Origin: Gallionella sp.
GTDB lineage: Bacteria > Pseudomonadota > Gammaproteobacteria > Burkholderiales > Gallionellaceae
Assembly: GCA_022340615.1 (NCBI GenBank)
Contig: JAJDNO010000015.1
Span: 1 to 57,432 of the forward strand
Direction: 5' to 3'
DNA: 57,432 bases
In this document: positions 1 through 57,432 of the stretch, piece after piece
Layout: every line of letters starts with the position of its first letter
Numbering within the stretch: the first letter of the stretch is position 1
Notes under the pieces: generated by a model
The model's database searches: none
What the model was told of the DNA's origin: nothing
What the model saw: only the letters and a program-made list of their open reading frames with translations
Position numbers and translations under genes: made by a program

Positions 1-1
1 G

Positions 2-106
2 GTGCAGGGGTTTTTCATCGCGATGACCATGGTCCTGCCCATGGATCCGGAAGAGGTCGAGTTCGTCGAAGGCCGCTTGCGCGCGCTGTCTGAACAGATC
101 GGCTGA
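2..106 (+). CDS. C-terminal end of an unidentified protein (partial)
   Basis: An open frame enters from the left edge and stops at TGA 104-106, giving 34 residues that end in ALSEQIG. The piece has a hydrophobic stretch followed by an acidic, probably helical tail (DPEEVEFVEGRL). Too little is visible to name a family. It is followed by about 95 bp of AT-richer spacer before the next gene, so it may be the last gene of an upstream unit. Confidence 0.45.
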   Translation: MQGFFIAMTMVLPMDPEEVEFVEGRLRALSEQIG

Positions 107-200
107 CGCGTTATGCAGGAATAATCATATGCGGGGCTGTCCATGCCGCAATATAGAACTGTTATATTTCTGTGCCGATAATTATGCGAAGTGAACTGAT

Positions 201-812
201 ATGAATCCGATTAAATGGGACGGCAAGGCGGTCTATCCAACCAAGGTGGTCTGCATCGGCAGGAATTATGCCGAACACATCAAGGAGTTTGACAACGAGC
301 CCAATCAGGATCCGGTCATCTTCATCAAACCGAACTCGGCCATTTCGAGCGAGGTCCATTCCAGCCAGTCCGAGCTGATTCATTACGAGGGCGAGATCAC
401 TTTTCTGATCGAGGCGGGTGAATTGCGGGGCATCGGGTTCGGTCTGGATCTCACCAAGCGGGATCTGCAGTATCAATTGAAGAACAAGGGATGGCCGTGG
501 GAACTCGCCAAGGCGTTTGATCGCTCGGCTGTATTCAGCGATTTCGTCGCTTTCGATGGCGGCGTCAGCACGCTTAGGATGGAGTTTTATATCAATGATG
601 TGCTGGTTCAGCACGGCAACTATGACCTGATGCTGAGCAAGCCGGCGCAGATGCTGGTCTATGCAAAAAGTTTCCTGACCCTGGAAGATGGCGATCTGCT
701 GATGACCGGCACACCAAAGGGAGTCGGCCCGGTCAATCCCGGCGACCGCTATCTCGGCAGGATATTCGAGAAAGACAGGCTGATCGTTGAAGGCGCCTGG
801 GTAGTGAAGTAG
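201..812 (+). CDS. Fumarylacetoacetate hydrolase (FAH) family protein
   Basis: This 203-residue protein has the FAH fold signature: GRNYAEH near residue 21, a metal-binding ExE pair (E63, E65 in HYEGEITFLI), the GLDLTKRD segment (D83) and the late MTGTPKGVGPV motif. Length and motifs match the small YcgM/FAHD1-like group, which hydrolyses or decarboxylates acylpyruvates and oxaloacetate-like compounds in the cytoplasm using Mg2+ or Mn2+. The usual KSFD motif of FAHD1-like members is replaced by KAFDRSA, so substrate cannot be assigned. The next gene (DUF1330) lies 52 bp downstream on the same strand and may be co-transcribed. Confidence 0.85.
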   Translation: MNPIKWDGKAVYPTKVVCIGRNYAEHIKEFDNEPNQDPVIFIKPNSAISSEVHSSQSELIHYEGEITFLIEAGELRGIGFGLDLTKRDLQYQLKNKGWPWELAKAFDRSAVFSDFVAFDGGVSTLRMEFYINDVLVQHGNYDLMLSKPAQMLVYAKSFLTLEDGDLLMTGTPKGVGPVNPGDRYLGRIFEKDRLIVEGAWVVK

Positions 813-864
813 CCGTGGCCGGAAGCGGCGCGCAACAGACCGGATCATCGTAAAGGAGACGAAC

Positions 865-1167
865 ATGCCCAAAGGCTACTGGATCGTACGCGCCGACGTT
901 GCGGACCAGCAAAAATACAATGCGTATATTGCAGCCAATGCCGAGCCGTTCAGGAAGTACGGCGCGCGATTTCTGGTGCGCAGCGGACAATTCGAGAATC
1001 CCGAGGGTGAAAGCCGGTCCCGCAATGTGGTGATCGAATTTCCCAGCTATCAGGCCGCGCTGGATTGCTGGAAATCGCCCGAATACCAGCAGGCGATCAA
1101 ACTGCGGCAGCCTGTTTCCAAGCTGGATATGGTCATCATCGAGGGATATGAAGGCGCGCAACCCTGA
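865..1167 (+). CDS. DUF1330 domain protein
   Basis: The 100-residue protein begins MPKGYWIVRADV and continues with the DUF1330 pattern: an aromatic-rich first strand, a helix with YIAANAEPFRKYGARFLVR, a central strand reading VVIEFPSYQAALDCW, and a SPEYQQAI helix. DUF1330 proteins are small alpha/beta ferredoxin-like barrels with no settled function. The start at 865 is preceded by AAAGGAG (851-857), a good ribosome-binding site. It follows the FAH-family gene closely, a pairing that hints at catabolism of small carboxylic acids, but this is inference. Confidence 0.85.
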   Translation: MPKGYWIVRADVADQQKYNAYIAANAEPFRKYGARFLVRSGQFENPEGESRSRNVVIEFPSYQAALDCWKSPEYQQAIKLRQPVSKLDMVIIEGYEGAQP

Positions 1168-1190
1168 ATGGATGAGTATGCCTTTTGAGG

Positions 1191-1676
1191 TCAGGTTTTG
1201 CGGCGCTTGTGCGGGAAAGGCTTGCCCGTCCTGACCAGTTCCCTGGTGGGGATCCAGGCAGGCTTGGGTTTGTCGATCAGCCAGCTTCTGCCTGAGCCCC
1301 TTGCTTTCCGGAACGCCTGCAAAGCGGCCAGCAACTGATCCGGGTGTACCAGAATCGCCGCATGTTCGCCATTCAGCCGGTAATCGGCGAGATGTTCCTT
1401 GAGACGATAGATTTTCTTCGCGGTGTCATCATTCTTGCGCTGATTCTCCATCATCTGCTGCGCATCGGCCGAGAGTGTATAGCCTCCGTTAATCTCGACT
1501 ATCAGGCCGTAGGCCGACAACCTGGCGAACGCATCCGATAATTTATTCGCTGAAGGGATAGTGCCCTGCGCCAGATCGATTGCCGTGATGACTTCGAGCA
1601 GATCGGCGGGCCGCCGCTTGGACGCGACCGACAGGGACAATAAAAGAAGCGCATCAACATCGTGGACTGGGTACAT
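1191..1676 (-). CDS. Conserved hypothetical protein, possible winged-helix N-terminus
   Basis: The 161-residue protein starts MYPVHDVDALLLL. Residues about 5-75 look like a winged-helix fold (a helix rich in leucine, a KLSDAFARLSAYGLI recognition-helix-like segment, then a GGYTLSADA wing). The rest is basic, ending in PHKRRKT, which would suit nucleic-acid binding. I do not recognise a named family. It is transcribed in the same direction as psd, 85 bp downstream of it, and converges with the DUF1330 gene (24 bp between stops). Confidence 0.6.
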   Translation of the reverse strand: MYPVHDVDALLLLSLSVASKRRPADLLEVITAIDLAQGTIPSANKLSDAFARLSAYGLIVEINGGYTLSADAQQMMENQRKNDDTAKKIYRLKEHLADYRLNGEHAAILVHPDQLLAALQAFRKARGSGRSWLIDKPKPAWIPTRELVRTGKPFPHKRRKT

Positions 1677-1699
1677 CGTGAACCTTTACTGAACATGTG

Positions 1700-1718
1700 C
1701 GCGTCCAATCAGGACGCG
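1700..1718. other. Inverted repeat in the leader of the 1191-1676 gene
   Basis: CGCGTCC (1700-1706) and GGACGCG (1712-1718) form a perfect 7-bp stem with a 5-nt loop. It sits between the psd stop and the start of the minus-strand hypothetical gene. No T-tract follows on the minus strand, so a classical terminator is unlikely. It could be an mRNA hairpin or a dyad operator. Confidence 0.35.
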
Positions 1719-1761
1719 GGGAGTGTAATGGGGACAGCTTGAATTGCCATCCTTGCGATCG

Positions 1762-2607
1762 TCAGGGTTTGCTGCCCATCGCCTCGCCCAGGCATACCGC
1801 GCGTGCGTGCGACCATTCCGGATTGAAGCGCAGCGTGTCTTGCGGAAACAGCATCACCACCGTGGAGCCGAGCAGGAAGCGTCCCATCTCCTCGCCCTTG
1901 TTCAGCGTGATCTCCTTGTCGTCGTAACGCCACTCGCGCACCGTGCGCGAACGCGGCGGGTTGACCACGCCATGCCATGCCGTGGCCATGCTGCCGACGA
2001 TGGTGGCGCCGACCAGCACCAGCACAAATTGACCGAACTCTCCATCGAACACGCACACCACCCGTTCGTTGCGCGCGAACAGTCCCGGCACGCCGCGCAC
2101 AGTCTTCGGGTTGACCGAGAACAGCGCGCCCGGCACATAAATCATCCGCCGCAGGCGTCCGGAGCACGGCATGTGGATGCGGTGATAATCCCTGGGGCTC
2201 AGGTAGAGCGTGGCAAAGCTGCCGTCCGCAAACTGCGCGGCCAGCTCCGCATCGCCGCCGACCAGCGCGGTAGCGGTGTAGCTGTGCCCCTTGGCCTGGA
2301 AGATGTCGCCGTGTTCGATCGCGCCGACCTGGCTGATCGCGCCATCCACCGGGCAGATGAAATCGGCATCGGCGAGCGGTCGCGCGTCTGCGCGCAACGG
2401 CCGCGTGAAAAATTCGTTGAAGCTGGCATAGCTCGCGATGTCGGAATTCGCCGCTTCCTGCATGTTCACCCCGTAACGCGCGACGAAGCGGCGGATCACT
2501 GCAGTGGTCAGTCCGCCCAGCCTGGCATTGGCGAACTTTCCGGCCAATGCGGTGAGCGCCTGCTTTGGCATCAGGTATTGCGGCAATACAGCCAAACGAT
2601 CTGTCAC
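1762..2607 (-). CDS. psd: Phosphatidylserine decarboxylase proenzyme
   Basis: The 281-residue proenzyme makes phosphatidylethanolamine from phosphatidylserine at the inner membrane. The self-cleavage motif LGST is at residues 246-249 (S248 would become the pyruvoyl group), and the other catalytic residues are visible as D88 in CPVDG and H145 in HRIHMP. The FNEFFTRPL segment (63-71) is typical of the family. Length equals that of usual proteobacterial Psd. It is divergent from the AI-2E-type permease gene, and about 180 bp separate the two starts. Confidence 0.95.
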   Translation of the reverse strand: MTDRLAVLPQYLMPKQALTALAGKFANARLGGLTTAVIRRFVARYGVNMQEAANSDIASYASFNEFFTRPLRADARPLADADFICPVDGAISQVGAIEHGDIFQAKGHSYTATALVGGDAELAAQFADGSFATLYLSPRDYHRIHMPCSGRLRRMIYVPGALFSVNPKTVRGVPGLFARNERVVCVFDGEFGQFVLVLVGATIVGSMATAWHGVVNPPRSRTVREWRYDDKEITLNKGEEMGRFLLGSTVVMLFPQDTLRFNPEWSHARAVCLGEAMGSKP

Positions 2608-2785
2608 GATAATTTCCCGTTACGATGAATCGTGCATTATAGCGGCTGCACCGCGCGTCACTTTATCTGTTTTCGGCGATGGATCGGTTCAGCACGGTCC
2701 GGGAAATCGGCTACCATGCGAATTTGCCGGCCCTGAACAGATAGCGGACCGGCCGGTTTTCCGGAATCAGTTTGAGGTAAGGACC

Positions 2786-3889
2786 GTGGAAAAACGATTC
2801 GAATATTCCGTTCAGCTTGTCGCCGTGTTCGTTCTGGTGGCGGGCTGCTTTCTGGTGCTGAGGCCGTTTCTGGCGGCGATGCTGCTTGCGCTGGTGGTGT
2901 GTGTTTCGACCTGGCCGCTTTATCTCCGGCTATTGCGCAGCATGAAAGGCCGGCAGAACATCGCCGCGCTGACGATGACGCTGTCACTGGTGCTCGTGGT
3001 GATCCTGCCTTTGGCACTGGTCGCATACAATCTGGCAGACAACGTTACCGCCTTTTACGACTGGGTCAGGCAGGCTACGGAGGCCGGTCCGCCGGTTCCG
3101 CCGGCCTGGCTGAAGGAGATTCCGGTCGTCGGCGGGTCTGCCGATTCGTATTGGCACCAGATCGCAATTGATCCGGAGGCGAGGACTGCGCTGGTGAACC
3201 ACCTGCTGGACCCGACCAGGCGATTCCTGCTTGCCGGCGGAATACTGCTGGGGCGCGGCGTGGTGGTCATGAGCCTGGCGGCATTCGTCAGTTTCTTTTT
3301 CTATCGCGATGGCATCGCATTGACGCGTTTTCTCAGCGGCGCGATGGATCGGGTGGCCGGAATCCATGAGGAGAACGTACTCGGCATAGTCAGGAACACC
3401 GTGCGGGGCGTCATGTACGGATTGCTAGGCACTGCGCTGGCACAGGGCATCGTTGCAACGATCGGCTTTTTCATCGCGAGCGTGCCTGCCGCGCTGCTGC
3501 TGGGCGTCGCCACTGCGGTACTTTCGCTGCTTCCGATCGGGCCGCCGCTGATATGGGGCAGCGCGACCGTCTGGCTGTTCTACCAGGGTTCGGTGGGCTG
3601 GGGCATCTTCATGCTGCTATGGGGCGTATTCCTGATCAGCGGCGTGGACAACGTGGTGAAACCGCTGCTGATCAGCCACGGCAGCAAATTGCCATTCATC
3701 CTGATCCTGTTCGGCGTGATGGGCGGCGTGCTTGCGTTCGGCTTTGTCGGCGTGTTCATCGGGCCGACACTGCTTGCGGTCGGATACAGCCTGGTGCAGG
3801 AATGGGTGGCCAGTCCGCGGTATTCAGTATCCCAGCGCCCTCGCGACCTGATAGAACGCGAAGCTGACCAGCCACGCGAGCCCGAGTGA
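2786..3889 (+). CDS. AI-2E family transporter (YdiK/PerM-like membrane protein)
   Basis: A multi-spanning membrane protein of 367 residues with the AI-2E transporter arrangement: N-terminal helices (VFVLVAGCFLVLRPFL), a soluble insert about residues 95-150, and four to five C-terminal helices including the LPIGPPLIWG region. The family exports or moves varied small molecules; the name AI-2E is historical and does not prove autoinducer export. The GTG start at 2786 is chosen because GAGGTAAGG stands just before it and the family N-terminus begins there; an in-frame ATG farther upstream (2504) would add an implausible leader across the psd promoter. Its 3' end overlaps feoB by 66 bp tail to tail. 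Confidence 0.85.
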   Translation: MEKRFEYSVQLVAVFVLVAGCFLVLRPFLAAMLLALVVCVSTWPLYLRLLRSMKGRQNIAALTMTLSLVLVVILPLALVAYNLADNVTAFYDWVRQATEAGPPVPPAWLKEIPVVGGSADSYWHQIAIDPEARTALVNHLLDPTRRFLLAGGILLGRGVVVMSLAAFVSFFFYRDGIALTRFLSGAMDRVAGIHEENVLGIVRNTVRGVMYGLLGTALAQGIVATIGFFIASVPAALLLGVATAVLSLLPIGPPLIWGSATVWLFYQGSVGWGIFMLLWGVFLISGVDNVVKPLLISHGSKLPFILILFGVMGGVLAFGFVGVFIGPTLLAVGYSLVQEWVASPRYSVSQRPRDLIEREADQPREPE

Positions 3890-5611
3890 CCAGACCAGCG
3901 ACAGCAGCGTGAAACGGGTCTGCTTGGATTCGCTTTGCAGCGTGGCAACGGTGGCGAGGCAGGGCGTGTAGAGCAGCGTGAACAGCATGAAACTGTAGGC
4001 CTGTACCCAGTCGAGCTGCTGGCCGAGCGCGCCGCTGAGTGCCGTGCCGCTCAGCCCGTAGATCACCGCGAGCGCGCCGATCACGATTTCCTTGGCGATG
4101 AAGCCGAAGATCAGCGCGATGGTCAGTTGCGAATTGATCCCGATCGGCGCGAACATCGGTTGCAGCGCGCTTCCTATCATCCCGGCGAGCGTGCCAGGGC
4201 CGGCGGGGGCGGCGGACAGCGGCAGATGGGTGAGCAGCCACACCATTACCACCCCGGCTACGATGAACTTGGTCGCGCGGCGCAGGAAGTGCCGCACCTC
4301 AACCCAGCCGCGCAGCACCATCTGGCGCAGCGTGGGGAAGCGGTAAGGCGGAAGTTCCAGCACGAATGGCTCGTTGTTTTTGAAGCGGTTCTTGAAAATC
4401 AGCGCGGTGAGTATCGCGGTGGCAAAACTGAACAGGTACAAGCTGAACAGCACCACCGGCGCGGCGCTGGCCGAGAACAGCGCCGCGCTGAAGAATATGA
4501 ATACCTGCAGGCGCGCCGAACACAGCGAGAACGGTATCACCAGCATCGTGAGCAGCCTCATCGCGCGCGACCGCATTACGCGCGTGCCCATCAGCGCGGG
4601 GACGTTGCAGCCAAAACCCATCAGCAGCATCACGAAGCCGCGCCCGTCCAGCCCGAGTCGCGCCATCAGCGCGTCCATCAGGAAAGCAGCGCGCGACAGA
4701 TAGCCGCTGTCCTCGACCATCGCCATGAACAGGAAGAACAGCACGATCACCGGCACGAATGCCGCGACGGTGGCCACGCCGTTGTATAGGCCATCCAGCA
4801 GGAAACCCTGGATTGCATGCGGCAGGCCGGCCAGCAGCGGCACCAGCGCGGCCTCCCTGAGCCAGGTGAACGCGGCGGCGATGCCGGCCTGGACCGGCTG
4901 GCCAAACATGAAGATGCCCTGGAACAGCAAATACATCACCGCGAAAAAGATCGGCAGCCCCAGCCACGGATGCAGCAGCACGCTGTCCAGTTTTTCGGTA
5001 AGTTTGTCCGACAGCCGCGCGGGGACCTGCACGGTATGCTTCAGCACGCGCGCCATTTCAGCTTCGAGATGCTGGTCCTGTTCCAGCTGGCTGCGCAGCT
5101 GTTCGGCCATGCCGGGGGTCGGATAGCGCAGTGCCCGGGTGATCGCCTGCAGCGCCTGCGGGTAGCCGCTGCCGTATTTTGCACTGAGCAGGAAGATCGG
5201 CATTTCCAGCAGCGCGGACATTTTCGCGACATCGACGCTGATGCCGAATTTCTTCGCTTCGTCCGCCATGTTCAGGATCACCACGAGGTTGATGTTGAGC
5301 TGTTTTAGCTGCAGCAGCAGGCTGATCTGGCGTTCGATCTGGGTTGTATTGACGATGACCAGCGCGAGGTCGGGGACGTTGTCGTGCAGGAAATGGCGCA
5401 CCACCTGTTCGTCGTCGGAAAAGCCGTGCAGGTCGTAGATGCCCGGCAGGTCGATGATCTCGACCATGTCTTCGCCCAGCAATATCTTGCCGCTGAGCAG
5501 TTCGACAGTGATGCCGGGCCAGTTGCCCACGCGCGCCGCGCCGCCGGTCATCCGGTTGAACAGCGTGGATTTGCCGGTGTTGGGCATGCCCAGTAGCGCG
5601 ATTCGCTTCAT
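3824..5611 (-). CDS. feoB: Ferrous iron transporter FeoB
   Basis: The 595-residue protein has an N-terminal GTPase domain (G1 GMPNTGKST 8-16, G3 DLPG 54-57, G4 NMAD 114-117), then a membrane domain with two Gate-like halves (VAAFVPVIVLFFLFMAMVED and FIAKEIVIGALAVIYG). It imports Fe2+ across the inner membrane. It is clearly shorter than the roughly 770-residue E. coli protein; the loss seems spread over the linker and the C-terminal helices rather than from a frameshift. The start lies 2 bp after the feoA stop, so the two genes form one operon. No feoC is visible. Confidence 0.93.
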   Translation of the reverse strand: MKRIALLGMPNTGKSTLFNRMTGGAARVGNWPGITVELLSGKILLGEDMVEIIDLPGIYDLHGFSDDEQVVRHFLHDNVPDLALVIVNTTQIERQISLLLQLKQLNINLVVILNMADEAKKFGISVDVAKMSALLEMPIFLLSAKYGSGYPQALQAITRALRYPTPGMAEQLRSQLEQDQHLEAEMARVLKHTVQVPARLSDKLTEKLDSVLLHPWLGLPIFFAVMYLLFQGIFMFGQPVQAGIAAAFTWLREAALVPLLAGLPHAIQGFLLDGLYNGVATVAAFVPVIVLFFLFMAMVEDSGYLSRAAFLMDALMARLGLDGRGFVMLLMGFGCNVPALMGTRVMRSRAMRLLTMLVIPFSLCSARLQVFIFFSAALFSASAAPVVLFSLYLFSFATAILTALIFKNRFKNNEPFVLELPPYRFPTLRQMVLRGWVEVRHFLRRATKFIVAGVVMVWLLTHLPLSAAPAGPGTLAGMIGSALQPMFAPIGINSQLTIALIFGFIAKEIVIGALAVIYGLSGTALSGALGQQLDWVQAYSFMLFTLLYTPCLATVATLQSESKQTRFTLLSLVWSLGLAWLVSFAFYQVARALGY

Positions 5612-5612
5612 G

Positions 5613-5864
5613 TTATCTGAGTTGCACCTTGATCTTGTCTGCCTCGCTGCGCCGCAGCATCACGTCGGTGGTGCCGATGCGGACCTGCAGCGGTCCGGAG
5701 AAGCTGGCTTTGCGTATCATCTCGATCTGCTTCCCGGTGCGAAAACCCAGTGCCAGCAGGCGCAGATGCAGCGCTTCGTCGGCGTGTATCGAAACAATGG
5801 TGGCGGTGTCGCCGGAACGCATCGCGGTCAGCGTTGTTGCGGAGACCAGAGTTGTTGCAGACAT
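5613..5864 (-). CDS. feoA: Ferrous iron transport protein A
   Basis: An 83-residue SH3-like FeoA protein: LRSGDTATIVSIHADE-like first strands, the LRLLALGFRTGKQIEMIRKA core, and a VRIGTTDVMLRRSEADKI end. FeoA is a small cytoplasmic partner thought to help FeoB work. It is the first gene of the feoAB operon. About 140 bp lie between its start and dapA; a short dyad TTCAC-N5-GTGAA (5897-5911) lies there, but I do not see a convincing Fur box. Confidence 0.92.
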   Translation of the reverse strand: MSATTLVSATTLTAMRSGDTATIVSIHADEALHLRLLALGFRTGKQIEMIRKASFSGPLQVRIGTTDVMLRRSEADKIKVQLR

Positions 5865-6004
5865 AGTAATGCTTAAGTGAAGAGTGGCGGCATTATTTCA
5901 CTTCGCGTGAATTTTGTCGCGCCGCCGGTAGGGGGCGATCCCAAATTACGGTAGAATGCCCCCCTTTATTATTCGGCTGGTCCCAACAAATGATCGAGGG
6001 AAAA

Positions 6005-6883
6005 ATGATCAAAGGCAGTATTGTTGCAATCGTTACTCCGATGCTGGAAGACGGCAGTCTTGACCTGGCGGCATTCCGCGCGCTGATCGATTTCCATGCC
6101 GATCAGGGTACGGATGGCATCGTCGTGGTCGGCACAACCGGCGAATCGCCCACGGTCAATGTGGAAGAACACGAACTGCTGATCGCCGAGGCGGTGAAGC
6201 ACGCCGCGAAGCGCATACCCATCATTGCCGGAACCGGTGCGAATTCGACCCGCGAAGCGATCGAACTGGCCGCGTTCTCGAAAAAGGCCGGTGTGGACGC
6301 ATCGCTGTCGGTGGTTCCCTATTACAACAAACCGACCCAGGAAGGCCTGTATCTGCACTTCAAGGCGATCGCGGAGGCGGTGGACATGCCGCACATCCTG
6401 TACAACGTGCCAGGGCGCACCGTCGCCGACATGAACAATGACACGGTGCTGCGACTCGCGCAGATACCCAACATCGTCGGCATCAAGGATGCGACCGGCA
6501 ATATGGATAGAGGCAGTGACCTGTTGCGGCGCGCGCCGAAAGATTTTGCGGTTTACAGCGGCGACGATGCCAGCACGCTGGCACTGATGCTGCTGGGTGC
6601 GCACGGCGCGATCTCGGTGACGGCGAATGTCGCGCCGAAGCTGATGCACGAGATGTGCGCCGCAGCGCTGAACGGCGAAGTCGCCACGGCACGGGAGATC
6701 AATTTCCGCCTGCTCGGACTGCACCGCAACCTGTTCGTCGAAGCCAACCCGATTCCGGTGAAATGGGCGGTGTCGCGCCTGGGCCTGATGAAAAATGCGC
6801 TTCGGCTGCCGCTGACCCCCCTGACGGCGGCGGCTCACCCCAAGGTTGAGTCGGCGATGCGCGAAGCGGGCGTGCTCAATTGA
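6005..6883 (+). CDS. dapA: 4-hydroxy-tetrahydrodipicolinate synthase
   Basis: The enzyme condenses pyruvate with aspartate semialdehyde, the first dedicated step to lysine and meso-diaminopimelate. The start at 6005 gives 292 residues, the family's usual length, with GAGGGAAAA just before it; an in-frame ATG at 5990 is less likely. Visible active-site features are T44-T45 (GTTGES), Y133 (ILYNVPGR) and Schiff-base K161 (GIKDATGN). bamC follows directly, the same order as in many proteobacteria. Confidence 0.96.
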
Positions 6884-6909
6884 AAATGCTGTATAGCCGG
6901 AGAGTAACA

Positions 6910-7587
6910 ATGAAAGTTTTGCAGTTGGCAATATCGGGTGTGGTGCTGTTTTCACTGGCAAGTTGCAGCCTGTTCGGGAGCAGCAAACAGATCGATTACG
7001 CTTCCTTGGCGAAAAGCAGACCTCCGCTGAAGGTTCCCCCGGATCTAAATCCTCCCGTTGGCGATGATCGTTACCAGATACCTCCCGGTGCATTCGCATC
7101 CGCGAGCGCGTCGGCAGATCTGGGGCAGGTCCCGACAATCGTTGCCGTCGGCAATGCGAATTCTTCCGCTCACGCAGCCAGTGCTGTAACGGCAAATTCC
7201 GCGACGGCGGTCGGCACACTTGAACCGGCAGGATCGGCCAGCCTGCGCGAGATATCCGGGAATAACACCATCATCGTGCTGAACGACCCGTTTGACCGTT
7301 CCTGGCGTAAAGTGGGTCTGGCCCTGGAAGGCGCGGGGCTGGTCGTCGAAGACAGGAATCGCGAGAAAGGCATTTACTACCTGCGTCCGGTCCGGCTGGA
7401 CAGGGGGTGGCTGGACAAACTGATGTTCTGGAAGAGCGACGAGGACACCAGCAGGCACTATCGCGTGAACGTGAAAGACGGCGGAGACACCTGCGAAGTG
7501 TCCATTACCGATCAGACCGGCGCAAGCAACAAGGTAAGCAAGCAGATGCTCGAGGCGATCTACAAGAACATCAATCAGCAGCAGTAA
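6910..7587 (+). CDS. bamC: Outer membrane protein assembly factor BamC
   Basis: A 225-residue lipoprotein with a signal peptide and lipobox LASC (C19), then a long flexible Pro/Ala/Ser-rich segment and one helix-grip domain (NDPFDRSWRKVGLALEGAGL onward). BamC is an accessory subunit of the BAM complex that folds outer-membrane beta-barrels. It is shorter than E. coli BamC (about 344 residues), and the missing part corresponds to the second helix-grip domain, which is common in betaproteobacteria. The start at 6910 is preferred over the ATG at 6880 because it gives the signal peptide directly and has GGAGAG upstream. Confidence 0.88.
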   Translation: MKVLQLAISGVVLFSLASCSLFGSSKQIDYASLAKSRPPLKVPPDLNPPVGDDRYQIPPGAFASASASADLGQVPTIVAVGNANSSAHAASAVTANSATAVGTLEPAGSASLREISGNNTIIVLNDPFDRSWRKVGLALEGAGLVVEDRNREKGIYYLRPVRLDRGWLDKLMFWKSDEDTSRHYRVNVKDGGDTCEVSITDQTGASNKVSKQMLEAIYKNINQQQ

Positions 7588-7600
7588 CGGCGATGCGCTG

Positions 7601-8395
7601 ATGGCCATGCGTTTCGCATCCCTGGGCAGCGGCAGCGAAGGCAACGCGCTGGTGGTAGCCTTCGGAGCCCAAGCCGCTGGCGCCCGACAGACCCGGGTGT
7701 TGATGGACTGCGGCTTCGGCCTGCAGGATACGGTCCGGCGTCTGGCCCGCCTGGATATGTCGCCCGGAGAACTGAGCGGCATTGTCGTGACCCATGAACA
7801 CGGCGATCATATCGGCGGGGTCGCACGGCTGGCACGCAAATACAATCTGCCGGTATGGCTTACGCATGGTACGCTGCGCGCCCAGGAAAAGGCGTTTGCC
7901 GGAATAGCCGATATCCGGGAAATCGATCCCCGGCAGGCTTTCGTGATCGGCGATATCGAGGTCATACCCTACCCTGTCCCGCACGATGCCGCCGAGCCGG
8001 TGCAATTCGTTTTCAGCGACGGCGCACGCCGACTGGGGGTGTTGACCGATACCGGGTGCAACACTGCGCATATCCAGCAGACATTGAGCGGTTGCGATGC
8101 GCTGGTGCTTGAGTGCAACCATGATCTTGAAATGCTGATGAACGGGGATTATCCGTACAGCCTCAAGCAGCGTGTCGGCGGACGGTTTGGCCATTTGAAC
8201 AACGATGAATCGGCAGGCATCCTGGCCAGCCTGAATATCAGCCGATTGCAACACCTGATTGCCGCCCATCTCAGCCGCAGGAACAATACCCCGGAACTTG
8301 CCATGACTGCGTTGAGTATCGCGGCCGGGTGCGAAGCGAGCTGGGTGGGGGTGGCAACCCAGGAAGACGGGTTCGGCTGGCGGGAAATCAGCTGA
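7601..8395 (+). CDS. MBL-fold metallohydrolase (YycJ/WalJ-like)
   Basis: This 264-residue protein has the metallo-beta-lactamase motif THEHGDH (64-70), a further D in LTDTGCN and a late H in LIAAHLSRRNN, so a two-metal site is likely intact. The start MRFASLGSGSEGNALVV (possibly from the second ATG at 7607) is typical of the YycJ-like group, which is thought to act on nucleic-acid ends. It follows bamC by 13 bp and is the last gene before a strong hairpin terminator. Confidence 0.87.
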   Translation: MAMRFASLGSGSEGNALVVAFGAQAAGARQTRVLMDCGFGLQDTVRRLARLDMSPGELSGIVVTHEHGDHIGGVARLARKYNLPVWLTHGTLRAQEKAFAGIADIREIDPRQAFVIGDIEVIPYPVPHDAAEPVQFVFSDGARRLGVLTDTGCNTAHIQQTLSGCDALVLECNHDLEMLMNGDYPYSLKQRVGGRFGHLNNDESAGILASLNISRLQHLIAAHLSRRNNTPELAMTALSIAAGCEASWVGVATQEDGFGWREIS

Positions 8396-8413
8396 AGACC
8401 GTGACCAGAGAAG

Positions 8414-8441
8414 AAAAAGCCGGCTTGCGCCGGCTTTTTTT
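8414..8441. terminator. Bidirectional rho-independent terminator
   Basis: GCCGGC (8419-8424) and GCCGGC (8429-8434) form a GC-rich stem with loop TTGC, flanked by an A-run on the left and a T-run on the right. It lies 19 bp after the MBL-fold gene and about 20 bp beyond the end of the converging lipoprotein gene, so it can serve both strands. Confidence 0.9.
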
Positions 8442-8463
8442 GATCGAGAATCCTGTTTCTACT

Positions 8464-8637
8464 TCATTGCTTCTTGTCGTCAGCAACATGGGCACCGACA
8501 GCCGATGTTGCCGCGGCAGTTGCCGGCGCGGCTGCAGGAGCAGCAGGAGCAGCAGGAGCAGCAGTTTCAGCGGATTTCTGGCCGCAAGCGGACAATGCAA
8601 GAGCCAGCAGAGTGACTACAAGCGCGATACGTTTCAT
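8464..8637 (-). CDS. Small Ala/Pro-rich lipoprotein
   Basis: A 57-residue lipoprotein precursor: MKRIALVV signal sequence, lipobox LSAC (C18), then a low-complexity AAP-repeat segment and a charged end DDKKQ. The start at 8637 is set by AAGGAAA seven bases upstream. It resembles the many tiny entericidin-like or linker-type lipoproteins of betaproteobacteria, but I assign no function. The coding repeat is a 9-bp tandem repeat at DNA level. Confidence 0.7.
   Translation of the reverse strand: MKRIALVVTLLALALSACGQKSAETAAPAAPAAPAAAPATAAATSAVGAHVADDKKQ
8534..8563. repeat. 9-bp tandem repeat inside the lipoprotein gene
   Basis: GCAGGAGCA occurs three times in perfect tandem (8534-8542, 8543-8551, 8552-8560) plus a partial copy. 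On the minus strand it encodes the tripeptide repeat of Ala, Ala and Pro. The in-frame unit means slippage would change length without breaking the frame. Confidence 0.85.
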
Positions 8638-8786
8638 TTTGGTTTCCTTGGAAAGTATGGTTGAGATACACAATAATTTACCCGGATTCAAATGCATCCA
8701 GAAGCAAAGCGGCAATGCACTCAAGATCGAAGGCGGCGCATTCTAGCAGGTAATATTAGGAAATCCAGATGTTCCGGAAATATTTT

Positions 8787-9278
8787 TTACAATCCAAGTT
8801 TTATATTGGAAACAGCAAGATGGGATGATTCCCACATTTCCAGGAAGCGCGATTTCAGTGCGCGTGCCTTTTCCGGGTCATTCAGTCCCAGGACGCCGCG
8901 CGGATCGTCGAAATGGAAGCGGCGCACGTAATTCGATTCGTCCGCGACGGAAAAGGGATCCGAGATATGCTGCAGGTGTTTGGGTGTCTGGTGGATGAAC
9001 ATCGCGGTGCCGAATTGTTCCAGCAGCATCAGCATGCGCGGGCACAGCGTGGACAGATAATGCGTGTCATGGGCCAGCACGTAAAGCCGATGCGCGGGGT
9101 TGGCGAGCAGGAAATTACGCAGCATCGTATAGCGTGCTTCGCTGTTGTAACCCAGCCCGTCGAAATCCTTTTCGAACAGATAGAGATTGCGCTGCGCCAG
9201 ACCGCACAGCGTGTCGAGCGCATCGGTGTATTCCCTGATGCCGACCAGCTGGGTGTGCTGCAATTCATCATCGCTCAT
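8787..9278 (-). CDS. Conserved hypothetical protein paired with RoxA
   Basis: A 163-residue soluble protein. The middle reads like an alpha/beta domain (LYVLAHDTHYLSTLCPRMLML, then TAMFIHQTPKHLQHISDPF), somewhat like the DUF7931 group of betaproteobacterial proteins that often follow the ribosomal oxygenase gene; that link is from memory. There is no signal peptide or membrane segment. It overlaps the roxA stop by 11 bp, so the two are translationally coupled. Confidence 0.7.
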   Translation of the reverse strand: MSDDELQHTQLVGIREYTDALDTLCGLAQRNLYLFEKDFDGLGYNSEARYTMLRNFLLANPAHRLYVLAHDTHYLSTLCPRMLMLLEQFGTAMFIHQTPKHLQHISDPFSVADESNYVRRFHFDDPRGVLGLNDPEKARALKSRFLEMWESSHLAVSNIKLGL

Positions 9279-10422
9279 GATCTTTCGCCCCTGGAGTTAA
9301 GTCGACTGAAATATAGCCGTCCAGATACCATCGGTAAAGCAGATCGACCACCTCGGTCGTGCAGTTCTTGAGCATGGAAGATGTGCGCCGGTCGGCCAGC
9401 TCGCGCAACAGCCGGTAATCCTGTTCGTTCACCCGGTATTCTTCGCCGTTCATGAAGACCCAGCCGGCACGGCACAGCATCTGGCTCTTCAGGTCGAGCT
9501 GCAACCCGGACTTCTGAATCGTCGGCCTGAATTTTGCATGGCTCAGCGGACGTTCGGGGGCTTCGAAAAAGATATGCGGCTTGGGTTCGCTCAGGTAGCA
9601 GCCCAGGAAATTTGCGATGTCATCCTTGTCCCAGCGTATCTGCCGGATCGCCTGCTGCACCTGATGCAACATCGCCGCGCTGATCTCGGAGGGGTGCAGC
9701 TGCGTCTTCAGCCCGGGGTCGGCATACATGCCATCCACGTTGATACGGTCCTGCAGGTATACCAGGAATTGTTCGGCCAGTTCCTGATAGGCGGGCGTGC
9801 GGAAGCCGATCGAATAGGTCATGCAATCGTCTTCGGCGATGCCGTTGTGCGCATAGTGCGGCGGCAGATACAGCATGTCGCCCGCTTCCAGGACCCATTC
9901 CTGTTCGGCCCTGAAATCGCGCAGGATGCGCAACGGCGCATCCGGTATCAGGGTGCGGTCCGCCTGCGCGGAAATCTGCCAGCGGCGGTGACCGGAGCCC
10001 TGCAGCAGGAACACATCGTAGGAATCGAAGTGCGGGCCCACCCCGCCGCCCTTCGGGGCAAAGCTGACCATCAGGTCGTCGAGGCGCGCATGGGGAATGA
10101 AAGAAAAGTGCTGGAGCAGTTCTGCTGCTTCGGGAAGGTAATGATTCACGCCCTGCAGCAGCATCGTCCATTTGCTTTTGCCGAGGCTGTCCAGCTGCTC
10201 CGGTTCGAACGGCGATTGCTGGAGCTGGAACTTGCCGCGCTTTTGCGTTACCAGCCTTGCCTGCACGTCTTCGCTGCAGGCAAGGGCGAGCAATTTCTGC
10301 GCATCGATCAACCCGTTGAAATCCGGGAAGGCCTGGCGGATCAGCAGGGGCTTCTTCTGCCAGTAATCGCGCAGGAATTCGTTGACGGTCAGCCCGCCGA
10401 GCAAAGTGAGTCTGCTTTTCAT
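9268..10422 (-). CDS. roxA: 50S ribosomal protein L16 arginine hydroxylase-like (RoxA/YcfD, JmjC cupin)
   Basis: A 384-residue JmjC/cupin_4 oxygenase. The 2-oxoglutarate/Fe(II) site is visible as H131 and D133 (GPHFDSYDVF) and H192 (YAHNG), in the spacing of YcfD. Known family members hydroxylate arginine on ribosomal protein L16. The start at 10422 is chosen for GAGG just upstream and because the family begins MxxxLxLLGGLTVxEFL; the ATG at 10467 is less likely. It heads a two-gene unit with the 163-residue protein. Confidence 0.85.
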   Translation of the reverse strand: MKSRLTLLGGLTVNEFLRDYWQKKPLLIRQAFPDFNGLIDAQKLLALACSEDVQARLVTQKRGKFQLQQSPFEPEQLDSLGKSKWTMLLQGVNHYLPEAAELLQHFSFIPHARLDDLMVSFAPKGGGVGPHFDSYDVFLLQGSGHRRWQISAQADRTLIPDAPLRILRDFRAEQEWVLEAGDMLYLPPHYAHNGIAEDDCMTYSIGFRTPAYQELAEQFLVYLQDRINVDGMYADPGLKTQLHPSEISAAMLHQVQQAIRQIRWDKDDIANFLGCYLSEPKPHIFFEAPERPLSHAKFRPTIQKSGLQLDLKSQMLCRAGWVFMNGEEYRVNEQDYRLLRELADRRTSSMLKNCTTEVVDLLYRWYLDGYISVDLTPGAKDHER

Positions 10423-10523
10423 TGCCTCGATTATATCCGTGCGATGCCCGGTCTGGACATGAAGCAAATATTTTTATAAGGTTTGTGAAATGTGTTTAAA
10501 TGGGCCATGGGGGAAAAGCACCA

Positions 10524-11000
10524 ATGTCTACGCAACTCGTTACAGGAATAGAAGCTCCGCACTTCGAATTGCCTGATTCCGACATGCAGACTTTCAGTCT
10601 CATATCGCAACAGGGAAAGAGGAATGTCGTGCTGTATTTCTACCCCAAGGACGACACGCCTGGCTGCACCATGGAAGCAAACGAATTCACCGCACTGGAA
10701 GACGAATTCAGCAAGCTAGACACCATCGTGATCGGCATCAGCCGCGATGACTGCCTGAGCCACGCAACCTTTCGCGACAAGTACGGCCTGTCGGTTTTGC
10801 TGCTCTCGGATCCCGATGCGCGCATCTGCAAACGCTATGGCGTGATGTATGAAAAAGAAGCCGAAGGGCAGAAGAAACTGTCCATCAAACGCTCCACGTT
10901 TGTCATCGACCGGAGCGGCAAGCTGCGCCATGCCATGTACGGTGTGCAGGCACACGGGCATGCGCAGGAAATTCTCAATTTGATAAAGGAACTGAAATGA
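10524..11000 (+). CDS. Peroxiredoxin, Bcp/PrxQ type
   Basis: The 158-residue protein from ATG 10524 (GGGGGAAAA upstream) carries the peroxidatic cysteine C48 in DDTPGCTMEA. The resolving cysteine five residues later, present in E. coli Bcp (C50), is replaced by N53, so it is either a 1-Cys enzyme or uses C77 or C91. It would reduce hydrogen peroxide and organic peroxides in the cytoplasm. Its stop overlaps the next start in ATGA, coupling it to the SlyD-like gene. Confidence 0.9.
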   Translation: MSTQLVTGIEAPHFELPDSDMQTFSLISQQGKRNVVLYFYPKDDTPGCTMEANEFTALEDEFSKLDTIVIGISRDDCLSHATFRDKYGLSVLLLSDPDARICKRYGVMYEKEAEGQKKLSIKRSTFVIDRSGKLRHAMYGVQAHGHAQEILNLIKELK

Positions 11001-11482
11001 AAATCGCCAAAGACACGGTCGTATCGCTGAACTACGAATTGTTCGACGCGACCGGTGAGCTGCTCGAAAGAGTCGATGAGCAGATCAGCTATCTGCATGG
11101 CGGCTACGACGGAATTTTCCCGCTGGTCGAGGAGGCTCTGCACGGCAAGAGCGTCGGTGAGAAATGCAGCGTGACCATGGGGCCGGATGATGCATTCGGC
11201 GAATACGATCACAACCTTGTGGAGGTCGAGCCGCGCAGCTCCTTTCCGAAAGAGGTTGCGGTCGGCATGCAATTCGAAGGCGCGCCCGAAGCCTCGGAAG
11301 AGGAAGATTTCATGCTCTTTACCGTGGTGGAAGTCACCGACGAAGAGGTGACGGTGGACGGCAATCATCCGCTGGCCGGCAAGACGCTGACATTCAACTG
11401 CACCGTGACCGGCGTGCGGCCTGCTACGCCGGAAGAGCTGGAACATGGGCATGTGCATGAAGAGGGTGGACACACCCACTAA
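10997..11482 (+). CDS. slyD: FKBP-type peptidyl-prolyl isomerase, SlyD-like
   Basis: A 161-residue protein with the SlyD plan: short N-terminal FKBP half (DTVVSLNYELFDATGELLE), the insert-in-flap domain (FGEYDHNLVEVEPRSSFP), return to FKBP (NHPLAGKTLTFNCTV), and a His-rich tail HGHVHEEGGHTH that could bind nickel or other metals. The tail is modest compared with E. coli SlyD. SlyD helps nickel enzymes mature, which may matter because urease is encoded in the same window, though 30 kb away. Confidence 0.85.
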   Translation: MKIAKDTVVSLNYELFDATGELLERVDEQISYLHGGYDGIFPLVEEALHGKSVGEKCSVTMGPDDAFGEYDHNLVEVEPRSSFPKEVAVGMQFEGAPEASEEEDFMLFTVVEVTDEEVTVDGNHPLAGKTLTFNCTVTGVRPATPEELEHGHVHEEGGHTH

Positions 11483-11720
11483 AAAACCGCTGTAAAACTA
11501 CTGCGCTCGACAGAGCGTTGTTGCGAAAGTTTTCGAAATCCTCATGTGCTTGATGCACATCGCATCTGCGACACGTTACCGGCGAAGCCGGCCGATTGCG
11601 GGAGCAGATGCAGGCCGCTCTTCCCGCACCGGATGCTTCGCAACACCGTGTCAGAGCGGCTACTTTCTAAAGCTATCGCGCCTAGTTCTGTCTTCGCTCG
11701 CGACGTTTTACAGAGGTTTT
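11483..11720. repeat. 238-bp foldback element (MITE-like)
   Basis: The 16 bases at 11483-11498 and the complement of 11705-11720 match at 15 of 16 positions, so the region can fold back on itself; partial complementarity continues inward (GCGCTCGACAGAG against the CTGTCTTCGCTCGCG side). A smaller hairpin, TGCGGGA with TCCCGCA, lies inside. It fills the gap between the SlyD-like stop and the end of the converging gene. No coding frame is convincing and no target-site duplication is obvious. Confidence 0.55.
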
Positions 11721-11747
11721 CAATTTAGATTGTGTTCGCGCGGTAAA

Positions 11748-12824
11748 TCACATATTCAGTTTTTTTGCCAGCCACTCAGCTGCCTGATTTGCGCCTTCAG
11801 GAATGACCGGCTCCGGTCTGGGCGCGTTCCAGATTTCATCCAGCGCATCGCCTATCGTTCCCTGTTCCAGTTCCGCCCGTGAAACTTCGCGGCACAGGCC
11901 GTTTTGTTGCAGCCATTCGACCAGTGCGGGGGCTTCGGGCCAGTCGGCACGGTTCACGTATAGCACCGGCACGCCGCTGCTCGCCGCTTCGACGAAGCTG
12001 CCGTAGCCGGGCTTGCAGATCAGCGCGTCGCTGCTGGCGAGCAGGTCGCTGAAATGCATGTTCAATGTTTCCAGGACGACCGCATCGGGATGTTCGATGT
12101 GCCAGCTTTGCTGGACCAGCCAGCGCACGCCGGGGATGCGCGGCCAGCGTTCGATCGGCAGGCGGCTGGCGATACCGCCCAGGCTGACCAACACCAATTT
12201 TTCATCTTTCGACAATTTCATGTGGCGATCAAGTTCTGTGCGCCGGTTTCCACCGACCGCAGCTATGGGTGCAACCGGGACAAGGTTGGGCAGGCCAGAC
12301 ATCGCCATGCCCGGTGTTGCGCGCAGGAAAGCATCGGCATTTGCGTAGCTGTCATGCATCTGAGCCGCGATGCGATCTTCCCCGCAGTAGTGGCGATAGA
12401 TGTCAGCCCAGTTCAGCGAACACAGCGCGACATTTTCTATTCCCGCCAGCTGCGCTCCCGCCAGCGGCAGATATCCAACGTTGGAAATTACCAGGTCGGC
12501 GCCGAGCCCGAGCAGCAGTTTCGCCTCGTTGTCGACACGACAATCCCAGTCCCGGTGGAACGCGCGGTAGCCGGCACGGCTTTCCTCTACCAGCACGTCC
12601 AGCGCCGAAGACATCACCATGCCGGCATCGCCTTCGCCGGGCAGATGAGCAAACTGCGCATCGATACGCGAGCGCAGGTGGGCAAGAGGAACGGAAGAAC
12701 GCAGCGTCAAACGAAGGCCGGGAAGAAACTGGTGAAGCCGGTTCAGGACGGGCGCAATCTGCGCAACATGGCCGAATCCGTGTCCGGTAATGCTGACGAC
12801 GAGGTGTGGTGCATTGCGCATCAA
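11748..12824 (-). CDS. GT-B type glycosyltransferase-like protein
   Basis: A 358-residue cytoplasmic protein: an N-terminal Rossmann start with SITGHGFGHVAQ (MurG-like glycine-rich loop), and a C-terminal half with LVLVSLGG and the donor-site-like CKPGYGSFVEAASSGVPVLYV motif seen in UDP-sugar GT-B enzymes and in the N-terminal part of plant-type arabinokinase proteins. It probably transfers or handles a nucleotide sugar; the acceptor is unknown. It stands alone between the foldback element and the divergent ovoA gene. Confidence 0.7.
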   Translation of the reverse strand: MMRNAPHLVVSITGHGFGHVAQIAPVLNRLHQFLPGLRLTLRSSVPLAHLRSRIDAQFAHLPGEGDAGMVMSSALDVLVEESRAGYRAFHRDWDCRVDNEAKLLLGLGADLVISNVGYLPLAGAQLAGIENVALCSLNWADIYRHYCGEDRIAAQMHDSYANADAFLRATPGMAMSGLPNLVPVAPIAAVGGNRRTELDRHMKLSKDEKLVLVSLGGIASRLPIERWPRIPGVRWLVQQSWHIEHPDAVVLETLNMHFSDLLASSDALICKPGYGSFVEAASSGVPVLYVNRADWPEAPALVEWLQQNGLCREVSRAELEQGTIGDALDEIWNAPRPEPVIPEGANQAAEWLAKKLNM

Positions 12825-13000
12825 GTTGAATTATGAATATTGGCGGAATTATTTTACACCGCTTATGTGCAGGCATATTCGCTGGTAAAATACACACCGG
12901 CGCCAATACGGAAAAGAACGTCATATCGCACCTGTTGTGACAGGCGCCGAAAGACAAAGGCGGAATTCTTCATGCAATCTGCACCCGAACAGGAGATTTG

Positions 13001-15112
13001 ATGCCCCCCAGACTATTCGAGCGAACCCCCGTGCTGTCCGGAAACGATGCCGAGGCTGCGCGCCGGGAAATTCGCGAATACTTTCTCGCCACCTTCAATC
13101 GCTACGAGCAACTTTTTGAAACACTGGCAGATGATCAGTCGTATTTCAGCAAACCGATTGCGCTGCGCCATCCGCTGATTTTCTACTTCGGACATACCGC
13201 GACCTTTTTCATCAACAAGCTGTTACTCGCCGAACTGGTCAGGGATCGCATCAACCCGGAATTCGAAGCGATGTTCGCGGTCGGTGTCGATGAAATGAGC
13301 TGGGACGACCTGGACGAAGCCCGTTACGACTGGCCGAGTGTCGGCGAGGTGCGCGAATACCGCAAACGGGTGCGCGAAGTTGTCGACAACCTGATTCAAA
13401 CGATCCCGCTCGCGCTGCCGATCAACTGGGACCATCCATGGTGGGCGATACTGATGTGCATCGAGCATGAGCGCATCCATCTGGAGACGTCCTCGGTGCT
13501 GATACGCCAGCACGCGATTGAATACGTGCAGCCGCATCCTGCCTGGCAACCGTGCCGCAAGTCCGGCGATGTGCCGCAAAACCTGCTGGTGGATATACCC
13601 CCCGGCGAGGTGCGCCTTGGCAAGGAAAGGTCTGCGGACAATTATGGCTGGGACAACGAGTACGGTTCGCACCAGGCAGATATCCCGGCGTTTCAGGCCA
13701 GTCGCTACCTGGTCAGCAATCGAGAATTTCTCGGTTTTGTCGAGGATGGCGGCTATGCCAACGATGCGTGCTGGGAACAGGAAGGGCTGGACTGGCGAAA
13801 CTACACCCACGCGGTGCATCCGACGTTCTGGATCAGGCAAGGCGACGGCTGGCTGTTGCGCCTGATGACCGAAGAAGTGTCGATGCCGTGGGACTGGCCG
13901 GTCGAGGTGAATTTTCACGAAGCCAAGGCGTTCTGCAACTGGAAGGGACAGCGCACCGGGCAGGCTGTCAGGCTGCCCAGCGAGGACGAATGGTATCGGT
14001 TGTACGACTTTGCCGGATGCGCGGAGATTGCGCGCGACCGCATCGCGGCAGCCAACATCCATCTGGATCATTATGCGTCCCCATGCCCGGTTACCGAGTT
14101 TGCGCACGGCGAGCTCTGCGATGTGGTCGGCAATGTCTGGCAATGGACGGAAACGCCGATCTATCCGTTCGACGGTTTCGAAGTGCATCCGCTGTATGAC
14201 GATTTCACCGCACCGACCTTCGACGGGCGCCACAACCTGATCAAGGGCGGCTCGTGGATTTCCTGCGGCAACGAGACCCTGCACAGTGCGCGCTATGCAT
14301 TTCGCCGCCATTTCTTCCAGCATGCCGGATTCCGTTACGTGGTTGCCGATGCGCTTGCCGGCGTGCCCGAATCGCATTATGAAACGGACAGGCTGCTGTC
14401 CGAATATGCCGAGTTCCATTACGGCGATGAATATTTTGGCGTCGCGAATTTTCCGCAGGCGCTGGCCGGAATTGCGATACGCGCTATGGGCAACAGGCCG
14501 GCGCGCAATGCGCTCGATCTGGGCTGCGCGGCGGGCCGGGCCACGTTCGAGCTGGCGCGCCATTTTGAACATGTCACCGGCATCGACTTTTCCGCGCGCT
14601 TCATCCATTCCGGCGTGCAACTCGCCGAACAGGGCGTATTGCGCTACACCCTGGTCGAGGAGGGCGAGCTGGTCAGCTACCGCGAGCGCAAACTGGCCGG
14701 TCTGGGACTGGATGAGGCTCGGCACAAGGTGGACTTCTTTCAGGGCGATGCCTGCAACCTCAAATCGGTATTCGGAGGCTACGACCTGATACTGGCCGCC
14801 AACCTGATCGATCGCCTGTACAGCCCGAAAAAATTTCTCTCCACCGTGCACGAGCGCCTCAATCCGGGCGGCGTGCTGCTGATCGCTTCGCCCTATACCT
14901 GGCTGGAAGAACACACCAGCCGAGAGGAATGGATAGGCGGGTTCAAGAAAAACGGCGAGAACTTCACCACGCTGGACGGCCTGAAGGAATTGCTCGAACC
15001 GCGTTTCCGCCTGCTCGAACCGCCGCAGGAGGTGCCTTTCGTGATCCGCGAGACCCGGCACAAATTCCAGCACAGTCTCTCCGAAGTCACGTTGTGGGAG
15101 CGCATTGCTTGA
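13001..15112 (+). CDS. ovoA: 5-histidylcysteine sulfoxide synthase / 4-mercaptohistidine N1-methyltransferase OvoA
   Basis: The 703-residue enzyme has the three OvoA parts: a DinB-like N-terminus with the iron motif HERIHLE (H156, H160, E162) and H65 as a possible third ligand; a formylglycine-generating-enzyme-like sulfoxide synthase domain (about 195-450, GNVWQWTETP and KGGSWISCGNE); and a SAM methyltransferase (LDLGCAAGRATFELA, 506-520). OvoA joins cysteine to histidine C5 with oxygen and later N-methylates 5-thiohistidine to give ovothiol A. ATG 13001 has AGGAG upstream. The downstream C-S lyase overlaps its stop, so the whole pathway is in one operon. Confidence 0.92.
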   Translation: MPPRLFERTPVLSGNDAEAARREIREYFLATFNRYEQLFETLADDQSYFSKPIALRHPLIFYFGHTATFFINKLLLAELVRDRINPEFEAMFAVGVDEMSWDDLDEARYDWPSVGEVREYRKRVREVVDNLIQTIPLALPINWDHPWWAILMCIEHERIHLETSSVLIRQHAIEYVQPHPAWQPCRKSGDVPQNLLVDIPPGEVRLGKERSADNYGWDNEYGSHQADIPAFQASRYLVSNREFLGFVEDGGYANDACWEQEGLDWRNYTHAVHPTFWIRQGDGWLLRLMTEEVSMPWDWPVEVNFHEAKAFCNWKGQRTGQAVRLPSEDEWYRLYDFAGCAEIARDRIAAANIHLDHYASPCPVTEFAHGELCDVVGNVWQWTETPIYPFDGFEVHPLYDDFTAPTFDGRHNLIKGGSWISCGNETLHSARYAFRRHFFQHAGFRYVVADALAGVPESHYETDRLLSEYAEFHYGDEYFGVANFPQALAGIAIRAMGNRPARNALDLGCAAGRATFELARHFEHVTGIDFSARFIHSGVQLAEQGVLRYTLVEEGELVSYRERKLAGLGLDEARHKVDFFQGDACNLKSVFGGYDLILAANLIDRLYSPKKFLSTVHERLNPGGVLLIASPYTWLEEHTSREEWIGGFKKNGENFTTLDGLKELLEPRFRLLEPPQEVPFVIRETRHKFQHSLSEVTLWERIA

Positions 15113-16299
15113 GCTCCGGTTTCGACCGGAAAATTCCGCGCGGCGGGACGGCCTCGGTCAAGCATGATGGCCGCGCCGCGTATTTCGGCACGGCGGATGT
15201 GCTGCCGCTGTGGGTGGCCGACATGGATTTCGCCGCGCCGGAAGCGGTTACCCGCGCGCTTGCAGAGCGCGCTGCCCATCCGGTATACGGCTACTCGTTC
15301 TACCCGGACAGCCTGTACGACGCGCTGACCGGCTGGCTGAAAAACCGCCACGGCTGGACGGTGCAGCGCGACTGGATCGTGATGGCGCCTGGCGTGGTGC
15401 CGTCGCTGTTCGCGACAGTGATGGCCTGCACCCGGCAGGGCGAAGGCGTGATCGTGCAGCCTCCGGTATACCATCCGTTTTTCTCGGCAGTGACCACCAA
15501 CGGACGCCGTCTGGTCGAGAATCCGCTTCGTCTGGAAAATGGGCGCTACACGATGGACTTCGATCACCTCGAACAATGCGCTGCCGGGGGCGCGCGTTTG
15601 TTGCTGCTCTGTTCGCCACACAATCCGGTCGGCCGCGTGTGGCGCAGCGCAGAGCTGGAAGAAATTCTGCGCATCGCACGGCGTTATGATCTGGCGATAC
15701 TGTCCGACGAAGTTCATGCCGACCTGGTCTATCCCGAAGCGCGGCACACCGCACTGGCCACGTTGGCGGGTGCTCACGACAGGCTGATCACCGCGGTAGC
15801 ACCAAGCAAGACTTTCAATATTCCCGGTCTCGGCCTGTCCAGCCTGATCGTGCCCGATCCCGCGCAGCGCGATGCACTCCGGAAAATCTTCGACAGCCTG
15901 CATGTGGCCAACACCAATCCGTTCAGCATCGCCGCATTCGAAGCCGCCTACCGCGGCGGAGAAGCATGGCTGGACAGCCTGCTGGTCTATCTGCGCGAGA
16001 ACCGCGATTTCGTCGGCGATTATCTGCGTACACACTTGCCCGGCATCCGGCTCATCCAGCCCGAAGGCACCTATCTGCTCTGGCTGGATTGCCGCGGTCT
16101 GGGCATGAACGATGCAGAACTGCGCGAGTTTTTTGTGCGGCAAGCCGGGGTCGGAATGAATCCCGGAATCTCTTTCGGGCAGGGCGGCAGCGGTTTCATG
16201 CGTCTGAACATCGCATCGCCGCGGAATGTGATCTCAGCTGCGTTGCAGCGCATTGCGAATGCACTGCATCCGCCTGGCCCCGCCCGCGCAACACGCTAG
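15109..16299 (+). CDS. ovoB: PLP-dependent C-S beta-lyase (PatB/MalY family), probable OvoB
   Basis: A 396-residue fold-type I PLP enzyme of the MalY/PatB cystathionine beta-lyase group: WVADMDF (35-41), CSPHNPVGRVW (168-178), D200 in SDEVH and Schiff-base K234 in APSKTFNIPGL. Next to ovoA its natural job is to cleave the 5-histidylcysteine sulfoxide, releasing 5-thiohistidine. The start is taken as TTG 15109, overlapping the ovoA stop as TTGA, with GGGAG eight bases upstream; no ATG or GTG in frame fits the family N-terminus. It overlaps the next gene tail to tail by 4 bp. Confidence 0.85.
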   Translation: MSSGFDRKIPRGGTASVKHDGRAAYFGTADVLPLWVADMDFAAPEAVTRALAERAAHPVYGYSFYPDSLYDALTGWLKNRHGWTVQRDWIVMAPGVVPSLFATVMACTRQGEGVIVQPPVYHPFFSAVTTNGRRLVENPLRLENGRYTMDFDHLEQCAAGGARLLLLCSPHNPVGRVWRSAELEEILRIARRYDLAILSDEVHADLVYPEARHTALATLAGAHDRLITAVAPSKTFNIPGLGLSSLIVPDPAQRDALRKIFDSLHVANTNPFSIAAFEAAYRGGEAWLDSLLVYLRENRDFVGDYLRTHLPGIRLIQPEGTYLLWLDCRGLGMNDAELREFFVRQAGVGMNPGISFGQGGSGFMRLNIASPRNVISAALQRIANALHPPGPARATR

Positions 16300-17210
16300 A
16301 TCGCGCAGCTGACGCGGTTGCGCAACTGATCCAGATATTCTTCGACGCTGTCGTGCAGCGACTCGGGTGCAGTGACGATGTCATGTGCGAGCGTGAACAG
16401 CGGATAGGCACGCCACTCGAAAAGGTGAAATTTCTCGACCATGTGCAGCGTATGCACCCCTTCGCCGGAGATATCCGACCAGTCGCCGAGCGCCAGTTTC
16501 CGCCCCAGCGTATGGTGATGCGAATCCTCGCTGGTGCCGGTCGTGACCAGGTCGCCGAGACCGGCATAGCTGTCGGGCGTGTGCGCCTTCCCGCCCAACG
16601 ACTGCACGATGCCGGACAACTCTGCGATCGCGGCAACCATAAGGTGCCCGCGCATGTTCCTGCCCAGTTCCAGTTGATCCGACACGCCGAACAGGATCGC
16701 GTATACATTCTTCAGTATCACCGACCAGCTCCTGCCGTGCATGTCCGATGCCTGCTGGCAGACCAGCCTGGTGCCGAGGAACAGGCTATGCAGCGTCGAG
16801 AAATCTGCAGTTTCGGAAAGCACTGCATCGGCAAAACCGTGCTTGCCGGCCCTGAGTTCTTCCGAGATCATCGGACCGTATAGCACCCCGTAATGATGCC
16901 CGCTACCGAACACGTCGTCGAATATCTGCGCCGCGGTCTGCCCGGATTCGTCCAGCCCCTTCGCGATCGTCAGGCACAGGCTGTCTCTGGCGAGGTTGGG
17001 AACGATGCGGCCTGCTATCTCGCGGTGCGGATTCACCGGCAGGCAGAACAGGACCACCTGCGCTTCGGCAGTTTCCTGTTCCAGCGTGCTGTGGCGGCCT
17101 TTCACCACCGTGCCGAGGTTCCAGATGCGGACATCGTGCCGTTCGGAAAGCAGGTGTTCCATCGCGTGGCCCATTTCGCCGTAGCCCAGAATCAATACAC
17201 GTATCTTCAT
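16296..17210 (-). CDS. NAD(P)-dependent glycerol-3-phosphate dehydrogenase-like protein
   Basis: A 304-residue protein with an N-terminal dinucleotide-binding motif ILGYGEMGHA, the LTIAKGLDE segment and a late K-N pair (VILKNVYAILFG) with the GLGDLVTTGTSEDSHHH motif, all characteristic of GpsA. It is a little short and diverges from classical GpsA (GYGEMG instead of GxGxxG with A or S), so it may be a paralogue rather than the main enzyme for phospholipid precursor synthesis. It converges on ovoB. Confidence 0.8.
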   Translation of the reverse strand: MKIRVLILGYGEMGHAMEHLLSERHDVRIWNLGTVVKGRHSTLEQETAEAQVVLFCLPVNPHREIAGRIVPNLARDSLCLTIAKGLDESGQTAAQIFDDVFGSGHHYGVLYGPMISEELRAGKHGFADAVLSETADFSTLHSLFLGTRLVCQQASDMHGRSWSVILKNVYAILFGVSDQLELGRNMRGHLMVAAIAELSGIVQSLGGKAHTPDSYAGLGDLVTTGTSEDSHHHTLGRKLALGDWSDISGEGVHTLHMVEKFHLFEWRAYPLFTLAHDIVTAPESLHDSVEEYLDQLRNRVSCAI

Positions 17211-17376
17211 CGCGCCACCTCATCAGGATAGGCGGACATTATCCTAAAATTGCCGGTTGCGCGAATAAGGGTTCCGTTCGTCGGAAAATTCACGCAGGAC
17301 TGGCCCTTCGGTACTGCCTGCCGCCAGGATTAACGGCTATAATTCCCCACCGAAATTGTCGTTGCAAGGAAACCAG

Positions 17377-18711
17377 ATGCCAGCACTTACCGATCAGCAA
17401 GCCTATGACTACATCATCAAACTGCTCAACGCCATGAGCAAGGCGGGCGGCTCCGACCTGTTCATCTCCGCCGATTTCCCGCCCAGCATGAAGTCGCACG
17501 GCGAAATGCAGCCGATGACCACGCAAAAGCTTACCGGCGACATCACGCGCCAGCTCGCGCATGCGCTGATGAATGAAAGCCAGCGTGCGGAGTTCGAGAA
17601 AGAGATGGAATGCAACTTTGCCATTTCCGTTCCGGGCGTTTCGCGTTTCCGTGTCAACGTGTTTGTCCAGCTGCAGAATGTCGGCATGGTCATCCGCACC
17701 ATCGCGGCCGAGATACCCAACTTCGAAAAGCTCATGCTGCCGGAAGTTCTCAAGGACGTGATCATGAACAAGCGCGGGCTGGTGCTGGTGGTCGGCGGCA
17801 CCGGTTCGGGCAAATCCACCTCGCTGGCCGCGATGATCGATCACCGCAACCGCACCTCCAAGGGCCACATCATCACGGTCGAGGATCCGGTGGAATACGT
17901 GCACCAGTCCCAGAAATCGCTGATTACCCACCGCGAAGTCGGGGTCGATACGCACAGCTGGCATCACGCGCTGAAGAATACGCTGCGCCAGGCGCCGGAC
18001 GTTATCCTGATCGGCGAGATACGCGATGCGGAAACCATGGAACACGCAATCGCGTTTGCCGAGACCGGCCACCTGTGCCTGGGTACGCTGCATGCGAACA
18101 GCACCAACCAGACCCTGGACCGCATCATCAATTTCTTCCCCGAAGAGCGGCGCAACCAGCTGCTGATGGACCTTTCCGCGAACCTGCGCGCACTGATCTC
18201 GCAGCGGCTGGTGCGTACCCCGGACGGCAAGGGACGCAGAGCCGCGATCGAAATCCTGCTCAACACGCCGACCATAGCCGACAAGATATTCAAGGGTGAT
18301 TTCCACGAGATCAAGGAAATCATGGAGAAATCTCGCGAGCTCGGGATGCGCACCTTCGACTGGTCGTTGTTCGAGCTGTACAACGATGGCCATATCGGCT
18401 ACGAGGAGGCGATACGCAATGCCGATTCGGCGAACGAACTGCGCCTGAACATCAAGCTCAAGAGCAAGCGCGGCGAGCCTGGCGGGGTCTCAGGCGAGTC
18501 GACCCTGACTCTGCACGAGTACAAGAGTCCGGAAGAACTGGAAGAAGAACGGAAAAAGGAACTGGCAGCCCAGGAAGAGAAAAAGCGCAAGTACGATGCT
18601 GAGCAACTGGCCAAGCTTCAGCAGGAAATGCAGCAGCTGGAGAAGGCAAGGCAGGAAAGTTCTGAGCAACCTGCGGTGCAACAGGATAAAATCCAGCTGG
18701 CAATCGATTAA
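17377..18711 (+). CDS. pilU: Type IV pilus retraction ATPase, PilU-like
   Basis: A 444-residue AAA-type secretion ATPase: Walker A GGTGSGKST (140-148), the His box and Walker B (GEIRDAETM), and AGTLHAN-like switch (LCLGTLHANST). N-terminal motif GGSDLFISADFPPSMK is typical of PilU rather than PilT. A 70-residue C-terminal tail rich in Glu, Lys and Gln, predicted to be coiled coil, extends past the normal family end. AAGGAAA upstream supports the ATG at 17377. No pilT is next to it here; two unknown genes follow. Confidence 0.9.
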   Translation: MPALTDQQAYDYIIKLLNAMSKAGGSDLFISADFPPSMKSHGEMQPMTTQKLTGDITRQLAHALMNESQRAEFEKEMECNFAISVPGVSRFRVNVFVQLQNVGMVIRTIAAEIPNFEKLMLPEVLKDVIMNKRGLVLVVGGTGSGKSTSLAAMIDHRNRTSKGHIITVEDPVEYVHQSQKSLITHREVGVDTHSWHHALKNTLRQAPDVILIGEIRDAETMEHAIAFAETGHLCLGTLHANSTNQTLDRIINFFPEERRNQLLMDLSANLRALISQRLVRTPDGKGRRAAIEILLNTPTIADKIFKGDFHEIKEIMEKSRELGMRTFDWSLFELYNDGHIGYEEAIRNADSANELRLNIKLKSKRGEPGGVSGESTLTLHEYKSPEELEEERKKELAAQEEKKRKYDAEQLAKLQQEMQQLEKARQESSEQPAVQQDKIQLAID

Positions 18712-18788
18712 CCGTGATGCACGATACAAGCCGGGACCGGCCGGTAGTCACGAAGCGGATCGACGATCAAATTCAAAGGGAAGCATAG

Positions 18789-19502
18789 ATGGGTTACGAA
18801 ATCAGCCAATTCGACATTTCGGATCGCCAATTGCTGGGAAGCGATCCGCAGCCGAAAACGGCAAAGGCCTCGGATATCGGAGAAGCGAAGGTCACCCGCA
18901 CTTTTTTCGGCGGGGCCAGGGTCAGGGTGATACGCGAGCAGGACAGGAAGCGCCGTTCATGGCTGTTGACGGTGCTGCTGGCGATCGCAATTGCAATCGT
19001 GGCATGGCAGGGGTGGGTGATTATTCTACGGGTGGAAAACGAGCCTCCGCCGGTTCCATTGAGCGATCGGATAATAGTAAGCCCGCCGGTTTTCCGCCCT
19101 GCACACATTGCACCCGATCCGCATCCATCCAGCCGCAGACAGGAATCGCTGATCCAGTCCGAAATTGACAGCATGCTGTCGGGCCCGTTGCCGCGGCATC
19201 CTCCGCAGGCGTTGAAGGACACTGTGAAAGTGGCCGAAAAGCCGGCCATTTCCGATGCTGGCAAGCCGGCCTCAACAGTGAAGACGACAGCCGCGAATAA
19301 TACGGCGCTGAAACAGCCCGCGGGACAACAGCAGAGCAACCCGTCGGTTACGATACGGCCTGAAACGAAAATCGTCTCAACGACCAAGTCCGCAGCAAAC
19401 CAGCAGAATCCGCTTGCTGAACCATCGGTCGGCGGAAGCGCTGCGGCACCGTTGCCGACAGGTAGCGGGCAGCCCACGGGTTCGGCCAAGGCGCAAGAAT
19501 AA
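18789..19502 (+). CDS. Hypothetical single-pass membrane protein downstream of pilU
   Basis: A 237-residue protein with a cytoplasmic N-terminus (1-55, basic near the membrane: DRKRRS), one membrane helix (about 58-80, LLTVLLAIAIAIVAWQGWV) and a long low-complexity periplasmic part rich in Pro, Ala, Thr, Ser and Gln. I recognise no domain. It starts 77 bp after pilU with AAAGGGAAG upstream, so it may be part of the same unit. The composition suggests an extended linker, perhaps in a cell-wall or pilus-linked role, which is only inference. Confidence 0.65.
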   Translation: MGYEISQFDISDRQLLGSDPQPKTAKASDIGEAKVTRTFFGGARVRVIREQDRKRRSWLLTVLLAIAIAIVAWQGWVIILRVENEPPPVPLSDRIIVSPPVFRPAHIAPDPHPSSRRQESLIQSEIDSMLSGPLPRHPPQALKDTVKVAEKPAISDAGKPASTVKTTAANNTALKQPAGQQQSNPSVTIRPETKIVSTTKSAANQQNPLAEPSVGGSAAAPLPTGSGQPTGSAKAQE

Positions 19503-19590
19503 ACAGCGCGGCCCGTGTTTGCCGTGACTGCGGCACGCCTGTATGCATCGCAGGGTTTAGCGGATTTTTCGGTTACACGAGAGGTGGGCT

Positions 19591-19968
19591 ATGACAAAGC
19601 CGGATCAGACGACGATCAAGGTGCGCGCCTACGAGGACAAAACGGCAGTCGCTGAAGCTCAAAGCAATCTCAGCGAGGAGCAGAATATCGCGCTGGATCT
19701 GGTAAAGCGGAATGCACAGCTGCAGGAAGAAAAGAACCGGTCGTTCGAGCTTCAAAAAACAATCGCGCAATTGAAGGAAAGCCTGAAGCTGGAGCAGTCG
19801 AGAACGGCAGAGCTGGAAAATGCGCTCGCCGCTCTGGAAGTCCGGCTGACAGAACTGGCCGAACAGGATAACGCCAGCAAGCTCGCCGAGCTGGAAACCA
19901 AGGTTATCGCGCTGACCGGCGCGCTTGGCAGGATTTCGGAAATTGCCGCGGAGACTAAAGCCAGCTAG
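19591..19968 (+). CDS. Hypothetical coiled-coil protein
   Basis: A 125-residue soluble protein that is almost wholly heptad-like helix from about residue 15 to 115 (many E, L, K, A, Q; segments such as ELQKTIAQLKESLKLEQ). No signal peptide is seen. The GAGAGGTGG upstream supports the ATG at 19591. It is the last gene of the pilU group and converges with the class V aminotransferase gene 18 bp away. No function can be assigned. Confidence 0.65.
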   Translation: MTKPDQTTIKVRAYEDKTAVAEAQSNLSEEQNIALDLVKRNAQLQEEKNRSFELQKTIAQLKESLKLEQSRTAELENALAALEVRLTELAEQDNASKLAELETKVIALTGALGRISEIAAETKAS

Positions 19969-19986
19969 TTTTATCCAGATCGATGA

Positions 19987-21135
19987 TCACCCGATCAGCT
20001 CCTGCAATCCATCAATCAGCCGCTCTACATCAAGTTCGCTGACATGCAGATGGGGTGCAACGCGCAGCGAGTTGCCGCGCTGGCTGATGTAGATGTCCCT
20101 GGTCCTGAGTTCCGTCACCAGATCCACCGTGCAGGTTTCCGGCAATAGAGCGCCGAACAGGTGCGGGCAGCGCTGATTCTCATCGGGAACACGGCAGCCC
20201 AGTTGTTGCAGATGCACCGAGATTTTCGCGTTGATTGACGCGAGCGATGCGGCGATGTTTTCCACACCCCAGATCCTTAATTGCTCCAGTGCGGCAATCG
20301 CACCCGGCAGGATGGTCGGGGTGCATTTCTCGCCGACGTCGAAGCGGCGCGCGCCGGGCATGTAGCGATCGGAATACTTTGTCAGCGCGGCGATGTCTTC
20401 CGCGTTTTCGCGCGCCAGCCAGGTCTCCTCCAGCGGACGCGCATCGCGCCAGCGTTCCGCCACATACAGCAGGCCGAAACCGTAAGGGCACAGCAGCCAC
20501 TTGTATCCCGCCGCGACCAGGAAATCCGGCCGGATTTCCTCAAGGGGCAGGGGGCTGGCTCCCAGCGTCTGTGTTGCATCCACGGCCAGGATGCTGCCCG
20601 AAGAACGGCAGGCACTGCCGATTTCGTGCAGGTTGATATACGCGCCGTTCATCCAGTGACACGAGGAAATCGCGACTACCCTGACCGATGCATCGATGAA
20701 TTCCAGTATCGCCCGCGTCCAGTTACCGTCCGCGGGCGCAGGCACCGTAACCAGGACCGCGCCGGTTTCCTGCGCCGTCCTGCGCCAGGGCAGCACAACG
20801 CTGGGGAATTCATCGGCAATCACCACTATGCGGTCGCCCGCTTTCAGGTGCGGTTCCACTGCGCGTGCAGCAGTGCTCATGCCGTAGCTCGCTGCAGGTA
20901 TCACCGCATAGCCATACGCATCGCCGCCGAAAATTTCGGCAGACAGCCGGCGTATTGTTTCTGCATCGTCGAAAAAACTCTGCGGAGTCCGCTCCCAGGG
21001 ATGGCTCTTGCTGCGTACACCTTCGTGCAGGCGGCGCTGCGATTCATTCAGCAGCGGCGAATTGGACGCGCAATTGAAATAGGCGATGTCGTCGGGGATG
21101 TCGAAGAGGTGGCGCTGGGAGGTGAGCAGGGGCAT
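19987..21135 (-). CDS. Class V aminotransferase-like PLP enzyme
   Basis: A fold-type I PLP protein of 382 residues from ATG 21135, where the family motif SQRHLFDIPDDIAYFNCA begins; an in-frame ATG at 21201 would add 22 residues. The PLP lysine is in AAGYKWLLCPYG and the preceding acidic residue in LAVDATQTLGA. It belongs with the cysteine desulfurase/kynureninase-like class V group, but no catalytic cysteine loop typical of IscS is visible. Substrate unknown. It should not be taken as the missing partner of IscR without evidence. Confidence 0.8.
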   Translation of the reverse strand: MPLLTSQRHLFDIPDDIAYFNCASNSPLLNESQRRLHEGVRSKSHPWERTPQSFFDDAETIRRLSAEIFGGDAYGYAVIPAASYGMSTAARAVEPHLKAGDRIVVIADEFPSVVLPWRRTAQETGAVLVTVPAPADGNWTRAILEFIDASVRVVAISSCHWMNGAYINLHEIGSACRSSGSILAVDATQTLGASPLPLEEIRPDFLVAAGYKWLLCPYGFGLLYVAERWRDARPLEETWLARENAEDIAALTKYSDRYMPGARRFDVGEKCTPTILPGAIAALEQLRIWGVENIAASLASINAKISVHLQQLGCRVPDENQRCPHLFGALLPETCTVDLVTELRTRDIYISQRGNSLRVAPHLHVSELDVERLIDGLQELIG

Positions 21136-21268
21136 GGCTAGGCTGTCCGGCACATCGATAGAGTCAGGATTGTAGCCTAACGCAATCACCTTCTCCGACA
21201 CATTGGTTTAAATTGTGATTGCCACAGCGACCGTGGAAATATCAGGACCACTCCTGCGGAATGGACGA

Positions 21269-21961
21269 CTAGAAACGCAATTCCAGCGCATCGCACAGGA
21301 AGCGCATGACAGGCTCGGCGTGCTTGAACCGCTCCACCACCAGCGTTCGGAAATTATTCGAGGTCACATCCTTCGCGCTCAATGCTGCAAGGCCGATGAA
21401 ATCCTTGCGTTTCAGGTCTTCGACCAGCGGATGATCCTTTGCGAAGCCGCGCGGCGCGTTGGCGAGCGCATCGCCGACCAGCGCGAAGTGCTTGTTGAAA
21501 GTCCTGTCGTCGCGCGCCTTCATCCATGCCGCGGATTTGTTCACGATGCCCTCGCGTATTCTGAACAGCACATCCGGGTCGGGATGCCACAAACCCGCGG
21601 CGACAAAGCATTCGCCGGGTGCGATGTGAACGTAATAGCCGGGCGCATGGATGTCCTTGCCGACCTCGTGGCGAAACTGGATGCCAATGTTGGTCTTGTA
21701 CGGCGTCTTGTCGCGGCTGAAGCGCAGGTTGCGCTGCACGCGCAGGAGCGAGCCGCCTGCCTTTTTCGGCAGCGCACGGAAATGCGGCGAGATCGCGGAC
21801 AGCTCAATGGCCATGTCGGAAATGAATTCCAGCGCAGGCTCGCGCACCAGGTCCTCGTAGTCCTGCTTGTGCGCTTCGAACCACTCGCGGCGGTTGTTGT
21901 CCGCGAGGGAAGAGAGGAAGGCGAAGGTGGGTTTGGTGAAGTAACGGTCAGCCAGGGTCAT
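21269..21961 (-). CDS. DUF2461 (TIGR02453) family protein
   Basis: A 230-residue protein with the family pattern: a first helix after TLADRYFTKPTFAFLSSLADNNRREWF-type N-terminus, the RFSRDKTPYKTNIGIQF core and HIAPGECFVAAGLWHPDP. Function of the family is not established. The ATG at 21961 overlaps the stop of the upstream small gene (ATGA), so the two are translated together. Confidence 0.85.
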   Translation of the reverse strand: MTLADRYFTKPTFAFLSSLADNNRREWFEAHKQDYEDLVREPALEFISDMAIELSAISPHFRALPKKAGGSLLRVQRNLRFSRDKTPYKTNIGIQFRHEVGKDIHAPGYYVHIAPGECFVAAGLWHPDPDVLFRIREGIVNKSAAWMKARDDRTFNKHFALVGDALANAPRGFAKDHPLVEDLKRKDFIGLAALSAKDVTSNNFRTLVVERFKHAEPVMRFLCDALELRF

Positions 21962-22188
21962 AGCCCAACCATCGTGGCGACCGGATCGAGCTTGCGTACC
22001 ATCTGCAGCAGCTCCATCCCTTCGATCGCCGCGGGGTCGTATTTGACCATCAGAGCATGGCTGTGCGAGTGATGGCTGAATTCTGCACAGTCCACCCCGA
22101 TACGGCCCTCCAGCCATTTAGTTATTCTGGTTTTATCCTGCGCTTCGAGTTCCGGGTGTACATGGATAATCATGTCAGCAGTGTTCAT
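21958..22188 (-). CDS. Small HMA-like (ferredoxin-fold) protein without the CxxC motif
   Basis: A 76-residue protein from ATG 22188, with AAGGAG seven bases upstream. The strand-helix-strand pattern (MIIHVHPELEAQ, ITKWLEGRIGV, ALMVKYDPAAI, LLQMVRKLDP) is that of heavy-metal-associated domains such as CopZ, but the metal-binding CxxC is absent. Instead there is a His-rich stretch HHSHSH near residue 39. It might still bind metal through His, but that is inference. Coupled to the DUF2461 gene. Confidence 0.65.
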   Translation of the reverse strand: MNTADMIIHVHPELEAQDKTRITKWLEGRIGVDCAEFSHHSHSHALMVKYDPAAIEGMELLQMVRKLDPVATMVGL

Positions 22189-22396
22189 GATCTTCTCCTT
22201 ACGTTCAGGGAAAAGGAAAGGACGGGCACATCTGCCGCATCCGCAAAATATTGTATGCCTGTCACGGGAGAATAAAAATAGATGACTGCAGTAGGGTTGT
22301 TGTGTGCGAGAGATTAATCCTTGCCTGAGCATCTTGATTGTTGTGGTGAAGTAACGATCATATTCCCATGCAACGGCTTGATCGTGTTAATAAACT

Positions 22397-22612
22397 ATGG
22401 TTTTGGCGTTATCATTCCGCCAGCTCCGGCGCGATGAACAGGACGGCTGGCGGCTGCATGTGCTCAATCCTGCCTATCCCGATGCGGCCATCTCCGGTCT
22501 GGATGCGATCCGCGGCGTGGTAACCCACAGGAAAAAGCCTGGCTCACGAAAATCCGTCAAATTCTTCGTGGAAGATCATCCCGGTGACGTGGCTGTTCTG
22601 CTACGCAGTTGA
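22397..22612 (+). CDS. Doubtful small open frame
   Basis: A 71-residue frame starting at ATG 22397, with no clear ribosome-binding site. The protein looks plausible in composition (RDEQDGWRLHVLNPAYPD, VTHRKKPGSRKSVKFF) but I recognise no family. It lies in a gene-poor gap just before a repeat element and might be a decayed gene remnant. Confidence 0.25.
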   Translation: MVLALSFRQLRRDEQDGWRLHVLNPAYPDAAISGLDAIRGVVTHRKKPGSRKSVKFFVEDHPGDVAVLLRS

Positions 22613-22680
22613 AACTACAGAAAGCAGCTGAACCGATATGCAGAATGCGAAGCTGCCCCTTTTATTAAACATCCAAATCA

Positions 22681-22945
22681 AAACCGCCGGGGGTTGCCCG
22701 GCAGCAAGTTACTTTTTCTTGCTTCGCCAAAGAAAAAGTAACCAAAAAGAAGGCGACCCCGGTTTGCCGCCCACTTCGTGGGTACCCTGCGTTGCTCGAC
22801 TGGTCAGGCGGCTGCGGAACTCGCGCTAGGCGCTCAGACAGTCCTCGCCGAACCCCCCTGACCAGCCTGCGCTACTCGGCGGCGCACAGGGGATAGAAAT
22901 TCAAAGCCTGAAATCGCAGGGTGGGCAACTTGTTGCCCACCAGAC
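22681..22945. repeat. Widespread intergenic repeat with hairpins, in the 510-bp gap before mutS
   Basis: This stretch matches, from memory, an intergenic repeat found in many beta- and gammaproteobacteria, recognised by the sequence around GCAAGTTAC...GCTTCGCC and the later CTCGCGCTAGGCGCTCAGAC. A perfect 13-bp-arm hairpin at 22708-22742 (GTTACTTTTTCTT-like arms) opens it and a 9-bp stem GTGGGCAAC-TT-GTTGCCCAC (22921-22940) lies at its end. The remainder of the gap to 23,123 shows nothing else. Frames across it are not genes. Confidence 0.7.
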
Positions 22946-23123
22946 TTAGCAAAAATTATGGCCTGTTCCGGATTGTTCGGATAAAAACACGCTTACGCAA
23001 ATCGCTTCCACGTTCCTCAATAGTCCATTATTGAACTGCATAAACTTCTTTACGCATTTCTTTCCAAAGCAGGTCGAATTTTTCCAGATTGATCGTCATG
23101 AATTGATCGTCATGACGAGATTA

Positions 23124-25673
23124 TTACACCAGCCTCTTCAACTGATACAACCTCTCCAGCGCTTCCTTCGGGCTGAGGTCATCCGGCTGCAGATCACGCA
23201 GCGATTGCAACACCGGATGCTCCTCCGGTTCTTCCGGTTCGACAACAGTCTTGTGGTCGAACAGGTCGCCCTGCGGATTCTGTGCGGCGCTGTTCTGCTC
23301 AAGCTTGAGCAGCTGTTTCTTCGCAGCACGGATCACGTCGTTCGGCACGCCGGCCAGCGCGGCGACCTGCAGGCCGTAACTCTGGCTGGCTGCGCCTTCG
23401 TTGACGCTGTGCAGGAACACGATGCTGTGCTGGTGTTCGATCGCAGCGAGGTGGACGTTGGACAGTTGCGCGAATTCTTCCGACAGCCGGGTCAGTTCGA
23501 AATAATGGGTCGCGAACAGCGTGTAGCTGCGGTTCCTTTCCAGCAAGTGGCGCGCGATCGCGTAGGCGAGCGCTAGGCCGTCGAAGGTGCTGGTGCCGCG
23601 CCCGATCTCGTCGACCAGCACCAGGCTCTGTTCCGTGGCGTTGTGCAGGATGTTGGCGGCTTCGGTCATCTCGACCATGAACGTCGATCTCCCGCTGGCG
23701 AGGTCGTCCGATGCGCCGATGCGGGTGAATATCTGGTCGATCTCGCCGAGCACGGCCGTTTGCGCCGGCACGAAACAGCCGACATGCGCGAGCAATGCGA
23801 TCAGCGCGACCTGGCGCATGTAGGTGGATTTGCCGCCCATGTTCGGGCCGGTGATCAGCAGCATGCGGCGCTTTTCGTTCAGCGTGGTGTCGTTCGAAGT
23901 GAAGGTGTCGACCTGTGCTTCTACGACCGGATGGCGGCCCTTCGTTATGCTGATCTGCGGGTCGTCGGAAAACTGCGGCGCACTGAAATTCAGCGTAGCG
24001 GCTCTTTCTGCAAATGTGGCGAGCACATCAAGTTCGGCAATCGCGGCGGCTATGCGCTGCAGTTGCGGGATGAACGGTGCGAGTTGATCCAGCAGCTGCT
24101 CGTAGAGGAACTTCTCGCGCGCCAGCGCGCGTTCGTTCGCGGACAGCGCCTTGTCCTCGAATGTCTTCAGCTCCGGCGTGATGTAGCGTTCGGCGTTTTT
24201 CAGCGTCTGCCGGCGGCGGTAGTCGTCGGGCACGTTGGCGCTATGCGCCTGACTTACCTCGATGTAAAAACCGTGCACGCGGTTGTATTCAACCTTGAGC
24301 GCGGCGATGCCGGTGCGCGCGCGTTCGCGTGTTTCCAGCGCGAGCAGGAAATCGCCGCAGTTGGTCTGGATGCCGCGCAGCTCGTCCAGTTCGGCGTCGT
24401 ACCCGTCCGCTATCACGCCGCCTTCGCGCAACACCGAGGAAGGTTCGGCACGCAGTGAGTCTTTGAGAATGGAAACCAGCAGGGCATCGGCCTGCAGCGC
24501 ATCTGTCAGCGTATTGATCAGCGGCGCTGCGCAGGCTGCCAGCGTCTCATGAAGCTGCGGCATCTTTGTGAGCGTATCGCGCAAACCGGACAGGTCGCGC
24601 GGACGCGCGCTGCGCAATGCGATGCGGGCAGTGATGCGCTCCACGTCGACGCAGGGTTTGAGGTGTTCGTGTACCGGGTGGAACAACTCGCCGAGTTTGT
24701 TGACTGCATCGAGTCTTTCATTCAGTACGGCGCGGTCGCGCAGCGGGTGATGCAACCAGTGGTGCAACAGGCGGCTGCCCATGTTGGTCGCACAACGGTC
24801 CAGCTGTGACAGCAGCGTGGGTGCCGCTTCGCCGCGCAGCGTCTGGGTGATTTCCAGGTTGCGCCGCGTCGCGGCATCCATGCGCACATATCGGTCCGCG
24901 TTGTATACCTGAACGCCGCGGATATGACTGATGGCCCGGCCCTGCGTGAGCCTGGCATAACCGAGCAGCGCACCGGCCGCTTCCAGCCCGACGGTGAAGT
25001 CATTGCAGCCGAATCCGGCCAGATCGAGCGTGGCGAACTGCTGGCACAGCGCGCGCCGTGAAGCTTCAAGATCGAAATGCCAGTCCGGCAGCGCCTTGAC
25101 CGGAGCATTGCTGGGCGGCACATCGCCATTCTCGGTGTGCAGGATTTCGGAAGGCTGCAGCCGTTCCAGTTCGGCGGCCAGGTTCTCCGGTCTGGTTTCG
25201 CTGACGAAGAACCGGCCCGAAGCCAGGTTCAGCCAGGCCAGGCCCAGTTTGCCGTGATGCTCGTGCAGCGCCAGCAACAGGCTGTCGCGCTTCTCTTCCA
25301 GCAGCGCGGAATCGGTCACGGTGCCGGGTGTCACGATGCGAACCACCTTGCGTTCTACCGGCCCCTTGCTTGCTGCAGGATCGCCGATCTGCTCGCAGAT
25401 CGCTACGGATTCGCCCATCTTCACCAGCCGTGCCAGATATTGTTCGGCGGCGTGGTAGGGCACCCCGGCCATCTTGATCGGCGCGCCATTGGATGCACCG
25501 CGCTGGGTCAGCGTGATATCGAGCAGTCCGGCCGCGCGCACTGCATCGTCATGGAACAGCTCGTAGAAATCGCCCATGCGGTAAAACAGCAGCATGTCGG
25601 GATGTTCCGCCTTGATGCGCAGGTATTGCTGCATCATCGGTGTGTGCTTTGAACTGGAATTTGTGAGGCTCAT
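23124..25673 (-). CDS. mutS: DNA mismatch repair protein MutS
   Basis: The 849-residue protein binds base mismatches. The mismatch-recognition FYE motif is in GDFYELF near residue 36, the Walker [10 protein letters not shown] in the C-terminal ATPase is intact, followed by [12 protein letters not shown] (Walker B/signature) and FATHYFELT. The length is normal. It is a single gene without a mutL neighbour here, and is divergent from the GGDEF protein gene. Confidence 0.97.
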
Positions 25674-25789
25674 TTTTCGCGGGGAAATGGCTGGGTTCTA
25701 TCGTGATTTAAAGTTATCATGCCGGTACAGAAGTGGAAAGCGAAGTTTGATCGAAACGATACAGGCTTCCGCAATTGGAAGGGTAATCG

Positions 25790-26926
25790 ATGCGCGACAT
25801 TCAGCACCCGCTGAAAATATTCCTGATTTTGCTAGCCTTTATTTTTCTGGTCGAGTTGAGCATTATGTACATGCTCGCCATAGTCGAGGACAAACCCACA
25901 GTCGACTGGAAAGAAGCAATTCTCGATGCGACCCTGCTGACCGGGCTGTGCATTCCGTTCTTTTGGTATTTCGTCACCAGGCCACTGAAACATGCGCTGG
26001 AACTGGAAAGCCTCAAGTCGCACAAGATCCTGGAAATGGCTGCTGAAGGAATCGTCAGCATTGATACTGAAGGCAAATTGCTGTCCTTAAATCAAGCCGC
26101 ACAGAAGATATTCGGATTTGGCGAGGAGGAGGTAATCGGAAAGAATGTCTCGATGCTGATGCCGCCGCCGCACCGCGAGAATCACGACAACTATCTGTCG
26201 CGCTATCTGTTGACCGGAGAGGCGCATGCAATCGGCAAAACCATGGAATTGGAGGGGCGGCGCAAGGATGGCATTGCATTCCCGCTGGAATTGTCGATAT
26301 CCGAGATCAAGTACGGTAATGCTCACTTTTTTACCGCGGTTATGCGCGACATCAGCGAGCAGAAACTCGCGCTAAAGCGCATCGAGCAATTGGCTCACTA
26401 CGACGAGCTTACACACTTGCCGAACCGCAGCCTGTTTTACGACCGGCTCAGACAGGCCATCTCCCAGGCGAAACGCAGCAAGAGCAGTATTGCGCTGTTT
26501 TACATCGATCTGGACGGTTTCAAGAAAGTAAACGACACCAAGGGACACCACATAGGGGACTTGCTGCTGAAGCAGACGGCCGAACGTTTGCGCCTTTGCG
26601 TTCGGGAAAGCGACACGCTGGCGCGCATCGGCGGCGATGAGTTCACGGTTCTGCTGAACGATGCTCATGAGCGTGAACATGTCGAGATGATGGCGAATAA
26701 AATCATCAACTCCATCGATCAAACGTTCAATCTGGAAGGATTGACAGCGCGTATTGGCGCGAGTATCGGAATTTCGCGCTATCCCGACGATGCGCAAACG
26801 GTCGGCACCTTGCTGATTGTGGCCGACAAGGCCATGTATGCCGCCAAGGCGGCGGGCAAGAACACTTTCCGATTCGGTTCTTCCGGAGATTCGACCGGGG
26901 TGTATTCGATACCTAAGCGCGTTTAG
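25790..26926 (+). CDS. Membrane-bound PAS-GGDEF diguanylate cyclase, possible haem sensor
   Basis: A 378-residue protein: two N-terminal membrane helices (about 8-32 and 45-62), a PAS domain (75-190) and a GGDEF domain (GGDEF 281-285). An intact inhibitory site RESD (272-275) lies five residues before GGDEF. It should make cyclic di-GMP. The PAS domain carries the FixL-like pattern NHDNYLSRY (H132, R138) and EAHAIG (H146); H132 matches the haem-ligand position of FixL by alignment from memory. The residue that aligns with the distal arginine of FixL is methionine (M152). Confidence 0.9.
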   Translation: MRDIQHPLKIFLILLAFIFLVELSIMYMLAIVEDKPTVDWKEAILDATLLTGLCIPFFWYFVTRPLKHALELESLKSHKILEMAAEGIVSIDTEGKLLSLNQAAQKIFGFGEEEVIGKNVSMLMPPPHRENHDNYLSRYLLTGEAHAIGKTMELEGRRKDGIAFPLELSISEIKYGNAHFFTAVMRDISEQKLALKRIEQLAHYDELTHLPNRSLFYDRLRQAISQAKRSKSSIALFYIDLDGFKKVNDTKGHHIGDLLLKQTAERLRLCVRESDTLARIGGDEFTVLLNDAHEREHVEMMANKIINSIDQTFNLEGLTARIGASIGISRYPDDAQTVGTLLIVADKAMYAAKAAGKNTFRFGSSGDSTGVYSIPKRV

Positions 26927-26935
26927 CCCTGAGCG

Positions 26936-27736
26936 CTATTTCCCTTTCAATCCCGCAGTCAGGTGCGGCGCCATCACTTTTAACAACAGCGGGTGGATGT
27001 CGGGATTGCCCGCGCACAGGTGGCCGGTCTGCAGGAATGTGTCCGAGCCGTGCAGGTCGCTGACCATGCCGCCGGCTTCGGTGACCAGAAGCGTGCCCGC
27101 CGCGATGTCCCAGGGCTTCAGCCCGGTTTCGAAGAAGCCGTCGTAACGGCCGGCCGCTGTCCATGCCAGATCCAGCGCGGCAGAGCCCGGACGGCGCAGA
27201 CCGGCGGTCTGCTGCATCAGTTCCCTGAAGATCGCGAGGTAGGCATCGATGTGTTCGAAGCGGGTGTAGGGGAAGCCGGTGCCGATCAGGCTGTCGGCAA
27301 GATGCAGACGCTTGCTTACGCGCAGGCGCTTGTCGTTCAGGAATGCGCCGCGTCCGCGCGTCGCGGTGAACAGTTCATTCTTGGTGGGGTCGTACACCAC
27401 GGCCTGGGTGATGATGCCCTTGTGTTGCAGCGCGATGGATACCGAAAATTGCGGAATGCCATGCAGGAAGTTGGTCGTGCCATCCAACGGATCGATGATC
27501 CACATGAAATCCGATTCGCCTTGGCTGCCGCTCTCTTCTGCTAGAATCTCGTGATCCGGATACGCATCCAGCAGGGTCTGGATGATGGTTTGCTCGGCGG
27601 CGCGATCCACTTCACTGACGTAATCCGCATGGGATTTTTTGCTGATGGTGAGATGGTCTATCTTGTCCGCGGAGCGCTGGATCAGATTGCCGGCGCGGCG
27701 TGCGGCCTTCACCGCGATGTTGAGCATGGGATGCAT
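26936..27736 (-). CDS. suhB: Inositol-1-monophosphatase (SuhB-type)
   Basis: The 266-residue protein has the metal-binding motifs of the inositol monophosphatase family: EEESG-like (LAEESG), [12 protein letters not shown] and WDIAAG, all intact. It dephosphorylates inositol phosphates, and in E. coli also takes part in rRNA transcription antitermination. It is back to back with trmJ, as in enterobacteria, and its stop is 9 bp from the stop of the converging GGDEF gene. Confidence 0.92.
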
Positions 27737-27810
27737 GGTTGCCTTAAGTTTAATGAGCGGTAATGAGCGGTCGGAAGATTCCGGACGCGCATTTTAGTTG
27801 GAATCACGTT

Positions 27811-28575
27811 TTGAATAAACAAAATCATTTCGGCAACATCCGCGTGGTGCTCAGTCATACCACCCATCCGGGCAACATCGGCGCGGCCGCGCGCGCGATG
27901 AAGACCATGGGTTTGCGTCACCTGTACCTTATCAATCCGCGTCTCTTCCCGGATCCGCAGGCCGATGCGATGGCGGCGGGTGCCGATGACGTGCTGAGAG
28001 AGGCGGTTGTGTGCAGTTCGATCGACGAAGCTCTGCATGGCGTGGCGTATACGGTTGCGATGACCGCGCGTTTGCGCGACATTTCGATGGAGGTGAAAAC
28101 CCCGCGCGACGCGATGCCGCTGGTGCTGCAGCAGGCCGCCACGCAGCCCGTTGCATTGCTGTTCGGCACCGAGATGTCCGGCCTGACCAACGAGGAGATC
28201 GGAAAGGCGCAGCTGCTGGTGAACATTCCAGTCCATCCGGAATTTTCGTCGCTGAATATCGCGGCTGCGGTGCAGGTGATCTGTTACGAACTGGTCGTTT
28301 CAGCGCAAAATTATCTGCCGAATGCGCCTGAAATCCATCCTGCATCGCATGAGCAGGTGGAAGGTTATTTCGCCCATCTCGAAAAGACCCTGTTCGAAAT
28401 CGGGTTCCTGACCACACAAAATCCCGCCCGGCTGATGCAGCGTCTGCGCCGCCTGTATGCACGGGCCAGGCTGGAGCAGGAGGAAATCAATATCCTGCGC
28501 GGAATATTGAGTATCGCCACCGAGTATAATGCGCGCCTCAGGGCACGCTACCAGCGAGAGCATAAGGATGTTTAA
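27811..28575 (+). CDS. trmJ: tRNA (cytidine/uridine-2'-O-)-methyltransferase TrmJ
   Basis: A SPOUT-class methyltransferase that modifies position 32 of tRNAs. The first motif, [24 protein letters not shown], and the knotted C-terminal core ([33 protein letters not shown]) are clear. Two starts are possible: ATG 27763 leaves only 26 bp to the divergent suhB start, while TTG 27811 gives an N-terminus close to E. coli TrmJ; I prefer the latter with low certainty. Its stop overlaps cysE. Confidence 0.9.
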
Positions 28576-29302
28576 GAATATTCGGGAAGACATAACAAGC
28601 GTATTCGACCGAGATCCGGCCGCGCGCAGTACTTTCGAAGTGCTGACCTGCTATCCCGGCCTGCATGCACGCATCATCCACCGCATGTCGAACAACCTGT
28701 GGCACGCCAACCTGAAATGGCTGGCGCGTTTTCTGTCGCATATTGCGCGGTGGTTTACCGGTATCGAGATTCATCCGGGGGCGACCATCGGGCGGCGTTT
28801 CTTCATCGATCATGGCATGGGCGTGGTGATCGGCGAGACCGCCGAAATCGGCGACGACGTCACGCTATATCACGGCGTCACGTTGGGCGGTACATCATGG
28901 AAGGAAGGCAAGCGCCACCCTACACTCGGCAACGGCGTGGTAGTCGGGGCCGGGGCCAAGATACTCGGACCGATCAGCATCGGCGCCGGTGCAAAGATCG
29001 GTTCCAATGCAGTGGTGGTAAAGGATGTCCCATCCGGCGCGACCGCGACCGGCATTCCGGCGCGCATCCTCGATGAGGAAAAAAAGAACGCCGCTGCCGG
29101 TTTCAATGCTTACGGCATCGGCAACGACCAGAACGACCCGGTCAACAAGGCCTTGCACGGCCTGATCGGGCATAGCGTCACAGTAGACCAGCGCATCGAA
29201 TTCATACTCAAACAACTCGAAAAAATGGGTGTGCCGGTTGACGAAGAGCGTGCCACGGCGGACAAATTCGATCCCAATCACCTGAACAAGATTGTTGACT
29301 AG
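28568..29302 (+). CDS. cysE: Serine O-acetyltransferase
   Basis: The 244-residue enzyme makes O-acetylserine for cysteine synthesis. It has the short N-terminal helical part and a left-handed beta-helix with hexapeptide repeats ([34 protein letters not shown] region at HGVTLGG), followed by a long tail. The N-terminus is of the short, archaeal/cyanobacterial-like type, as in the NifP/CysE forms of many betaproteobacteria. ATG 28568 overlaps the trmJ stop by 8 bp. The iscR promoter begins within its last codons. Confidence 0.93.
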
Positions 29303-29323
29303 AAAATTCAGGTATTCTATTAT
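29295..29323 (+). promoter_or_regulatory. Sigma-70-type promoter of iscR
   Basis: TTGACT (29295-29300) and TATTAT (29318-29323) are separated by exactly 17 bp. The -35 box overlaps the cysE stop codon. The 5' leader would be about 60 nt before the iscR start at 29391. IscR in other species represses its own promoter, and a site here would overlap the core promoter, but I cannot define it. Confidence 0.6.
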
Positions 29324-29390
29324 CCCCACTCATAAAATGTAGGCTGATACAAACGGCTGCTTTTAACCTTATCAACGACTGGGAGATGAC

Positions 29391-29864
29391 ATGCGATTGA
29401 CCACCAAAGGACGTTTTGCCGTGACTGCAATGGCTGACCTGGCGATGCGCGGCGGTAAAGCGCCTGTGACGCTGGCAGCCATCAGCGAAAGGCAGAAGAT
29501 TTCCCTTTCCTATCTCGAGCAATTGTTTGGCAAACTGCGCAGGAACAATATCGTCGAAAGCGTGCGCGGACCCGGTGGCGGCTATTATCTGGCCCGGCCA
29601 AGCAACCAGATCTCGATTGCGGAAATCGTGATCGCGGTGGACGAGCCGCTGGATGCGACCAAGTGCGGCGGCCTGGGCAACTGCCAGGGCGATCAGCAGC
29701 CCTGTATCACTCACGATCTGTGGACCGGCCTGAACGCGAAGATATATGGCTACCTGGAAGAAGTCTCGCTGCAGCAGCTGGTCGACAACCACTCCCGGCG
29801 CAACAGCGAAACCGCTTCCATTTCGCTGAAGAAGATGGTCAAGCCGGAGAATGTCCCGGCATAA
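29391..29864 (+). CDS. iscR: Rrf2-family iron-sulfur regulator IscR
   Basis: The 157-residue regulator has an N-terminal winged helix (MRLTTKGRFAVTAMADLA, recognition helix near SLSYLEQLF), then the [2Fe-2S] ligand cysteines C92, C98 and C105 plus H108 (KCGGLGNC...PCITHDLW), as in E. coli IscR but with one extra residue between the second and third cysteines. TGGGAG lies before ATG 29391. In E. coli iscR leads iscSUA; here the next gene is dsbB, and no isc or suf gene is present in the window. Confidence 0.92.
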   Translation: MRLTTKGRFAVTAMADLAMRGGKAPVTLAAISERQKISLSYLEQLFGKLRRNNIVESVRGPGGGYYLARPSNQISIAEIVIAVDEPLDATKCGGLGNCQGDQQPCITHDLWTGLNAKIYGYLEEVSLQQLVDNHSRRNSETASISLKKMVKPENVPA

Positions 29865-30074
29865 CGCTCCCCGGGCAGGTGGTGGTAATCCACGAACATC
29901 ACCTTTCCGGCAGCGTGCAATCGCATTGATGCACCGGCATCTGCCGGTTAGAATCCTTCCCTCAGCAGCACCAGCCGACCATTCAGTTGTTGTTCCCATT
30001 CCGCCGGATCATGGCAATTCGGATTGGATCGTCGTCGCGTGTGCCTTTCCAACGCAAATCGCCATAAAGGTCGC

Positions 30075-30590
30075 ATGAACATGTTAAAACTCTGGCATCG
30101 CATATCAAACCGCTGGCTGTATCTCGCGGCGACACTGTTTGCCGGGGGTCTGATGGCGTTTGCGCTGTATCTGCAATACGTCAAGCATCAGGATCCCTGC
30201 CCGCTGTGCATGGTGCAGCGCCTGGTGTTCATCGCGATACTGGCGGTATGTGCAGTCGCCACATTGCACGGGCCGAAACGTCTTGGCGAGCGCATCTACG
30301 CGGCGCTGATCGTGCTGCTTTCGCTGACCGGCGTTGCTGTCGCTGCACGGCATATCTGGATCCAGCACCTGCCCGCGGACCAGGTGCCCGCCTGCGGACC
30401 GGGCCTGGATTACATGCTGGATACCATGCCGCTGTCCAATGTGCTGAAATCGCTGATGCACGGCTCCGGCGAATGTGCTGCAAAAGGCTGGACTTTCCTG
30501 ACGCTGAACATTCCCGAGTGGTCGCTGCTGTGCTATCTGGGGCTGGGCCTGTGGGCGGTGCTGATCGCGCTCAGGCCGAATGCGAAATAG
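30075..30590 (+). CDS. dsbB: Disulfide bond formation protein B
   Basis: A 171-residue, four-helix inner-membrane protein that reoxidises DsbA using quinone. The two redox pairs are visible: C42-C45 (PCPLC) in the first periplasmic loop and C107/C134 in the second. Spacing matches E. coli DsbB. The start is 30075 (ATG, AAAGG just upstream); a second ATG lies six bases later. Close convergent stop with the GST gene (3 bp). Confidence 0.93.
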   Translation: MNMLKLWHRISNRWLYLAATLFAGGLMAFALYLQYVKHQDPCPLCMVQRLVFIAILAVCAVATLHGPKRLGERIYAALIVLLSLTGVAVAARHIWIQHLPADQVPACGPGLDYMLDTMPLSNVLKSLMHGSGECAAKGWTFLTLNIPEWSLLCYLGLGLWAVLIALRPNAK

Positions 30591-30593
30591 GGA

Positions 30594-31202
30594 TTATTCC
30601 GCAAGCACGGTGTGCATGCTGTTGCGCTCGCTGATGCGCGAGAACCATTTGGCCAGATTCGGGTGCGCGCTGCGCCAGTCGCGTTCCGGCTGGCGCAGGT
30701 CCAGATAGATCAGCGCGCTGGCCAGCGCCAGGTCGGCCAGCGTGATCGCCGAACCCTCGCACCATTCATTACGTCCAAGTTGATCCGAGGCAAAGACCAG
30801 CGCGCGCGAAATTGCTTCGTTGTTGCGGTCGATGTTGTCGGCCAGCTGGTGTTCCGCGTCGCGCATCCGTTCGGTGCGCACCACCACGGCCGAATCCATG
30901 ATGCCGTCCGCGAGCGCCTCCCAGCGTTTCACGCGCATCCGCGCCAGCGCGTCGTTGCGCGGAATCAGTATCGGGGTATCGTTCAGCGCGTCCGCATATT
31001 CGGCGATCACCGGCGAATCGAACACGCAGGTCTCGTTATCCAGTATCAGCGCAGGAATCCGGCCGAGCGGATTGACGCGCGCCACCTGGCTGCCCGGTTC
31101 GCGGGGCGGGTCGACCAGATAGTCGTGGGCAATGTGCTTCTCCAGCATGACCAGGCGCACCTTGCGCACATAGGGGCTGGTATTGGTGCCAAGCAGTATC
31201 AT
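30594..31202 (-). CDS. Glutathione S-transferase family protein
   Basis: A 202-residue GST: N-terminal thioredoxin fold with TSPYVRKVRL, NPLGRIPAL and the DSPVIAEY motif (the usual ES/DS glutathione-binding step), followed by an all-helical C-terminal domain. The start is 31202 because GGAG is seven bases upstream and the fold begins at MILLGTNTSPY; the farther ATG (31238) is unlikely. Specific substrate unknown. Confidence 0.9.
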   Translation of the reverse strand: MILLGTNTSPYVRKVRLVMLEKHIAHDYLVDPPREPGSQVARVNPLGRIPALILDNETCVFDSPVIAEYADALNDTPILIPRNDALARMRVKRWEALADGIMDSAVVVRTERMRDAEHQLADNIDRNNEAISRALVFASDQLGRNEWCEGSAITLADLALASALIYLDLRQPERDWRSAHPNLAKWFSRISERNSMHTVLAE

Positions 31203-31221
31203 GAAGTTTCTCCGGTAAGGG

Positions 31222-31239
31222 CTTGCCGGATTCGGCAAG
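31222..31239. promoter_or_regulatory. Perfect dyad upstream of the transporter-kinase gene
   Basis: CTTGCCG (31222-31228) and CGGCAAG (31233-31239) form a perfect 7-bp inverted repeat with a 4-nt spacer in the 171-bp region between the divergent GST and transporter-kinase genes. It could be an operator or a hairpin in the leader of either gene. A TATAGT box lies about 10 bp to the right, but no good -35 at the right distance. Confidence 0.35.
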
Positions 31240-31373
31240 AATGTTTTGTATAGTCCGGCTATTGTCGGGCAGGACAGACAGCAAGTCCATAGACGACGGA
31301 ATCACTGGTCGCGCAGAGGGGAATAATTTCCGGGGATCAACGGTAGTGGTGTACTTGGCGTCTTTTAGCATCT

Positions 31374-34300
31374 ATGATTGCAGCCAGGTTAATTCGATCA
31401 GCTGCTCAGCCATCCCTCCCAGTACTCATGGCATCTTCGCTTAATTCAGACACACTCGCTGCTTCACCGATCGATGCCACCCAGCGGGTGGTCAAGGTGC
31501 GGCGCGACTACAATACCTGGGTTGCCAACGAAACGCTGGAAGATTATGCGCTGCGCTTTACACCCCGTTCATTCCGCAAGTGGTCGGAACTGCGCGTTGC
31601 CAACACTGCGCTGGGGGCTGCTTCATTCCTGGTGCTGGAAGCCGTCGGCGGCACGATCACGATCAACTACGGTTTCACCAATGCGTTCTGGGCAATATTG
31701 ACGGTCGGCCTGATCATATTCCTGACCGGGATGCCGATCAGCTATTACGCGGCAAAATTCGGCGTCGACATGGACCTGCTGACGCGCGGTGCCGGTTTCG
31801 GATATATCGGTTCAACCATCACCTCGTTCATCTACGCGTCGTTTACCTTCATCCTGTTCGCGCTCGAAGCGGCGATCATGGCCTACGCGCTCGAGATGTT
31901 TTTCCATGTCCCGCTCTACCTGGCATACCTGCTGAGCGCGCTGGTGGTGATTCCTCTGGTCACGCACGGCATCACGCTGATCAGCCGGATACAGATGCTG
32001 ACGCAGCCGCTGTGGATTTTGCTGATGCTGTTGCCGCTGGTGATGGTATTGCACAAGGAGCCGCATCTGCTGTCGGACTTGCTGGATTTTGGAGGAAGGG
32101 CCGACACCTCCCGTTTCAACATCTACCTGTTCGGATCGGCAATGGCGGTCGGTGTCGCGCTGATCACTCAGATCGGGGAGCAGGTCGACTACCTTCGCTT
32201 CATGCCGGAAAAAACCCCGGAAAACAGCGCCCGCTGGCATGCCGGCGTTCTGATAGCGGGGCCCGGCTGGGTTGTGATTGGCATCCTGAAAATGCTCGCT
32301 GGCGCAATGCTTGCATTCCTTGCCATACGCTACGGTTTCGCCTGGAACGAGGCCAACAATCCGACGCAGATGTACCAGCTGGCCTACACCTATGTGTTCG
32401 ACAACCAGAACCTGGTGATGGTCGCCACGGTGCTGTTTGTCTGCGTATCGCAAATCAAGATCAACATGACCAATGCCTATGCGGGTTCGCTGGCTTGGTC
32501 GAATTTCTTTGCGCGCCTGACGCACAGCCATCCGGGGCGCGTGGTATGGATGGTGTTCAACGCGCTGATCGCAGTGATGCTGATGGAACTGAACGTGTTC
32601 CAGGCGCTGGGGCAGGTGCTGGCACTTTATTCGAATATCGCGATCTCGTGGATCGCCGTCGTGGTTGCCGACCTGGTCATCAACAAGCCGCTGGGTTTCA
32701 GCCCGCCCGGCATCGAGTTCAAGCGGGCATTCCTTTACGACATCAATCCGGTCGGCGTGGGGGCGATGGGGCTGGCTTCGCTTCTTTCCATTTCCGCATT
32801 CTTCGGCGCATTCGGCGTGCAGGCGCAGGCATTTTCGGCATTCATCGCGCTGATCACCGCGCTGGTCGCGTCGCCGCTGATCGCGTGGTACACGCGCGGC
32901 AAATACTACATCGCGCGCGACACGGGACATGTTGCCGCGAAACCGGAGTCATCCTCGCGTTGCTGCATTTGTGAACGGCAATACGAACCCGAAGACATGG
33001 CGCATTGCACCGCGTACCGGGGAAATATCTGTTCGCTGTGCTGCACGCTGGATGCGCGCTGCAATGACATCTGCAAACCGGCAGAAACCCGGATCGGAAT
33101 CCAGGCCTCGCAATTGATCAGGAGACTGCTCCCTGAAATGCTGTGGCGGCCGCTTGAAACCGGACTGGGGCATTTCCTGCTGCTGATGGCGGCGATCATC
33201 ACGCTGCTGGCCGCCACGCTCGGGTTGATCTACTACCACCAATATACGCTGGTCGGAAACGTGCCCGCGCTGGTGCCGCAGATGGAATTGCTGTTCATCA
33301 AGATATTCGCCGCACTGGTTTTCCTTGGCGGCATTGTTGCGTGGTGGCTGGTATTGACCAGTGAAAGCAGACGGGTTGCGCAGGAGGAATCGAACCGGCA
33401 AACCAGCCTGCTGATGCAGGAAATCGAATCCCACCAGCGCACCGACGAACAGCTGCAGAAAGCAAAACGGGATGCCGACCGGGCCAACCTGGCCAAGAGC
33501 CGCTACATCATCACCATCAGTCATGAACTGCGCACGCCGCTGAACAGCATCCTCGGCTACGCGCAGATACTCGATGCCGACGAATCGGTGCCCGCCCATC
33601 GCAAGCAGGCGGTCGGGGTGATCCGCCGCAGCGGCGACCACCTGCTGTCGCTTATCGAGAGCACGCTGGACATTGCCCGTATCGAAGGCGGGCGCCTGAA
33701 ACTGGACGTGAAGCCCCAGCATTTCGCGGATTTCATCCAGCAGATCGTGTACATGTTCGAATTGCAGGCGCTCAACAAGGGCCTGGAATTCTTCTACCAG
33801 CCCGAGGCCGGGTTGCCGTTTGCGGTCCGCGCCGACAAGCGGCGTCTCGGGCAGATTCTGATCAACATGCTGAGCAATGCGGTCAAGTTCACCGAAAGCG
33901 GCGGGATTATCTTTCGCGTGAAGTATGCTCGCGAGATGGCGATTTTCGAGATCGAGGACAGCGGCCCGGGAATATCGGCGGAAGAGCTCGAGCATATCTT
34001 CGAGCCGTTCGCGCGCGGCAATACCCAGTCCAGCGGAACCGGGGTGGGACTGACCATCAGCAAGATGCTGACGGATCTGATGGGCGGGGAACTGTCCGTC
34101 AGAAGCACGCTCGGGGTCGGCAGCACTTTCCAGGTGCGGCTGTTCCTTCCCGAGGTGCGCGCTTTTGTCCCGGTTGAAGAGACGCAGCGCGTGCGCCATC
34201 GCGTTGGCTATAACGGCGAACGCCGCAGGGTCCTGATCGTCGACAACGAAAAGGCGGACCGGGAATTGCTGGCCAGCATACTGGCACCGCTCGGATTCGA

Positions 34301-34850
34301 GCTGATGGAGGCCGAGTCCGGAACGGATTGCCTGACTATGCTGCCGGCGTTCGACCCACACCTGATCCTGATGGATCTTGCGATGCCCGGCATCGACGGT
34401 TGGGAAACGATACGCCGCATCCACAGCCAGAAAAATTTCCAGCCAAAGATCGCGATTGTCTCGGCCAATGCATTCGACAAGGAACTGGAGAATGATGTCG
34501 GCATTCCACCCGAAGACTTTATCCTCAAGCCGGTACAGGTCGACGAATTCATCGAATGGGTCGGGCTGCAGCTTGATATCGAGTGGCTTTTTCACGAGCC
34601 TGTTGCCGAATTGGCCGGGCCTGCCGACCTGCATCATGCCGGGCTTGATTATCCGTCCGGAGAGATCCTGCGGGAGCTGGCGGAACTGGCTTCGATCGGA
34701 TATGTCCGGGGTATCCTGAAAAAGATCGAGGAAATCGAGGCAGCGGGCCAGCTTCATGCAGAATTTGCCCAGCTCGCTCGAAGGTTTGTCGGACAGTTCC
34801 AGCTTGACGCGCTGTCCCGCCTGATCAGGGAGGGTTTGGCGGGTGCCTAA
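31374..34850 (+). CDS. NCS1-type transporter / hybrid histidine kinase / receiver fusion
   Basis: A 1,158-residue protein. Residues 60-510 form a transporter of the NCS1 family with about 12 membrane helices (EAVGGTITINYGF, GIEFKRAFLYDINPVG). Residues 530-567 hold nine cysteines and a histidine in CxxC-like pairs, a probable zinc site. Two more membrane helices (600-660) lead to a coiled linker, HisKA (H717 in ISHELRTPLNS), HATPase (NMLSNAVKF, DSGPGIS, GTGVGLTISK) and a receiver (955-1065; D1001, K1052). The likely start is this ATG or ATG 31428; neither has a good ribosome site. It overlaps the response regulator gene by 8 bp and precedes urtABCDE, so it probably senses urea or a related nitrogen compound (inference). 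Confidence 0.9.
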   Translation: MIAARLIRSAAQPSLPVLMASSLNSDTLAASPIDATQRVVKVRRDYNTWVANETLEDYALRFTPRSFRKWSELRVANTALGAASFLVLEAVGGTITINYGFTNAFWAILTVGLIIFLTGMPISYYAAKFGVDMDLLTRGAGFGYIGSTITSFIYASFTFILFALEAAIMAYALEMFFHVPLYLAYLLSALVVIPLVTHGITLISRIQMLTQPLWILLMLLPLVMVLHKEPHLLSDLLDFGGRADTSRFNIYLFGSAMAVGVALITQIGEQVDYLRFMPEKTPENSARWHAGVLIAGPGWVVIGILKMLAGAMLAFLAIRYGFAWNEANNPTQMYQLAYTYVFDNQNLVMVATVLFVCVSQIKINMTNAYAGSLAWSNFFARLTHSHPGRVVWMVFNALIAVMLMELNVFQALGQVLALYSNIAISWIAVVVADLVINKPLGFSPPGIEFKRAFLYDINPVGVGAMGLASLLSISAFFGAFGVQAQAFSAFIALITALVASPLIAWYTRGKYYIARDTGHVAAKPESSSRCCICERQYEPEDMAHCTAYRGNICSLCCTLDARCNDICKPAETRIGIQASQLIRRLLPEMLWRPLETGLGHFLLLMAAIITLLAATLGLIYYHQYTLVGNVPALVPQMELLFIKIFAALVFLGGIVAWWLVLTSESRRVAQEESNRQTSLLMQEIESHQRTDEQLQKAKRDADRANLAKSRYIITISHELRTPLNSILGYAQILDADESVPAHRKQAVGVIRRSGDHLLSLIESTLDIARIEGGRLKLDVKPQHFADFIQQIVYMFELQALNKGLEFFYQPEAGLPFAVRADKRRLGQILINMLSNAVKFTESGGIIFRVKYAREMAIFEIEDSGPGISAEELEHIFEPFARGNTQSSGTGVGLTISKMLTDLMGGELSVRSTLGVGSTFQVRLFLPEVRAFVPVEETQRVRHRVGYNGERRRVLIVDNEKADRELLASILAPLGFELMEAESGTDCLTMLPAFDPHLILMDLAMPGIDGWETIRRIHSQKNFQPKIAIVSANAFDKELENDVGIPPEDFILKPVQVDEFIEWVGLQLDIEWLFHEPVAELAGPADLHHAGLDYPSGEILRELAELASIGYVRGILKKIEEIEAAGQLHAEFAQLARRFVGQFQLDALSRLIREGLAGA

Positions 34851-35796
34851 AAATATTCTTGACCATCGCGCATTGGATGTCGTGCTGGTAGTGGACGACA
34901 TACCGGAGAACCTGTTGATGCTGCATGACGCGCTGGATGAGGCGGGCTACACCGTGCTGGTCGCAACCAACGGTGAAAGCGCGATCAAGAGCGCGCGCCA
35001 GGGAGTGCCCAATATCATACTGCTTGATGCGATGATGCCGGGTATGGACGGATTCGAGGTTTGCCGAAGACTGAAGGCCGATTACGCGACCCAGCACATA
35101 CCGGTGATCTTCATGACCGGTCTGACCGAGACTGAACATGTGGTGGCGGCTTTCGACGCAGGTGGAACCGATTACGTGACCAAGCCGCTCAAGCCGCCCG
35201 AGGTGCTGGCCCGGATGGCCTCGCATCTGCAGCGCGCCCGCGCGACCGACCAGGCGCGCACCGCGCTGGATGCATTCGGGCAGGGGTCGGTCGCGATCAT
35301 GCCGCAGGACGGCGCGCTGGTCTGGCAGACACCGCTGGCAAGACGAATGTTGCGGGATTACTTCGGGGAACTGGACGAACGGGCGCCGCAACTGATGATG
35401 GACTGGATCGGCAGCATCGCTGCCTCGCGCGCTACAGGAGACGAACCGGCGACGCTTAAAGTGGTGTGCGATGGCAAGCAGCTGATCGTGACATTTTCCT
35501 CTCAGACCGATGAGGGGGAATGGCTGCTGATGCTGCGCGAGGAATCCGACGTCGCGCAGATGGAAATCCTGATGGCGGCTTTCAAGCTGACCATGCGCGA
35601 AGCGGAAGTGCTTTACTGGCTGGTCAAGGGCAAGACCAGCCGCGACATCGGCAGCATCCTCGGGACCAGTCCGCGTACCGTGAACAAGCACCTCGAACAC
35701 GTTTTCGAAAAACTAGGCGTGGAAACACGCACCGCTGCTGCTGCCCGCGCCATTGACAAGATACGCGGCAATATTCCCAGGAATGTCGCCAGTTAA
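34843..35796 (+). CDS. LuxR-type response regulator of the urea locus
   Basis: A 317-residue regulator: receiver domain 12-130 (acidic pair D18-D19, phosphoacceptor D62 in LLDAMMPG, K114), a middle segment of unknown fold (130-240), and a LuxR-type helix-turn-helix (246-308, LTMREAEVLYWLVKGKTSRDIG...NKHLEHVFEKLG). GTG 34843 overlaps the kinase gene by 8 bp with GGAGG upstream, so it is coupled to the kinase. It should be phosphorylated by the kinase and bind the dyads upstream of urtA (inference). Confidence 0.92.
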   Translation: MPKNILDHRALDVVLVVDDIPENLLMLHDALDEAGYTVLVATNGESAIKSARQGVPNIILLDAMMPGMDGFEVCRRLKADYATQHIPVIFMTGLTETEHVVAAFDAGGTDYVTKPLKPPEVLARMASHLQRARATDQARTALDAFGQGSVAIMPQDGALVWQTPLARRMLRDYFGELDERAPQLMMDWIGSIAASRATGDEPATLKVVCDGKQLIVTFSSQTDEGEWLLMLREESDVAQMEILMAAFKLTMREAEVLYWLVKGKTSRDIGSILGTSPRTVNKHLEHVFEKLGVETRTAAAARAIDKIRGNIPRNVAS

Positions 35797-35829
35797 TTCC
35801 TCAAGTTAATCCCCGCCGTTAACACAACC

Positions 35830-35862
35830 TGACGGAAACAACAGCGCCGTTTGTTTCCGCCA
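35830..35862. promoter_or_regulatory. Long inverted repeat upstream of urtA
   Basis: TGACGGAAACAA (35830-35841) and TTGTTTCCGCCA (35851-35862) are complementary at 11 of 12 positions, with a 9-bp spacer. It begins 33 bp after the response regulator stop and lies about 205 bp before urtA. No T-tract follows, so it is not a strong terminator; an operator is a reasonable guess. Confidence 0.5.
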
Positions 35863-36011
35863 ACCGGGCGACCAGACCCCGGCGGCAATTTCTCCTGCAC
35901 CCCTCCCGCACAAGCATAGCCCGGCATCCCGTCGCGGCGTACGCAATCTGACGTATGTGCCGGAAATCATAACGCCACTAATCTGGCGCCGTAACAAAGG
36001 GGGCCGGGTTG

Positions 36012-36028
36012 CACCAGCAGCCCTGGTG
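36012..36028. promoter_or_regulatory. Dyad CACCAG-N5-CTGGTG near the urtA start
   Basis: CACCAG (36012-36017) and CTGGTG (36023-36028) form a perfect 6-bp inverted repeat 39 bp before the urtA ATG, overlapping where a core promoter or leader would be. I see no good -24/-12 or -35/-10 pair in this 271-bp gap. It may bind the LuxR-type regulator or form an mRNA hairpin. Confidence 0.4.
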
Positions 36029-36067
36029 ATTTAACCGAGAATTTTTCAATATTTTAGGAGTCTTGCT

Positions 36068-37339
36068 ATGAATACCCGTCGCACATTCATCAAATCCGTG
36101 AGCGCGCTGGCTGCAGGCCTGGCACTCATGACCGGGAGCCTGATGGCACAGGCCGCCGGCAAGCCGCCGATCAAGGTCGGCATCCTGCATTCGTTGTCCG
36201 GCACCATGGCCATTTCCGAGACCGCGCTGAAGAACATGGCGCTGATGACCATCGATGACATCAACAAGCACGGCGGCGTGCTGGGACGCAAGCTGGAGCC
36301 GGTGGTGGTCGATCCGGCTTCCAACTGGCCGCTGTTTGCGGAGAAGGCGCGCGAACTGCTGGCCAAGGACAAGGTAGCGGTGGTGTTCGGCTGCTGGACT
36401 TCGGTTTCCCGCAAATCCGTGCTGCCGGTGTTCAGGGAACTGGACGGCCTGCTGTTCTATCCGGTGCAGTACGAGGGCGAAGAGCTGGAACGCAATGTGT
36501 TCTACACCGGTGCAGCGCCCAACCAGCAAGCGATTCCGGCTGTTGAATACCTGATGAGCAAGGACGGCGGCAGTGCCAAGCGCTTCGTGCTGCTCGGCAC
36601 CGACTATGTCTACCCGCGCACCACAAACAAGATCCTGCGCGCATTCCTGCACAGCAAAGGCGTGGCTGATTCCGACATCATGGAAGAGTACACACCGTTC
36701 GGCTTCAGCGATTACCAGACCATCATCGCGAAGATCAAGAAGTTCGCTTCCGAAGGCAAGAAGACCGCGGTTATCTCGACCATCAACGGTGATTCCAACG
36801 TGCCGTTCTACAAGGAACTCGGCAATCAGGGCATAAAGGCCAAGGATTTGCCGGTGGTCGCATTCTCGGTGGGTGAAGAAGAGCTGCGCGGCGTCGACAC
36901 CAAGCCGCTGGTCGGTCAGCTGGCCGCATGGAACTACTTCATGACCCTGAACAACCCGGTCAATAAGGCATGGAAGAAAGAGTGGGCTGCGTACGTGAAA
37001 AAACACAATTTGCCTGAGCCGGCGCTGACCAACGATCCGATGGAAGCGACCTGGGTCGGCATTCATATGTGGGCGCAGGCTGTCGAGAAGGCCGGCACCA
37101 CCGATGTGGACAAGGTGATCCCGGCGGTCGGCGGCCAGAAATTCAAGGCACCGGATGGATTCACGATCGAAATGGACCCGAAGAACCACCATCTGCACAA
37201 GCCGGTATTCGTCGGCGAAGTCAGGGCTGATGGCCAGTTCAACGTAGTCTGGAAAACACCCGGACCGATCAAGGCGCAACCCTGGAGTCCGTACATCCCC
37301 GGTAATGACAAGAAGAAGGACGAGCCGGATCCTAAGTAA
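36068..37339 (+). CDS. urtA: Urea ABC transporter substrate-binding protein
   Basis: A 423-residue periplasmic binding protein of the branched-chain amino acid/amide type with the UrtA features: PPIKVGILHSLSGTMA, GCWTSVSRKSVLPVF, LLFYPVQYEGEE and the end PWSPYIPG. The N-terminus NTRRTFIKSVSAL has a twin-arginine (RRTFIK) pattern before the hydrophobic part, so export by Tat is likely. TTTTAGGAG lies just before the ATG. It leads urtABCDE and is separated from urtB by hairpins. Confidence 0.95.
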   Translation: MNTRRTFIKSVSALAAGLALMTGSLMAQAAGKPPIKVGILHSLSGTMAISETALKNMALMTIDDINKHGGVLGRKLEPVVVDPASNWPLFAEKARELLAKDKVAVVFGCWTSVSRKSVLPVFRELDGLLFYPVQYEGEELERNVFYTGAAPNQQAIPAVEYLMSKDGGSAKRFVLLGTDYVYPRTTNKILRAFLHSKGVADSDIMEEYTPFGFSDYQTIIAKIKKFASEGKKTAVISTINGDSNVPFYKELGNQGIKAKDLPVVAFSVGEEELRGVDTKPLVGQLAAWNYFMTLNNPVNKAWKKEWAAYVKKHNLPEPALTNDPMEATWVGIHMWAQAVEKAGTTDVDKVIPAVGGQKFKAPDGFTIEMDPKNHHLHKPVFVGEVRADGQFNVVWKTPGPIKAQPWSPYIPGNDKKKDEPDPK

Positions 37340-37361
37340 TCACTGACGTTATCTTGCTGTT

Positions 37362-37402
37362 GCCGTTGCGGTCTCTGCAACGGCAGCTCCGAGAGCTGTT
37401 TT
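37362..37402 (+). terminator. Two hairpins between urtA and urtB, possible attenuator
   Basis: GCCGTTGC (37362-37369) pairs with GCAACGGC (37377-37384), and CAGCTC (37384-37389) pairs with GAGCTG (37393-37398) followed by TTTT. The second is a weak intrinsic terminator shape. Such hairpins after a binding-protein gene often lower expression of the permease genes or protect the upstream mRNA. Confidence 0.55.
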
Positions 37403-37450
37403 GCCGGCATTAGGGATTAATTTCGGCACAACCGCTTTTTTGGGCAATAA

Positions 37451-39043
37451 ATGAACATCACAAAATATATCGCGCAAGCAATTCTGGTCGGGCTGATGTT
37501 CGCCGCCGGGGCTGCACATGCGCTGACCGAACAGGACATGATGGCTCTGTCGTCCGGCGACAACGATCAGCGGATCGCGAAACTGGCCACCGTGGTGACG
37601 GCCGGTGACGCTTCGGTGATCCCGTTCCTGAACAGCCTGGAGAATGACGAGGTCAAGTACACCGGAAAAAAAGTCTATATCGTCAACGACAAAGGCACGG
37701 TCGATGCGGCCACCGGCCTCGCGGTGGCACTGCCGGACGATGCGCAGGACGTGATCAACAACAACCGCATGCGCAACAAGCTGGATGCGGCGATCGCCGC
37801 GCTGAACCTGGAATCCACGGATGCGGCGGTGCGCCTGCAGGCGGCAAAAACCCTGAGCCAGTCCGATGCCGGCGAATCGACGCTGGCGCTGGTAAAGAAG
37901 GCGGAAAAGATCGAGAAGAATCCCGAGGTTCATGAACTGCTGGTCGAGATTCGCGCCAGCATCGAGCTGCTCAGCGGCGATCCGGCAGTGCGGATGCAAT
38001 CGGCACGCGATCTGGCAGGCAGCACCAGTTCGGACGTGAAGGATCTGCTTGCGAGCCGCCTGCTGCCCGGCGGCGAGACTGACCCGGATGTGCGCAAGGT
38101 GATCGCCGCCGCGATGCATACCATAGACAAACGCCTGTCCTATTACGAAGCGGCTGGCACGGTGTTTACCGGACTCAGCCTCGGCAGCGTGCTGTTGCTT
38201 GCGGCGCTGGGCCTTGCGATCACCTATGGCCTGATGGGCGTGATCAACATGGCGCACGGCGAGATGATGATGCTGGGCGCCTATGCGACCTACGTGGTGC
38301 AGAACCTGTTCCGCCACTACCTGCCGCAATGGTTCGATGCCTACGTGATTGTTGCGATCCCGGTTGCATTCGTCGTGACCGGGCTGGTCGGCATCGCGCT
38401 GGAGCGCACCGTGATACGCCATCTGTACGGCCGGCCGCTGGAAACCCTGCTGGCGACCTGGGGGATCAGCCTGATCCTGATGCAGCTGGTGCGCACGCTG
38501 TTCGGCGCGCAGAACGTCGAAGTGGAAAACCCCGGCTGGATGTCCGGCGGTGTGCACCTGGCCTCCAATCTGGTGCTGCCCTACAACCGCATCACCATCA
38601 TCCTGTTCGCGTTCGCGGTGCTTCTGCTGGTGTGGGGGCTGCTCAACAAGACGCGCCTCGGCCTGTTTGTCCGGGCCGTCACGCAGAACCGCAAGATGGC
38701 CGGCTGCGTCGGCGTCAATACAGCGCGCATCGATGCCTGGGCATTCGGACTGGGCTCCAGCATTGCCGGCCTGGCCGGCGTCGCGCTGTCGCAGATCGGC
38801 AACGTGGGTCCGGACCTCGGCAAGACTTACATCGTGGACTCGTTCATGGTCGTGGTGGTGGGCGGGGTCGGGCAGCTGGCCGGCACTGTCTATGCAGGGC
38901 TGGGCCTGGGGATCATCAGCAAGTACATGGAAGGATTCACCGGTCCGGTCATGGCCAAGATCATTGTGCTGGTCATCATCATTATCTTCATACAGAAACG
39001 TCCCCAGGGCATATTTGCGCTGAAGGGCCGTTCGGTGGATTGA
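37451..39043 (+). CDS. urtB: Urea ABC transporter permease UrtB with N-terminal extension
   Basis: A 530-residue LivH-type permease. It begins with a signal-peptide-like segment (LVGLMFAAGAAHA), then about 200 residues of helical, repeat-like sequence (LEDDARKLAK-type charged helices, for example VRLQAAKTLSQS and VRMQSARDLAGS), and then eight or so membrane helices (from about 240). The extension is a normal feature of UrtB proteins in proteobacteria. It forms the urea channel with UrtC. The start has only a weak ribosome site (GGGCAATAA). Confidence 0.93.
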   Translation: MNITKYIAQAILVGLMFAAGAAHALTEQDMMALSSGDNDQRIAKLATVVTAGDASVIPFLNSLENDEVKYTGKKVYIVNDKGTVDAATGLAVALPDDAQDVINNNRMRNKLDAAIAALNLESTDAAVRLQAAKTLSQSDAGESTLALVKKAEKIEKNPEVHELLVEIRASIELLSGDPAVRMQSARDLAGSTSSDVKDLLASRLLPGGETDPDVRKVIAAAMHTIDKRLSYYEAAGTVFTGLSLGSVLLLAALGLAITYGLMGVINMAHGEMMMLGAYATYVVQNLFRHYLPQWFDAYVIVAIPVAFVVTGLVGIALERTVIRHLYGRPLETLLATWGISLILMQLVRTLFGAQNVEVENPGWMSGGVHLASNLVLPYNRITIILFAFAVLLLVWGLLNKTRLGLFVRAVTQNRKMAGCVGVNTARIDAWAFGLGSSIAGLAGVALSQIGNVGPDLGKTYIVDSFMVVVVGGVGQLAGTVYAGLGLGIISKYMEGFTGPVMAKIIVLVIIIIFIQKRPQGIFALKGRSVD

Positions 39044-39050
39044 GGTCTAT

Positions 39051-40172
39051 ATGTCATCTCGTTACCAGCCAATGTTGTTGCGCCTGATGGGAAATTCCAG
39101 GTGGCGCGGCTATGCCGCAGCGATCTTCTTCCTGTGCATCCTGATGCCGGTGCTGAATCTGGTGGTGCCGCCCGGCAACCTGCTGCATGTTTCGGATTTC
39201 ACCATTTCGATCGGCGGCAAAATGCTGTGCTATGCGATGGTCGCGCTGGCGATGGACCTGATCTGGGGCTATACCGGAATACTCAGCCTTGGCCATGGCG
39301 TGTTCTTTGCGATGGGCGGTTATGCGTTCGGCATGTACCTGATGCGGCAAATCGGCACCGATGGCTCATACCACAGCAACCTGCCGGACTTCATGGTGTT
39401 CCTCGACTGGAAGGCCTACCCGTGGTACTGGACCGGCACCAGTCATTTCCTGTTTGCACTGCTGCTGGTCGTGCTGGTGCCCGGGCTGCTGGCCTTAGTG
39501 TTCGGCTGGTTCGCATTCCGCTCGCGGATCAAGGGCGTGTATTTTTCGATCATTACCCAGGCGATGACTTACGCGTTCATGCTGCTGTTCTTCCGCAACG
39601 AGACCGGCTTCGGCGGCAACAACGGCTTCACCGATTTCCGGCGGATACTCGGTATCCCGATCGCGACCTCCGAAATGCGCATGACACTGTTTGCGCTCAG
39701 CGGCCTGACTTTGCTGGCGATGTTGTGGATGTCGCGTTACATCGTCGACAGCAAGTTCGGCAGGGTGCTGACCGCGATCCGCGACGCCGAATCGCGCGTG
39801 ATGTTTTCCGGCTACAACCCATTGCATTACAAGCTGGCGATCTGGACGCTGTCCGCGATGATGTGCGGCGTGGCCGGCGCGCTGTACGTTCCTCAGGTCG
39901 GCATCATCAACCCGAGCGAAATGTCCACGTCCAACTCGATCGAGATCGCAATCTGGGCGGCGGTGGGCGGACGCGGCACGCTGATCGGCCCGCTGCTCGG
40001 CGCCGGGTTCGTGACCGCCGCGAAGAGCTGGTTTACCGCATCGTTCCCGGAATACTGGCTGTATTTCCTCGGCCTGCTGTTCATCCTGTCCACGCTGTTC
40101 CTGCCCGAGGGCATGATCGGGCTGTTCAGAAAGCTGATGGAAAAACGGAAGCTGATGGGAAAAAGCAGATGA
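39051..40172 (+). CDS. urtC: Urea ABC transporter permease UrtC
   Basis: A 373-residue LivM-type permease with membrane helices throughout and the motif GYTGILSLGHGVFFAMGGYAFG, plus WAAVGGRGTLIGPLLGA near the end, as expected. TGAGGTCTAT precedes the ATG, 7 bp after the urtB stop. Its stop overlaps the urtD start (ATGA). Confidence 0.95.
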   Translation: MSSRYQPMLLRLMGNSRWRGYAAAIFFLCILMPVLNLVVPPGNLLHVSDFTISIGGKMLCYAMVALAMDLIWGYTGILSLGHGVFFAMGGYAFGMYLMRQIGTDGSYHSNLPDFMVFLDWKAYPWYWTGTSHFLFALLLVVLVPGLLALVFGWFAFRSRIKGVYFSIITQAMTYAFMLLFFRNETGFGGNNGFTDFRRILGIPIATSEMRMTLFALSGLTLLAMLWMSRYIVDSKFGRVLTAIRDAESRVMFSGYNPLHYKLAIWTLSAMMCGVAGALYVPQVGIINPSEMSTSNSIEIAIWAAVGGRGTLIGPLLGAGFVTAAKSWFTASFPEYWLYFLGLLFILSTLFLPEGMIGLFRKLMEKRKLMGKSR

Positions 40173-40987
40173 CGATACACGACAACACCGCCGAGATTTC
40201 AAGCGAAGGTGGCAGCCATATCTATCACCCCGGCGTGCTGGATGTATCGCATGGCGTCGTGCTGTACCTGGACGATATCACTGTCAGTTTCGACGGATTC
40301 CGCGCGCTGAACAAGCTGAGCTTCTCCGTCGATGCGGGCGAGCTGCGCTGCATCATCGGTCCCAACGGCGCAGGCAAGACCACGATGATGGACGTGATCA
40401 CCGGCAAGACCCGGCCGGATTCCGGCAGCGCATTCTTCGGCCAGACCATGGACCTCACGCGGATGACGGAGCCACAAATTGCGCATGCCGGGATCGGCCG
40501 CAAGTTCCAGAAGCCGACCGTGTTCGAGCAGCACTCGGTATTCGAGAATCTCGAACTCGCGCTGAAGACCGACAAGCGCATCTGGCATTCGCTGTTCGGC
40601 AAGCTGAGCGGCGAGGAACGCGACAGCATCAACGAAATCCTGGAGACCATCGCGCTGCAGGACAAGGCCGGGGGCCGTGCCGGACTGCTCTCCCACGGAC
40701 AGAAACAATGGCTGGAAATCGGCATGCTGCTGGCACAGCAACCGCAGCTGCTGCTGCTGGACGAACCGGTAGCGGGCATGACGGACCAGGAAACGGAACG
40801 CACCGCGGAGCTGCTCAATCTGCTGGCGGGCAAGCACTCCATCGTGGTGGTGGAGCACGACATGGACTTTGTCGCCAGCATCGCGCGCAAGGTGACGGTA
40901 TTGCACGAAGGCAGCGTACTTGCAGAGGGCGACATGAACAAGGTGCAGAACGACGAGAAAGTGATCGAGGTATATCTTGGGCGCTAA
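40169..40987 (+). CDS. urtD: Urea ABC transporter ATP-binding protein UrtD
   Basis: A 272-residue ABC ATPase of LivG type: Walker A GPNGAGKTT, signature LLSHGQKQWLEIG, Walker B LLLLDEPVAGM, and switch His in VVEHDMDF. ATG 40169 overlaps the urtC stop. A frame extending far upstream across urtC is an artefact. It powers urea import together with UrtE. Confidence 0.95.
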   Translation: MTIHDNTAEISSEGGSHIYHPGVLDVSHGVVLYLDDITVSFDGFRALNKLSFSVDAGELRCIIGPNGAGKTTMMDVITGKTRPDSGSAFFGQTMDLTRMTEPQIAHAGIGRKFQKPTVFEQHSVFENLELALKTDKRIWHSLFGKLSGEERDSINEILETIALQDKAGGRAGLLSHGQKQWLEIGMLLAQQPQLLLLDEPVAGMTDQETERTAELLNLLAGKHSIVVVEHDMDFVASIARKVTVLHEGSVLAEGDMNKVQNDEKVIEVYLGR

Positions 40988-41687
40988 CATTCTTGAAGTC
41001 AGCGGACTGAACCAGTATTACGGCGGCAGCCACATCCTGCGCGACGTGGCGCTCTCGGCACCGATGGGCGCGTGCACCGTGATACTCGGGCGCAATGGCG
41101 TCGGCAAGACCACGCTGCTCAAATGCCTGATGGGGGTATTGCCGATCAGGAGCGGCACGATTTCATTCGACGGACGCGATGTGACTTCTGCGCGCACCTA
41201 CGGCCGCGCGGCTGCGGGCATGGCATACGTGCCGCAGGGGCGCGAGATCTTTCCGCGCCTGACGATAGAGGAAAACCTGCTGATGGGACTGGCGATGGCG
41301 AAAGGAAAGGCCGCGTCGACGATACCGCAGGACGTGTACGACATGTTCCCGGTATTGAAAGACATGCTGCATCGCCGCGGCGGCGACCTCTCCGGCGGAC
41401 AGCAGCAGCAGCTCGCGATTGCGCGCGCGCTGGTGTCGCGCCCCAAGCTGCTTATCCTGGATGAGCCGACCGAGGGCATCCAGCCTTCCATCATCAAGGA
41501 CATCGAGCGCGTGATCCGCATGCTGACGCAGCGCGGCGACATGGCGATTCTGCTGGTCGAGCAATATTACGACTTTGCGCAGGCACTGGCGGACCACTAC
41601 CTGGTCATGTCGCGCGGGCAAGTGGTGAAGCAGGGCGAAGGCAAGGACATGGAGCGGGACAACATCCGCGATTTCGTGGCATTATGA
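40977..41687 (+). CDS. urtE: Urea ABC transporter ATP-binding protein UrtE
   Basis: A 236-residue LivF-type ABC ATPase with Walker A GRNGVGKTT, signature LSGGQQQQLAIARAL and Walker B LLILDEPTEGIQPS, the last typical of UrtE. The start is TTG 40977, 11 bp inside urtD; no ATG or GTG in frame gives a family-like N-terminus. The ureD start follows the stop by 3 bp, so transport and urease genes look continuous. Confidence 0.94.
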   Translation: MGANILEVSGLNQYYGGSHILRDVALSAPMGACTVILGRNGVGKTTLLKCLMGVLPIRSGTISFDGRDVTSARTYGRAAAGMAYVPQGREIFPRLTIEENLLMGLAMAKGKAASTIPQDVYDMFPVLKDMLHRRGGDLSGGQQQQLAIARALVSRPKLLILDEPTEGIQPSIIKDIERVIRMLTQRGDMAILLVEQYYDFAQALADHYLVMSRGQVVKQGEGKDMERDNIRDFVAL

Positions 41688-41690
41688 GGC

Positions 41691-42551
41691 ATGCATACGA
41701 CAGCCGTATTGAACCCGATTGCACTTCCACATTGGGAGGCGGAACTGAAGCTTGGATTCATACGGCGCGACGGCCGCAGCTATCTGGCGCAGCGCCATCA
41801 TCGCGGCCCCCTGGTGGTACAGAAAACACTCTATCCGGAAGGCGAATCGGTCTGTCATGCGATCATCCTGCATCCGCCCGGTGGCGTGGCGGGCGGAGAC
41901 CGGCTGAAAATCAGCGTGAATGCCGGACAGGATGCGCACGCGCTGCTGACCACGCCGGGCGCCGGAAAATGGTACAAGGCGAACGGCAGGGAGGCATCTC
42001 AGCATGTTGAATTCCAGGTGGACGACAATGCCGTGCTGGAATGGCTGCCGCAGGAAACCATCGTTTACGACGCAGCTCAGGTCGTATGGGATACAACGGT
42101 AACGCTGGCAGAGTCTGCGCGTTATGCCGGCTGGGAAATCACCTGTCTTGGGCGGCAGGCAAGCAGCGAACAATTTCAAAGCGGCAGTTTGCGGCAAGGT
42201 TTGCGGATATACCGCTCTTCCCGCCTGATCTGGGCAGAGCACGGCAAGCTGGATGGTGGCGCCGAGATGCTCTTGTCCCCGGTCGGGTTGCATGGCTGTT
42301 CGGTCTATGCGACATTCGTCGTGGCGGCCGGCAGCACGCCGCCACAGCTGCTGGAAGGCTGCCGCGCAGTACCGGCAGCTGACCCGGGGCAGGGACGGGT
42401 CGGCGTGACCGCATTGCCCGAGGTTTTCGTCGCACGATATCTCGGCAACAGCGCGCAGGCGGCACGGCATTATTTCGAGGCGATATGGGCGGTGTGGCGG
42501 CCGCATTATGCGGGCGTCGCGGCACAGCGCCCGAGAATATGGAATACCTGA
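41691..42551 (+). CDS. ureD: Urease accessory protein UreD
   Basis: The 286-residue protein is the scaffold of the urease activation complex. Family motifs: LKLGFIRRDGRSYLAQRHHRGPLVVQKTLYPEG, IILHPPGGVAGGD and ALLTTPGAGKWY. Length is normal. It joins UreF and UreG to load nickel into the apo-urease. It begins 3 bp after urtE. Confidence 0.95.
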   Translation: MHTTAVLNPIALPHWEAELKLGFIRRDGRSYLAQRHHRGPLVVQKTLYPEGESVCHAIILHPPGGVAGGDRLKISVNAGQDAHALLTTPGAGKWYKANGREASQHVEFQVDDNAVLEWLPQETIVYDAAQVVWDTTVTLAESARYAGWEITCLGRQASSEQFQSGSLRQGLRIYRSSRLIWAEHGKLDGGAEMLLSPVGLHGCSVYATFVVAAGSTPPQLLEGCRAVPAADPGQGRVGVTALPEVFVARYLGNSAQAARHYFEAIWAVWRPHYAGVAAQRPRIWNT

Positions 42552-42573
42552 TACGAATAGGCAGATTTAAACG

Positions 42574-42876
42574 ATGGAACTGACACCGAGAGAGAAGGAC
42601 AAGCTGCTGATCTTCACCGCCGGCCTGCTGGCCGAGCGCCGCAAAGCCAAGGGACTCAAACTCAATTACCCGGAAGCGGTCGCGTATATTTCCGCCGCGA
42701 TCCTCGAAGGCGCACGCGAGGGGCGCACAGTCGCCGAACTGATGAACTTCGGCACCACCCTGCTGACACGCGACGACGTGATGGATGGCATCGCCGAACT
42801 CATTCCGGAAATCCAGGTCGAGGCAACTTTCCCGGATGGCACCAAACTGGTCACGGTGCACCACCCGATTCTTTAA
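42574..42876 (+). CDS. ureA: Urease gamma subunit
   Basis: A 100-residue urease gamma subunit with the full-length family sequence: [23 protein letters not shown] start and the end [14 protein letters not shown]. It forms the trimer-of-trimers with UreB and UreC. Start has no strong ribosome site beyond AGATTTAAACG. Confidence 0.97.
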
Positions 42877-42906
42877 TCCACCCCAAACATTAACGAGGAG
42901 ACAATC

Positions 42907-43533
42907 ATGAAGCGCATTCTGCCCGGGTTCATTCTGCTGTTACCTACCATGGCCTATGCACACCTCGGCAATGACGCCGGCCTGCATCATGTTTCGGCAT
43001 TTCTCGCCGGATTCATCCATCCCTTCACCGGGCTGGACCACATGCTCGCGATGATTGCGGTCGGCATCTGGAGTGTGCAGGCATTCAGGCACACGCGCAG
43101 CAAGGACGGTGCCCGGGTGTCGGCCAGGGTATCGGCCAAGGTATGGATAGTCCCGCTGGCATTCGCGGGACTGATGATGGCTGGCGGCGTGTTCGGGATT
43201 GCCGGAGTCCGCACGCCGCTCGTCGAACCGATGATCGCCGCTTCACTGCTGGTGCTGGGCCTGTTCGTCGCATTGCGGGTGAAGCTTCCGCTGCCGGCAG
43301 GCGCGGCGATGGTCGGTACCTTTGCAGTGTTTCACGGCCTCGCCCACGGCAGCGAACTGCCCGCAGGCCATGCGCTCGCGCTGCTGTGCGGCATGGTGAT
43401 CGCAACGATGCTGCTGCACGTAACCGGCATGCTGCTGGGCCGCTTCGTGATGGAGCGCAACGTGTGGTTGCCGCGCATTGCCGGCGCTGCCGCTGCGGCT
43501 TTCGGCATCGGTTTGCTGGCCGCTTCTTTCTGA
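42907..43533 (+). CDS. ureJ: HupE/UreJ family nickel transporter
   Basis: A 208-residue membrane protein with a cleavable signal (AYAH near residue 18), the defining [11 protein letters not shown] motif (about 38-48), and six or so helices. HupE/UreJ proteins are nickel permeases. Placing it between ureA and ureB supplies metal to urease within the same operon. GAGGAG precedes the ATG. Confidence 0.93.
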
Positions 43534-43543
43534 GGGAGCGAGC

Positions 43544-43852
43544 ATGATTCCCGGTGAACTTCTGGTGGACGACGGCGAAATGGAACTGAACGCCGGCCGC
43601 CGCACGCTGAGTCTGGTTGTTGCGAATACCGGCGACCGGCCGATACAGGTCGGCTCGCATTACCATTTTGCCGAAACGAATGCCGCGCTCGATTTCGACC
43701 GCGCCGCCGCACGGGGCATGCGGCTCGATATCGCCAGCGGCACCGCGGTCCGCTTCGAGCCGGGGCAGAGCCGCACGGTGAGCCTGGTCGATTACGCCGG
43801 TGATCGAAAAGTGTTCGGATTTCGCGGCCTGGTGCAGGGCGCGCTTGATTAA
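43544..43852 (+). CDS. ureB: Urease beta subunit
   Basis: A 102-residue beta subunit with [19 protein letters not shown] and the [16 protein letters not shown] segment typical of UreB. ATG 43544 is preceded by GAGGGAG. The gene is separated from ureA by ureJ, and from ureC by 12 bp. Confidence 0.96.
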
Positions 43853-43864
43853 GGAATTCTGCCG

Positions 43865-45568
43865 ATGAGTACTATTTCACGCCGTGCCTATGCCGAGATG
43901 TTCGGCCCCACTGTCGGAGACCGGGTGCGCCTGGCCGATACCGACCTGTTCATCGAAGTCGAGCGCGATTACGCGATCCGCGGCGAGGAAGTCAAATTCG
44001 GCGGAGGCAAGGTGATCCGCGACGGCATGGGCCAGGGGCAGAAAGTCTCCGCCGAGGTTGCCGACACCGTGATCACCAATGCGCTGATCCTGGACTACTG
44101 GGGCATCGTGAAGGCCGACATCGGCATCAAGGACGGGCGCCTTGCCGCGATCGGCAAGGCGGGCAATCCCGACGTGCAGCCCGGTGTCACGATCGCGATC
44201 GGCGGCGGCACCGAGATCATCGCCGGCGAAGGCATGATCGTCACCGCGGGCGGCATCGATACCCATATCCATTTCATCTGCCCGCAGCAGATCGAGGAAG
44301 CGCTGATGTCCGGCGTGACCACGATGATCGGCGGCGGCACCGGGCCTGCCACCGGCACCTATGCAACCACCTGCACGCCGGGCCCGTGGTACATCCATAA
44401 AATGCTGCAGTCTGCCGAAGCGTTCCCGATGAACCTCGGTTTTTTCGGCAAGGGCAACGTTTCCCTGCCCGACCCGCTGATCGAGCAGGTCGAGGCCGGC
44501 GCGCTGGGTTTGAAGCTGCACGAGGACTGGGGCACCACGCCGGCCGCAATCGACAACTGCCTCTCGGTCGCGGAAAAGTACGACGTGCAGGTTGCGATCC
44601 ACACCGACACATTGAACGAATCGGGATTCGTCGAATCGACCGCAGCCGCATTCAAGGGGCGCGCGATCCATACCTTCCATACCGAAGGCGCGGGCGGCGG
44701 CCATGCGCCGGACATCGTGAAGCTGGCCGGCCTGCCGAACGTGCTGCCTTCCTCGACCAACCCGACCCGCCCCTACACCATCAACACGATAGACGAGCAT
44801 CTCGACATGCTGATGGTCTGCCACCATCTCGATCCGGCGATCGCAGAAGACGTCGCATTCGCAGAGAGCCGCATCCGCCGCGAGACGATCGCGGCAGAGG
44901 ACATCCTGCACGACCTCGGCGCGCTGAGCATGTTCTCCAGCGACTCGCAGGCGATGGGGCGTGTCGGCGAAGTGATCCTGCGCTGCTGGCAGACCGCGCA
45001 CAAGATGAAACAGCAGCGCGGCGCATTGCCGGATGACGGCAAGCGCAACGACAACTTCCGCGCAAAGCGCTACATCGCGAAATACACCATCAATCCGGCG
45101 ATCGCGAACGGCATCGCGCACGAAGTCGGCAGCGTGGAAGTCGGCAAACTCGCGGATCTGGTGCTGTGGAAGCCGGCCTTCTTCGGCGTGAAGCCGACAC
45201 TGATCGTGAAGGGCGGCATGATTGCGGCAGCCGCAATGGGTGATGCGAACGCGTCTATCCCCACCCCGCAGCCGGTGCACTACCGCCCGATGTTCGGATC
45301 GTTCGGGAGTGCGCTGAGCACCACCTCGCTGACCTTCGTTTCGCAGGCCGCGCTGTCCAATCCGCAGGTGCTCGCGCTGGGTCTGAAGAAAACCCTGTCG
45401 GCGGTCAAACACACCCGCAACATCGGCAAGAAGGACATGATCCTCAATGATTATGCCCCCGACATCACGGTTGACCCGGAGACCTACCTGGTCCATGCAG
45501 ACGGACAGCTGCTGATGTGCGAGCCGGCGACTACGCTGCCGATGGCGCAGCGCTACTTCCTGTTCTGA
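43865..45568 (+). CDS. ureC: Urease alpha subunit (catalytic)
   Basis: The 567-residue subunit hydrolyses urea to ammonia and carbamate at a dinickel site. H134 and H136 (DTHIHF) and carbamylated-lysine position K217 (GLKLHEDWG) are intact, as are H246 and H272-type ligands ([22 protein letters not shown]). The flap cysteine is in MVCHHLDP. Length and numbering equal Klebsiella UreC. Its stop overlaps the ureE start (TGATG). Confidence 0.98.
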
Positions 45569-46071
45569 TGCTGTATATCACCGAACTGCTGGACCACTCC
45601 GACCGTTACGACGACAGGCTGATACTGCCGTTCGACCGGCGCCAGAAAAGCCGCTTGCGCGTCAGGCTGGAATCCGGCGAGGAAGCGGGGCTGTTCCTGA
45701 AACGCGGCACAATACTGCGCGGCGGAGATTGCGTGCGCGCCAGCGATGCGCGCATCGTGCGGGTGGTTGCTGCGGACGAGCCGGTGATGCGGGTGACTGC
45801 GGAGACTCCTATCCAACTGATGCGCGCCGCCTATCATCTCGGCAACCGACATGTACCGCTGCAGATCGGCGAGGGCTGGCTGCGTCTCGAGCAGGATCAT
45901 GTGCTGATGGAAATGCTGCTCGGGCTGGGGGGTATCAAGGTCGAGAACGAGAACGCGCCGTTCGAACCCGAAGCAGGTGCGTATGGCGGCGGCCATCGCC
46001 ACCACCATGACGATGATGCGCCGGCTCACTTCATCCGTCCGCCGGTGCGGGCCCAGACTGCCCATGATTGA
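45568..46071 (+). CDS. ureE: Urease accessory nickel metallochaperone UreE
   Basis: A 167-residue UreE with the peptide-binding N-terminal domain (FDRRQKSRLRVRLESGEEAGLFL), a central Ni-binding domain with HLGNRHVPLQI, and a His-rich tail GGGHRHHHDDDAPAH. It delivers nickel to the UreDFG complex. ATG 45568 overlaps the ureC stop by one base, and its end overlaps ureF by 8 bp. Confidence 0.95.
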   Translation: MLYITELLDHSDRYDDRLILPFDRRQKSRLRVRLESGEEAGLFLKRGTILRGGDCVRASDARIVRVVAADEPVMRVTAETPIQLMRAAYHLGNRHVPLQIGEGWLRLEQDHVLMEMLLGLGGIKVENENAPFEPEAGAYGGGHRHHHDDDAPAHFIRPPVRAQTAHD

Positions 46072-46765
46072 CGCTCCAGCCGTGATTGACGCGACCGCGC
46101 TGGCCAGATTGCTGCAGCTCGCCAGCCCGATGCTGCCGGTCGGCGCATACAGCTATTCGCAGGGACTGGAAGCGGCGATCGAGGACGGCACGGTGCATGA
46201 CGAGGCCAGCGCCGCGAAATGGATAGGCGATGTGCTGAAACAGTCTCTGTGCAGTTTCGAGCTGCCGCTGCTAAAGCGCATGTGTGCAGCCTGGCAGCAG
46301 GAGGACCATGCAGGGATCCAGCACTGGAATGAATTTTTCTGTGCCGGACGCGAGACCGCGGAGTCGCATGCCGAAACACTGCAAATGGGCTATTCGCTAT
46401 GCCGTTTGCTGAAGTCGCTCGCAGAAGGAAATCACGAGGTATCGTATCGCATCGATGCGCTGACGCCCGGCAGTTTTCCTTCGGCTTATGCGTGCGCCGT
46501 TGCGATCTGGAACATTCCCGTTGCTGCCGCGGTGCAGGCCTATGCGTGGTCATGGCTGGAAAACCAGGTCAGTGCTGCGATCAAGACCATCCCGCTGGGC
46601 CAGACGGATGGCCAGCGCATCCTGTTTTCACTGGCAGGGCAGCTGTCCGGCCTGGTGGATGCCGCGTGCCGCCTGCCCGACGACGAGATCAGCAATTTTG
46701 CGCCCGGCCTCGCGCTGGCCGGCTGCAGGCATGAAACCCAGTACAGCCGGTTGTTCAGGTCATGA
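46064..46765 (+). CDS. ureF: Urease accessory protein UreF
   Basis: A 233-residue, all-helical UreF: LLQLASPMLPVGAYSYSQGLEAAIEDG start, ETAESHAETLQMGYSL and the late ISNFAPGLALAGCRHE. ATG 46064 is set by overlap with ureE and by family alignment. UreF acts as GTPase regulator of UreG in urease assembly. Confidence 0.95.
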   Translation: MIDAPAVIDATALARLLQLASPMLPVGAYSYSQGLEAAIEDGTVHDEASAAKWIGDVLKQSLCSFELPLLKRMCAAWQQEDHAGIQHWNEFFCAGRETAESHAETLQMGYSLCRLLKSLAEGNHEVSYRIDALTPGSFPSAYACAVAIWNIPVAAAVQAYAWSWLENQVSAAIKTIPLGQTDGQRILFSLAGQLSGLVDAACRLPDDEISNFAPGLALAGCRHETQYSRLFRS

Positions 46766-46805
46766 GTATTCAGTTCCATCAGTTTTCAGTTGAGGGAAGA
46801 GATCG

Positions 46806-47423
46806 ATGATTAAAAAGGAAACACTGCGTGTCGGCATCGGCGGTCCGGTAGGATCGGGGAAAACCGCGCTGACGCTCGCGCTGTGTCGACGGCTGCGCGA
46901 CACATACAACGTCGCGGTGGTCACCAACGACATTTATACCAGGGAAGATGCCGAGTTCCTGACACGCAACGAGGCGCTGGTGCCGGAGCGCATCATCGGC
47001 GTGGAAACCGGCGGCTGTCCGCATACCGCGATCCGCGAGGATGCCTCGATGAACCTAGAGGCGGTGGATCAGCTATCCCGCCGTTTCGAAGGGCTGGACA
47101 TCATCTTCATCGAAAGCGGCGGCGACAATCTGGCCGCAACGTTCAGCCCGGAACTCTCCGACCTGACGCTTTATGTGATCGATGTTTCCGCCGGGGAAAA
47201 AATCCCGCGCAAGGGCGGTCCGGGCATCACCAAGTCGGACCTGCTGATCATCAACAAGATCGATCTGGCCCCTTATGTGGGCGCTTCGCTGGAAGTGATG
47301 GAACGCGATGCGAAACGCATGCGCGGAGACCGGCCGTTCCTGTTCAGCAACCTGAAAACCGGCCAGGGAGAGGAAGAGATCGTCCGGTTCATCGAAACGC
47401 AGGGGTTGATGAACCAGGCTTGA
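46806..47423 (+). CDS. ureG: Urease accessory GTPase UreG
   Basis: The 205-residue SIMIBI GTPase has P-loop GPVGSGKT (about 13-20), the CPH motif of the nickel site in [11 protein letters not shown], the ESGGDNLAA segment and [12 protein letters not shown]. It is complete, and closes the urease operon. GAGGGAAGAG precedes the ATG. A hairpin without a T-run follows 7 bp later. Confidence 0.97.
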
Positions 47424-47429
47424 TCGCCG

Positions 47430-47452
47430 CGGTGCTGCGGTCTGCAGCACCG
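47430..47452. other. Hairpin after ureG
   Basis: CGGTGCTGC (47430-47438) pairs perfectly with GCAGCACCG (47444-47452), loop GGTCT. No T-run follows on the plus strand, so it is not a standard intrinsic terminator, but it lies between the converging ureG and small-protein genes and may stabilise the 3' ends or slow polymerase. Confidence 0.5.
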
Positions 47453-47465
47453 GCAAATTGCAGGA

Positions 47466-47687
47466 CTATTTATCCAGCTTGTCTTTCAGGGCCTGGCCGG
47501 TTTTTTCCAGGGCCTGTCCGCCTTTTTCCAGCGTCTCGCCGGTCGCCTTTTTCAACTGCTGGTTGATGGTGTGCGTGTCAAACGGGTTGGAATACAGCGG
47601 GACATCGCGCCCGATATTCACGCCTATCCACATTCCGACGGCTGCGCCGATCAGAAGGCTGAAAAAAATCGCTTTGAGCTGTTTCAT
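47466..47687 (-). CDS. Small single-pass membrane protein with amphipathic tail
   Basis: A 73-residue protein: an N-terminal membrane helix (LKAIFFSLLIGAAVGMWIGVNIG) and a charged helical tail with repeats like LEKGGQALEKTGQALKDKL. GGAGGAA seven bases before ATG 47687 is a good ribosome site. Family unknown. The tail suggests a membrane-anchored coiled coil. It converges with the urease operon. Confidence 0.65.
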   Translation of the reverse strand: MKQLKAIFFSLLIGAAVGMWIGVNIGRDVPLYSNPFDTHTINQQLKKATGETLEKGGQALEKTGQALKDKLDK

Positions 47688-47896
47688 CTGTTCCTCCGGT
47701 GATTCGTGAAATTGCGATGGGAATGCACGCCTGCAAGCTGGGGGCAGGAATTCCCGCACAGCCCGATTATAGGTTATGCGGATGCAACATATCTACTCGG
47801 CTGATTCCGGCTGGGGTGATTCCTGCTTGATCCATTGCAGTCGAGATGAAACCAGGATGGAGTGCAGCATCCGAGATTGCAATGCTCGCGCAACAT

Positions 47897-48107
47897 AAAA
47901 AAGCGCCCGGATATCCGGGCGCTTTTGAATAGTGCAACATACTGCCTGCGGCAAGACAGGCTGAGGTTTTATTGCCCCATGGTGGGGTTGTTCGGGTTTG
48001 CCCTTGTTTTATTTAATTTCTCCCCGAGCACACTGTCAACCTTCTTAATTATTTGACTGCGTTCCGGGCTGAACGCAGCTACCTCCCCCAATTGCGCGAA
48101 ACTCTGC
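47897..48107 (-). ncRNA. Candidate small RNA (about 210 nt)
   Basis: A strong promoter on the minus strand (48114-48142) and a perfect terminator hairpin (47899-47926) bound a transcript of about 210 nt without a convincing start codon. Inside are hairpins, among them CTGCGTTC/GAACGCAG (48057-48078) and a CCCC/GGGG stem around 47981-47993. It does not fold like 6S RNA, tmRNA or 4.5S RNA in my reading, so I name no family. A 40-codon frame runs through it and stops as TAA near 47973, but lacks a good start. The gap (47688-48280) holds nothing else I recognise. Confidence 0.55.
47899..47926. terminator. Perfect palindromic terminator
   Basis: Twenty-eight bases that are a perfect palindrome: AAAA, then GCGCCCGG, ATAT, CCGGGCGC, then TTTT. 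It can stop transcription on both strands: the candidate RNA on the minus strand, and any read-through from the left on the plus strand. Confidence 0.85.
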
Positions 48108-48113
48108 GGGCGG

Positions 48114-48142
48114 AGTATAGGGGCAGATTGCACCTTGGTCAA
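48114..48142 (-). promoter_or_regulatory. Strong sigma-70-type promoter of the candidate RNA
   Basis: On the minus strand TTGACC (48142-48137) and TATACT (48119-48114) are separated by exactly 17 bp. Transcription would begin near 48107. This is one of the best-matched promoters in the window, and it does not precede any protein gene. Confidence 0.7.
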
Positions 48143-48280
48143 CGTAAGTGCATGAAAGTATAATTAAACTCTAATATTATTGCGGATATCCAGGCCTGAG
48201 CCAGTGCGCTGCTGCGACAGCCACGGGCAAGCGCCGACCGGTGTCAATCGGCCTGGGAGATTCATTATTTAATTTATTGT

Positions 48281-50053
48281 TCAGAGCGTGAGCGCAGCAT
48301 AAATCCTGAGCATTTTTTCGGGCAGGGATTTGACGTGGTCGACAACCATGTAGTTCTTCGCGCCGAATATCCTTGAGATGTATTCGTCCGCTTTCGGGTC
48401 CAGGCCGATGCAGTAGGTATGCACGCCGCACTGCTGCGCCTCGATCACAGCATGCTTCAGGTCGTAGCGCAGGTAATGCCGGTCGGGCATGTCGATGTCC
48501 GCCGGCGCACCGTCGGTGATGGTCATCAGCAGCTTTTTCGCGGTTTGGTGCTGGTTGAGGTGGTGGGTGGCGTGGCGTATCGCCGCGCCCAACCGGGTCG
48601 AGCGATCGCCCGACATGCCGGCGATCCGGGCTTTCGGGATGTCGTCATAGGGCTGGTCGAAATCCTTGAACCTGTAATATTCGACATCCTGACGTCCCCT
48701 GGAATGGAAGCCGTGGATTGCCAGCGGATCGCCGACCGCCTCGATCGCATCCGCGAACAGCACGCAGACCTTCTGGGTGAGCTGCAGCACGGTGTAGTCC
48801 TGCCCCTTGATCCGCTGGTTCGCCGAACCTGAAAGATCAAGCAGCAGCAGCACCGAAATGTCGCGGGTCTTGCGCAGCGAGCTCATCATCACGCGGTCAT
48901 CCGGCATGATGCCCATCCGGAAATCGGTCAGCGCGCGGATCGCAGCGTTGATGTCGATCTCGTCCCCATCCTGCTGTTTCCGGATGCGCCGCACCCCCTT
49001 GTACTGGATCGCAAGCAGCAGATTCTTCATGCGCGTGATCAGGTGCTTGTTCTGCACGGTGATGTCCTCGATGACCTTGAGGTCGCCTGTGACGGTTTCC
49101 CTTTCCCGCAGCGTGACCCATGAAGGCGTGCTGGCTTCGCTGCGGTAATCCCATTCCGGATACACGTAAGTATCCTCGGCCGCCGCGTCCTTGATGCGCA
49201 ACTGAAGATTGGCTTGCTTCTTGTCCTTCTCGGTGCCTGCCTGGGTTTTCTCCGAGGCGATCAGTTTCAGCCAGGGTACGTCCAGCGGTTCTACCGAGCC
49301 GGTTGATTGCCAGAAATTCCGGTTGTCGTCGCGGTATCGCGGGGCTTCATTGTTCGCGGTTCCATCGAATCGAATCTTGCGTTTCCGCAATGATTCCTCC
49401 AGCGCAATACCGAGGTCCCAGGAAAAATTGTATTTCTCGAGGTCGTTCTCGGCAGAGAACAGCATGCGACCCCGGCTGATCCACGGATCGTCATCCTGGT
49501 AGTCGGAGTCGAGCAGCGCCCGCGCCAGCCGGTTCAGATAATCCGTGGCGTTCTGGCCATGCTCCGGGGTGACGGTATGCTGGGTGGTCCACAGCCGCTT
49601 CAGACCCGGGAAATCGCGCAATGCCAGGGATTCCACCCGGGCATCCTCTATCGTTTCGATCACGGCGCGCTGCGCGTTGTTGATCAGTCTGTCCTGAAAC
49701 AGCTGAGTGGAATAAACGATGTGCGCTGCGGCATGTGTCGAGGCGGCACGATACAGTTCCACGCCGGTCAGCAGCGTGACGCCGTCATGCACCAGATCGT
49801 CAAGCCAGGCCGGAAGGCTGATAGATGTTCTTTCGACGAAGGGCTGCTGGGTGTCGCCGGATTCGCGCTTGACGCCGATCGGTTTGATCACAAAATCGCG
49901 GCCCCACAAAGCGTGCAGATATATCCTGATGCGCCGCTGCACGTCGTACAGTTGGGTGCGGTTATTGATTTCCGGCAAGCCGGGTTGGGTCGCCGCGGTT
50001 GAACGGCCGAAATAATTCTGCAATTCGCGGACCAGGCTGGCGAGGGGATTCAT
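48281..50053 (-). CDS. NorD/CbbO-like von Willebrand factor A protein
   Basis: The 590-residue protein has a mostly helical N-terminal part and a C-terminal VWA domain (from about 398) with the metal-ion-dependent adhesion site D406-L-S-G-S410, RSTRLGAAIRHATHHL and TDGAPADIDMP. It resembles NorD and CbbO, which work with a MoxR ATPase (NorQ/CbbQ) in activating NO reductase or Rubisco. No norQ/cbbQ, nor or cbb gene is present here. The ATG at 50053 has a poor ribosome site. Confidence 0.85.
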   Translation of the reverse strand: MNPLASLVRELQNYFGRSTAATQPGLPEINNRTQLYDVQRRIRIYLHALWGRDFVIKPIGVKRESGDTQQPFVERTSISLPAWLDDLVHDGVTLLTGVELYRAASTHAAAHIVYSTQLFQDRLINNAQRAVIETIEDARVESLALRDFPGLKRLWTTQHTVTPEHGQNATDYLNRLARALLDSDYQDDDPWISRGRMLFSAENDLEKYNFSWDLGIALEESLRKRKIRFDGTANNEAPRYRDDNRNFWQSTGSVEPLDVPWLKLIASEKTQAGTEKDKKQANLQLRIKDAAAEDTYVYPEWDYRSEASTPSWVTLRERETVTGDLKVIEDITVQNKHLITRMKNLLLAIQYKGVRRIRKQQDGDEIDINAAIRALTDFRMGIMPDDRVMMSSLRKTRDISVLLLLDLSGSANQRIKGQDYTVLQLTQKVCVLFADAIEAVGDPLAIHGFHSRGRQDVEYYRFKDFDQPYDDIPKARIAGMSGDRSTRLGAAIRHATHHLNQHQTAKKLLMTITDGAPADIDMPDRHYLRYDLKHAVIEAQQCGVHTYCIGLDPKADEYISRIFGAKNYMVVDHVKSLPEKMLRIYAALTL

Positions 50054-50306
50054 CGCTGAAAAACAGGCCGACAGCCAGGAGCGGCAGGCATGAAAACCGG
50101 AAGTGTCTCTTTGCGCATTTCAGATACAGCCTGTCTCATGATTCCGGAAATTTGTGGCTTGTGGAAATTCATGGCCGCGCGCGATGTGTGTCCCCGCTTC
50201 GGCTCATGGCCCGCATCCCTATTTTAAGTGTATTGATTGAATCGCTCAATTCCATCTTCGGCGATGTGCTTCAGCGACGGTAGTCTGTCGGGACGGCCGC
50301 AACCGT

Positions 50307-51554
50307 TCAATTGCGCTTGTGCGAGTCGAGCGCCTCTGCCAGCGAGGTATATTTTTTTACGCACTGATGCCAGCTGCCGCTGGAGGGATTGCCCGGATCG
50401 AGTTGCAGTTTGCAGCCGCATCTGCATGCCGAGGCGCGGTAACACCCGGCAATGTTGTCTCCCTTGCACGAGGATATCTGTGCCGCGCAGCGGCTATCGC
50501 AGCTGCGCGCGATAAACTGGATTTTCTGCAATTGCGCCGATGACAACCGGGTCTGCGGCGGAGCCTGCGTTTCGATTCCCCATGCCATCATGATGACGCC
50601 GCCAAGGAACACGCTGCCGATCAGCCAGTTCAGGCGGGAGAAGAATTCCCTGAATTTCTGTCCCAGAGTCGTGTTGCTGCCCCTTTTTCCGATTTCGAAG
50701 CGCAGCAGTCCAGGCGTTCCGTTCTTGTCGTGCAGTCGGTCGCATGCATCGATGCATTCGCCGCATCCGATGCAGTGATCGGCCACCTTGATGTCGGTCG
50801 GTTCGATCGCGGTAACGCAGGATGTCGCGCAGTAGTTGCACTTCGCGCAATCCGCCGAACGCGAAGCATCGTGGGTCACATGCAGCGCATCCTTGGTTTT
50901 GAACAGTATGTGTCCCATCCTGTAGAAGCAGGCATAGTCGCAGAAGAAATAGCGGACGAACGCGATATCGATGAATATCAGCAGCACGAGGAAATAGTAC
51001 GGATACTTCATCGACTCGGTCATTTTCGGGCTGGCGCTGAAGGTCACGAAAGCCCAAACATCGCTGTGCGGGTAGAACAGCAGCATCGGCACGAGCGCGA
51101 GAACCAGCGCTGCAGCCATGAAAGCGCTGCCGAGTATCATCCAGTTGACCAGCCTGTTCTTGGTGGCGGCAACAACCATACCCTTTCCGTCCACGCGCAC
51201 GTCGGCGCGCTTGCCGAGAAATTTATAAGTCAGATTGTTCGCCCACTCCGAGAGCAGGTTCTGAGGGCAGGCCCATCCGCACCAGACCGCGCCGATCGAC
51301 AGATAGGTCATGATGGGGACAACAGCGATTATGAGCGCCAGACCGGATATGAAGAAAAAGTTCGACCACCAGATCTGGTGATTCAGCACCTGAAAGCTGG
51401 CCGAAGGCAGGTCGATCCTGAACAACCCGACGGCGGGGATTAGCGAAATCAGCAGGAGTGTGGCGATCTGGACGGTGCGCCTGGGTAGCCTGTATTTATT
51501 CGTGTGCATTTTTCTTGAAGTTGTCGGTTCGGTATTCAGTATGCTGGCCGGCAT
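50307..51554 (-). CDS. CcoG/NapH-like polyferredoxin with Cys-rich C-terminal tail
   Basis: A 415-residue inner-membrane iron-sulfur protein: several membrane helices, WCGWACPQ (C92, C96), FFCDYACF (C205, C209), and two [4Fe-4S] motifs, CAKCNYCATSC (236-246) and CIGCGECIDAC (261-271). After a last helix (308-328) comes a tail with eight cysteines (C352 to C398) not found in usual CcoG. Members handle electrons for cbb3 oxidase copper assembly or reductase maturation. The start could be 51554 or ATG 51509. Separate from norD-like gene by 253 bp. Confidence 0.82.
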   Translation of the reverse strand: MPASILNTEPTTSRKMHTNKYRLPRRTVQIATLLLISLIPAVGLFRIDLPSASFQVLNHQIWWSNFFFISGLALIIAVVPIMTYLSIGAVWCGWACPQNLLSEWANNLTYKFLGKRADVRVDGKGMVVAATKNRLVNWMILGSAFMAAALVLALVPMLLFYPHSDVWAFVTFSASPKMTESMKYPYYFLVLLIFIDIAFVRYFFCDYACFYRMGHILFKTKDALHVTHDASRSADCAKCNYCATSCVTAIEPTDIKVADHCIGCGECIDACDRLHDKNGTPGLLRFEIGKRGSNTTLGQKFREFFSRLNWLIGSVFLGGVIMMAWGIETQAPPQTRLSSAQLQKIQFIARSCDSRCAAQISSCKGDNIAGCYRASACRCGCKLQLDPGNPSSGSWHQCVKKYTSLAEALDSHKRN

Positions 51555-51741
51555 GCCTTTCCCGGAACGCGCAATACAAATTAGTATTTCATTAAAGTCT
51601 TAATTTTATCGTGTTGTGGGATGTTTATCCGTCCATCTTACAAATTTTTACCGGTTAGCCATCTGCTCTGGTATTCGATTCGCGGATCGGCATGCGTTGA
51701 AGAGCAGCGCGACACCCGGCTTGCGTCGCGGAAAACTTGCG

Positions 51742-51770
51742 TTGACCGGGCTGCACAGGGCAGTGATAAT
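51742..51770 (+). promoter_or_regulatory. Sigma-70-type promoter for the 51838 gene
   Basis: TTGACC (51742-51747) and GATAAT (51765-51770) are separated by exactly 17 bp. Transcription would start near 51777, giving a leader of about 60 nt with AAGGAGG before ATG 51838. Confidence 0.65.
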
Positions 51771-51837
51771 CGTTTGCATCCTTTCAAGTTCCTGTCCAGC
51801 GGTATAACGAAACCCCGATCATCAAGGAGGTGCCGGC

Positions 51838-52437
51838 ATGAAAAAATTCCTGCGCGAAAACCCCACCATCGCATTCGGTCTAGGGTTGCCCCTGGTGCTG
51901 GCTGTGGTGTTCCTGCTGATCTCCGGCATACCCGCGCTGTTGGTTGCACCCCCGCAATACGACGTGCTTTACATGACCGGATACAACAATTACCCGAACG
52001 GCGTGCAGATATCGGTGGTGAACCGGAAGATCCAGGTTGTCTATCTGGGCGGTTCTGCCGGCTACCAGAAGCCGCGCCTGTGGCGCTACAACCCGAAAAC
52101 TGGCGGTGTGCAGGAGATAACGATTATGCTGCCACCCGGCCTGACCCCGCCCGGCCAGCGTCCCGCGCCCGGTGCGGCGTCGAAAGTCACCGCGATCGAT
52201 GTTCCTGATCTCGACGGATTGACGATTGATCCGTCCAGCGTTGCACCTGATGGATACGAGTTCAGTTCAGGGGCGAATGGCTATTCGGGCGATGTCTATA
52301 CCGGCCTGTTTTATGGAGCCCGCTACGCCAGCAGGGCTGTGCTGACCAAACAGGGGCGCAGCATACGCCTGCCGAATTCAGGCAATACCTATTACAGCAA
52401 CAACATCCGCTTCATCGGCTGGGTCGTGCCGAAATGA
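51838..52437 (+). CDS. Hypothetical membrane-anchored protein
   Basis: A 199-residue protein with one N-terminal membrane helix (IAFGLGLPLVLAVVFLLISG) and an extracytoplasmic part rich in Tyr, Asn, Gly and Pro (YMTGYNNYPNG, YEFSSGANGYSGD). No family is recognised. AAGGAGG is 8 bp before the start. It overlaps the next gene (ATGA) so the two form an operon led by the strong promoter at 51742. Confidence 0.7.
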   Translation: MKKFLRENPTIAFGLGLPLVLAVVFLLISGIPALLVAPPQYDVLYMTGYNNYPNGVQISVVNRKIQVVYLGGSAGYQKPRLWRYNPKTGGVQEITIMLPPGLTPPGQRPAPGAASKVTAIDVPDLDGLTIDPSSVAPDGYEFSSGANGYSGDVYTGLFYGARYASRAVLTKQGRSIRLPNSGNTYYSNNIRFIGWVVPK

Positions 52438-53627
52438 TCTGGTTGCTGATTCTGATCGTGGTCGTCGTGCTGATCGGCGGTGGTTTGCTGGGCTGGCCGC
52501 TGGCGGCAGGTATCCTTGGCGCATCGAGCATCACCGACAAGCGCAGTGCGCTGGAACGCATCGTGCAACTGATGCGCAGCCACGACATCACGCCCGCCGA
52601 AGTTGCGGCGGCCTTCGAGGCGCCGGCCACTGCACACAGCGAGTCCGCGCCGCGCAGCCGCCGCGACATCGCCAAGACCCTGTTTACCTATCTCGGCGCA
52701 ATTTTCATACTGGCCGGCATCAGCACCTACATCGGCACGTTCTGGCAGAGCATGGGTAGCGCGATGCATGTGTTCATGACGCTGGGCATCGGCTATATCC
52801 TGCTGATCGTGCTGGTTTCCGCTCTGCACGAGAACAAGTATCCCGGGCTGGTCCTGCCGCTCGCGCTCGTCGCGGCGTTCACGATGACAGGCGGCTGGTT
52901 CGTGCTGATCCACGAGGTGTACCCTCACGGCAGCAACTGGCGTGCCGCGACGCTGTTCGTTTTCGGCGTGATGGCCGTGCACCAGGCCGTGCTGTTCGGC
53001 AAATACCGGCACACGGTGCTTGCGTTCACCGCGCTGTTTTTTGTTTACGGATTCATGCAGGTCGGACTCGACATGCTCGGCGTTCCGATGGCATACATCG
53101 CGATCGTGCTTGGCGCCTCGCTGTTCCTGGTCGGTACCGCACTGGAAAAAACGCCCCACCGCGTTCTCGCGGAGCCTGCGCTGCTGATCGCCACCTTCTG
53201 GCTGAACAGCGGCCTGTTCGACCGGATCGCGATCGCGACATCGGCAAACTGGGCAAGCCTGATCACCGGCGTGTGCGTAATGTCCGCGGCCTATGGTGTG
53301 CACAAGGCGGGACGGTATGCGCGCCTGTCCGGTCTCGGCTATTTCTTCGGGTCGATCATGGCCTACGGCGGCCTGTTCGGGCTGGTGCATGACACCTCAT
53401 TCGAACTGGTCTATCTCGCGATCACAGCGGCCATGCTGTATGCCTGTGTGGTACTGCAAAGCCGGGCGCTGCTGTTCACCACGGTGCTTGCGATGCTCGG
53501 CTTCATCGGCTATTTCACCGCCATGCATTTCGCAAACTCGCTGGGCTGGCCGGTCACGCTCGTGCTGATGGGTGTCGCTTTCCTGGCCGTCGGCACGATT
53601 GCGATCAAGGTAAGGCGAAAAATCTGA
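52434..53627 (+). CDS. DUF2157-like multi-spanning membrane protein
   Basis: A 397-residue protein with an N-terminal helix, a soluble segment about residues 30-80 (ALERIVQLMRSHDITPAEVAAAFE) and about ten further membrane helices. The layout resembles DUF2157 proteins; I am not sure of the family. The partner gene just upstream overlaps by 4 bp. Role unknown. Confidence 0.7.
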   Translation: MIWLLILIVVVVLIGGGLLGWPLAAGILGASSITDKRSALERIVQLMRSHDITPAEVAAAFEAPATAHSESAPRSRRDIAKTLFTYLGAIFILAGISTYIGTFWQSMGSAMHVFMTLGIGYILLIVLVSALHENKYPGLVLPLALVAAFTMTGGWFVLIHEVYPHGSNWRAATLFVFGVMAVHQAVLFGKYRHTVLAFTALFFVYGFMQVGLDMLGVPMAYIAIVLGASLFLVGTALEKTPHRVLAEPALLIATFWLNSGLFDRIAIATSANWASLITGVCVMSAAYGVHKAGRYARLSGLGYFFGSIMAYGGLFGLVHDTSFELVYLAITAAMLYACVVLQSRALLFTTVLAMLGFIGYFTAMHFANSLGWPVTLVLMGVAFLAVGTIAIKVRRKI

Positions 53628-53785
53628 TCCCCTGCAAGAAGTTGCTTCGTTGCCAGTCATGGAAATCATCGGAACCAATACCCGACTGGAATAGTCAACG
53701 AGCATGAGGTGAATCTGCGCCAGAGTTGCAACTACATCGCGCATGCTTCACTTCCTGCATCAACCATAAAAAGGAGGTGGCAGCC

Positions 53786-53914
53786 ATGAACAAATCTGTA
53801 GATGAACTCCACAATCATGAAGATATCACCAGCTTCAAGGATGGCGTGTTGTTTTACATCGGGATGATGCTGTTGATCGGCGTCGTTGGCCTTTTATTCT
53901 GGTCGGCTTTTTAA
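53786..53914 (+). CDS. Very small single-pass membrane protein
   Basis: A 42-residue protein: charged N-terminus (MNKSVDELHNHEDITSFKDG) and one membrane helix (VLFYIGMMLLIGVVGLLFWSAF). The AAAGGAGGT at 53770-53778 is a near-perfect ribosome site, which supports translation. No family is recognised. It stands between the DUF2157-like operon and the DUF3079 gene. Confidence 0.65.
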   Translation: MNKSVDELHNHEDITSFKDGVLFYIGMMLLIGVVGLLFWSAF

Positions 53915-53976
53915 TATCCGGGCAGCCTCTGCGTTGTTGAGAAATTCCGGTTAACAAGTTGCCGGGATTCCGGAAA

Positions 53977-54180
53977 TCAAATTGCGCTATCTTTCGGCTC
54001 TGCTGAAGGATCTTCGTCCCCATTGAGAAGTTCAAGCCAGTCGTCTCCAAACAGCTCGACAGGATGCTGCGCGCGATCGGAACCGTTGCCGCAACACATG
54101 TCGTGAACCGGGCAGTACTTGTCGCAACCCCAGCAAATTCGTTCCGGGTGTGCGGGATGAATCGGGAATTTTTTAGCCAT
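53977..54180 (-). CDS. DUF3079 family protein
   Basis: A 67-residue protein with the DUF3079 hallmarks: AKKFPIHPAHPERICWGCDKYCP and MCCGNGSDRAQHPVELFGDDW. The four or five cysteines (CxxC...C...CC) suggest a zinc or iron-sulfur site. Function unknown. It is minus-strand and converges with the 42-residue gene. Confidence 0.85.
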   Translation of the reverse strand: MAKKFPIHPAHPERICWGCDKYCPVHDMCCGNGSDRAQHPVELFGDDWLELLNGDEDPSAEPKDSAI

Positions 54181-54225
54181 CGCCCATTACGGCATTGCTG
54201 AATTGTTGCCAGGAGGTTCCGGTAA

Positions 54226-54648
54226 TCATGATTTTGACCCCAGGGACTGCCTGCCGGGTATCCTGAATTTCCCTTGCAGGCTCAATAGTTCATCGCGATG
54301 CAGTCCCGCGATTTTTGTAACCAGCTTATTTCCTTCCGGCGTGAGATAAATCTGCACCTCGCGCTTGTCCGCGGTACCCCGCTGCCGATAAATCAAGCCG
54401 AGTTTTTCGCATCGCGAGGCAAGCGACACGACGCCGTTGTGGTGGGTTTGCAACCGTTCGGCAAGTTCGCCGATCGTGGCCCACTCGCGATTCTTGAATC
54501 CTTTGACATGGAGCAGCAGCAGGTATTGAAGATTGGTGACTCCGAATCTGTCGGTAATATCCTCGCTGAAACGGATAAAGCTGCGCAACTGGTAGCGAAA
54601 GTCGGAGAGTGTCCGAAACTCTTCTTTTTTAAGGATATTCCCAGCCAT
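54226..54648 (-). CDS. MarR-family transcriptional regulator
   Basis: A 140-residue winged-helix regulator: TIGELAERLQTHHNGVVSLASRCEKLGLIYR is the recognition region and RGTADKREVQIYLTPEG the wing. ATG 54648 is set by GAGG six bases upstream; an ATG at 54684 is less likely. It is divergent from the DsrC-like gene and the shared 132-bp gap contains dyads. No cysteine pair typical of oxidant-sensing MarR proteins; one Cys in SRCEK. Confidence 0.88.
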   Translation of the reverse strand: MAGNILKKEEFRTLSDFRYQLRSFIRFSEDITDRFGVTNLQYLLLLHVKGFKNREWATIGELAERLQTHHNGVVSLASRCEKLGLIYRQRGTADKREVQIYLTPEGNKLVTKIAGLHRDELLSLQGKFRIPGRQSLGSKS

Positions 54649-54672
54649 GATCGCCTCGTGGAAGTTGGCAGT

Positions 54673-54717
54673 ATTGTGAAACAAACATCATGTTGAAATA
54701 ATATCACAATATGATAT
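54673..54717. promoter_or_regulatory. Operator-like dyads in the MarR/DsrC intergenic gap
   Basis: ATATCA (54701-54706) and TGATAT (54712-54717) form a 6-bp-arm dyad with a 5-bp spacer, a common shape for MarR sites. ATTGTGA (54673-54679) and TCACAAT (54704-54710) form a wider inverted repeat overlapping it. AT-rich sequence here would also carry both promoters. Confidence 0.5.
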
Positions 54718-54780
54718 ATTCGCGATGCAACATTTATGGAGTTACCTTTTCGTTGAACTAGTCCAGTCGGGAGAAATTAT

Positions 54781-55095
54781 ATGCAGTTGCCAGACATTGA
54801 TGACGAAGGCTATCTGGTTGATCCGTCAACGTGGACGGAAGAGATCGCCAGCCATTTCGCCGGCCAGGAGAATATCCAGCTAACGGCCGACCACTGGGAC
54901 GCGATCAACTTCATGCGGAAGTGGTATGAAGAAAGCCAGGTCGCGCCGGATGTGCGCCATGTTACGAAACATCTCGCGGTGCGATTGGGTCCTGAATCGC
55001 GGAACATCATCTTCGAGCTGTTTCCATATGGCTATGTGAAGCAGGCATGCAGGATCGCCGGCATGAAACGGCCCAGGGGCTGGAGTACGGGTTAG
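54781..55095 (+). CDS. DsrC/TusE-family sulfur-relay-like protein lacking the penultimate Cys
   Basis: A 104-residue DsrC-fold protein (DEGYLVDPSTWTEEIA, DHWDAINFMRKWYEE, VAPDVRHVTKHL, FPYGYVKQACRIAG). The upstream cysteine CysB is present (C90) but the catalytic-tail CysA, which is the penultimate residue in DsrC and TusE, is replaced by W101 in the end KRPRGWSTG. So a TusE-like persulfide relay or DsrC trisulfide chemistry is unlikely as such. It is divergent from the MarR gene and precedes a gene 2 bp downstream. Confidence 0.85.
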   Translation: MQLPDIDDEGYLVDPSTWTEEIASHFAGQENIQLTADHWDAINFMRKWYEESQVAPDVRHVTKHLAVRLGPESRNIIFELFPYGYVKQACRIAGMKRPRGWSTG

Positions 55096-55097
55096 GA

Positions 55098-55418
55098 ATG
55101 CTGGTGACTGGCTGGTTTGCCAAAAATCTTGGCGACGCAATGCTGGCAACAGAGGCGCTCGACCAAATCCGGTCAACCTATGCGGCTGTATATGAAGAAG
55201 CGGGGGCCCGTCTGAGCGCGGCGGTGTTTATCCGGCACGAATCGGAGGGCCGTCTTCATTGTGAAGTCATGGCATATTTTTCACCCGAAGCGTTTCGTTT
55301 GGCTGAAGCGTTTGATGCTGTGCCGTGCAGGAAGCCTTCGCCGGGTGATTTAAGCCTGCATGCCGGACCTGAAGATTGCTGGAACCTTTTCGAAACCGCC
55401 CGGAAACCGCAGCAGTAG
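55098..55418 (+). CDS. Hypothetical protein coupled to the DsrC-like gene
   Basis: A 106-residue soluble protein from ATG 55098, directly after the DsrC-like stop, with TAGGA just upstream. Segments AKNLGDAMLATEALDQIR and AVFIRHESEGRLHCEVMAYF suggest an alpha/beta fold; three cysteines are spread out. I recognise no family. Its link to the DsrC-like protein through gene overlap suggests a shared role. Confidence 0.7.
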   Translation: MLVTGWFAKNLGDAMLATEALDQIRSTYAAVYEEAGARLSAAVFIRHESEGRLHCEVMAYFSPEAFRLAEAFDAVPCRKPSPGDLSLHAGPEDCWNLFETARKPQQ

Positions 55419-55438
55419 CAGACCAGAAAGGCGATTTG

Positions 55439-55771
55439 CTACTTTCCGGTCTTGTTTGTTTCCGCCTTGGCGTCCGGTAATTTGGCCTGGTCGCGGGCCT
55501 CATCGGCACGTTCTTCCGCGATGGCCTTGCCGATTGTCATGTCTTCCGGGATCGGGTCGGACTTGCTGCCGATTGTTCCGGGCAACGCAGCATTCATGTG
55601 CCGGATCGCATATCGGGAAAACAGGGCCTTTTCATCGGGCGTCAGTTTCATCAGCGACGGTTTGACGCTGTTGCTCCACTCCTTGATGTCTGTGGGTACC
55701 TTGGTGTCGTGCGGGTCGCCGCTGCACGCGGCCAGCAATAACGCCAGGAAAAGTATCAAAAATGGTTTCAC
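55439..55771 (-). CDS. Small lipoprotein with helical domain
   Basis: A 110-residue lipoprotein precursor starting at GTG 55771: signal sequence KPFLILFLALLLAACS with lipobox LAAC, then a helical, charged region (KLTPDEKALFSRYAIRHMNAALPG) and a tail rich in Lys, Glu and Ala. GAGAGGGA sits before the start. Frames reaching farther upstream are not supported. Family not recognised. It converges with the hypothetical protein gene. Confidence 0.7.
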   Translation of the reverse strand: MKPFLILFLALLLAACSGDPHDTKVPTDIKEWSNSVKPSLMKLTPDEKALFSRYAIRHMNAALPGTIGSKSDPIPEDMTIGKAIAEERADEARDQAKLPDAKAETNKTGK

Positions 55772-55856
55772 GGGTATATCCCTCTCTTGTCCGGATTGAT
55801 GGCTGCTGAAGAAGTCTCGGCTGTATCGGATCATTTTATCGGAATTGCCGTGCCGC

Positions 55857-56474
55857 TTACAGCACATAAACCAGGATCGCAACATAATGTGCCGCACTGC
55901 CGGCCAGCACGAACAGGTGCCAGATACCGTGCGCATGCTTGAGCCGTGTGTCGATCACATAGAAGACGATGCCGACGGTATAGAACACCCCGCCGGCCAC
56001 GAGCCACGCGAATCCGGCCGGGCCGAGCGCATGCAGAAGCTGGAGCAGCGCCACCAGCGCGGCCCAGCCCATCATTACGTAGATCAGCAAAGACAGCATG
56101 CGTGCGCTGTTCTTCAGCCACAGTTCCTGCAGGCTGCCGAGCGCCGCGAGGCCCCATACCACGCCGAACAGCGACCAGCCCCACGGGCCTCGCAGTGTAA
56201 CCAGACAGAACGGGGTATAGCTGCCGGCGATGAGCAGGTAAATGCTGTGGTGATCCAGCTCGCGCATGATCAGCTTCGCGCGCCCGCGCAGGCTGTGGTA
56301 AAGCGACGAGAAGCTGTAGAGCAGGACCAGAGTCGAGCCATATATCGACACGCTGACGATCTTCCATGGATCGCCCTGCAGCGAAGCGACGACGATCAGC
56401 ACGACAGTGCCGGCGATCGCCAGGATGGCACCGATCAGGTGAGTGACCGCGTTGAACCTTTCTCCGTGGTACAT
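55857..56474 (-). CDS. Hemolysin III (PAQR/TrhA) family membrane protein
   Basis: A 205-residue seven-helix membrane protein with the family pattern: ERFNAVTHLIGA, YHSLRGRAKLIMRELDHHSIYLLIAGSYTPF and a C-terminal HAHGIWHLFVLAGSAAHY with the zinc-type His residues. In bacteria this group affects membrane fluidity; the hemolysin label is historical. It is separated from the M23 gene by 17 bp on the same strand. Confidence 0.92.
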   Translation of the reverse strand: MYHGERFNAVTHLIGAILAIAGTVVLIVVASLQGDPWKIVSVSIYGSTLVLLYSFSSLYHSLRGRAKLIMRELDHHSIYLLIAGSYTPFCLVTLRGPWGWSLFGVVWGLAALGSLQELWLKNSARMLSLLIYVMMGWAALVALLQLLHALGPAGFAWLVAGGVFYTVGIVFYVIDTRLKHAHGIWHLFVLAGSAAHYVAILVYVL

Positions 56475-56491
56475 GGTGCCGGCCGTTCAGG

Positions 56492-57346
56492 TCACCGGCG
56501 TCTCGGCAGGAACAAATCCGGGTCGACCATTGTGCCGTTCAGCACCACGCTCCAGTGCAGGTGCGGCCCGGTCGCGCGCCCGGTCATTCCGGAACGCCCG
56601 ATGCGCTGTCCCTTGTTCACCTTCTCGCCGGGTTTGACGCCGATCCGGTCGAGGTGGCAGTACATCGTTATCAGTCCGTCGCCGTGGTCGATGAAGATCG
56701 TCTTGCCGTTGAAGAAATAATCTCCGGTCGCCAGCACCTTGCCGCGCCCGCTTGCCCTGACCGGTGTGCCGCGCGCGACTGCCAGATCGATTCCGGCATG
56801 CGGCGAGCGCGGTTCGCCGTTGAAGAACCGGCGCAGGCCGAAACCGCTGGACTGCCTTCCCTTGGCGGGGAGGATGAAGGACATATCGATACTCTGCGTG
56901 GCGCGCCAGTGATGTTCCAGTTCCTTGATGTGCGTGATCTCGCGCACTGCGCGCGCCTCGTTCTCGGGCGACAATTCGACCTTGCTCTTGTCCTTCAGGA
57001 CGATGTGCTGCTCGGGGTAATCTTTCGAGTTGACCATGAAGTCTTTCATGGTTGTGGCGTCGCCGATTTTGACGCGCAGCTGATGCGGCCCCGGCTCGAT
57101 CGACAGCGGCAGGCCGACCACCGCATACCATTCGTCGCGTTCGGCAGTGACCAGAACGGGCTGCTCGCCCAGCCAGCTTTGCGGCGCAACGGTTTCGGAT
57201 GCGACGCTGCCGAGCGGAATCACCGCAACGCCGCCGGGTACGCTCGAATCGTGAGGCAGGCTGGCTTGTGCCTGCAATGGAAAAGCCAGTGCGAACAGGC
57301 CGAGTCGTAGGAAAATTCGGCGGGTGAGGGCAATTAAGTCAGGCAT
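56492..57346 (-). CDS. M23-family (LytM-like) peptidase
   Basis: A 284-residue exported metallopeptidase: signal peptide (IFLRLGLFALAFPLQAQA), a beta-rich segment (40-120) and the M23 domain (155-284) with zinc ligands H183 and D187 (SPHAGIDLA) and the HLH pair H262/H264 (GPHLHWS). All catalytic residues are intact, so it should cleave peptidoglycan cross-links in the periplasm. AAGGAACC supports the ATG at 57346 over the farther one at 57376. The last 86 bp of the window hold nothing I recognise. Confidence 0.92.
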   Translation of the reverse strand: MPDLIALTRRIFLRLGLFALAFPLQAQASLPHDSSVPGGVAVIPLGSVASETVAPQSWLGEQPVLVTAERDEWYAVVGLPLSIEPGPHQLRVKIGDATTMKDFMVNSKDYPEQHIVLKDKSKVELSPENEARAVREITHIKELEHHWRATQSIDMSFILPAKGRQSSGFGLRRFFNGEPRSPHAGIDLAVARGTPVRASGRGKVLATGDYFFNGKTIFIDHGDGLITMYCHLDRIGVKPGEKVNKGQRIGRSGMTGRATGPHLHWSVVLNGTMVDPDLFLPRRR

Positions 57347-57432
57347 GGTTCCTTGATGTGAAGCTGGCAAAGTCAAATAGTCGGTACCGGGATTATATTG
57401 CGTATGGTTTCATTTCAGGACATTCCGGGACG

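Follow-up and report, generated by a model that had tools for sequence, protein, structure and literature searches.

The stretch of DNA analysed here, which we call the window, comprises 57,432 nucleotides from Gallionella sp. and carries an open frame at 31374–34850 of the forward strand, on which all genes named below also lie. Its stop-free translation of 1158 residues joins an NCS1-like transporter domain, an 8-cysteine cluster and a hybrid histidine kinase; the start codon is uncertain, since orthologue matches begin at residues 1–37 and no clear ribosome site precedes 31374. The NCS1-like domain occupies residues of about 54–507 (31533–32894), as delimited by profile-profile alignment to NCS1 and by hydropathy, with 12 candidate membrane helices between residues 79 and 504, and is followed by the cysteine cluster (residues 530–567, 32961–33074; C-x2-C-x11-C-x7-C-x2-CC-x5-C-x3-C) and by two extra pre-kinase membrane helices recognized by hydropathy at residues 601–619 and 639–657 (33174–33344). 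The Pfam matches of the kinase are HisKA at residues 708–773 (33495–33692), HATPase_c at 821–925 (33834–34148) and Response_reg at 953–1061 (34230–34556), and inspection of the residues locates the phospho-acceptor His717 within SHELRTPLN, the N, G1 and G2 boxes of the ATPase domain, and Asp1001 of the receiver, which together identify a hybrid histidine kinase. Pfam, hydropathy and alignment thus agree with the layout that the preliminary description had read from this single frame, namely a transporter, a cysteine cluster, two helices, a HisKA-HATPase core and a receiver. The eight cysteines (530, 533, 545, 553, 556, 557, 563 and 567), which also define the cluster by their conservation, are invariant in 61 aligned N-termini, and each is kept in 107 or 108 of the 108 rows of a wider set; the cluster is probably cytoplasmic and metal-binding. 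Five PDB matches to this segment were weak (best E 0.29) and were treated as chance. Residues 510–679 have no Pfam match, so that no STAC domain is recognized there via Pfam, and no Hpt domain is found among the Pfam matches of either the kinase or the neighbouring regulator.

That regulator, a response regulator of 317 residues (34843–35796) whose gene overlaps the kinase stop by 8 bases, consists by Pfam of a REC domain, an uncharacterised middle part that has no Pfam match, and a LuxR-type (GerE) helix-turn-helix. It is followed by a palindrome, TACGCAATCTGACGTA, at 35940–35955, which is a predicted response-regulator binding site and lies 112 bp upstream of the ATG of urtA; a search of 31000–36200 detected no sigma-70-like promoter. 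Next comes a urea ABC importer: urtA, the binding protein (36068–37339; TIGR03407, 571 bits, cut-off 493), the permease genes urtB (37451–39043; TIGR03409) and urtC (39051–40172; TIGR03408), and the ATPase genes urtD (40169–40987, start approximate; ABC_tran, with the name UrtD taken from operon position) and urtE (40977–41687; TIGR03410). UrtA, UrtB, UrtC and UrtE all pass curated cut-offs, which substantiates the earlier identification of a urea importer as the neighbour of the kinase. The urease genes continue the series: ureD (41691–42551; PF01774), ureA for the gamma subunit (42574–42876; PF00547), a HupE/UreJ gene (42907–43533; PF04955), ureB for the beta subunit (43478–43852, start approximate; PF00699), ureC for the alpha subunit (43865–45568; NF009686, TIGR01792), ureE (45517–46071; PF05194/PF02814) and ureF (45977–46765; PF01730).

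The assignment of the N-terminal half to NCS1 depends on the method by which it is sought. PF02133, the family by which the preliminary description had proposed to check its NCS1 label, gives no match for the window protein at E≤10 and none at E≤1 among 61 aligned family sequences, the gathering score (23.5 bits) is not reached by the kinase N-terminus, and a PDB sequence search with this region found nothing. The label therefore rests on profile comparison, in which the kinase N-terminus aligned with PF02133 proteins over 416 columns at a probability of 99.5% (E 7.7e-23), as opposed to 8.0% for AA_permease_2, 0.1% for NCS2 and 6.9% (E 0.005) for SSF; this last value, together with the 0.1% obtained for PutP, led us to reject an SLC5 (SSF) identity. 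The sets consisted of 30 NCS1, 29 SSF, 29 APC and 29 NCS2 proteins, from 30 loci each, whose reading frames were checked for length and hydrophobicity; an earlier NCS1 profile comparison, in which a close relative of the query was included, carries less weight. Other single-protein comparisons gave 13% for CodB and 4.9% for AllW. One homologue without a kinase, L139 (30% identity), reaches 36.4 bits against PF02133, and Asp272, Arg275, Asn364, Asn367 and Asp433 are common to 17 to 24 of 24 NCS1 rows, positions that the family has in common with Mhp1 and CodB. The alignments thus show an N-terminal domain of NCS1 descent, and not the match to a non-transporter fold that would have weakened the original proposal.

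The kinase family is widespread, and its pairing with urt, urease or amidase genes recurs in conserved form. In an even draw across the phylum it is present in 52 of 398 sampled genomes, and 54 of 56 members (from 51 genomes) have urea-type importer, urease or formamidase/amidase genes within about 8 kb, the two others (L151 and L188) being cut by contig ends; by category, urt genes accompany 48 of the 56, amidase genes 37, urease genes 13 and a regulator 54. Among named loci the proportion is 50 of 80 within 8 kb, and of the 30 that lack such genes, several of them from Duganella, 14 are flanked on each side by 7.5 kb of sequence or more. Sinorhizobium meliloti 1021 carries the locus on pSymB. 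The expectation that orthologues would usually lie near such genes is thereby borne out. UrtA (E≤1e-100) occurs in 51/52 kinase genomes versus 118/346 kinase-less genomes, counts that were taken from comparing two match lists by hand. Some loci, namely L152, L153 and L161, have an amidase but no urt genes nearby, and the kinases of the first two are without a receiver, as judged by eye, and without a linked regulator. Urea-linked and amide-linked kinases cluster on a FastTree phylogeny built without bootstraps and without 29 named loci that lack a neighbourhood label (5 changes each, against a shuffled mean of 30.9), and four genomes (G158, G225, G246 and G379) carry one kinase of each kind. 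Several candidate gene clusters were set aside when closer examination showed them to be antisense frames.

The link between the kinase and the palindrome is likewise seen across the family. The family version is 16 bp long (TACG-N8-CGTA) and stands in exact form before urtA in 45 of 58 kinase-linked upstreams (29/37 from the motif-discovery set and 16/21 from other linked upstreams), in 1/20 second, unlinked urtA copies, and in 0/40 urtA genes of kinase-less genomes, these forty being drawn from the upper part of the matches listed, though not from every kinase-less genome there (G066, G077, G182 and G297, for example, are not among them). Of the 13 linked upstreams without an exact copy, five have one with a single mismatch, and the exact palindrome is missing from L159 and L160, both annotated loci on plasmids. 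The intergenic DNA between kinase and urtA, 13,646 bp in total, contains 34 sites, as against 7 in the remaining 667,681 bp of these loci. The copy in the window scores best (21.4 bits) among nine core matches in the whole genome; a single core match in the window is unremarkable by itself, given that 11 of 100 shuffles have one. This distribution suggests that the palindrome would be bound by the neighbouring LuxR-type regulator.

As to the ligand, the pocket residues were mapped onto Mhp1 and CodB from sequence alignment alone, with an uncertainty of about one residue at TM6. In these NCS1 proteins the base is flanked by an aromatic pair, Trp117/Trp220 in Mhp1 (PMC4195764) and Trp108/Phe204 in CodB (PMC9379551), and this sandwich of a TM3 Trp and a TM6 Trp or Phe is not kept in the kinase family: in 108 rows, from which L151 and L188 were left out (as in the counts for the cysteines and for residues 88–89 and 329), position 161 is Phe in 61, Leu in 47 and Trp in none, and position 263 in TM6 is Leu in 107 and Met in one. 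A TM3 ring thus persists as Phe in part of the family, and the window protein has Leu. Replacement of the pair would suit a ligand without a ring, and it disfavours two of the candidates that had been named at the outset, allantoin and the nucleobases, while urea is retained as the favoured ligand here and short amides as those of other branches. Unlike Mhp1 and CodB, the family also has an invariant Lys362 and, at the position of Mhp1 Gln121, Glu165 in 108/108 rows. Residue 329 is Glu in 31 of 37 amide loci and Asn or Asp in 68 of 69 urea/urt loci, an association whose statistic ignores the relatedness of the sequences, and the pattern is broken by the standalone A. lwoffii protein encoded next to urease, which has Glu.

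Standalone permease versions of the module, whose neighbours are urease (L160) or amidase (L161) genes and one of which comes from Methylovirgula, bear on whether the fused domain is a receptor or a transporter. Residues 88–89 are hydrophobic-Glu in 106/106 kinases, whereas three homologues without a kinase have Asp-Phe or Asp-Gln there. Lys362, which by counting falls in the sodium-site segment of TM8, does not separate receptor from transporter, since the standalone proteins share it. In Acinetobacter, one of these three homologues, a permease, is the gene linked to the kinase: the two are divergent, with a palindrome between them, and no urtA match was found in the 27-kb region. We tentatively propose, at somewhat less than even confidence, that this NCS1 branch lost the ring-binding site and gave rise to receptors whose ligands are acyclic, namely urea and small amides, residue 329 tracking urea versus amide and residues 88–89 permease versus sensor, so that the module would be a transporter when free and a receptor when joined to a kinase.

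The explanation that we favour, and hold to be moderately probable, is that a transporter-derived receptor responds to urea in this case, or to small amides elsewhere, by activating import and hydrolysis via the LuxR-type regulator. The 12-helix domain would bind external urea, or in other branches amides of the formamide or acetamide type, and the resulting shape change would be relayed by the 8-Cys module and the two additional helices to those of HisKA, altering kinase activity. The kinase would then phosphorylate the adjacent regulator either without an intermediate or with the kinase receiver serving as a side store, two routes suggested by the lack of an Hpt match in both proteins, and the regulator would bind the palindrome and drive urtABCDE, with the urease genes following by apparent co-transcription. 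The domain order, NCS1 descent and gene linkage of the kinase, and the palindrome with its link to the kinase, are established by the sequence; as to the direction of control, the kinase probably switches on urea or amide uptake and breakdown genes when such compounds are present. The NCS1-like domain would be a receptor rather than a transporter. It may instead transport urea or an amide as well, with flux setting kinase activity, as CbrA does with histidine, having both transport and sensing activities (PMC7096432, PMC13022988). The retention of NCS1 signature residues would fit this, and the module probably transports, given the urease and amidase neighbours of its standalone versions; however, the kinases differ from the three standalone proteins at residues 88–89, which align to the Mhp1 substrate pocket (Ile45 region), and the kinase usually has a high-affinity ABC importer as its neighbour, and we regard concurrent transport as rather unlikely.

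Slightly less likely again is a signal that merely accompanies urea or amide use, such as ammonium or nitrogen status, redox, or a metal at the 8-Cys cluster. Urease needs nickel, and the invariance of the cluster would suit such a signal; however, the cluster also occurs in the kinase-less homologue P0003 and in kinases beside amidases, which are not known to need nickel, and the division into urea and amide kinds parallels the tree of the transporter domain. A UrtA-urea complex, rather than free urea, might bind the kinase, the NCS1 domain being its docking platform: the linkage with urtA is tight and no periplasmic sensor domain appears among the Pfam matches of the kinase, but the amidase loci without nearby urt and the Acinetobacter region make this very improbable. 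The GrtK/GrtR ammonia-sensing two-component system was considered as well and rejected, GrtK being a 427-aa PilS-like protein (PMC12918730).

The closest known parallels are the SLC5-STAC kinases CbrA, CrbS and RpuS, in which a transporter domain is likewise fused to a kinase core; of these, CrbS is a hybrid kinase that controls a nutrient-use gene, and RpuS/R controls a separate pyruvate symporter. By analogy, the NCS1-kinase may work like CbrA or CrbS with another transporter family, the differences being NCS1 in place of SLC5, the 8-Cys cluster and two helices at the place of STAC, and urea/amide genes as the presumed targets. Ks-Amt5 of Kuenenia also reuses a membrane transporter as a histidine kinase receptor, but with an Amt module and ammonium, and, in the accessible text of its description, without PAS, HAMP or STAC linkers (PMC5764959). 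Two reports touch on the present arrangement, one suggesting that a urtABCDE cluster adjoining formamidase imports formamide (PMC13209695) and the other labelling the two-component genes of a urtABCDE operon as HK hybrid and LuxR family (PMC13296017); the transporter domain, the family and the binding site are not mentioned in the accessible text of either. The preliminary judgement that this is not a standard system thus holds in that no description of an NCS1-kinase fusion was found in the literature searched, which was mostly without subscription papers, but not as regards the arrangement itself, which is recurrent. Transporter-kinases such as CbrA have been called a rare case (PMC13022988); the NCS1-kinase would be a common one, drawing on another transporter family and accompanied by a predicted site on the DNA and by corresponding standalone permeases. 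The conversion of a transporter into a receptor could be tested on it directly, and it suggests a means by which numerous bacteria may detect urea and amides. Annotations that read 'ATP-binding protein' or 'ArcB', for instance, including those of hundreds of Klebsiella plasmid records, would be corrected.

The window sequence at 31374-34850 (+) translates as one genuine, unbroken frame, whose C-terminal part carries, by Pfam, HisKA, HATPase_c and receiver domains with their catalytic motifs kept, including His717 and Asp1001. Preceding these are, in order, 12 hydrophobic segments, eight clustered cysteines, all invariant, and another two segments. Translation, Pfam and the hydrophobic segments bear out the single-frame order of transporter, cysteines, helices, HisKA, HATPase and receiver given in the preliminary description. 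The N-terminus of NCS1 proteins is cytoplasmic; if the same holds here, both the cysteine cluster and the kinase would be intracellular. The eight-cysteine module (residues 530-567; window 32961-33074), which matched neither a Pfam family nor, by sequence, a solved structure, may be a candidate for a family of its own. The gene directly 3' of the kinase gene, with which it shares 8 bases, encodes a REC-LuxR response regulator (34843..35796, +), the central portion of which (35212-35586) has no Pfam match. After 271 bases there follow urtA, urtBCDE, ureD, ureA, ureJ, ureB, ureC, ureE and ureF; the urea importer described beside the kinase is therefore present, as urtA to urtE downstream of the regulator.

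The proposed NCS1 identity of the N-terminal domain receives no match in a direct Pfam search and is upheld by profile comparison. The kinase N-terminus matched nothing among Pfam and PDB sequences, and the window's genome (2.27 Mb, 78 contigs) holds neither a second copy of the domain nor a PF02133 match. When a subset of the weak standalone homologues from a 398-genome search was scored against PF02133, two passed the cut-off (L139, 36.4 bits and about 29-30% identical to the query; L146, 84.8 bits), L142 scored under it, and L140 and L145 gave no match. The family profile, built from 108 rows (residues 40-520 of the window protein) and compared with profiles of genome-derived proteins grouped by Pfam family, met the NCS1 profile at a probability of 99.5% (E 7.7e-23, 416 columns), against 6.9% for SSF, 8.0% for AA_permease_2 and 0.1% for NCS2 as controls. 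In the merged alignment, which after filtering comprised 55 family and 24 NCS1 rows, the family residues D272, R275, N364, N367 and D433 recur in 22, 24, 18, 17 and 22 of the NCS1 rows, respectively.

Relatives occur in 62 genomes of an even draw of 398 Pseudomonadota at E<=0.001 and in 52 at E<1e-150. From this draw, 56 regions in 51 genomes, the window's own being left out, were inspected for neighbours: urt, urease, FmdA or AmiE-type genes lie within about 8 kb in 54, the other two (L151, L188) being interrupted by contig ends, and the regulator is found in 54, urt in 48, amidase in 37 and urease in 13. Spot checks of the amidase calls, on samples only, confirmed FmdA in 3/3 and CN_hydrolase in 2/2 proteins. 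The suggested co-occurrence with urtA holds not only by region but also by genome, UrtA (E<=1e-100) being present in 51/52 kinase-bearing and 118/346 kinase-less genomes (Fisher p 2e-20, with genomes counted as independent and relatedness ignored). A relative is encoded in 299 stretches of named genomes, and the best 80 of these, with titles including Methylophilaceae, Oxalobacteraceae, Rhodocyclales and Methylophaga, have urt/urease/amidase-type genes near the kinase at 50 loci; in 14 of the remaining 30 the sequence extends 7.5 kb or more to each side of the match, which means that such genes are missing from the vicinity there. Two kinases (L152, L153; genomes G197, G091), judged by eye to lack the receiver since the sequence stops after the ATPase, adjoin fmdA and have no neighbouring regulator.

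The strongest evidence that the kinase-regulator pair may control the urea operon is the palindrome TACG-N8-CGTA, the predicted binding site of the neighbouring LuxR-type regulator. It occurs in 29/37 divergent kinase-urtA intergenic stretches, and close to never in five rounds of shuffling, with 34 sites in 13,646 bp of such DNA versus 7 in the remaining 667,681 bp of the same loci. Kinase-linked urtA genes have the exact site upstream in 45/58 cases (the 29/37 discovery loci and 16/21 others, the window among the latter) and a one-mismatch site in 5 more, versus 0/40 and 3/40, respectively, in kinase-less genomes; second, unlinked urtA copies have the exact site in 1/20. The window holds one exact site, at 35940-35955 (0.13 expected), which also scores highest of nine core matches in its genome with a matrix built from other loci. 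The site lies at most 400 bp ahead of the kinase match in 22 of the best 80 of 299 named stretches, many of them Methylophilaceae and Methylophaga; in Methylovirgula one copy lies between formamidase and kinase and another ahead of an aliphatic amidase, and loci L159 and L160 have no exact site. At L001 and L069 an exact copy lies farther upstream, ahead of the gene preceding urtA. That gene (L001:13029-14165; L069:13205-14371), absent from the window, encodes about 380 residues between regulator and urtA, with weak porin similarity in one locus (E 0.0018) and none in the other.

As to the ligand, correlations in the alignment point to small ringless amides, and to urea for the window kinase. 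With Mhp1 and CodB as references (PMC4195764, PMC9379551), the positions of the aromatic pair hold F/L161 and L263 in the family, and that of Mhp1 Gln121 an invariant Glu. Of the ligands first proposed, urea is favoured for the window, and nucleobase and allantoin are disfavoured by the loss of the NCS1 aromatic pair. Amide loci have E at residue 329 in 31/37 cases, urea/urt loci N or D in 68/69. On the transporter-domain tree the urea and amide neighbourhood labels change 5 times each, versus 30.9 expected on shuffling, with urea-linked rows at several distinct points on a largely amide-linked background; in four genomes one urea-linked and one amide-linked kinase occur together.

Three kinase-less proteins, all without a Pfam family, bear on whether the domain senses or transports; each combines the transporter part with a complete or incomplete cysteine cluster. 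The Acinetobacter lwoffii plasmid homologue (L160:8950-10557; partial cluster), directly 5' of a urease cluster, is a candidate urea permease; the Methylovirgula one adjoins kinase, regulator and amidases; and that of A. baumannii (L154:10186-11832, (-), 548 aa) is divergent from the kinase, with a palindrome at 11900 between them and amino-acid-type ABC genes past the regulator. The L154 record, labelled a plasmid, is chromosome-sized at 3.66 Mb. At E<=1e-20 the 398-genome draw yielded no more such kinase-less proteins besides L139. The pairing of kinase and kinase-less homologue resembles that of the sensor UhpC with its cognate permease UhpT. At residues 88-89 the kinases are cleanly separated from the three homologues. 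We favour a receptor over a transporter for the NCS1-like domain, transport being possible. In mode of action the kinase resembles SLC5-STAC kinases such as CbrA (PMC13022988, PMC7096432) and the transporter-fused Ks-Amt5 (PMC5764959), but it tests negative for SLC5 and is therefore classed as a new form of transporter-fused kinase. No description of an NCS1-kinase fusion emerged from the literature searched, which provided comparisons for urt/formamidase and urt/two-component genes (PMC13209695, PMC13296017) and for GrtK/GrtR (PMC12918730), and which also included PMC11109136, PMC9100948 and PMC5715377.

Relatives are also encoded on 514 of 72,556 plasmid records (E<=1e-100), 340 of them from Klebsiella, under database labels such as 'ATP-binding protein' or 'Aerobic respiration control sensor protein ArcB'. 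On annotated plasmids the kinase accompanies urt and formamidase (Chelatococcus, Klebsiella), urease and urt (Mitsuaria), or urt with no urease or amidase in the region viewed (Thioclava). On many of the Klebsiella records it stands under generic labels, and in the one inspected, L157, it adjoins urtABCDE and formamidase.
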